This document shows positions 1 to 32,937 of a DNA stretch of 32,937 nt, in pieces; the stretch's first letter is position 1; the number at the start of each line of letters is the position of its first letter. The notes beneath the pieces are model-generated. The model saw only the letters and a program-made list of their open reading frames with translations, made no database searches and was not told the origin of the DNA. The translations under genes and the position numbers were made by a program. This stretch comes from Tissierellia bacterium (GTDB taxonomy: Bacteria > Bacillota > Clostridia > Tissierellales > Tepidimicrobiaceae): NCBI GenBank assembly GCA_012728595.1, contig JAAYEU010000106.1:1-32937 (forward strand). Reading direction: 5' to 3'.

Positions 1-756
1 ATACTTTCCATAATGTCTTCAGCCAAACCTAAAATTGCAAACTACCATTTCACTACTCTAAAACCCAATTTAGGAGTAGTAAGAATAGGAGAAGAGGAAA
101 GCTTCGTAATTGCAGATATTCCTGGACTGATTGAAGGAGCCCATAAAGGGATGGGCTTAGGTCATGACTTTTTAAAGCATGTGGAAAGGACCAAGTTATT
201 AGTCCATGTTTTGGATGGATCAGGAATAGAGGGAAGAGATCCAATTGATGATTTCTATAAAATAAATGATGAGTTAGTCAAATATAATCCTAAATTAAAG
301 GATAAGCCTCAGATAATAGTAGCCAATAAAATGGATCTACCCCAGTTTAAGGATTGGATTGGTAAAATAAAGGATGAATTTGAATCCTTAGGACATAAGG
401 TGTTTAGTATATCGGCAGCCACTAAGGAAGGTATTCAAGAATTAAAATATGGAATATGGGAAGCTTTAAAGGATGTAGAATATGAATATGAGACCTTTGA
501 TGATAAGCTTGAGGAGTACGTGGAAGAACCAAAAGAAGAGCCCATTATAGTAAAAAAAGAAGATGGCAAATATATTGTTGAAGGAAGCTTCATTGAAAGA
601 TTGTTATATTCTATCAACTTTGATGATTTAGACTCTTTAAGATACTTCCAAAATGTGATGATACAAAAAGGGGTAGTAGATAAGTTAAAAGAACTAGGAA
701 TAGAAGAGAGCGATTCTGTGTTCATATGTGGATATGAATTTGAATATTTCGAGTAG
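1..756 (+). CDS. obgE: GTPase Obg/CgtA, 3' part (5' end truncated by window edge)
   Basis: Frame is open from base 1 (ILSIMSSAKPKIANYHFTTLKPNLGVV; DIPGLIEGAHKGMGLGHDFLKHVERT; NKMD), with C-terminal OCT-like domain. Confidence 0.95.
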   Translation: MLSIMSSAKPKIANYHFTTLKPNLGVVRIGEEESFVIADIPGLIEGAHKGMGLGHDFLKHVERTKLLVHVLDGSGIEGRDPIDDFYKINDELVKYNPKLKDKPQIIVANKMDLPQFKDWIGKIKDEFESLGHKVFSISAATKEGIQELKYGIWEALKDVEYEYETFDDKLEEYVEEPKEEPIIVKKEDGKYIVEGSFIERLLYSINFDDLDSLRYFQNVMIQKGVVDKLKELGIEESDSVFICGYEFEYFE

Positions 757-791
757 AAAATATATATGTCAATATAAAAGGAGTGGAATAA

Positions 792-1085
792 TTGTTAACA
801 GGAAAACAGAGAAGTTATTTAAAGGGATTAGCAAATACCATGGACCCAATATTCCAAATAGGCAAAAATGGAATAACAGAAAATTTTATTAAACAGGTAG
901 ATGATGCATTAGAGGCCAGGGAACTTATTAAGATCAAGGTTCTAAACAATAGTTTTTTAGAACCCAAAGAAGTTGCTAATGATTTAGCAGAAAAACTTGA
1001 TGCCGAATTTGTTCAAAGTATAGGAAATAAATTTGTCCTATATAGAGAATCCAAGGAAAAGAAGAAAATTCAATTGCCAAAATAG
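792..1085 (+). CDS. yhbY: YhbY/CRM-domain RNA-binding protein
   Basis: LTGKQRSYLKGLANTMDPIFQIGKNGIT motif; position after obgE and before nadD; TTG start. Confidence 0.9.
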   Translation: MLTGKQRSYLKGLANTMDPIFQIGKNGITENFIKQVDDALEARELIKIKVLNNSFLEPKEVANDLAEKLDAEFVQSIGNKFVLYRESKEKKKIQLPK

Positions 1086-1120
1086 TAAACTTCAGAAGTT
1101 ATTTTCTGAAGTTTACTATT
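1081..1120 (+). other. 17-bp perfect hairpin overlapping the yhbY stop, upstream of nadD
   Basis: AATAGTAAACTTCAGAA-gttatt-TTCTGAAGTTTACTATT; no T-run follows. Confidence 0.7.
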
Positions 1121-1139
1121 ATTAAGGAGGAGAATTAAT

Positions 1140-1760
1140 TTGATTGTAGAGAAAATTGGGATTATGGGGGGTACCTTTGATCCCATCCATAACGGTCACT
1201 TAATACTAGCAGAACATGCAAGGGTTGAAATGGGCCTTGAAAAGATACTATTTATACCTGCTGGGGATCCACCCCATAAGGGGGATAGAAAAATCACCCC
1301 TTCCATACATAGATATAATATGACCCTACTTGCACTAGGCTTAAATCCTTACTTTTTTATATCTCCCATAGAAATAAAAAGGGAGGGAAGAAGTTACACC
1401 ATAGATACCATAAGCCAATTAAAAGCCGAGTATAAAAGTAGTGAGCTCTACTTTATATTAGGCTCCGACTCCTTAATGGAGATTCATAAGTGGAAGGATT
1501 ATGAAAAGCTATTAAAATCCTGTAATTTCATAGTAGCTAAACGGAAAGGATTAGAAGATGAAAAGCTTAATAATAGGGCGGTTGAATTAATAAATTCCTA
1601 TAATAGCAATATAATTATTTTGGAATCTCCAATAATAGAAATCTCTTCTACAGAAATTAGAAGGCGGGTTAGAAAAAACAAGTCCATCAAGTATCTAGTG
1701 CCAGAGCTGGTAGAAAGGTATATAGAAAAAAATAGGCTTTATAGGGAGAATCTAAAATGA
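1140..1760 (+). CDS. nadD: Nicotinate-nucleotide adenylyltransferase
   Basis: GGTFDPIHNGHLILAE and ISSTEIRRRV motifs; AAGGAGGAG RBS, TTG start. Confidence 0.95.
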   Translation: MIVEKIGIMGGTFDPIHNGHLILAEHARVEMGLEKILFIPAGDPPHKGDRKITPSIHRYNMTLLALGLNPYFFISPIEIKREGRSYTIDTISQLKAEYKSSELYFILGSDSLMEIHKWKDYEKLLKSCNFIVAKRKGLEDEKLNNRAVELINSYNSNIIILESPIIEISSTEIRRRVRKNKSIKYLVPELVERYIEKNRLYRENLK

Positions 1761-2329
1761 TAGAACAATGGATTTTTGAGAAGCTAAAAGAGGATATTGG
1801 AACTGAAAGGTACGAACATTCAATAAGGGTCATGAAAGTTTGTGAAGAACTAGCAAAACACTATCACTACCCAGTAGAAAAGGCGAAACTTGCTGGACTC
1901 CTCCATGATTGTGGCAAGCTTCAAGGGCAAATAAATCTGTTGAAAATGGCTAGTGATTTTGGTATAATCTTAGATAATATCACTAAAATTAACAAAGAGC
2001 TTATTCACAGCCCTTTAGGAGCTGAAATTGCAAGAAGTAAATACAATATAGAAGATGACGAGATATTAAAGGCCATCCGCTACCATACAACGGGTAGAGA
2101 AAATATGAGCCTTTTGGAAAAAATAGTTTATATTGCCGATTTGATAGAGCCGGCTAGAAACTTTGAGGGAGTAGATAAAATAAGAGCCTTGGCCCATCAA
2201 AATTTGGACAAAGCTTTGCTTTTTGCCATAGATAATACTCTGGCATTTTTAATTGAAAAGGGGAATATAATCCATTTAGATACAATTAAAGCAAGGAATC
2301 ATATAGTAATTTCAAAATATATGGAGTGA
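1757..2329 (+). CDS. yqeK: YqeK-family HD-domain hydrolase (bis(5'-nucleosyl)-tetraphosphatase type)
   Basis: HSIRVMKVCEELA and LLHDCGK HD motif; overlaps nadD by 4 nt. Confidence 0.9.
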   Translation: MIEQWIFEKLKEDIGTERYEHSIRVMKVCEELAKHYHYPVEKAKLAGLLHDCGKLQGQINLLKMASDFGIILDNITKINKELIHSPLGAEIARSKYNIEDDEILKAIRYHTTGRENMSLLEKIVYIADLIEPARNFEGVDKIRALAHQNLDKALLFAIDNTLAFLIEKGNIIHLDTIKARNHIVISKYME

Positions 2330-2335
2330 GGTCCA

Positions 2336-3292
2336 GTGAAAAAGACTTTCTTTAAAACTTTTTTTATTTCATTTATAGTTTTTTCTTTAGTTTGGGGCGG
2401 TTTTATATATAAGACCGTAATCAAGGCGACTAGTGAAAACGATATTGGTGAATATAAGGAAACTTTTATAGATAGATTGATAGAAGGTAAAGACGATTTG
2501 ACTTTCTTATTACTTGGTGTAGATTCAAAAGATGTTAATAAAAGCAGTGGTACTAGAACTGACACCATAATACTATGTAGAGTTGATAAATCTACAGGAG
2601 AAATTTCAATGCTTTCTATACCTAGGGATACAAGAGTTAGGATAAGGGGAAGAAAGTACGAAGAAAAGATAAACCATGCCCATGCTTATGGAGGGCCTGA
2701 ACTATCGGTAAAGGCTGTTAAAGATTTGTTGGGCATAGATTTGGAATACTATGTAAAGGTTGATTATAATGTGGTGAGGGAATTTGTAAATCTTATTGGT
2801 GGAGTTGAAATAGATGTACCAATGGACATGAAATACAGGGATCCAGCTGCAGACCCACCACTATATATTGATTTGAAAAAGGGATATCAAACCCTAGATG
2901 GAGATAAGGCTTTACAATTTCTTAGATTTAGGAAGGGGTATAAAGATCAGGACTTAGGACGTATTAGGGCTCAACAAGCCTTTATGAAGGCAGCTATTGA
3001 AAAGGCTTTAAGGCCATCAAATATAGTGAATATACCACAGATGATAAAGAGCTATTACGAGCATGTGGAAACCAATATACCCTTAGACTTAATTATGAAA
3101 TTCGCTATGAAGGCTAAAGTTTTTAATACTGAGTCCATACAGGCAAGTACTTTGCCTGGTCAATCTAAATATATAAATGGTGTGTCATATTTTATAACCG
3201 ACGAAGAAGAAACAAATAGGCTTGTGAAATCTCTTTTTACAGACCGTACCACCGTTGAAAATATAGATGACAAGAATGATGAAGTTAATTAA
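2336..3292 (+). CDS. LCP (LytR-CpsA-Psr) family cell-wall ligase
   Basis: TM segment plus LLLGVDS, RTDTIILCRVD, SIPRDTRV, KINHAHAYGG, DGDKALQFLRFR; GTG start. Confidence 0.93.
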   Translation: MKKTFFKTFFISFIVFSLVWGGFIYKTVIKATSENDIGEYKETFIDRLIEGKDDLTFLLLGVDSKDVNKSSGTRTDTIILCRVDKSTGEISMLSIPRDTRVRIRGRKYEEKINHAHAYGGPELSVKAVKDLLGIDLEYYVKVDYNVVREFVNLIGGVEIDVPMDMKYRDPAADPPLYIDLKKGYQTLDGDKALQFLRFRKGYKDQDLGRIRAQQAFMKAAIEKALRPSNIVNIPQMIKSYYEHVETNIPLDLIMKFAMKAKVFNTESIQASTLPGQSKYINGVSYFITDEEETNRLVKSLFTDRTTVENIDDKNDEVN

Positions 3293-3311
3293 AAAAGCAG
3301 GAGGTAATTTG

Positions 3312-3662
3312 GTGAAGGATAAAGATAGAATAGCTGTTATAGTGAAGGCATGTTTGGAGAAAAAAGGTTTTGACATAAAAGCATTGGATATTAAAAAGCT
3401 TACTCCAATAACAGATTATTTTGTAATTGTAAGCGGTAATTCAACCAATCAAGTCCAAACAATAGCTGATGAAATAGAGGAAAAGATGTTTGAAGCTGGT
3501 TATGAAGTAATAGGGAAGGAAGGAAAGGAAAGCAGTAGATGGATTCTACTAGATTATGGAGATATTATAGTTCATGTCTTCCATAAAGAGGATAGGGAGT
3601 TTTATGATTTAGAAAACCTATGGGGAGATGGAGAAGTAATTTCATTAGACCCTTTGCTTTAA
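3312..3662 (+). CDS. rsfS: Ribosomal silencing factor RsfS (track ORF starts at 3267; GTG at 3312 after GCAGGAGGTAA is preferred)
   Basis: DITDYFVIVSGNSTNQVQTIADEIEEK-like block and DYGDIIVHVFHKEDREFYDLENLWGD. Confidence 0.93.
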   Translation: MKDKDRIAVIVKACLEKKGFDIKALDIKKLTPITDYFVIVSGNSTNQVQTIADEIEEKMFEAGYEVIGKEGKESSRWILLDYGDIIVHVFHKEDREFYDLENLWGDGEVISLDPLL

Positions 3663-3712
3663 ATGGTGCAATAAATTTGGAATTACATGTAAAAGAATAA
3701 GGAGGAGATATT

Positions 3713-4093
3713 ATGATAAACTTTATATCTACTGATAAAGCTCCTGCTGCAGTGGGGCCCTATTCACAAGGAGTAAAAGCTGGTAATTTAATATTTACTT
3801 CCGGACAACTTCCAATAGATCCTGAGACTAAAGAACTGTCCAAGGGGAATATTGAAAAGGAAACCAGACTTTGTCTTGAAAATGTACAAGCTGTAGTAGA
3901 AGCTGGTGGGGGAAGTTTAAAAGATATCGTAAAAGTTAACATATATATAACCAATATGGATGATTTTCCAAACATTAACAAAGTATATGAAGATTTTTTC
4001 CAAGATCATAAACCTGCAAGATCCTGTGTTCAAGTGGCAAAGCTGCCAAAAGATGTAGATATAGAAATTGAAGCTATAGCGGTTATAGAATAA
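3713..4093 (+). CDS. ridA: RidA family reactive-intermediate deaminase
   Basis: APAAVGPYSQGVKAGNLIFTSGQLP and ARSCVQVAKLPKDVDIEIEAIA. Confidence 0.95.
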   Translation: MINFISTDKAPAAVGPYSQGVKAGNLIFTSGQLPIDPETKELSKGNIEKETRLCLENVQAVVEAGGGSLKDIVKVNIYITNMDDFPNINKVYEDFFQDHKPARSCVQVAKLPKDVDIEIEAIAVIE

Positions 4094-4096
4094 CTT

Positions 4097-4117
4097 TAGC
4101 TCCCTTCTAGGGAGCTA
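4097..4117. terminator. Bidirectional hairpin between convergent ridA and dacF
   Basis: TAGCTCCC-ttcta-GGGAGCTA; poor T-tract on both strands. Confidence 0.5.
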
Positions 4118-4119
4118 TT

Positions 4120-5400
4120 CTAATGGAATGAATTTGGTACTTTATATAAAGCCCTTCTACGCCTTCTATTCTTTGTCCGCTTAACTATAATGATAATTCT
4201 AACAAAGATTATTAGACCAATTAATAATAAATACCATTTACTCATCAATATCTCTGCAATACTTGGAGGAGGTATTTCTTCTATATCCATAGTTGATACG
4301 ATATCTGCTTGTCCTAATAGTTGGCCATCTAAGTAATATTCAACCTTTCCTAAAACTTCCCCCTTTTCAACAGGGGCTATAATTTCTTCTTTTATACTAA
4401 TCTTCTTTTCGATATTATCCATTGTACCTTTTGGGATAGTAACAAACAAGTCCTCTTTAATTACCCCAGCAACAATGGGAATTATACCATTTTCAACCTC
4501 TATATTCTCTATGAAATAATTTTTAATGGCTATATTTGCCTTAGCAAAATTATTGAATCCATAATTGAATAATTTATGTACATCGGCAAAAACTTCTCTA
4601 CCATTGGCCTTTAATACTACTGCTATTAAGTTTTGATTTCCCCTATTTGCAGAAGCTACTAGACAATTTTGGGCAGCTTGGGTATAGCCAGTCTTAATGC
4701 CATTAGCCCCTTCATATTTGATGGGGACAGAATTACCATCAACATTGATCCTTATGGTACCATATAATAGCCTATTGTTGGATTTTAAATATCTTTCTTC
4801 ATCTTTCTTATTGGTAGTAGGTATAGTATAGGTGTAATTGGATACAATCTCTCTAAATAGCTGGTTTTTCATGGCGTATTGGGCAATTAGGCTTAAATCA
4901 TAGGCAGTAGTCAAATGATTCTCATGACTAAGACCATTTGGATTAATAAAATTTGTATTTAAGGCCCCTAATTCTTTGGCCTTTTCATTCATCAAATTAA
5001 CAAATTCGTCAATACTACCGGAAATATGCTTTGCTATAGCCAGGGCAGAATCGTTTGCCGATTCTATCATCAAGGCATATAATAGATCCTCAAACTTTAA
5101 TCTTTCATCTGGCTCCAAGGCTATGTGGCTGCCATCAGTAAGCCTTACCACCTCATCATCTACTGTAACAATATCATCCAACTTCCCCAATTCTATGGCC
5201 AGAATTCCCGTCATAATTTTGGTAGTACTGGCAGGATGCAACTTCATGTGAGGATTTTTTTCATAGAGAATCTGCCCTGTATCGGCATCGATAAGTATAG
5301 CAGCTTCTCCAGAAAGGTTTAGTTCATCTGCATAAGATACTTCATATGTAATAAAAAATAGAGTTAGTATTAGAAATACGATTTTTTTCAAATATCTCAC
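4120..5400 (-). CDS. dacF: D-alanyl-D-alanine carboxypeptidase, DacF type
   Basis: Signal peptide; HPASTTKIMTG (SxxK), ESANDSA (SxN), GIKTGYT (KTG); C-terminal TM anchor. Confidence 0.93.
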   Translation of the reverse strand: MRYLKKIVFLILTLFFITYEVSYADELNLSGEAAILIDADTGQILYEKNPHMKLHPASTTKIMTGILAIELGKLDDIVTVDDEVVRLTDGSHIALEPDERLKFEDLLYALMIESANDSALAIAKHISGSIDEFVNLMNEKAKELGALNTNFINPNGLSHENHLTTAYDLSLIAQYAMKNQLFREIVSNYTYTIPTTNKKDEERYLKSNNRLLYGTIRINVDGNSVPIKYEGANGIKTGYTQAAQNCLVASANRGNQNLIAVVLKANGREVFADVHKLFNYGFNNFAKANIAIKNYFIENIEVENGIIPIVAGVIKEDLFVTIPKGTMDNIEKKISIKEEIIAPVEKGEVLGKVEYYLDGQLLGQADIVSTMDIEEIPPPSIAEILMSKWYLLLIGLIIFVRIIIIVKRTKNRRRRRALYKVPNSFH

Positions 5401-5536
5401 TCCTTTGTTGAATTAATTATAAGTATATCAAAAAATATCAAATTATTTAATAGTAATATATAATTATTTTAGAATAGCAGGGAATTTTAATCAGATATAG
5501 AATACATTATAGGATAGAATATCTGGAAAGGATGAA

Positions 5537-6145
5537 ATGAATATGGATTACTTCACCAAGAAGGAACAGCTATTTATAGTATTCATTCTGGTCATCATCT
5601 TTCTAATATCTATATTCTATTATATAAATGATAAGCTGTTATCCTTTAAAGAAGAGGATTCACAAGAGATAGAAGAAATACTAAAAGGTTTAGAAGAAGA
5701 TATAAGATCGGAAGAAGCTGGGTATATAATGGTTCATGTAAGTGGTCAGGTTTATAATCCAGGCATAGTAGAATTAAAGGCTGGTTCTAGGGTAATAGAT
5801 GCAATTAATTTAGCTGGAGGATTGAAAAAAGATGCAGACTCGGATAAAATAAACTTAGCTAGAAAACTATCAGACGAGGAAAAAATACATGTGCCTAAAG
5901 TGGGAGAGGAAGATTTTGACCATTCCTTAAGTACTAGTTCAAATGACGGTGAAGGCAAAATAAATATCAATACCTGTACTAAGGAACAATTAACAACCTT
6001 ACCGGGAATAGGCGAGGTTTTAGCCGATAGGATTATACAATATAGAGAAGATACCCCTTTTAAAAGCATAGAGGATATTATGAATGTATCTGGTATAGGT
6101 GAGAAAAAATTTGAAGGTATAAAGGATTTAATAATTGTAAGGTAA
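5537..6145 (+). CDS. comEA: ComEA family DNA-binding protein (SLBB + helix-hairpin-helix)
   Basis: N-terminal TM; VHVSGQVYNPGIVELKAGSRVIDAINLAGG; ININTCTKEQLTTLPGIGEVLADRIIQYRE. Confidence 0.93.
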   Translation: MNMDYFTKKEQLFIVFILVIIFLISIFYYINDKLLSFKEEDSQEIEEILKGLEEDIRSEEAGYIMVHVSGQVYNPGIVELKAGSRVIDAINLAGGLKKDADSDKINLARKLSDEEKIHVPKVGEEDFDHSLSTSSNDGEGKININTCTKEQLTTLPGIGEVLADRIIQYREDTPFKSIEDIMNVSGIGEKKFEGIKDLIIVR

Positions 6146-6158
6146 AGGAAGTGAGAAT

Positions 6159-7190
6159 ATGGACAAAAGATTAACTCAACTGGCCAAGACCTCAGGTTGA
6201 GCTGCCAAGATCGGACCCGATATATTGGCACAGGTTTTGTGCCAACTACCAAAGACTTTTGATGAAAACTTAATAGTAGGATTAGATACTGCTGATGATG
6301 CGGCAGTTTATAAGATAAATGATGAATTAGCTTTAATCCAAACCTTAGATTTCTTTACTCCCATTGTTGATGATCCCTATCTATTTGGTCAAATTGCAGC
6401 TACCAACTCCTTAAGTGATGTCTATGCAATGGGAGGAGAGCCGAAACTTGCTATGAATATAGTAGGTTTTCCTAATTGTTTAAGTCCAGATGTGTTAGTC
6501 CAGATCCTTAAAGGAGGACATGATAAGGTTACAGAAGCTGGAGCCATATTAGTAGGGGGCCATACTGTGGAAGATGAAGAGCCTAAATATGGCTTATCCG
6601 TTGCTGGCTTTGTAAATCCAAATAAGGTTTTAACCAATAGCAATGCCAAACCGGGAGATCTTTTGATACTTACTAAACCCATAGGTGTTGGAATCATTAA
6701 TACAGCACTTAAAGGTGATTTAGTCGATGATGATGCGTATGAAGAGGCAGTATTAGTTATGAGTACTTTAAATAAATATGCAAAGGAAGCGATGGATAAG
6801 GTAAAGGTCAACAGTGTAACGGATATTACAGGATTTGGCCTATTGGGCCATAGTTTAGAAATGGCCCAGGCTAGTGGAGTTACCATAAAGATAGATTATA
6901 AAAAAGTACCCATTATAGAAAAGGCTATAGAATATGCTCAGATGGGATTGGTGCCAGCTGGAGCTTATTCAAATATGAAACATGTTGGGGACAATGTAAA
7001 ATTTGTTGGAGAGATATCAGAGGAAATAAAGGATATCTTATACGACCCTCAAACATCGGGAGGACTATTGATTTCCCTACCGGAGGATGAGGCAGAAAAG
7101 TTATTAAAGGAATTAGAAAATATCAAAACTAAATATGGAATAGTTGGAGAAGTACTTGAAAAGAGTGAACATTATATAATAGTAGAATAA
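6159..7190 (+). CDS. selD: Selenophosphate synthetase, selenoprotein form with in-frame UGA at 6198-6200
   Basis: ATG at 6159 reads [31 protein letters not shown]; continues into track ORF 6225-7190 ([39 protein letters not shown]); Sec falls at the usual Cys/Sec position of SelD. Confidence 0.95.
6201..6231 (+). promoter_or_regulatory. Bacterial SECIS-like hairpin directly 3' of the selD UGA
   Basis: Outer stem TGCCAA (6203-6208)/TTGGCA (6225-6230); inner ATCG/CGAT (6210-6213/6218-6221); apical loop GACC with leading G. Confidence 0.75.
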
Positions 7191-7203
7191 AGAGAGGGAT
7201 TAT

Positions 7204-8640
7204 ATGACGAAAGATAAGAATTTATTTAAACTAATACCAAAAGTAGATGAACTATTAGAAAATGAAACTATAAAAAGCCTTATGGGTGGAATGCCAAGAA
7301 AGATAGTGGTAGATTCCATAAGGGAGGAAATAGATCTTTTAAGACAGAATATTAGGGATAATCTACATAAGGAAGAGGAGGTTATCCATAGAATTAATAA
7401 TCTACCAAACTTAATAAAAATAAGAGCTAGGAAGAAGGATTCCTTTAAATTGAGAAGAGTAATAAATGGTACGGGGGTAGTAATCCATACTAATATTGGC
7501 AGATCCTTAATTAGTCAAGAGGTTATGGATAATGTAAAAGAAATTGCAGTAAACTACTCTAATCTAGAATACGATTTAGAAAGAGGAGAAAGAGGAGAAA
7601 GGTATAGCCACCTGAAGGAACTAATTGTAGAAATTACTGGTGGAGAAGATGCAATGGTGGTAAACAACAATGCAGCAGCTGTTTTACTGGTATTAAGTAG
7701 CCTCGCTAAGGGGAAGGAAGTAATAGTATCCAGAGGGGAACTAATAGAAATAGGAGGTTCCTTTAGAATCCCTGATGTAATGGAACAAAGTGGTGCCATA
7801 TTAAGGGCGGTAGGAACTACTAATAAAACCCATTTGTGGGATTTCGAAAATGCCATTAATGAAGAAACAGCAGCCCTAATGAAGGTGCATACGAGCAATT
7901 ACAGGATATTAGGCTTTACCTCCTCTGTTACAGCTGAGGAATTATATCCTTTAAAGAAAAAATATAATCTACCCTTGATAGAGGACTTAGGAAGTGGAGT
8001 ATTAGTAGATCTATCTAGATTTGGTTTGGAATACGAGCCTACAGTACAAGATTCCATCAAAAAGGGAGTAGATATTGTAACCTTCAGTGGAGATAAACTA
8101 TTAGGAGGTCCTCAGGCGGGTATCATAGTGGGCAAGAAGGAATATATAGATATTATGAAGAAAAACCCGCTTACTAGGGCATTTAGGGTGGATAAGTTTA
8201 CTCTATCAGCCTTAGAAGCAACTTTAAAACTATATATAGACGAGGATGAAGCGGTAAAAAAAATACCAACTTTAAGGATGCTCTCTATGGGAATTGATGA
8301 ATTGGAAAATAGAGCTAAAAGCTTATATAATAAAATTATAGAAAATATAGATATAGATAGTGAAGGCTGTAAATTAGAGATAGTAGATAGCTATTCTGAA
8401 GTAGGCGGAGGCTCTTTACCTTTAGAAAAAATTCCTACTAAATGCATAAAGATAAGCTTTGAAGATAAGGATATTATAGCTTTGGAAAGGGCTTTAAGGG
8501 AATATGAGATTCCAATTATAACCAGGGTTTATAAGGAAAGTTTGTTCATAGATTTAAGAACTATAAGGGATGAAGAATTGAATATTGTAGCAGATGGACT
8601 ATCTTTTGGATTCAATAGATTGAAAGGGTGCATAAGATGA
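7204..8640 (+). CDS. selA: L-seryl-tRNA(Sec) selenium transferase
   Basis: RRVINGTGVVIHTNIGRSLIS; NNNAAAVLLVLSSLAKGKEVIVSRGELIEIGGSFRIPDVM; FSGDKLLGGPQAGIIVG PLP-Lys motif. Confidence 0.97.
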   Translation: MTKDKNLFKLIPKVDELLENETIKSLMGGMPRKIVVDSIREEIDLLRQNIRDNLHKEEEVIHRINNLPNLIKIRARKKDSFKLRRVINGTGVVIHTNIGRSLISQEVMDNVKEIAVNYSNLEYDLERGERGERYSHLKELIVEITGGEDAMVVNNNAAAVLLVLSSLAKGKEVIVSRGELIEIGGSFRIPDVMEQSGAILRAVGTTNKTHLWDFENAINEETAALMKVHTSNYRILGFTSSVTAEELYPLKKKYNLPLIEDLGSGVLVDLSRFGLEYEPTVQDSIKKGVDIVTFSGDKLLGGPQAGIIVGKKEYIDIMKKNPLTRAFRVDKFTLSALEATLKLYIDEDEAVKKIPTLRMLSMGIDELENRAKSLYNKIIENIDIDSEGCKLEIVDSYSEVGGGSLPLEKIPTKCIKISFEDKDIIALERALREYEIPIITRVYKESLFIDLRTIRDEELNIVADGLSFGFNRLKGCIR

Positions 8641-10538
8641 AACATGTTATAATCGGAACCGCTGGTCATATAGACCATGGAAAGACTACTCTCATTGAAG
8701 CCCTAACGGGAAGGAGTACAGATAGATTAAAGGAGGAAAAGGAAAGGGGTATTTCCATTGAACTGGGCTTTACCTATTTCGACTTGCCCAGCGGGAAAAG
8801 AGCAGGCATAATCGACGTACCAGGCCATGAAAAGTTCATTAAGAATATGCTGGCAGGAGTCACCGGAATGGATATAGTATTATTAGTGGTAGCGGCCGAT
8901 GAAGGGGTTATGCCTCAAACCAAGGAACATATAGCTATACTTGACTTATTGGGGATAGAAAAGGGCTTAATAGTATTAACTAAATCTGATTTAGTAGATT
9001 CAGAGTGGTTAGAACTAGTAATAGATGATGTAAAAAATGAAGTTAAAGGAAGCTTTTTAGAAAATGTTCCAATAATTCCCGTATCTTCAGTTAAAAAAAC
9101 TGGCCTAGATGAAGTTATTAAATTGATAGATGAAATGGCTTTAGAATTGGAGGATAGGGAAACGGATGATACTCCTAGACTCCCTATAGACAGGGTTTTT
9201 ACCATATCGGGGTTTGGAACGGTGGTAACGGGAACCCTATTGTCTGGAAAATTCAATGTAGGAGATGAAGTTCAAATCTTTTCTGGAGAAAAAATAGCTA
9301 GAATTAGGAATCTACAGGTTCATGATCAAGATACAGAAACAGCTTTTGCTGGCCAAAGGGTGGCTATCAACATGGCAGGAATTAAGAAGGAAGAAATTGA
9401 AAGGGGAGATGTGGTAGCCCCTAAGGATTCCATGCAGGATACGCTAATGCTAGACGTTAAGGTAAAGCTTATTAAGGATATTGACCGTTCCATAAAGAAT
9501 AGAACAAGGCTTAGATTATATATTGGAACTAAAGAAGTTCTTTGTAGAATAGTTCTCTTGGACAAAGAGGTATTAAACCCAGGAGAAGAAGCTTATGCTC
9601 AATTAAGGCTGGAAGAAAAGACGGTAGCTAAAAGAGGAGATAGGTTCATTCTTAGATTCTACTCCCCTATGTTTACCATAGGAGGAGGGCAGGTATTAGA
9701 GCCTAATCCTACCAAAAAACAACCCTTTGATGAAAAAGCCTTGGAAGAGCTTAGAATAAAAGAAGAAGGAAGAACCATAGATATTATAGAAAAAATCATA
9801 AAAGATAAGAGTAGTTTTTTCCCAACTATAAAAGAAATTTCTACCACAACGGCCATGTTGGAGGAAAAGGTAAAGGAAGATGTGGATAGTTTAATTAAAG
9901 CAGAAAAGCTTATATCCTTTAGTCTAACTAAAGATATACACCTTATCCATATAGATTATTTCAACCAATTAAGTGAAAAGATAATAGAAGAATTAGAAAT
10001 TTATCATGAAAAATATCCTCTAAGAATTGGAATGCCAAAAGAAGAGATGAGAAGTAGACTATTAAACAAGGCACCAAATAGAGTAGGAGAACTATTTCTA
10101 GACCTATTGGTTGAAAAAGGATTGATAGAGCAGAGGAAGGAAGCAATATTCAAGAAAGGTTTTAAAATAGAACTTAATGATCATCAGGTGGGCATTAAAA
10201 ATAAGATTATTGAAAACTATATAGAAGAAGGATTCTTACCTCCTAAGAAGGAGGAATTGATAAAACTAGCCGATCCTAATGAGGTAGAGGAAATTATAAA
10301 CCTTTTAGTAAGTAGGGGAGAAATAGTTAAACTAAATGAAGAGGTTTATTTACATCAGACTATCCTTAAAGAGGGAATTAAAAGGCTTAAGGATTATATA
10401 AAGGATAAAGGTTCTATTACTGTAGCCCAATATAGGGATGCGTTAAATACCAACAGGAAAGTTGCACTATCCCTGCTAGAATATTTTGATCAAATAAAAA
10501 TAACCAAAAGGGATGGAGATAAGAGGATACTTGCCTAA
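8637..10538 (+). CDS. selB: Selenocysteine-specific translation elongation factor
   Basis: [34 protein letters not shown], winged-helix C-terminus; ATGA overlap with selA stop (ATG 8637; track start GTG 8628). Confidence 0.97.
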
Positions 10539-10576
10539 AATAAAGGGTAATCCAACCCCATTTTGGAGTGATAACG

Positions 10577-11287
10577 ATGAGTACTAGGGTTATAGTCATT
10601 AACAGGGATAAACTATTATTAAAGGGATTAAAATATAGCTTGGAACAGGATGGTTTTATTGTTGATGCAGCCTACACTGTTAGAGAAGCTAAAGATAAGA
10701 TTAAGAAAAAGGATTATGGTTTAGTATTACTGGACTTAGTACTTCCCGATGGAAATGGATTGAACTTGTGCCAAACCATAAGGGAAAATTCTCAAGTACC
10801 CATAATAGCTTTGACAGAAAAACAGGAGGATATAAATAAGATACTAGCTTTAGAATATGGTGCTGATGACTATATAACAAAACCCATCAATATATTGGTT
10901 TTAAAAGCCAAAATTAAAGCAATACTAAGAAGAGTAAATATGAAGAATTTTCAAATAGAGAAGCAAATTATCAAAGTAGATAATTTTACTATAAACACCC
11001 TAGGAAGAAGACTCATTAAAGGGGATGAAAGCATTTCTCTAACAGGAAAGGAATTTGACCTCTTTTATCTATTGGTTTCGAATCCTGGCAAAGTATTTAC
11101 CAGAGAAGAGCTATTAGAGGCCATTTGGGGCTATGAATACTTTGGAGATCTTAGAACGGTAGATGTTCATATAAGACGTCTCCGTGAAAAAATAGAGGAT
11201 GATTCTAGTAACTTACAATATATCCATACTAAATGGGGTGTAGGCTATTATTTCAAGAGCAAAAAAACCAGTGCTGCCATAGATTAA
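10577..11287 (+). CDS. OmpR/PhoB-family response regulator, orphan, with degenerate acidic pocket
   Basis: Receiver with LLDLVLPDGNG, ALTEKQ, DYITKPIN; winged helix DLRTVDVHIRRLREKIE; no histidine kinase in the window. Confidence 0.9.
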   Translation: MSTRVIVINRDKLLLKGLKYSLEQDGFIVDAAYTVREAKDKIKKKDYGLVLLDLVLPDGNGLNLCQTIRENSQVPIIALTEKQEDINKILALEYGADDYITKPINILVLKAKIKAILRRVNMKNFQIEKQIIKVDNFTINTLGRRLIKGDESISLTGKEFDLFYLLVSNPGKVFTREELLEAIWGYEYFGDLRTVDVHIRRLREKIEDDSSNLQYIHTKWGVGYYFKSKKTSAAID

Positions 11288-11343
11288 AATCGATAACTGG
11301 TTTACTTTTTATACCGTTCCTAGTGTAGGAGCGGAATTTTTTT
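11265..11343 (+). terminator. Terminator region after the response regulator (two hairpins)
   Basis: AAACCAGT...ACTGGTTT then CCGTTCCTA-gtg-TAGGAGCGG followed by T7. Confidence 0.75.
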
Positions 11344-11429
11344 AAGAGAAAGAAGCTTTTTCTTCTGCTAAAAATTTTTCGTAAAGGTTTAAACAAAAAA
11401 TAATATAATAAGGCTTAAAGGTGATTGTG

Positions 11430-12335
11430 ATGAAGAAGATACCTTTGATAATAGACTGCGATCCTGGCGTTGACGATGCCCTTGCAATTATTCTAGCTAA
11501 TTCTATAGAGGGAATCGATATAAAGGCCATTACCACAGTTTCTGGGAATGCAAGAATCGAATATACCACAAGAAATGCCCTACTAATAGCCGAACTATTG
11601 GATTTAGACTGTATTATAGCCAAAGGGGCAGAAGAACCCTTAGTAAAACCCTTATTAACCGGAACCAATATCCATGGTCATGATGGATTAGGTGGTTGTG
11701 TAAAGCTATTTCCCAATGAGATAAGAAAAAAATTATCTAAAGAAAATGCTGTAACGGTTATGAGAGATATATTAATTAATTCTGATGAGAAAATTTCTAT
11801 TGCAGCAGTAGGACCATTAACCAATATAGCCATGCTATTAAAAGTATATCCAGAGGTAAAGGAGAAAATAGAGCAAATAAGTGTAATGGGTGGAGCTATC
11901 GATAATGGCAATATTACAGCTTGTAGCGAATTTAACTTCTACGCAGACCCAGAAGCAGCAAGCATTGTGTTTAACAGTGGGGTTCCTTTGATAATGGCTG
12001 GCCTTAATCTAACTAATAATGCTACATTAACAGAAGAGGAATTGAAAGAGATGAAGGCCATTAAAACTAGATTAGCCGATATAGCAGTTCAGATGACTAG
12101 TGGCTACATTTCCAAAGATGCTGCAATACACGACCCTTGCGCCATCTTGGCTATTAGCAATCCAGAAATATTTGAATATAAAGACCTATATATCCAAATC
12201 GATACCCGAGATGGTATTACTCGAGGTATGAGCTATGCAGATTATAGGAAGAATTATAAATCAAATTGCAAGGTGTTGACTAAATTGGATGTTGACAAGT
12301 TCAGAAACTTTATGGTAAGAAGCCTAAGGGTATAA
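11430..12335 (+). CDS. Inosine/uridine-preferring nucleoside hydrolase
   Basis: PLIIDCDPGVDDALAIILA; HGHDGLGG; AVGPLTNIAMLL; VMGGAIDNGNITACSEFNFYADPEAA. Confidence 0.95.
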   Translation: MKKIPLIIDCDPGVDDALAIILANSIEGIDIKAITTVSGNARIEYTTRNALLIAELLDLDCIIAKGAEEPLVKPLLTGTNIHGHDGLGGCVKLFPNEIRKKLSKENAVTVMRDILINSDEKISIAAVGPLTNIAMLLKVYPEVKEKIEQISVMGGAIDNGNITACSEFNFYADPEAASIVFNSGVPLIMAGLNLTNNATLTEEELKEMKAIKTRLADIAVQMTSGYISKDAAIHDPCAILAISNPEIFEYKDLYIQIDTRDGITRGMSYADYRKNYKSNCKVLTKLDVDKFRNFMVRSLRV

Positions 12336-12635
12336 GAGATAGGAATTACTCATTGAGAAAATAGTGGAATGCGATTTTAAACCGCTTTTTATGTGGGCTT
12401 TATATTTAGTAGATAATTCTTGTTTTTCTTTATCATGTATAATAGAATAAACATAAACGATATAAAAAGTGTTAACAAACAAGAAGCTTATTAGAATATA
12501 AGGTTTTTTATACATTAGTATTAGATATTAAAGCTAAATAGGATAAGAAGGAAGGCTTTATATGGGGTCATATTAGACTTATACAGGGTTCTATCCTTAT
12601 TGTTTTGATATAGTCTAGTATTGGGAGGGACAAAT

Positions 12636-14126
12636 ATGGATACTAGATTATCTGATTATATGGTATCAGATAAAAGGACGGCTTATAAGGAATATGATAT
12701 GATGCTTATCTGTTTAGAAAGGATTATCCAAAATCTTGATGAGGGAGTAATTTTAACGGATAAAAATGGAAAAATTCTTATCTACAACAAAGCCATGGAA
12801 GAATTGGAGAAGAGGAAGGCTTCCGATATGATTGGAAAATATATATGGGAGGCCTATGAATATTATGACAAGGATAAATCGGAACATATGAGAGTCTTAA
12901 AAAGCGGACAAGCTATAGTCAAAAGATATAAAGCCCATGCTTATAATGACGACAGGCCTGTTTATAAGCTATATAGCACCTTCCCAATAGAAGTTGATGG
13001 AGAGATAATCGGAGTTTATTCGGTAAGTAAAAATGAAACAAGGTTACAGTTTCTCTTATCAGAAATAACTGAGATGAAAAATGAACTATTCAAACAAAAG
13101 GCCCTAAAACCTGACCAGGTCAATTCTAATGGTACAAAATTTACTTTTGCAGATATCATAGGCTCTAGCAAGGTGATGAAAAAACTAATAGAAGAAGCCC
13201 AAGCAGTTGCTTGGTTGGACAATACCATTTTATTAGTAGGGGATACTGGAACGGGAAAGGAAGTTTTTGCTCAAAGCATCCATAACTATGGCAATAGGAG
13301 TTCTGAACCCTTTGTGGCAATAAACTGTGCATCAATTCCAGAAAATCTCCTAGAAAGCACCCTATTTGGAACGGTTAAAGGAGCTTATACCGGAGCTGTG
13401 GATTCACCTGGATTAATTGAAGAGGCAGGCTGTGGTACTTTATTTTTAGACGAGATACACAATATGCCTGTAAATATGCAAGCAAAATTATTAAGGGCTT
13501 TACAGGAAAAGACCGTAAGAAGGATTGGAGGAAGTGAGAATTATCCAGTTAGATGCAGAATAATCAGCGCTGTAAATGAGGATCCGTTTGAATTAATTCA
13601 AAAAGAACAACTAAGGCAGGACCTATATTATAGAATAGCCGGATACTCCTTATATATCCCCCTCCTTATAGAAAGGGAAAACGATATGTTTGAACTAGCC
13701 CAATATTTTATCAAGAAAAACAATCTAGTATTAAACAAAAATGTATCCCATATTACGGATAAGTTAAAAAGGCTTATGGCAAATTACAGTTGGCCAGGAA
13801 ATGTAAGGGAGCTAGAACACTTTGTTGAAAGTATAATGATTAGAACCAACGAGAACGATCGATATTTAAGGGCTAGAAATGCCCCTAAATATTTAATAGA
13901 TATGATGAAGGCCAATCGTGGAAATTATTACGAACTTAAAGATAGTTCAAATTCAACATTGGATGAAAAACTTGACCGTATAGAGAAAAAATTGATCCTA
14001 GAAGCTTTAGATAATAATTTATGGAATGTAACAAGGAGCGCTAAGGAATTAGGAATTACAAGGCAGAGTTTAATATATAGGATGAGAAAACTGGGTATAA
14101 AGAGAAAGAAAAGTTTAGAAGGATAA
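12636..14126 (+). CDS. Sigma54-interacting transcriptional regulator (PAS-AAA+-Fis, RocR/PrdR-like), predicted hut activator
   Basis: PAS domain; GDTGTGKEVFAQSIH; KGAYTGA (GAFTGA variant); WPGNVRELEH; C-terminal Fis-type HTH. RBS GGAGGG upstream of ATG 12636. Confidence 0.92.
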   Translation: MDTRLSDYMVSDKRTAYKEYDMMLICLERIIQNLDEGVILTDKNGKILIYNKAMEELEKRKASDMIGKYIWEAYEYYDKDKSEHMRVLKSGQAIVKRYKAHAYNDDRPVYKLYSTFPIEVDGEIIGVYSVSKNETRLQFLLSEITEMKNELFKQKALKPDQVNSNGTKFTFADIIGSSKVMKKLIEEAQAVAWLDNTILLVGDTGTGKEVFAQSIHNYGNRSSEPFVAINCASIPENLLESTLFGTVKGAYTGAVDSPGLIEEAGCGTLFLDEIHNMPVNMQAKLLRALQEKTVRRIGGSENYPVRCRIISAVNEDPFELIQKEQLRQDLYYRIAGYSLYIPLLIERENDMFELAQYFIKKNNLVLNKNVSHITDKLKRLMANYSWPGNVRELEHFVESIMIRTNENDRYLRARNAPKYLIDMMKANRGNYYELKDSSNSTLDEKLDRIEKKLILEALDNNLWNVTRSAKELGITRQSLIYRMRKLGIKRKKSLEG

Positions 14127-14214
14127 GTGTTTGAAAATAAAACATAGTGCTTGAAAATAAACTGCAAATCAAGCTGTAATTTATATAATATGTTTTATTT
14201 TCAAACACTTTTTT
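14125..14214 (+). promoter_or_regulatory. 22-bp perfect inverted repeat with an extra direct copy of one arm; candidate UAS cluster for hutU and/or terminator
   Basis: AAGTGTTTGAAAATAAAACATA (14125-14146) vs TATGTTTTATTTTCAAACACTT (14189-14210), then T-run; GTGCTTGAAAATAAAC direct copy at 14147-14162. Confidence 0.75.
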
Positions 14215-14278
14215 AACAATTAAATGAATAAGTTGATATTAAATGTGTTAAATATGGGCTTTTCAACTTGCATTAAGC

Positions 14279-14294
14279 TGGCATAGAAATTGCA
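14279..14294 (+). promoter_or_regulatory. Sigma54 (-24/-12) promoter upstream of hutU
   Basis: TGGCATAGAAATTGCA, GG-N10-GC spacing, 63 bp before the hutU ATG. Confidence 0.85.
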
Positions 14295-14356
14295 TTTATA
14301 TTAATTAGAAGCCATTAATAAAATATTCTTAATGATTAAAGACAGGAGGTAATAGA

Positions 14357-16390
14357 ATGATTGACAATAAAATGATTTCTGAAGCCATGACCATTAAACT
14401 GGATGAAATATTTGATGAATTACCCCCTATGCCTAAATTCCAAGAAGGAATTAGAAGGGCTCCAAAAAGGGAGTTCACTCTATCCAAAAAGGAGACCGAA
14501 ATCGCTTTAAAGAATGCCTTAAGATATGTTCCAGAAAAATGGCATGAAGAATTGGCCCCGGAATTTTTAGATGAACTGTTAACCTATGGTAGAATTTATG
14601 GCTATAGATTTAGACCTGAAGGTAGAATCTATGGAAAACCTATTGATGAATATAAAGGAAAATGCATAGAAGGAAAAGCTTTTCAGGTTATGATAGACAA
14701 CAATCTAGATTTTGAAGTAGCCCTTTATCCATATGAGTTGGTAACCTATGGGGAAACAGGGCAGGTATGCCAAAACTGGATGCAATATCAGCTTATTAAA
14801 CGGTATTTAGAGGAGCTAACTGAAAACCAAACCCTAGTAGTTGCATCAGGGCATCCATTAGGATTATTTAATTCTACACCTAATAGTCCAAGGGTAATAA
14901 TAACTAACGCCTTAATGGTAGGAATGTTTGATGACCAAGACCACTGGAATAAGGCTCAAGCCATGGGAGTAGCCAACTATGGACAGATGACTGCAGGAGG
15001 TTGGATGTACATTGGACCTCAAGGAATCGTCCATGGAACATATAACACCATTCTAAATGCTGGAAGAAAAGAATTAGGAATAAAAGAGGACCTAAGAGGC
15101 CATCTATTTGTAAGCTCAGGTTTAGGTGGTATGAGCGGAGCTCAAGGAAAAGCAACAAAGATAGCTAAAGGGGTTGCCATAATAGCAGAAGTAGACTATT
15201 CTAGAATACAAACTAGACTAGACCAGGGCTGGATAGACGTTTCAGTAGACGATATCGAAAAGGCCTTCAATTTAGCAAAAGAATATATGGATAAAAAGGA
15301 AAGCATAGCAATAGCATACCATGGAAATATAGTGGATTTACTAGAATATGCAGTCAATAACAATGTAAAGATAGACCTACTATCAGACCAGACTTCATGT
15401 CATGCACCCTATGATGGAGGATATTGTCCACAAGGGCTAACTTTCGAAGAAAGAACTGAAATGTTAAATAATAATAAAGAAAAATTCAAGGAATTGGTAG
15501 ATAAATCATTAGTCAAGCATTTTGGATTGATTAAGGAATTGGTAGACAGAGGAACCTATTTCTTCGATTATGGTAACAGCTTCATGAAAGCGGTATTCGA
15601 TGCAGGAGCGAAGGAAATAGCTAAGAACGGAAAAGATGAAAGCGAAGGATTTATATTCCCATCCTATGTAGAAGATATAATGGGACCAATGCTATTCGAT
15701 TATGGTTATGGACCTTTTAGGTGGGTATGCTTAAGTGGCAAAAAAGAAGATTTAATTAAGACTGACAAGGCAGCCATGGAATGCATAGACCCAGAGAGAA
15801 GATTTCAAGATAGGGACAATTGGATATGGATTAGAGATGCAGAGGAAAATAAGCTAGTAGTTGGAACCCAAGCAAGAATACTTTATCAAGATGCATTAGG
15901 AAGACTGAAAATTGCACTAAAATTCAATGAGATGGTTAGAAATGGTGAAATAGGTCCTGTAATGTTGGGAAGAGACCACCATGATACAGGAGGAACCGAT
16001 TCACCCTTTAGGGAGACAGCCAACATCTATGATGGAAGCAATATAATGGCCGATATGGCAACCCACTGTTTTGCAGGTAATGCAGCTAGAGGCATGAGCT
16101 TAGTTGCCCTTCACAATGGTGGAGGAGTAGGAATAGGTAAATCGATAAATGGTGGATTTGGAATGGTATTAGATGGAAGTGAGAGAGTAGATAACATATT
16201 AAAGACTGCTATGCCTTGGGATGTAATGGTTGGTGTTGCAAGAAGGTCCTGGGCAAGAAATGAAAACTCAATAGAAACTGTAATAGAATACAATAAGCAG
16301 TTTAAGGATACAGATCATATAACCATTCCATATATAGCTGATGATGAGCTGGTTAAGAGGTTAGTAGATGAAAAATATGAAAACAGATAA
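14357..16390 (+). CDS. hutU: Urocanate hydratase, long form (677 aa)
   Basis: SSGLGGMSGAQGKA; DQTSCHAPYDGGYCPQGLT; LGRDHHDTGGTDSPFRET; ALHNGGGVGIGKSINGGFG. Confidence 0.96.
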   Translation: MIDNKMISEAMTIKLDEIFDELPPMPKFQEGIRRAPKREFTLSKKETEIALKNALRYVPEKWHEELAPEFLDELLTYGRIYGYRFRPEGRIYGKPIDEYKGKCIEGKAFQVMIDNNLDFEVALYPYELVTYGETGQVCQNWMQYQLIKRYLEELTENQTLVVASGHPLGLFNSTPNSPRVIITNALMVGMFDDQDHWNKAQAMGVANYGQMTAGGWMYIGPQGIVHGTYNTILNAGRKELGIKEDLRGHLFVSSGLGGMSGAQGKATKIAKGVAIIAEVDYSRIQTRLDQGWIDVSVDDIEKAFNLAKEYMDKKESIAIAYHGNIVDLLEYAVNNNVKIDLLSDQTSCHAPYDGGYCPQGLTFEERTEMLNNNKEKFKELVDKSLVKHFGLIKELVDRGTYFFDYGNSFMKAVFDAGAKEIAKNGKDESEGFIFPSYVEDIMGPMLFDYGYGPFRWVCLSGKKEDLIKTDKAAMECIDPERRFQDRDNWIWIRDAEENKLVVGTQARILYQDALGRLKIALKFNEMVRNGEIGPVMLGRDHHDTGGTDSPFRETANIYDGSNIMADMATHCFAGNAARGMSLVALHNGGGVGIGKSINGGFGMVLDGSERVDNILKTAMPWDVMVGVARRSWARNENSIETVIEYNKQFKDTDHITIPYIADDELVKRLVDEKYENR

Positions 16391-16405
16391 GGAAAGGGGA
16401 TATTG

Positions 16406-17302
16406 ATGGCAAGATTAGTTCAATGTGTACCAAATTTTAGTGAAGGTAGAAACAAGGAAGTAGTAGAAAAAATAGTAGATGAAATTAGGAAAGTAGAAGG
16501 AGTAAAATTATTGGATTACTCAATGGATAAAGATCATAATAGAAGCGTAGTAACCTTTGTAGGAGAACCAGAAAAGGTTGTGGAAGCAGCCTTCAATTCA
16601 ACTAAAGTAGCAGCTGAACTAATAGATATGTCAAAACATACTGGAGGGCATCCTAGAATGGGAGCAACAGATGTTATACCTTTAATACCAATATCTGATG
16701 TAACGGTAGAAGAATGTATAGAGTATTCCAAGCAATTGGGTAAGAGAATAGGGGAAAAACTGAATATACCAGTATTCTTATACGAACAATCTGCCACAGC
16801 AAAACATAGGGAAAACCTTGCAGACATAAGACGGGGCCAATACGAAGGAATGAAGGAGAAATTAAAAGAAGAAGAGTGGAAACCAGATTATGGTCCAGCA
16901 GAATTAAATGTCAAAGCAGGCGTTACAGCAGTAGGAACAAGACCTCCACTAATTGCCTTCAATGTAAACTTAGGAACAGATAATGTAGAAATAGCTAAAA
17001 AAATAGCTAAAGTGGTAAGGGCTAGGACTGGAGGATTCACCTATTGTAAAGCTATTGGCCTTGAGATTAAGGAAAGAGGTATAGTCCAAGTATCTATGAA
17101 CATGGTAGATTACACTAAGACCTCCCTATTTAGAGTATTCGATACAATAGAAAGAGAAGCTAGGCGATATGGAGTAAATGTTATAGGAAGTGAAATAATA
17201 GGGCTTGTGCCTATGCAGGCCTTGGTAGATGTAGCAGAATACTATTTAAGATTAGAAGATTTCAGCTCGGACCAGATACTTGAAAAGAAGATATTCGAAT
17301 AG
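16406..17302 (+). CDS. ftcD: Glutamate formimidoyltransferase (formiminotransferase domain only)
   Basis: ARLVQCVPNFSEGRNKEVVEKI; KHTGGHPRMGATDVIPLIP; VTAVGTRPPLIAFNVNL. Confidence 0.95.
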   Translation: MARLVQCVPNFSEGRNKEVVEKIVDEIRKVEGVKLLDYSMDKDHNRSVVTFVGEPEKVVEAAFNSTKVAAELIDMSKHTGGHPRMGATDVIPLIPISDVTVEECIEYSKQLGKRIGEKLNIPVFLYEQSATAKHRENLADIRRGQYEGMKEKLKEEEWKPDYGPAELNVKAGVTAVGTRPPLIAFNVNLGTDNVEIAKKIAKVVRARTGGFTYCKAIGLEIKERGIVQVSMNMVDYTKTSLFRVFDTIEREARRYGVNVIGSEIIGLVPMQALVDVAEYYLRLEDFSSDQILEKKIFE

Positions 17303-17310
17303 GTGATAAT

Positions 17311-18570
17311 ATGAAAGCCGATATTGTTATAAAAAATATAGATAAACTGTATACCCTAAAAGGGGCAAACAGAGCAAGGGTAAAAGAGGAGATGAAAGAG
17401 GTAGGCCTAATAGAAAACGGAACTCTAGCAATAGAGAAAGACCGGATAATTTATGTGGGAGAAGGAGACTTACCAGCTGATATAGAAATAGACCATAACA
17501 CCCTTGTTATAGATGGAAGAGGAAAGACTGCAACTCCGGGACTGGTGGACTCCCACACCCACCTGGTCCACGGGGGATCCCGTGAGAATGAACTAGCTAT
17601 GAAACTAAAAGGAGTAAAATACTTAGATATACTTGAAGCAGGTGGAGGCATCCATAGCACAGTTAATGCCACTAAGAATGCTAGCTTTGATGAACTTTAT
17701 AATAAAGCCAAAAAGAGCCTAGATATTATGCTATCCTTTGGAGTTACAACTGTAGAGGCTAAAAGTGGTTATGGATTAGACGATTTTGAAACCGAAATAA
17801 AGCAATTGGAAGTAGCTAAAAAATTAAACGAAGACCACCCTGTGGATATAGTTTCCACTTTTATGGGTGCCCACGCTATCCCGCCTAAATATAAAGATGA
17901 ACCAGAAAAGTTTATCCAGATGATAATAAATGAGATGATTCCACAGGTAGCGGAAAGAAAACTAGCCAAGTTCAACGATGTCTTTTGTGAAAAAGGAGTA
18001 TTCTCAATAGAAGAATCTAAAGAAATTTTAGAAGCAGGATTGAAACATGGTTTACTGCCTAAAATCCATGCAGATGAAATTGAACCCTTAGGGGGGGCAG
18101 AATTAGCAGCAGAAGTAGGCTGTATTTCAGCCGATCACTTGGTAGCTGCTAGTGAAAAAGGGATAGAGATGATGGCAGAAAAAGGAGTAGTGGCTAATTT
18201 ACTACCAGCAACTTCTTTTAATCTTCAATCTGGCAAGTATGCTAAGGCAAGAACTATGATAGAAAAAGGGGTACCGGTAGCCTTATCCACAGACTATAAC
18301 CCAGGAAGCTGCCCTACAGAAAATTTACAGCTTGTAATGAGTTTTGCCTCATTAATATTTAGAATGACCCCGGAAGAGGTATTAACGGCTGTAACTATAA
18401 ATGGAGCAGCTGGATTAGATCTGGCTGATGAAATCGGATCCATTGAAGTAGGTAAAAAAGCTGATATAGTACTATTCGATGCTCCAAATTTAGAGTATAT
18501 AATCTACCACTTTGGAATCAATCACACCGCTAAGGTTATAAAAGCAGGAAAGCTGGCTTTTGAAAATTAG
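17311..18570 (+). CDS. hutI: Imidazolonepropionase
   Basis: TPGLVDSHTHLVHGGSRENEL; EAKSGYGLD; THADEIEPLGGAELA-like block; STDYNPGSCPTENLQLVM. Confidence 0.97.
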   Translation: MKADIVIKNIDKLYTLKGANRARVKEEMKEVGLIENGTLAIEKDRIIYVGEGDLPADIEIDHNTLVIDGRGKTATPGLVDSHTHLVHGGSRENELAMKLKGVKYLDILEAGGGIHSTVNATKNASFDELYNKAKKSLDIMLSFGVTTVEAKSGYGLDDFETEIKQLEVAKKLNEDHPVDIVSTFMGAHAIPPKYKDEPEKFIQMIINEMIPQVAERKLAKFNDVFCEKGVFSIEESKEILEAGLKHGLLPKIHADEIEPLGGAELAAEVGCISADHLVAASEKGIEMMAEKGVVANLLPATSFNLQSGKYAKARTMIEKGVPVALSTDYNPGSCPTENLQLVMSFASLIFRMTPEEVLTAVTINGAAGLDLADEIGSIEVGKKADIVLFDAPNLEYIIYHFGINHTAKVIKAGKLAFEN

Positions 18571-18578
18571 GCTTGATA

Positions 18579-18621
18579 ATGTGTTGTATTTTCAATCGTA
18601 ACGATTGAAAATGCAACACAT
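18579..18621. promoter_or_regulatory. ~20-bp hairpin/dyad after hutI; candidate UAS for hutH
   Basis: ATGTGTTGTATTTTCAATCG-TAA-CGATTGAAAATGCAACACAT, one T/G wobble; no T-run; half-site matches the hutU dyad. Confidence 0.7.
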
Positions 18622-18752
18622 CAAATAGGACTAAAGTCGGTATATTTTTTGATATTTTACTGAATCAAACGAAGTGATTTATAATCAAACACTCTCATGG
18701 GATTAAAATAACGATTAACCTTCTAAAGCTACCATTTAAGCCAATTAATAGT

Positions 18753-18768
18753 TGGTATATAATTTGCA
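18753..18768 (+). promoter_or_regulatory. Sigma54 (-24/-12) promoter upstream of hutH
   Basis: TGGTATATAATTTGCA, GG-N10-GC spacing, 83 bp before the ATG. Confidence 0.8.
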
Positions 18769-18850
18769 TTGTCACTATATTGGCAATTGTCAGAAAATTA
18801 TTCTGAGAAATAAGGAATCATGGATAGATTTACTATGAGGAGGCGAAAAA

Positions 18851-20380
18851 ATGAGCAAAGTTATTATTACTGGAAATTCTTTGACCTTAGAAGACCTTGT
18901 AGCCGTTTGCAGAGAATTTAAGGAAGTTGAACTTTCAGAAGAAGCCAAGAAAAATATTATTAAATCTAGGCAAACTGTCGATGAGTTTGTGGAAAATGAA
19001 GAGGTAGTATATGGTATTACTACTGGTTTTGGAAAATTTAGTGATGTTACCATATCAAAGGAAGAAACTAAACTTCTTCAAGAAAATTTAATCGTATCTC
19101 ATGCCGTAGGAGCAGGAGAACCTTTCAACACAGAAATAGTTAGAGGTATCATGCTTTTAAGAATAAATAGCTTGGCAAAAGGCTATTCTGGTGTTAGAAT
19201 AGAAACAATACAGACCCTTATAGATATGCTTAATAAAAGAGTTCATCCTATTATCCCAGAAAAGGGTTCACTAGGTTCAAGTGGCGATTTAGCACCTTTA
19301 TCCCATATGGTATTACCCATGCTGGGATTAGGAATGGCAGAATATGAAGGCAAGATAATGCCTGGCAAGGAAGCAATGGATAAAGCAGGCATAGATATTA
19401 TAGAATTGACATCAAAGGAAGGTCTTGCCCTTATAAATGGAACCCAGGCCATGACCTCAGTTGGAGCCCTAACTGTATATGATGCTTTAAATTTATTGAA
19501 GGTTGCCGATATAGCTGCTGCATTAAGCTTTGAAGCAAATAATGGAGTAGTTAATGCCCTTGATAATAGGATCCATGAATTAAGACCTCATAAAGGACAG
19601 ATTGATACAGCTAAGATATTATTGCAACTATTAAAGGATAGCAAAATGACTACAAAACAGGGTGAAATTCGGGTTCAAGATGCCTATGCTTTAAGGTGTG
19701 TACCCCAAGTTCATGGTGCAAGCAAGGATGCTATCAACTATATTAAAGAAAAAGTAGAAATAGAGATAAATTCCGTTACGGATAACCCATTGGTATTTGG
19801 TGAAACTAAGGAGGGCATTTCAGGAGGTAACTTCCATGGTCAACCTATGGCATTGGTATTTGACTTTTTAGGAATAGCACTAGCTGAAATAGCCAACATT
19901 TCCGAGAGGCGTCTAGAAAGGTTAGTAAATCCTGCCTTAAGCGGTCTTCCAGCATTTTTGGTGGAAAAGGGAGGATTGAATTCAGGATTTATGATAGTTC
20001 AATATTCTGCAGCAGCCCTTGTTTCTGAAAATAAAGTATTAGCTCACCCAGCAAGTGTGGATTCCATCCCTTCATCAGCTAATCAGGAAGACCATGTCTC
20101 CATGGGAACAATTGCTGCAAGGAAAGCTAGGGAGATAATGAAAAATGTACGAAGAGTACTGGCTATGGAAATAATGGCAGCTTGTCAGGCCATAGATTTG
20201 AGAGGTAATAAAGGTTTAGGAATAGGTACGAAACCAGCATATGATTTGGTAAGACAACATGTGGAAAAACTAGAAGATGACAGACCCCTTTATGAAGATA
20301 TCAATAGGTGTGAGGACATTATAACAGATGAAAGTATAATCAAGGTCGTAGAAGATGCAGCAGGCCAAATAATATTTTAA
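18851..20380 (+). CDS. hutH: Histidine ammonia-lyase
   Basis: YGITTGFGKF; GSLGSSGDLAPLSHM (Ala-Ser-Gly MIO-type motif region); SSANQEDHVSMGTIAARK. Confidence 0.97.
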   Translation: MSKVIITGNSLTLEDLVAVCREFKEVELSEEAKKNIIKSRQTVDEFVENEEVVYGITTGFGKFSDVTISKEETKLLQENLIVSHAVGAGEPFNTEIVRGIMLLRINSLAKGYSGVRIETIQTLIDMLNKRVHPIIPEKGSLGSSGDLAPLSHMVLPMLGLGMAEYEGKIMPGKEAMDKAGIDIIELTSKEGLALINGTQAMTSVGALTVYDALNLLKVADIAAALSFEANNGVVNALDNRIHELRPHKGQIDTAKILLQLLKDSKMTTKQGEIRVQDAYALRCVPQVHGASKDAINYIKEKVEIEINSVTDNPLVFGETKEGISGGNFHGQPMALVFDFLGIALAEIANISERRLERLVNPALSGLPAFLVEKGGLNSGFMIVQYSAAALVSENKVLAHPASVDSIPSSANQEDHVSMGTIAARKAREIMKNVRRVLAMEIMAACQAIDLRGNKGLGIGTKPAYDLVRQHVEKLEDDRPLYEDINRCEDIITDESIIKVVEDAAGQIIF

Positions 20381-20385
20381 TGGTT

Positions 20386-20413
20386 TACAGCAGGTACAGC
20401 CCTGCTGTACCTG
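20386..20413 (+). other. Two overlapping, mutually exclusive hairpins downstream of hutH
   Basis: TACAGCAGG/CCTGCTGTA (20386-20394/20401-20409) and CAGGTACAG/CTGTACCTG (20391-20399/20405-20413). Confidence 0.65.
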
Positions 20414-20504
20414 ATAATTTATATAGAGAAGGGAGGGGTTATAAGATTTAGTTTTAATATCTACTAAATTCACTATGTAAAATAAGTAGAGTGAGGTGAA
20501 TTGT

Positions 20505-21803
20505 ATGCCTGTTGTTGTATCGGTCCTTGTGATGACAGTTTTATGTCTATTAAAGTTAAATGTCATCATAGCTTTAATTATTTCTGCCCTTGTTGCCGGT
20601 GTTCTTTCAGGTATAAGCATGACTGAAACCATGTCACTACTAATTGCTGGAATGGGCGGAAATTCTGAAACTGCTCTTAGCTACATTCTACTAGGAGCTT
20701 TGGCTGTGGCCATTAATAGAAGCGGCATTGCCAATAGACTAGTAGTAAAGTTAACCAAAAGCTTAAAAGATAGAAGAGTACTGTTCGTATTGATAATAGC
20801 TTTTATTTCATGCTTTTCACAAAACTTAATTCCAGTTCATATTGCATTCATACCCATTTTAATCCCACCACTTCTTGGAGTAATGAATAGGTTAAAGATT
20901 GATAGGCGAGCTGTTGCATGTGCTTTAACCTTTGGATTAAAGGCTCCTTATGTAATGCTACCAGTCGGATTCGGTTTAATTTTCCATAATATAATAAGAG
21001 ACTCCCTAATTGATAATGGTATGACAGTAGCTACTCAAATGGTTTGGAAGTCAATGTTATTACCTGGGATAGGCATGATTATAGGCTTATTACTAGCTGT
21101 TTTTATAAGCTATAGGAAAGCAAGAGAGTATGAAGATATTACTGTAAGCGAAACAGCAGCAACCGGTGAATTAGAAAATTCAAATATGAGCAAGGAAGAA
21201 GTAGGAGTGTTGATAGGTGCTATAATAGCTTTTGCAGTCCAATTATTATCAGGTTCTTTGGCTTTAGGAATATTAACTGCCTTGTTAGTGATGCTCTTAT
21301 TTGGTTCCTTTAAGTTCAAAGAAATTGATAGCCTAATGGATGGCGGTATTGGAATGATGGGCTTTATTGCTTTTGTAATGCTGGTTGCATCTGGATATGG
21401 TAATGTATTAAGAGAAACGGGAGCTATAGAAGCTTTAGTAAATAGTTCAGTAGAATTAATAGGTGGCAGCAAGTTATTGGGTGCAATTTTGATGCTATTA
21501 ATAGGACTTTTAGTAACGATGGGTATAGGTACTTCCTTTGGTACAGTTCCTATTATTGCCACATTCTATGTACCACTATGTATACAATTAGGATTTAGCC
21601 CTGCAGCAACTATAGCCCTTGTAGGTGTTGCTGGTGCTCTAGGAGATGCAGGCTCACCTGCCTCTGATAGTACATTAGGACCTACCTCTGGTCTAAATGC
21701 AGATGGGCAACATGATCATATATGGGATACCTGTGTTCCAACCTTTATCCACTTTAATATACCTTTGATAATATTTGGAGTATTAGCAGCAATGATCTTG
21801 TAA
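20505..21803 (+). CDS. NhaC/YuiF-type amino acid (probably histidine) transporter
   Basis: ~12 hydrophobic segments; QNLIPVHIAFIPILIPPLL; GDAGSPASDSTLGPTSGLNADGQHDHIWDTCVPTF; directly follows hutH. ATG 20505 preferred over GTG 20496. Confidence 0.8.
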   Translation: MPVVVSVLVMTVLCLLKLNVIIALIISALVAGVLSGISMTETMSLLIAGMGGNSETALSYILLGALAVAINRSGIANRLVVKLTKSLKDRRVLFVLIIAFISCFSQNLIPVHIAFIPILIPPLLGVMNRLKIDRRAVACALTFGLKAPYVMLPVGFGLIFHNIIRDSLIDNGMTVATQMVWKSMLLPGIGMIIGLLLAVFISYRKAREYEDITVSETAATGELENSNMSKEEVGVLIGAIIAFAVQLLSGSLALGILTALLVMLLFGSFKFKEIDSLMDGGIGMMGFIAFVMLVASGYGNVLRETGAIEALVNSSVELIGGSKLLGAILMLLIGLLVTMGIGTSFGTVPIIATFYVPLCIQLGFSPAATIALVGVAGALGDAGSPASDSTLGPTSGLNADGQHDHIWDTCVPTFIHFNIPLIIFGVLAAMIL

Positions 21804-21815
21804 ATTGATTTTTAC

Positions 21816-21862
21816 ATCAAACACCCTAGATATAAGGAGCTCCTTATATCTAGGTGTTTGAT
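21816..21862. terminator. 47-nt near-perfect palindrome between convergent genes; probable bidirectional terminator
   Basis: ATCAAACACCCTAGATATAAGGAG / CTCCTTATATCTAGGTGTTTGAT with one bulged C. Confidence 0.65.
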
Positions 21863-21864
21863 AA

Positions 21865-22686
21865 TTATAAATACACTATTCCTTCTGATACTATTTCAAC
21901 TAATCCATTAAGTTTAATAGAATCTATATCGTTAGATTTCAAATAAGCAGAAACCTCTAGCTTTCCACCTGGCTGTTGGATATTTTTCGATATAGATGTT
22001 TTGTTCTCATAAGCCAATGCTGCCCCCAATGAAGCAGTTCCAGAGGCGCAGCTTCTTTCCCAATAAAGGCTATCGGTCCCTTTTACATATACTAGTGGAG
22101 TTAAGAAATTGTTTTTTCTATCATAATACATAATTCCAAAGGCATGGTATTCTTCCTTATCCATTTTCTTCTTAACTATTTTGAAAAATTCATCTTTATT
22201 TTTTACCTCATGGATATCTACTATGAAATGGGTTATACCTGGTAAGTTTACCCTTATAGAATTTACCATATTATCATCTTCTTTGAAACAGCATTCTTTA
22301 ACCGATATGGGTAGGGGCATGTCGATTTCCGAAAAGAAGACATTTTCCTTTTCTGTAGGAGTAACCTTACATGTAATTAAGCCTTCTATACCTGATGTTT
22401 TTAAGGTAACTTCATATTTATTACCCAACTTTCTTAGGTTTGGGTAGCGACTGTAGACCATAAAAGCCGCTAAAGATCTGGAAGCATTTCCACAAAACTC
22501 TCCACCCATCATCTGAAGCTTTATAAAACCTTCTTCCTTCTCTATAAATCCTACCTGTTCTCCATGGATGTTATTATAATTCATAAGCTTATTGGAAATT
22601 TCCATATGAAACTTTCTTGGAACTGGATCTAAGACAAATATGGTCATGTTTTCTACAGGATTTACCTTTACATATCTAACCTTCAT
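21865..22686 (-). CDS. DapF-fold amino-acid racemase/epimerase, CntK/HisR (histidine racemase)-like
   Basis: KVNPVENMTIFV; GEQVGFIEKEE; GGEFCGNASRSLAAF; LYWERSCASGTASLGAAL; IQQPGGKLEV: two-Cys DapF-fold layout, closer by recollection to CntK than to DapF. Confidence 0.8.
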   Translation of the reverse strand: MKVRYVKVNPVENMTIFVLDPVPRKFHMEISNKLMNYNNIHGEQVGFIEKEEGFIKLQMMGGEFCGNASRSLAAFMVYSRYPNLRKLGNKYEVTLKTSGIEGLITCKVTPTEKENVFFSEIDMPLPISVKECCFKEDDNMVNSIRVNLPGITHFIVDIHEVKNKDEFFKIVKKKMDKEEYHAFGIMYYDRKNNFLTPLVYVKGTDSLYWERSCASGTASLGAALAYENKTSISKNIQQPGGKLEVSAYLKSNDIDSIKLNGLVEIVSEGIVYL

Positions 22687-22723
22687 ATCAATCCCCCCAA
22701 TTCGATCTGTGAACTTTTATTTT

Positions 22724-22751
22724 ATTATAGCACTACTTTCTGAATTATCAA
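22724..22751 (-). promoter_or_regulatory. SigmaA-type promoter for the racemase-like gene
   Basis: On minus strand TTGATA-N16-TATAAT, about 40 bp before the ATG. Confidence 0.6.
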
Positions 22752-22834
22752 AATTATTTACTAACATATGTTGAAAGTCAAATCAAAACATTCAATTCTA
22801 TATGGTATAATAAGAATACTAATTTCAAGGAGGA

Positions 22835-23356
22835 GTGGAAATGGAGAAAGGATACATACACGTATACACTGGAAATGGAAAGGGAAAAACTACCGCTGCA
22901 TTAGGGTTAGCCTTAAGGGCTATATGCGCTGGCAAAAGGGTATTCATAGTACAATTTATAAAGGGGATGGAATATAGTGAGCTTAAAAGTGTAGATTATT
23001 TGCCTAATTTAGCCATAGAGCAATTTGGAAGAGATTGTTTCATATATAAGGACCCAGAGGATGAAGATATTAGCTTAGCAAAAGCTGGACTTAATAGGTG
23101 TAAGAATATATTAAGGGAAGGAAATTTTGATATAGTTATTCTTGATGAGTTGAATATCGCCCTATATTACAAGTTATTTACAATAGAGGAAGCCTTAGAG
23201 GCCATTAAAGCAAAAGCGGACCATGTAGAACTTATAATAACTGGTAGGTATGCAGATGAAAGGATAATCCAGATAGCAGATTTGGTGACAGAGATGAAGG
23301 AGGTTAAACATTATTATAATAAAGGGGTAGAAGCAAGAAAGGGTATTGAAGTATAA
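22835..23356 (+). CDS. cobO: Cob(I)yrinic acid a,c-diamide adenosyltransferase
   Basis: YIHVYTGNGKGKTTAALGLALRA P-loop; FDIVILDELNIAL; ELIITGR. Confidence 0.92.
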   Translation: MEMEKGYIHVYTGNGKGKTTAALGLALRAICAGKRVFIVQFIKGMEYSELKSVDYLPNLAIEQFGRDCFIYKDPEDEDISLAKAGLNRCKNILREGNFDIVILDELNIALYYKLFTIEEALEAIKAKADHVELIITGRYADERIIQIADLVTEMKEVKHYYNKGVEARKGIEV

Positions 23357-23362
23357 TTTATC

Positions 23363-23406
23363 TAAAATAAAGCCATAGGATTAATTAATCCTATGGCTTT
23401 ATTTTA
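23363..23406. terminator. 44-bp perfect palindrome; bidirectional terminator between cobO and the dipeptidase gene
   Basis: TAAAATAAAGCCATAGGATTAATTAATCCTATGGCTTTATTTTA is identical to its own reverse complement. Confidence 0.8.
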
Positions 23407-24388
23407 GAGTTTTCTTTAATATTCTCACCCAATTTTCTCCAGTGACTTTTTTTACATTTTCAGCGGAATGGCCTCTTTCCAATAGTAGTTTAATTAAATC
23501 TGGTATTTGTTCGGCGCTTTCCAGCCCCTTAACTCCGAAGTCTCCCAGATACATGTTAAAGTCAAAACCCAAGGCTACATGATCATATCCAACAAGTTCC
23601 ACCATATATTCTATATGTTTTACTACATCATGGATTGTTTCAGTTTCATCGTCTCTAGTTCTAACTTTGCCAGGATTTTCTTCATCTACTTTTGAAAAAT
23701 ATGAATTAATCCCAACTACCCCGCCGCTATGAGCTATTGCCTTTATTTGCTCGTCGGTTAAGTTTCTTGGATGGTTAAATAGAGCCCTAGCATTGGAATG
23801 GGATGCAATGGTAAGCTTTTTATTAGCTTTAATAATATCCCAAAATCCTTCCTCATTTAAATGGGATACATCTACTATTATCCCTAACTCATTCATCCTT
23901 TTAATTGCCATAAATCCCAGCTTGGTAAGGCCACCAGTTTTTTCGTCATTTCCGTGAGCAAAAGGATTTTTTAGATTCCAGGTTAGCATTCCGGCTCTTA
24001 TGCCGAATCTATAATATAAATCCAATAGCTCTAAATGACCATATAAGGGTTCGAAACCTTCCAAGGAAAGTACCATTCCAAGTTTTTTATTTTTTAAAAC
24101 ATAATCTAAATCTTCTAGGGTTTTGATTATTACGACATCTTCATTTTCTTCGGCGATTCTTAGAATTTTTTCAAATTCCAATAGCCCTTCAATTAGAGAG
24201 TTTTCCTTAGTACCTTTAGTAAATATATTGGCAAATACTATATTTACTCCCGAATTTTTTAACTGGTAATAATGGTTATTTAAGAAGGGATTTTCTTCCC
24301 CTTTAGCTTCTCTTAAATACACATCTCTGGGTATGTCTGTATGTCCATCGATTATTATAAAGTCCTTTAAGATATCATTTCGATTCAT
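23399..24388 (-). CDS. Membrane-dipeptidase family (M19) metallopeptidase
   Basis: IIDGHTDIPRD; LSLEGFEPL; DVSHLNEEGF; ASHSNARAL; LGFDFNM metal ligands. Confidence 0.93.
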   Translation of the reverse strand: MNRNDILKDFIIIDGHTDIPRDVYLREAKGEENPFLNNHYYQLKNSGVNIVFANIFTKGTKENSLIEGLLEFEKILRIAEENEDVVIIKTLEDLDYVLKNKKLGMVLSLEGFEPLYGHLELLDLYYRFGIRAGMLTWNLKNPFAHGNDEKTGGLTKLGFMAIKRMNELGIIVDVSHLNEEGFWDIIKANKKLTIASHSNARALFNHPRNLTDEQIKAIAHSGGVVGINSYFSKVDEENPGKVRTRDDETETIHDVVKHIEYMVELVGYDHVALGFDFNMYLGDFGVKGLESAEQIPDLIKLLLERGHSAENVKKVTGENWVRILKKTLK

Positions 24389-24417
24389 AGCACACCTCTT
24401 TTGTCTATTTTAGTTAT

Positions 24418-25836
24418 TTAGAATGGTCCGTAATTGATTATAACAGCAATAACCATGAAGACGGCACCCATTAATGTCCATATTAAGAATAGCTTTCCGT
24501 AATATTTAAGCCATTTGTCATAGGATATTTTAGCTATTGAAAGAGAGGCCATCAAGGTAGATGCAGTTGGGGTAAAGGTATTTGAGAAACCATCACCAAA
24601 GTGGAATGCTAGTACTGCAGTTTGTCTAGTAAGGCCTAATATATCTGCTAATGGTACCATAATGGGCATAGTTGTTGCAGCTTGACCGCTTCCGGATGGA
24701 ATGACAAAGTTAATTAGGCTTTGCACTATAAACATTCCAACAGCAGATAAGGTTTTAGGCAATCCACTAATCACGCTTGCTAAGCCATATATGATGGAAT
24801 CTAATATTATTCCGTCTTGTAATACTATCAGAATTGTTCTTGCTATTCCTACAACCAAGGCTCCAAATATAATACCCCTAGCCCCATTTATGAACTCCTG
24901 AGCCATTTGATTTGGATTAATTCTTCCTATAGCACCACTTATTAACCCCATTCCTAAAAATACTGCAGCAATTTCATTTATATACCAGCCAAACTCATAA
25001 ACTCCATATACAATTATTGCAAGTCCAGCAGCCAATGTTAAAAACACTAGATAATGGGAAGGCGATAATGTTTTTTCTTCAGTTAAATCTACAGTTTTGT
25101 TTTTTCTTTCCTCTAACTCTACATCCGCTATAAGGCTTAATTCGGGTCTATCCTTAATCTTTTTTGCATATCTCATAACATAATAAACGGATACGCTAAG
25201 AAATACTATCCAGATTATTATTCTTAAGCCTATGCCTGAAAACAATGGTAATTCTGCTATTCCTTGAGCTATTCCTACTGTAAAAGGATTCATGATTCCT
25301 GAATTAAATCCTACTGCACCACCTAGAGTTACAAGAGACATTCCTACTATAGCATCATAGCCTAAGGCCCTTGCTAAAGATATGGCTACAGGAATGAATA
25401 CTATGTTTTCTTCTGCAAATCCTAAAAAAGCTCCAGTTAATGAGAATATGAACATAAAGATGGGGATTAATAGTTGCTCTTTTCCTCTTAACAGACTAGC
25501 AACTTTATAGATTCCTGCTTCGATGGCGCCAGTAGACGTAATAATTTGGAATGAACCCGCTACTATAAATATGAAAAAGGTTATTTGGGCTGCAGCCATC
25601 ATTCCCCTTGGAACGGCTGTCAATACCTCAAATGGGTTTACTGGATTTCCTTCTACTTTTGTAAAGGAATTGGGATCTACTACAGTTCTACCTGTATTAG
25701 GGTCTTCAATTCTTGCGTATTCCCCTGCGGGTACTATATAGGTTAAGAGTGCTGCAATAATGATAATGCAGGATATTAAAACATAAGTGTGAGGGATTTT
25801 AAAAGTCCTATTAGTTACCCTTGTCTTATCAACCAT
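24418..25836 (-). CDS. YfcC-family transporter
   Basis: PHTYVLISCIIIIAALLTYIVPAGEY; many TM segments; PSGSGQAATTMPIMVPL; GDGFSNTFTPTA. Confidence 0.88.
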   Translation of the reverse strand: MVDKTRVTNRTFKIPHTYVLISCIIIIAALLTYIVPAGEYARIEDPNTGRTVVDPNSFTKVEGNPVNPFEVLTAVPRGMMAAAQITFFIFIVAGSFQIITSTGAIEAGIYKVASLLRGKEQLLIPIFMFIFSLTGAFLGFAEENIVFIPVAISLARALGYDAIVGMSLVTLGGAVGFNSGIMNPFTVGIAQGIAELPLFSGIGLRIIIWIVFLSVSVYYVMRYAKKIKDRPELSLIADVELEERKNKTVDLTEEKTLSPSHYLVFLTLAAGLAIIVYGVYEFGWYINEIAAVFLGMGLISGAIGRINPNQMAQEFINGARGIIFGALVVGIARTILIVLQDGIILDSIIYGLASVISGLPKTLSAVGMFIVQSLINFVIPSGSGQAATTMPIMVPLADILGLTRQTAVLAFHFGDGFSNTFTPTASTLMASLSIAKISYDKWLKYYGKLFLIWTLMGAVFMVIAVIINYGPF

Positions 25837-25950
25837 CTTAAAACCTCCCTTTAATTTTTAGTAAATATTGATTATAAGACCTGTATCCAATATCCCTACC
25901 CCTATAATCACCTCCTGAAATGATTAAAATTTTTTTTATAAGTATGATGA

Positions 25951-25966
25951 TGCAATTAGTGTTCCA
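25951..25966 (-). promoter_or_regulatory. Sigma54 (-24/-12) promoter upstream of yfcC-dipeptidase
   Basis: Reverse complement TGGAACACTAATTGCA, GG-N10-GC spacing. Confidence 0.7.
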
Positions 25967-26248
25967 GTTTACTAAAAAACCAAATTTTTATAAAATTTTA
26001 TGGCTGTGAGCTTTTGAATTTAAGGATTTGAATTATATGAAAAATATGAAAATTAAAATAAATGATTTTTTATCTTAAAAAGTATTTTAATATTTGTAAA
26101 AAAAGTATACATTATAAAATTTCAAAAAGGAATAAAACTGTCCATTTATTTTACATATAGAATTAATATAAATTTTCAGCAAATTGCAGGCTTTTAATCC
26201 CTATGGTAAAATATCATTGATAAAGTTTGCTATATGGAGAGGAGAAGG

Positions 26249-27865
26249 CCTATGTATGATTTAATTATAAAAAATGGTGAAATCATAGATGGTTCAGGTA
26301 AAGGGGCATATATGGCTGATATAGGCATTAAAGATGGTTACATAAAAGAGATAGCAACAAGCATGGATTCAGAAGCCTTAAAGGTTATAGATGCAAAAGG
26401 CTATGTTGTAAGTCCTGGCTTTATAGATATAGACTCCCACTCTGATTTTTCCCTTTATGCTAATCCCAGAGCTGAAAGTAAAATATACCAAGGTATAACC
26501 ACAGAATTAGTAGGACAAGGAGGGAGGACTTTAGGCCCCATTAATAGGGAACGATTAAAGGATTTAAAACAGTATACAAGCTCCTATGTTCTAAATAAGA
26601 ATGAACCTAACTATTGGGGATGGAATAGCAATATGGAATTCATTAATTTGTTAGAAAAAAAGGGCATTGCTGTAAATATAGCTGCCTTAGTAGGTTATGG
26701 AAGTATTCGAGTTGCCGTAATGGGATTTGAAAAGAGAATTCCAACTAAATACGAAATGGATAAGATGATATTTCTACTTGAAGAGGAAATGAATAAGGGA
26801 GCCTTTGGATTATCCCTTGGATTAGATAATAGTCCAGATTCCCTAGCAACCATTGAAGAATTGGCAGAAATGGCTAAAGTGGTAAAAAAGCATGATGGGA
26901 TACTTGCAGTACATATGAGAGAAGAGGGAAATTATCTATTTGAATCCATAAACGAGGCATTGGATATAACTAGAAGGTCTGGAGTTAAGCTTCAGATATC
27001 CCATCTAAAAGCTGCTCATCCTCAAAATTGGGGGAAGGTGAAAGAGGCAATAGAAATTATTAATAAAGCAAGGCATGAAGGTTTGGATGTACATTACGAT
27101 GTATATCCATATACTGCTTATGAAAGCGTTTTAGCCGATGTTCTACCTACTTGGATTAGGGAGCTAAGTCCAGAAAATATGGTGAATTATTTAAAGAAGG
27201 ATGTAATACGAAAGAAAATAATTACGGAAATGATAGATCCAAATAGCGACTGGGGAAATCCTATGTTAGGTTCTTCTTGGAATATGATAAGAATAGTTTC
27301 CATGAAAAGAGCAGAAAACAAGAAATATGAAGGAATGAATATGGAAGAAATTGCTGAGGATATGGATCTAACTCCTCAAGAAGCTGCAATAAGGCTGTTA
27401 ATAGCTGAAGAAGGAGTAATAAAAATTATATTCTTTGCAATGTTAGAATCAGATTTAATAGAAGTGATGAAGCAGTCTATGGCGATCTTTTGCACTGATG
27501 GTTTAGCAGTTTCACCTTATGGCGATTATAAGGATATAAAGGTCCATCCAAGATATTATGGTGCTTTTCCAAGGATATTAGGTAGATATGTAAGGGAGAA
27601 AAAAATATTAGCTTTAGAAGATGCCATACATAAAATGACATTATTACCTGCCATGAAGATGAACTTAAGGAATAGAGGTCTCTTGGATATAGGGTATAAA
27701 GCGGATATTACTATATTTGACAAAGATACTATTATAGACAAATCCACTTTTGATAATCCACACCAATACTCTGATGGAATAAAATACGTTATAGTTAATG
27801 GAGAAATAGTACTAGAAGGGGAAACTCACACTGGTAAATTACCTGGTGAGATAATTAGGATGTAA
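26249..27865 (+). CDS. D-aminoacylase / N-acyl-D-amino-acid amidohydrolase family protein (atypical metal site)
   Basis: MYDLIIKNGEIIDGSGKGAYMADIGIKDG; SPGFIDIDSHSDFSL; LQISHLKAAHPQNWGK; HYDVYPYTA; CTDGLAVSPYG; HPRYYGAFPRILGRYVRE. Start may be 26249-26252 ATG or upstream ATG at 26234. Confidence 0.85.
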   Translation, partial: PMYDLIIKNGEIIDGSGKGAYMADIGIKDGYIKEIATSMDSEALKVIDAKGYVVSPGFIDIDSHSDFSLYANPRAESKIYQGITTELVGQGGRTLGPINRERLKDLKQYTSSYVLNKNEPNYWGWNSNMEFINLLEKKGIAVNIAALVGYGSIRVAVMGFEKRIPTKYEMDKMIFLLEEEMNKGAFGLSLGLDNSPDSLATIEELAEMAKVVKKHDGILAVHMREEGNYLFESINEALDITRRSGVKLQISHLKAAHPQNWGKVKEAIEIINKARHEGLDVHYDVYPYTAYESVLADVLPTWIRELSPENMVNYLKKDVIRKKIITEMIDPNSDWGNPMLGSSWNMIRIVSMKRAENKKYEGMNMEEIAEDMDLTPQEAAIRLLIAEEGVIKIIFFAMLESDLIEVMKQSMAIFCTDGLAVSPYGDYKDIKVHPRYYGAFPRILGRYVREKKILALEDAIHKMTLLPAMKMNLRNRGLLDIGYKADITIFDKDTIIDKSTFDNPHQYSDGIKYVIVNGEIVLEGETHTGKLPGEIIRM

Positions 27866-27904
27866 TATAAGGAATTTAAGGATTTTTGAAAAGGGGATTT
27901 TATT

Positions 27905-28894
27905 ATGGGAAAAAGAAATGAAGATATGGTCAACTATAATATAGATTATAATGAAAATGAAGGTATGGTCTATAGCAGCCAAAAGATGAAAGCTATAGTA
28001 TCTATGGTTGAAAATATTTCTAAAACCGATGCAACAGTGCTACTTATGGGGGAGACAGGGGTTGGTAAAGAGGTAATAGCTAAGCTTATACATAGAAAAA
28101 GCCATAGAAGAGATAAGAGGTTTGTTGTAATAAACTGTGCTGCAATCCCTGAAAACTTAATTGAAAGTGAGCTCTTTGGCCACGAAAAAGGTGCTTTTAC
28201 AGGAGCAAGTTATAGGAAAATAGGCAAATTTGAACAGGCCCAAGGAGGTACAGTTTTTCTAGATGAAATAGGAGAATTACCATTAAAAATGCAGGTTAAG
28301 TTCTTGAGGGTGTTGCAAGAAAGACAGTTTGAAAGAATAGGATCTTTAGACAGTATCGATTTAGATGTAAGGGTTATTGTAGCAACCAATAAGGATTTAC
28401 TGGAGGAATTGGAAAAGGGGAACTTCAGAGAAGACCTATACTACAGGGTAAACGTAATAAAGATAGAAATTCCTCCTCTAAGGGAAAGAAAAGAGGATAT
28501 TATAGCCTTATCCAATGTTTTTCTTAGGGAATTTGCCAACTATTATAATAAGAGTTTAAAAAAGATAGATTTAGAAACCATGCACATACTTCTAAATCAC
28601 CAATGGAAGGGGAACGTAAGGGAGCTTAAAAATGTAATTGAAAGGTCGGTGATATTAGCTAAGAAGAATGAGCAGATTCTAACTATCAATCATCTGCCGA
28701 TAGAGGTGAAAATAGATAATAGCTTCCCAGAGATGAGGGAAAGAACAAAGATAAGTTTAAAGGAATATGAGAAATTGCTTATTTTATATACCCTTTATGA
28801 TGTCAAAGGTAATAAGAGCAGGGCAGCAGAAATATTAGGGATTAGAAGGCAGACCTTATATAATAAGATGAGGGAATATGGCATAGATATATAA
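27905..28894 (+). CDS. Sigma54-dependent AAA+ activator lacking an N-terminal sensory domain (PspF-like architecture)
   Basis: MGETGVGKEVIAKLIH; EKGAFTGA; GGTVFLDEIGELPL; WKGNVRELKNVIERS; C-terminal Fis-type HTH. Confidence 0.92.
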   Translation: MGKRNEDMVNYNIDYNENEGMVYSSQKMKAIVSMVENISKTDATVLLMGETGVGKEVIAKLIHRKSHRRDKRFVVINCAAIPENLIESELFGHEKGAFTGASYRKIGKFEQAQGGTVFLDEIGELPLKMQVKFLRVLQERQFERIGSLDSIDLDVRVIVATNKDLLEELEKGNFREDLYYRVNVIKIEIPPLRERKEDIIALSNVFLREFANYYNKSLKKIDLETMHILLNHQWKGNVRELKNVIERSVILAKKNEQILTINHLPIEVKIDNSFPEMRERTKISLKEYEKLLILYTLYDVKGNKSRAAEILGIRRQTLYNKMREYGIDI

Positions 28895-28946
28895 ATTAAA
28901 TGAATATAGATGTTATAATATTGGTAGATATGAAAAGGGGGATTGT

Positions 28947-29237
28947 ATGAAGAAAAAGCATCTTTTACTATCTATTTTTATTCTGACAACTTCAATCTTA
29001 CTTACTGGCTGTATGCCTGGAAGTGGCAAATACACCCATCAGGCTCCAGCAGGATTTTTATCAGGCATATGGCATGGATGGATTGCGCCCCTTTCACTTA
29101 TTAGAGCTATATTTAACCCCCAAATAAGAGTATATGAACCGATAAATACGGGTTGGTGGTACGATTTTGGATTTTATATTGCAATAATAAGTGGATTCGG
29201 TGGACTGTCTTTAACTAGAAAAAAATCTAAGGATTAA
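28947..29237 (+). CDS. Small lipoprotein/membrane protein of unknown function (96 aa)
   Basis: GGGGGATTGT-ATG; signal peptide with lipobox LLTGC; FLSGIWHGWIAPLSLI and WYDFGFYIAIISGFGG TM. Confidence 0.8.
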   Translation: MKKKHLLLSIFILTTSILLTGCMPGSGKYTHQAPAGFLSGIWHGWIAPLSLIRAIFNPQIRVYEPINTGWWYDFGFYIAIISGFGGLSLTRKKSKD

Positions 29238-29259
29238 TAATAAGATTTTAAGAAAACTT

Positions 29260-29287
29260 ACCCGCTTTGTAAAATAAGCGGGTTTTT
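29260..29287 (+). terminator. Rho-independent terminator after the small lipoprotein gene
   Basis: ACCCGCTT-tgtaaaat-AAGCGGGT then T4. Confidence 0.9.
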
Positions 29288-29399
29288 ACTTTTAAGGTAG
29301 TTTACAGAATATAAAAAATCAAAAAGCAGGCATAATTTATAGGGACAAACTATATAGATATAAGGACAGGCGTATTAAAATTTATGGAAGAGAGGGAAG

Positions 29400-32132
29400 A
29401 TGATGAACTGGTATAAACAAGAAAAAGAAGAAATAATAAAAAAGCTAGGGACCAATATGGAAAAAGGTTTAACAGATTTAGAGGTCGAGAAGAGATTAGA
29501 GAAATATGGAACCAATGAATTTATGGAAAAACCTAAAGAAAGCTTTTTTTCTAAACTAATCAATCAATTTTCAGATTTTCTAGTACTTATTTTAATTGTA
29601 GCAGCACTATTTTCTATATCTATTGGTGAAACTAGGGATTCCATAGTCATACTGGCTATTGTTTTAATCAATGCTATGCTGGGAATCTACCAAGAGGGTA
29701 AAGCCGAAAAAGCTCTAGAAGCTCTTCGAGAGATGTCCTCTCCTACTGCAAAGGTTATTAGAAATGGACATTTAGATGTGATTGCTACATCTAATTTGGT
29801 TCCAGGGGATTTAGTCATACTTGAAGCAGGGGATATTGTTCCTGCCGACATAAGATTAATGGAGAGCAGCAATTTAAAGATAGATGAAGCATCCTTAACC
29901 GGTGAATCTATTCCTGTAGAGAAAAATAGCCATAAGGTTTATGAAGATGATATACCCTTAGGGGATAGAGAAAATATGGCATATATGAGCACAGTTATAA
30001 CCTATGGAAGAGGGAAAGGCATAGTAGTTGAAACAGGCCATAATACTGAAATTGGGAAGATTGCAAAGGAGATACAATCCTATGATGAAGAATTAACTCC
30101 TCTGCAGAAAAAATTAGATGAACTAGGAAAATATTTAGGTGTTATTACCATAATAGTATGCATAATTGTATTTATGCTAGGCATATTCCGAGGGAGAAGG
30201 ATAATGGAAATGTTTATGGTTGCCGTTAGTTTAGCAGTTGCAGCTATCCCGGAAGGATTACCTGCCATTGTTACTATAGTATTAGCTTTGGGAATGAACA
30301 AAATGGTTAAAAGAAATGCCATAGTAAAAAAACTTTCAGCAGTTGAAACCCTTGGAAGTATAACCGTTATATGTTCAGATAAAACGGGTACGTTAACTCA
30401 AAACGAAATGACAGTTACTAGAATCTTTGCGGGCAATAGAATATATGATGTAAGTGGTGTTGGCTATAATCCATCAGGAGAATTTTATCTAGCTGGAAGG
30501 AAAATAGAGGTTAACCATATAAAAGATTTAAAGAAATTGTTATCTATAGGGGTATTGGCAAATGATGCAGATATCAGTAAAGCTAGTGGACTCTTTAAGG
30601 TGATTGGTGATCCCACTGAAGGGGCCTTAATAACTCTTGGTTATAAGGGGAAGATGTTTAAAAAGGATATGAATGAAGCATATCCTAGAATAGGAGAAAT
30701 ACCTTTTGACTCAGAAAGAAAGATGATGACTACCTTCCATAAAAACTATGTACAAGGGAAGATAGTCTCCTTTACTAAAGGTGCTCCAGATATAATAATC
30801 AACAGGTGTAAATACATATACAATGGAGGAGTTAAAAAAACTTTAACCGATACCTTAAGAAGGAAGGTATTAGATGTAAACAATTCCTTTGCCAAAGATG
30901 CATTAAGGGTATTGGCCTTGGCATATAGGGAGTATGACAGTATGCCTAATGATTTATCTTCCGACAATATTGAAAAAGATATGATATTTGTAGGCTTGGT
31001 AGGAATGATAGATCCAGCTAGGCCAGAAGCTAAAGATGCAATAAGGAAATGTAAAGAAGCAGGAATTAAACCTATCATGATAACAGGGGATTATAAGGAA
31101 ACTGCTTTTGCCATCAGTAAAGCATTGGGAATTGCAAATTCAATGAAAGAGGTCGTGGTTGGGAATGAATTAGAGGAGATGTCGGATGTTGAATTAAAGG
31201 AAGTTGTTAAAAATACAAGTGTTTACGCTAGGGTAACCCCTGAACACAAGGTAAGGATTGTATCTGCTCTAAAGGCAAATGGAGAAATTGTAGCCATGAC
31301 GGGGGATGGAGTTAATGATTCCATGGCCTTAAAGAGAGCCGATATTGGTATTTCAATGGGTATAACCGGCACCGATGTTGCCAAAAGTACTGCAGAGGTG
31401 ATCTTAACTGACGATAATTTTGCTAGTATTGTGGCAGCAGTAGAGGAGGGTAGAATAATATTTAGTAACATAAGGAAGTTCGTCTTTTTCCTACTGTCCT
31501 GTAACATTGGTGAAATAATCATAGTCTTTGCCAGCATACTATATAACCTACCAATTCCACTATTGCCAATCCAGCTTTTGTGGCTCAATCTAGTAACGGA
31601 TAGCTTTCCTGCCTTAGCTTTAGGGATGGAAAAAGGGGAAGAAGATATAATGAGATTAAAGCCTAAGGAACCCGATTCTCCCATAATCGATGGCTACATG
31701 ATGGTGGACATTATAGTTCAAAGTTTAGCCATTGGATTTACTTCACTATTTGCCTATGTATGGGCAATCAGGGCCTTTCCTGACAGTTTGACTAAAGCGA
31801 GGACCATAACTTTTGCTACTTTGATCGTTGCAGAACTATTAAGGGCTTACTCAAGTAGGTCTGAAAGGCATTTATTATTTGAAATAGGAATATTCTCCAA
31901 TCCAACCATGATATATGCAACTAGCCTATCCTTTTTGTTGCTATTAGGGGTTATATATATTCCATTTTTGCAGCCTGTATTTCACACAGTTTCCTTAGGA
32001 CTAATAGATTGGGGAATCATATTAAGTTTTGCCTTCTTCCCACTATTAATAAGCGAGTTATATAAAGCATCATTTATCAAGAGAAGTGCAAATGAAGATG
32101 TGTATATGAAGCTGCAAAAGGAAAAAAACTAG
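29400..32132 (+). CDS. Cation-translocating P-type ATPase, Ca2+ (SERCA/PMCA)-type
   Basis: ICSDKTGTLTQNEMT phosphorylation motif; ASLTGESIPVEK; AAIPEGLPAIVTIVLALG; MTGDGVNDSMALKRADIGISMG. Confidence 0.95.
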   Translation: MMNWYKQEKEEIIKKLGTNMEKGLTDLEVEKRLEKYGTNEFMEKPKESFFSKLINQFSDFLVLILIVAALFSISIGETRDSIVILAIVLINAMLGIYQEGKAEKALEALREMSSPTAKVIRNGHLDVIATSNLVPGDLVILEAGDIVPADIRLMESSNLKIDEASLTGESIPVEKNSHKVYEDDIPLGDRENMAYMSTVITYGRGKGIVVETGHNTEIGKIAKEIQSYDEELTPLQKKLDELGKYLGVITIIVCIIVFMLGIFRGRRIMEMFMVAVSLAVAAIPEGLPAIVTIVLALGMNKMVKRNAIVKKLSAVETLGSITVICSDKTGTLTQNEMTVTRIFAGNRIYDVSGVGYNPSGEFYLAGRKIEVNHIKDLKKLLSIGVLANDADISKASGLFKVIGDPTEGALITLGYKGKMFKKDMNEAYPRIGEIPFDSERKMMTTFHKNYVQGKIVSFTKGAPDIIINRCKYIYNGGVKKTLTDTLRRKVLDVNNSFAKDALRVLALAYREYDSMPNDLSSDNIEKDMIFVGLVGMIDPARPEAKDAIRKCKEAGIKPIMITGDYKETAFAISKALGIANSMKEVVVGNELEEMSDVELKEVVKNTSVYARVTPEHKVRIVSALKANGEIVAMTGDGVNDSMALKRADIGISMGITGTDVAKSTAEVILTDDNFASIVAAVEEGRIIFSNIRKFVFFLLSCNIGEIIIVFASILYNLPIPLLPIQLLWLNLVTDSFPALALGMEKGEEDIMRLKPKEPDSPIIDGYMMVDIIVQSLAIGFTSLFAYVWAIRAFPDSLTKARTITFATLIVAELLRAYSSRSERHLLFEIGIFSNPTMIYATSLSFLLLLGVIYIPFLQPVFHTVSLGLIDWGIILSFAFFPLLISELYKASFIKRSANEDVYMKLQKEKN

Positions 32133-32150
32133 TATTAATTTAAGGACCAA

Positions 32151-32174
32151 ACCCGCTTTTCTAAGCGGGTTTTT
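32151..32174 (+). terminator. Rho-independent terminator after the ATPase gene
   Basis: ACCCGCTT-ttct-AAGCGGGT then T4. Confidence 0.92.
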
Positions 32175-32311
32175 GTGTGTTTACTATAATTATAACAAAT
32201 TCTATTATAGAGGAAGACAAAATTGGAAAAGATATTAGGTATATGGGACAAAACTTAAAATCTGAGGAATCAACCTAATAAAGCCAGAAAATTTGAAAAA
32301 TAAGACAAAAC

Positions 32312-32339
32312 TTGACAGATTTAAAATAAGTGTTATAAT
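32312..32339 (+). promoter_or_regulatory. Consensus sigmaA promoter of selC
   Basis: TTGACA (32312-32317)-N16-TATAAT (32334-32339), 30 nt before the tRNA. Confidence 0.85.
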
Positions 32340-32369
32340 ATAATAGCTGTAGGTACAAAAGAGTTTTAT

Positions 32370-32466
32370 GGGAGTAGATGGGTGCTGGTGTGCCCTCTGG
32401 TCTTCAAAACCAGTACGAGGGGTTAGGAGCCTCTTGGGTGGGTTCGATTCCCACGTACTCCCGCCA
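32370..32466 (+). tRNA. selC: tRNA-Sec, anticodon TCA
   Basis: Acceptor GGGAGTA/TACTCCC; anticodon arm CTGGT-CTTCAAA-ACCAG; long variable arm; T arm GTGGG-TTCGATT-CCCAC; encoded G-CCA. Confidence 0.95.
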
Positions 32467-32474
32467 TAGATAAT

Positions 32475-32498
32475 AAGCCACTTTGGTGGCTTTTTTGT
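32475..32498 (+). terminator. Rho-independent terminator of selC
   Basis: AAGCCAC-tttg-GTGGCTT then T-rich tract. Confidence 0.9.
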
Positions 32499-32853
32499 TT
32501 TTTGAAAAGTTCTAACAAGAAAGAGGAAAATCAAAAACTTCTAACATTCTTCTAACATTGGGATTTGTTTTAAGTTGAAAATTTAGTTATCTATCTTGTC
32601 ATACAATGTTCCTTCCATCTTAGACAATACATGAGAATAAATGTATAAAGAATCAGCAAATATCCTAACAATTTACCTCATTTTATATCCAGAAGTAAAG
32701 AAGCTTCTAGTTGTAACAGTCCTTTAATTTTTTTTGCTCCCTAACTTTTATCTCTACTAGCTTAAGTGATTATCTGGCGGATTCCTTTTAAATTAGATAA
32801 GACCAGCTATTAAATGTCAAGAAATAATTTAATTTTTTTTGCTAAGTCATTTT

Positions 32854-32915
32854 AGAATTTCTGTTAGAACCTGTCAAGGGAAAAAACGTCCTTGACAGAA
32901 CCTACCATAAATTCT
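32854..32915. repeat. 62-nt imperfect inverted repeat with symmetric internal loop
   Basis: AGAATTT-N10-CTGTCAAGG-gaaaaaacgt-CCTTGACAG-N10-AAATTCT. Confidence 0.65.
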
Positions 32916-32937
32916 TATGTAAAAATGGGCAAAACAA

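What the first reader, a model, noticed from the sequence alone, without database searches (positions are those of the whole stretch)
21865..22686. CntK/HisR-like histidine racemase in a histidine-degradation locus: possible D-histidine catabolic branch
Seen: a DapF-fold protein with both Cys-containing motifs (GGEFCGNASR, SCASGTASLG) sits convergent to hutH and its transporter. The NMTI, EQVGFIE, EFCGNA, W-E-x-SC-x-SGTAS and QPGG blocks match my recollection of Staphylococcus CntK (histidine racemase) better than DapF. No lysine-pathway or staphylopine (cntL/cntM-like) genes are in the window. Inference: it converts D-His to L-His, which HutH can use. Together with the nearby D-aminoacylase-like and dipeptidase genes this would make the region a D-amino-acid salvage locus rather than a plain hut operon.
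Basis: partly seen in the sequence, partly recalled or inferred. Interest (0 to 1): 0.8.

Follow-up and report, generated by a model that had tools for sequence, protein, structure and literature searches.

The report
Histidine racemase in hut operons
A gene that flips histidine between its mirror-image forms sits beside the histidine-breakdown genes here and inside histidine-breakdown operons of bacteria from at least three phyla, which suggests a previously undescribed way for bacteria to eat D-histidine.

Summary
The ORF at 21865-22686 is real. It is on the minus strand, 273 aa, with both catalytic Cys motifs, and converges on hutH and a transporter. By profile, PDB sequence, predicted fold (pLDDT 94.6) and tree it belongs to the cofactor-independent histidine racemases (HisR, then CntK) and not to DapF. 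The organism has a separate true dapF. It scores below both curated NCBIfam cut-offs (HisR, CntK), so it is a new subgroup. The comparative evidence goes beyond the finding. Relatives lie in co-directional operons with hutH and the same NhaC/YuiF-type transporter, a type shown to import histidine in S. aureus, in Clostridium, Tindallia, Anoxynatronum, Treponema and Desulfovibrio. A divergent (~33% identical) subfamily sits independently beside hutH. In the window's order all 54 genomes with the gene also have hutH (155 of 249 overall; p=1e-13), and none has the staphylopine dehydrogenase. Best reading: D-His is imported, racemised to L-His and degraded by HutH. The wider "D-amino-acid salvage locus" with D-aminoacylase and dipeptidase is not supported: in the sister genome those genes are fragments or undetected. 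No paper in the searched open-access library describes a hut-linked histidine racemase. No enzyme assay exists for this subgroup.

The parts
21865..22686 (-). HisR-type cofactor-independent histidine racemase (273 aa; Cys65 in GGEFCGN, Cys213 in WERSCASG)
22724..22751 (-). sigma-70-like promoter with extended -10 (TTGATA-16-TATAAT, 11 of 12), 38 bp before the hisR start; suggests its own transcript in this genome
   Evidence: consensus match only
21825..21854 (.). bidirectional terminator-like hairpin (13 pairs) between the convergent transporter and racemase genes
20496..21803 (+). NhaC/YuiF-type transporter (PF13726+PF03553), probable histidine importer (HisT-like)
   Evidence: family context
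18851..20380 (+). HutH histidine ammonia-lyase
   Evidence: TIGR01225 702.9 bits (cut-off 539)
17311..18570 (+). HutI imidazolonepropionase
   Evidence: 472.7 bits (cut-off 298)
16403..17302 (+). FtcD glutamate formimidoyltransferase
   Evidence: 481.9 bits (cut-off 221)
14357..16390 (+). HutU urocanate hydratase
   Evidence: 453.6 bits (cut-off 375)
12621..14126 (+). PAS / sigma-54 activator, candidate hut regulator
   Evidence: conserved upstream of hutU in sister G213 (78%)
14279..14294 (+). -24/-12-like site upstream of hutU (TGGCATAGAAATTGCA)
   Evidence: 1 mismatch
18753..18768 (+). -24/-12-like site upstream of hutH (TGGTATATAATTTGCA)
   Evidence: 2 mismatches

Best explanation
The gene encodes a cofactor-independent, two-cysteine histidine racemase of the HisR/CntK type that opens the hut (histidine degradation) pathway to D-histidine. 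D-His, or a D/L mixture, enters through the adjacent NhaC/YuiF-type transporter. Cys65 and Cys213 act as the acid/base pair that inverts the alpha-carbon. HutH then removes L-His irreversibly as urocanate, which pulls the reversible racemisation from D to L, and HutU, HutI and FtcD carry the carbon to glutamate. Shown here: family identity, catalytic and ligand residues, fold, repeated operon linkage and co-occurrence with hutH. Inferred: the catalysed reaction in this subgroup, the D->L direction in vivo, and D-His as a transported substrate.
For: Identity: HisR 216.6 bits, CntK 171.3, DapF 20. Best PDB sequence hits are HisR and CntK. The AlphaFold model (pLDDT 94.6) matches HisR (E 6.5e-26) and CntK (1.8e-24) far better than DapF (6e-15). 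The tree puts all 98 HisR-like sequences, with CntK and F. nucleatum HisR, apart from DapF with full support, and this gene in a 29-row supported set with F. nucleatum HisR. Residues: the HisR positions proposed to bind His, Asn18/Glu65/Glu206, and Glu49 proposed for CntK (PMC11602996), are N13/E63/E210/E43 here and almost invariant over 98 members; two DapF Asn positions are Gly in all members. Pathway: hisR-transporter-hutH or hutH-transporter-hisR(-hutU...) operons, gaps mostly 20-170 bp, in Clostridium (C. tetanomorphum, C. liquoris, C. pascui and others), Tindallia, Anoxynatronum, Anaerophilus, Spirochaetota and Desulfovibrio. A ~33%-identical subfamily also adjoins hutH (67-bp gap in L146; L147), although the HutHs there are 78-79% identical to the window's. 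Hut-linked racemases as one clade are rejected (AU p 4e-54). All 54 hisR-like genomes in the order carry hutH (Fisher 1e-13; by genus 17 of 17, p 5e-4); class 14 of 16 vs 55 of 391. Linkage within 12 kb in 9 genomes (p 2e-7). The transporter type imports histidine in S. aureus (PMC10817146).
Against: No biochemistry exists for this subgroup, and it scores below both curated equivalog cut-offs. Residue 211 is Arg here but Asn in HisR and CntK, so side-chain recognition could differ. In this genome the racemase is not in the hut transcript: it is convergent, with its own promoter-like site and no -24/-12 site. Some relatives live in hutH-less genomes (23 of 49 tested unlinked ones), so the family is not used only for hut. 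In F. nucleatum, added D-His did not rescue the hisR mutant's lag (PMC11602996), though that is not a test of D-His catabolism. The S. aureus transporter assay used L-His only.
Confidence: 0.77

Rival explanations
1. The protein epimerises a different compound of the hut pathway or of the cell (for example formimino-glutamate or imidazolonepropionate, both chiral) and not free histidine.
For: It sits with hut genes but below the HisR/CntK equivalog cut-offs. Residue 211 is Arg, next to the side-chain ligand Glu210, where HisR and CntK have Asn.
Against: The proposed imidazole and amino ligands of HisR/CntK are almost invariant across the family. The divergent subfamily member L019 beside hutH has the YENSC motif, with Asn at residue 211 as in characterised F. 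nucleatum HisR. About 20 relatives are coupled to amino-acid ABC importers, and all 14 of those genomes tested lack hutH, so hut intermediates cannot be the general substrate.
Confidence: 0.1
2. The main benefit is removal of toxic D-His (detoxification), with catabolism incidental; the same reaction in the same direction.
For: D-His is reported to inhibit growth of Streptococcus mutans (PMC12269051, title and abstract). Here the racemase has its own promoter-like site.
Against: Repeated operon coupling to the whole catabolic pathway and to an importer fits use as a nutrient better than defence.
Confidence: 0.08
3. The enzyme makes D-His from L-His for a product (opine metallophore, peptide, export), as CntK does.
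For: Characterised CntK works in this direction; racemases are reversible.
Against: No staphylopine dehydrogenase above cut-off in 249 genomes of the order and no D-His-using gene identified in the window. HutH competes for L-His in the same operons.
Confidence: 0.05
4. It is a diaminopimelate epimerase or a generic DapF paralogue.
For: Same fold and two-cysteine mechanism; weak TIGR00652 hit (20 bits).
Against: A true dapF (308 bits) exists elsewhere in the genome. Tree, fold and PDB ranks all separate it from DapF. Two Asn positions conserved in DapF are Gly in all 98 members, and the family lacks the DapF SDG insertion.
Confidence: 0.01

Closest known systems
HisR, histidine racemase of Fusobacterium nucleatum (PDB 9CR1/9CR6; PMC11602996; NCBIfam NF052224)
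   Same: Fold, both Cys motifs, proposed His ligands; closest solved structure; same supported tree set. A Fusobacterium genome with a close relative of HisR (F. gastrosuis, L138) also has hutH.
   Different: About 34% identity; below the NF052224 cut-off. F. nucleatum hisR lies beside V-ATPase and folate genes with unknown role; this one lies with hut genes.
CntK, histidine racemase of staphylopine biosynthesis (PDB 6JIS/6L4L; NF033599)
   Same: Fold, motifs, invariant Glu43/Glu63/Glu210 positions.
   Different: About 27-28% identity; CntK makes D-His for a metallophore with CntL/CntM, and staphylopine dehydrogenase is absent here and throughout the order.
DapF, diaminopimelate epimerase (TIGR00652)
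   Same: Fold and two-cysteine racemase mechanism.
   Different: Separate clade, missing DapF Asn positions and insertion; the organism has its own dapF.
hut (histidine utilisation) operon with YuiF/HisT-type histidine transporter
   Same: HutH, HutU, HutI, FtcD present; NhaC-type transporter of the class shown to import L-His in S. aureus (PMC10817146).
   Different: A racemase has been added, which would extend the pathway to D-His; not described in the papers found.

Membership tests
Cofactor-independent histidine racemase (HisR/CntK) | Two catalytic Cys at the N-ends of helices in GGEFCGN and W/YE.SC.SGT motifs | tested here: met
   Cys65 and Cys213; Cys aligned in 98/98 and 97/98 members (the remaining row has a gap there); helices start at 66 and 214 in the model
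Cofactor-independent histidine racemase (HisR/CntK) | Proposed substrate ligands Asn18, Glu49, Glu65, Glu206 (HisR numbering) | tested here: met
   N13, E43, E63, E210
Cofactor-independent histidine racemase (HisR/CntK) | Fold closer to HisR/CntK than to other DapF-fold enzymes | tested here: met
   Foldseek ranks 1-9 are all HisR/CntK, E 6.5e-26 to 5.8e-22; DapF 6e-15
HisR-Fuso equivalog NF052224 | Score over the curated cut-off (400 bits) | tested here: not met
   216.6 bits; so not filed as this equivalog
CntK equivalog NF033599 | Score over the curated cut-off (300 bits) and company of cntL/cntM | tested here: not met
   171.3 bits; PF10100 absent in the order
Cofactor-independent histidine racemase (HisR/CntK) | Interconverts L- and D-histidine | not testable with these tools
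   needs purified enzyme
DapF (TIGR00652) | Score over cut-off 114.65, position within the DapF clade, DapF residues | tested here: not met
   20 bits; outside DapF; two DapF-conserved Asn positions are Gly in all 98 members, no SDG insertion
hut operon / histidine degradation module | Gene repeatedly co-localised with hutH and other hut genes beyond close kin | tested here: met
   26 of 88 loci examined carry hutH near the racemase, 25 the same transporter family; several separate places on the tree
hut operon / histidine degradation module | Co-transcribed or co-regulated with hut genes in the window organism | tested here: not met
   convergent, own sigma-70-like promoter, no sigma-54-like site; co-directional operons exist only in relatives

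The most novel reading that the evidence does not exclude
Bacteria of several phyla possess a D-histidine branch of the hut pathway: a dedicated importer plus a cofactor-independent racemase (recruited to hut from at least two distinct subfamilies) that feeds D-His to HutH. A sister clade in gut Clostridia without hutH couples the same racemase to an amino-acid ABC importer, so importer plus racemase may be a general D-His salvage unit.
Probability: 0.6. Interest if true: 0.75.

Novelty: new variant of a known kind. Interest (0 to 1): 0.64.

Why it matters
Only two cofactor-independent histidine racemases have been characterised, and the role of the Fusobacterium one is stated as unclear by its discoverers (PMC11602996). 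HutH acts on L-His, so D-His would be a dead end. The operons found here give the family a testable job, D-His catabolism and salvage, and name tractable organisms such as C. tetanomorphum. They also suggest that environmental D-His (from aged protein, metallophores or D-amino-acid-producing neighbours) is a nutrient worth dedicated genes.

Tried and rejected
Rejected: DapF identity; staphylopine-type role (PF10100 search of 249 genomes); a D-amino-acid salvage locus including D-aminoacylase and dipeptidase (decayed or undetected in the sister genome); a single clade of hut-linked racemases (AU test); a sigma-54 promoter shared between hut and hisR (none found); a link to B12-dependent glutamate mutase in this organism via the neighbouring cobA (mutE absent from the own genome). 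Glu65 as a HisR-versus-DapF discriminator was dropped because the clostridial DapFs examined also carry Glu there. Literature searches for D-histidine with hut, hutH or urocanate found no earlier report of the linkage, but subscription journals and preprints are not covered.

Full report
OBSERVATION. The ORF at 21865-22686 is on the minus strand, 273 aa, intact. It carries GGEFCGNASR (Cys65) and WERSCASGTAS (Cys213). It converges on hutH (18851-20380) and an NhaC/YuiF-type transporter (20496-21803) across a 30-bp bidirectional terminator-like hairpin at 21825-21854, and has its own sigma-70-like promoter site at 22751-22724. Upstream of hutH are hutU, ftcD and hutI, each above its curated cut-off, and a PAS/sigma-54 activator. 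Sites resembling -24/-12 promoters precede hutU and hutH but not the racemase gene.

IDENTITY. NCBIfam gives HisR 216.6 bits, CntK 171.3, DapF 20. The first two are well below the curated cut-offs of 400 and 300, so the protein is a relative of those equivalogs and not a formal member. PDB sequence hits are HisR (E 2e-36) and CntK (E 2e-26). An AlphaFold model from a 41-member alignment is confident (pLDDT 94.6, pTM 0.91), and its nine best PDB matches are all HisR or CntK structures, followed at a distance by DapF. A 107-row tree separates all HisR-like sequences from DapF with full support and places this protein in a supported 29-row set with F. nucleatum HisR (CntK and the own DapF are long branches, so their exact places are unsure). 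The residues proposed to hold histidine in HisR/CntK (PMC11602996) are N13, E43, E63 and E210 and are almost invariant over 98 members; two Asn positions conserved in DapF are Gly in every member. Residue 211 is Arg in this clade, Asn in HisR and CntK, and variable among members linked to hut. The organism has a true dapF elsewhere (308.5 bits).

CONTEXT ACROSS GENOMES. A scan of the species-representative genome collection gave 440 relatives; the best 80 were fetched with up to 10-kb flanks. HutH (26 loci) and this transporter family (25 loci) are the two gene families most often found beside the racemase in 88 loci examined, followed by hutU (20). In Clostridium (C. liquoris, C. tetanomorphum, C. 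mobile, C. rectalis, C. pascui, C. peptidivorans) the order is hisR-transporter-hutH, co-directional with gaps of 36-148 bp. In Anaerophilus, Anoxynatronum, Tindallia, Desulfovibrio, a 'Deltaproteobacteria' genome, Treponema and another spirochaete it is hutH-transporter-hisR (one short Tindallia contig starts at the transporter), often followed by hutU, ftcD or hutI, with gaps mostly of 20-170 bp. C. thailandense and Clostridium sp. OS1-26 have hisR-ftcD-hutU-hutI-hutH without the transporter. In Treponema L100 the operon adjoins glutamate mutase and methylaspartase genes, that is, the fermentation of the glutamate formed. In the window's own family orientation varies but linkage persists.

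INDEPENDENT RECRUITMENT. Two genomes of another family in the order (L146, L147) carry a racemase only about 32% identical to this one, beside hutH and an NhaC-type transporter, while their HutHs are 78-79% identical to the window's. The three genes therefore did not travel together; a different subfamily occupies the same place. A tree in which all hut-linked racemases form one clade is rejected (AU p 4e-54), although loss of linkage can also produce that pattern.

CO-OCCURRENCE. In 249 genomes of the order, all 54 with a HisR-like gene have hutH, against 155 overall (Fisher p 1e-13; by genus 17 of 17 against 62 of 92, p 5e-4). In a class-wide sample it is 14 of 16 against 55 of 391 (p 2e-11; outside the own order p 4e-6). 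Relatedness inflates the genome-level figures. Nine of the 54 have hutH within 12 kb (binomial p 2e-7; five genera of 17, p 5e-6). Staphylopine dehydrogenase is absent above cut-off in all 249.

RELATIVES WITHOUT HUT. Of 49 genomes with unlinked relatives, 26 have hutH elsewhere. In a large gut-Clostridia clade the racemase instead follows an amino-acid ABC importer (SBP_bac_3, permease, ATPase), usually within about 100 bp, in 20 loci; all 14 of those genomes that were tested lack hutH. An importer is thus the shared partner with or without hut, which favours salvage of an external D-amino acid over production of one. This is inference.

MECHANISM. D-His enters through the transporter. The transporter type is the main L-histidine importer of S. 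aureus (SAUSA300_0846, annotated NhaC-type and YuiF-type; PMC10817146); that the window protein belongs to the same subtype rests on its Pfam domains and my recollection of YuiF. The two Cys invert the alpha-carbon without cofactor. HutH is L-specific (established knowledge; lyases of this kind are reported to serve in making optically pure D-His, PMC11432326) and drains L-His. F. nucleatum, which has hisR, depletes D-His as well as L-His from medium (Ramezani 1999, cited in PMC11602996), which is consistent.

LIMITS. No member of this subgroup has been assayed. In the window itself the gene is convergent and apparently separately transcribed. The D-aminoacylase, dipeptidase and YfcC genes to the right are not part of a conserved unit: in the sister genome the aminoacylase and YfcC are fragments and the dipeptidase is not detected. 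The name HisR is also used for an unrelated TrpR-family regulator. The literature library lacks subscription papers and preprints, so novelty is relative to it.

VERDICT. A new subgroup of a known enzyme kind in a pathway where none of the searched literature places it. Enzyme identity is likely (about 0.85); the D-His-to-hut role is probable (about 0.77).

Noticed in passing
window 6159-7190 (+): selD carries an in-frame TGA (6198-6200...AKTSGUAAKIGP...), so selenophosphate synthetase is probably itself a selenoprotein; selA and selB follow directly. Mechanical ORF calling misses its N-terminus.
   Followed up: partly
L101-L136 (20 loci, e.g. L102:2066-4290): In gut Clostridia the racemase gene directly follows a SBP_bac_3/permease/ATPase amino-acid ABC importer; all 14 of these genomes that were tested lack hutH. 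Substrate unknown; candidate D-His salvage unit.
   Followed up: partly
L100:2312-6919 and 7074-14243: In a Treponema genome the hut+racemase operon lies next to glutamate mutase (B12-binding subunit, MutE) and methylaspartate ammonia-lyase genes, a likely route from histidine through glutamate.
   Followed up: partly
window 23399-27865; L032:8063-8891: D-aminoacylase-like and YfcC genes, intact in the window, are reduced to fragments in the sister genome, and the M19 dipeptidase is not detected there, while cobA and hisR are kept: recent decay.
   Followed up: yes
window 25951-25966 (-): A -24/-12-like site (1 mismatch) upstream of yfcC and dipeptidase, with a sensor-less sigma-54 activator at 27905-28894 nearby: possible second sigma-54 regulon.
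   Followed up: no
L065-L067, L069, L072-L074, L086, L087, L089: A ~1000-aa BTAD/AAA/TPR regulator family is found near these clostridial hut+racemase operons; candidate hut regulator.
   Followed up: no
L078: A record titled Lutibacter sp. B2 (Bacteroidota) carries a clostridial-looking hut+racemase operon; the record may be misnamed.
   Followed up: no
L064, L068, L070 and L075, L080, L095: Close relatives (about 50-59% identity) in another family of the order sit by trmL/HAD-phosphatase or ThrE-like exporter genes instead of hut genes, although hutH is elsewhere in the genomes tested.
   Followed up: partly
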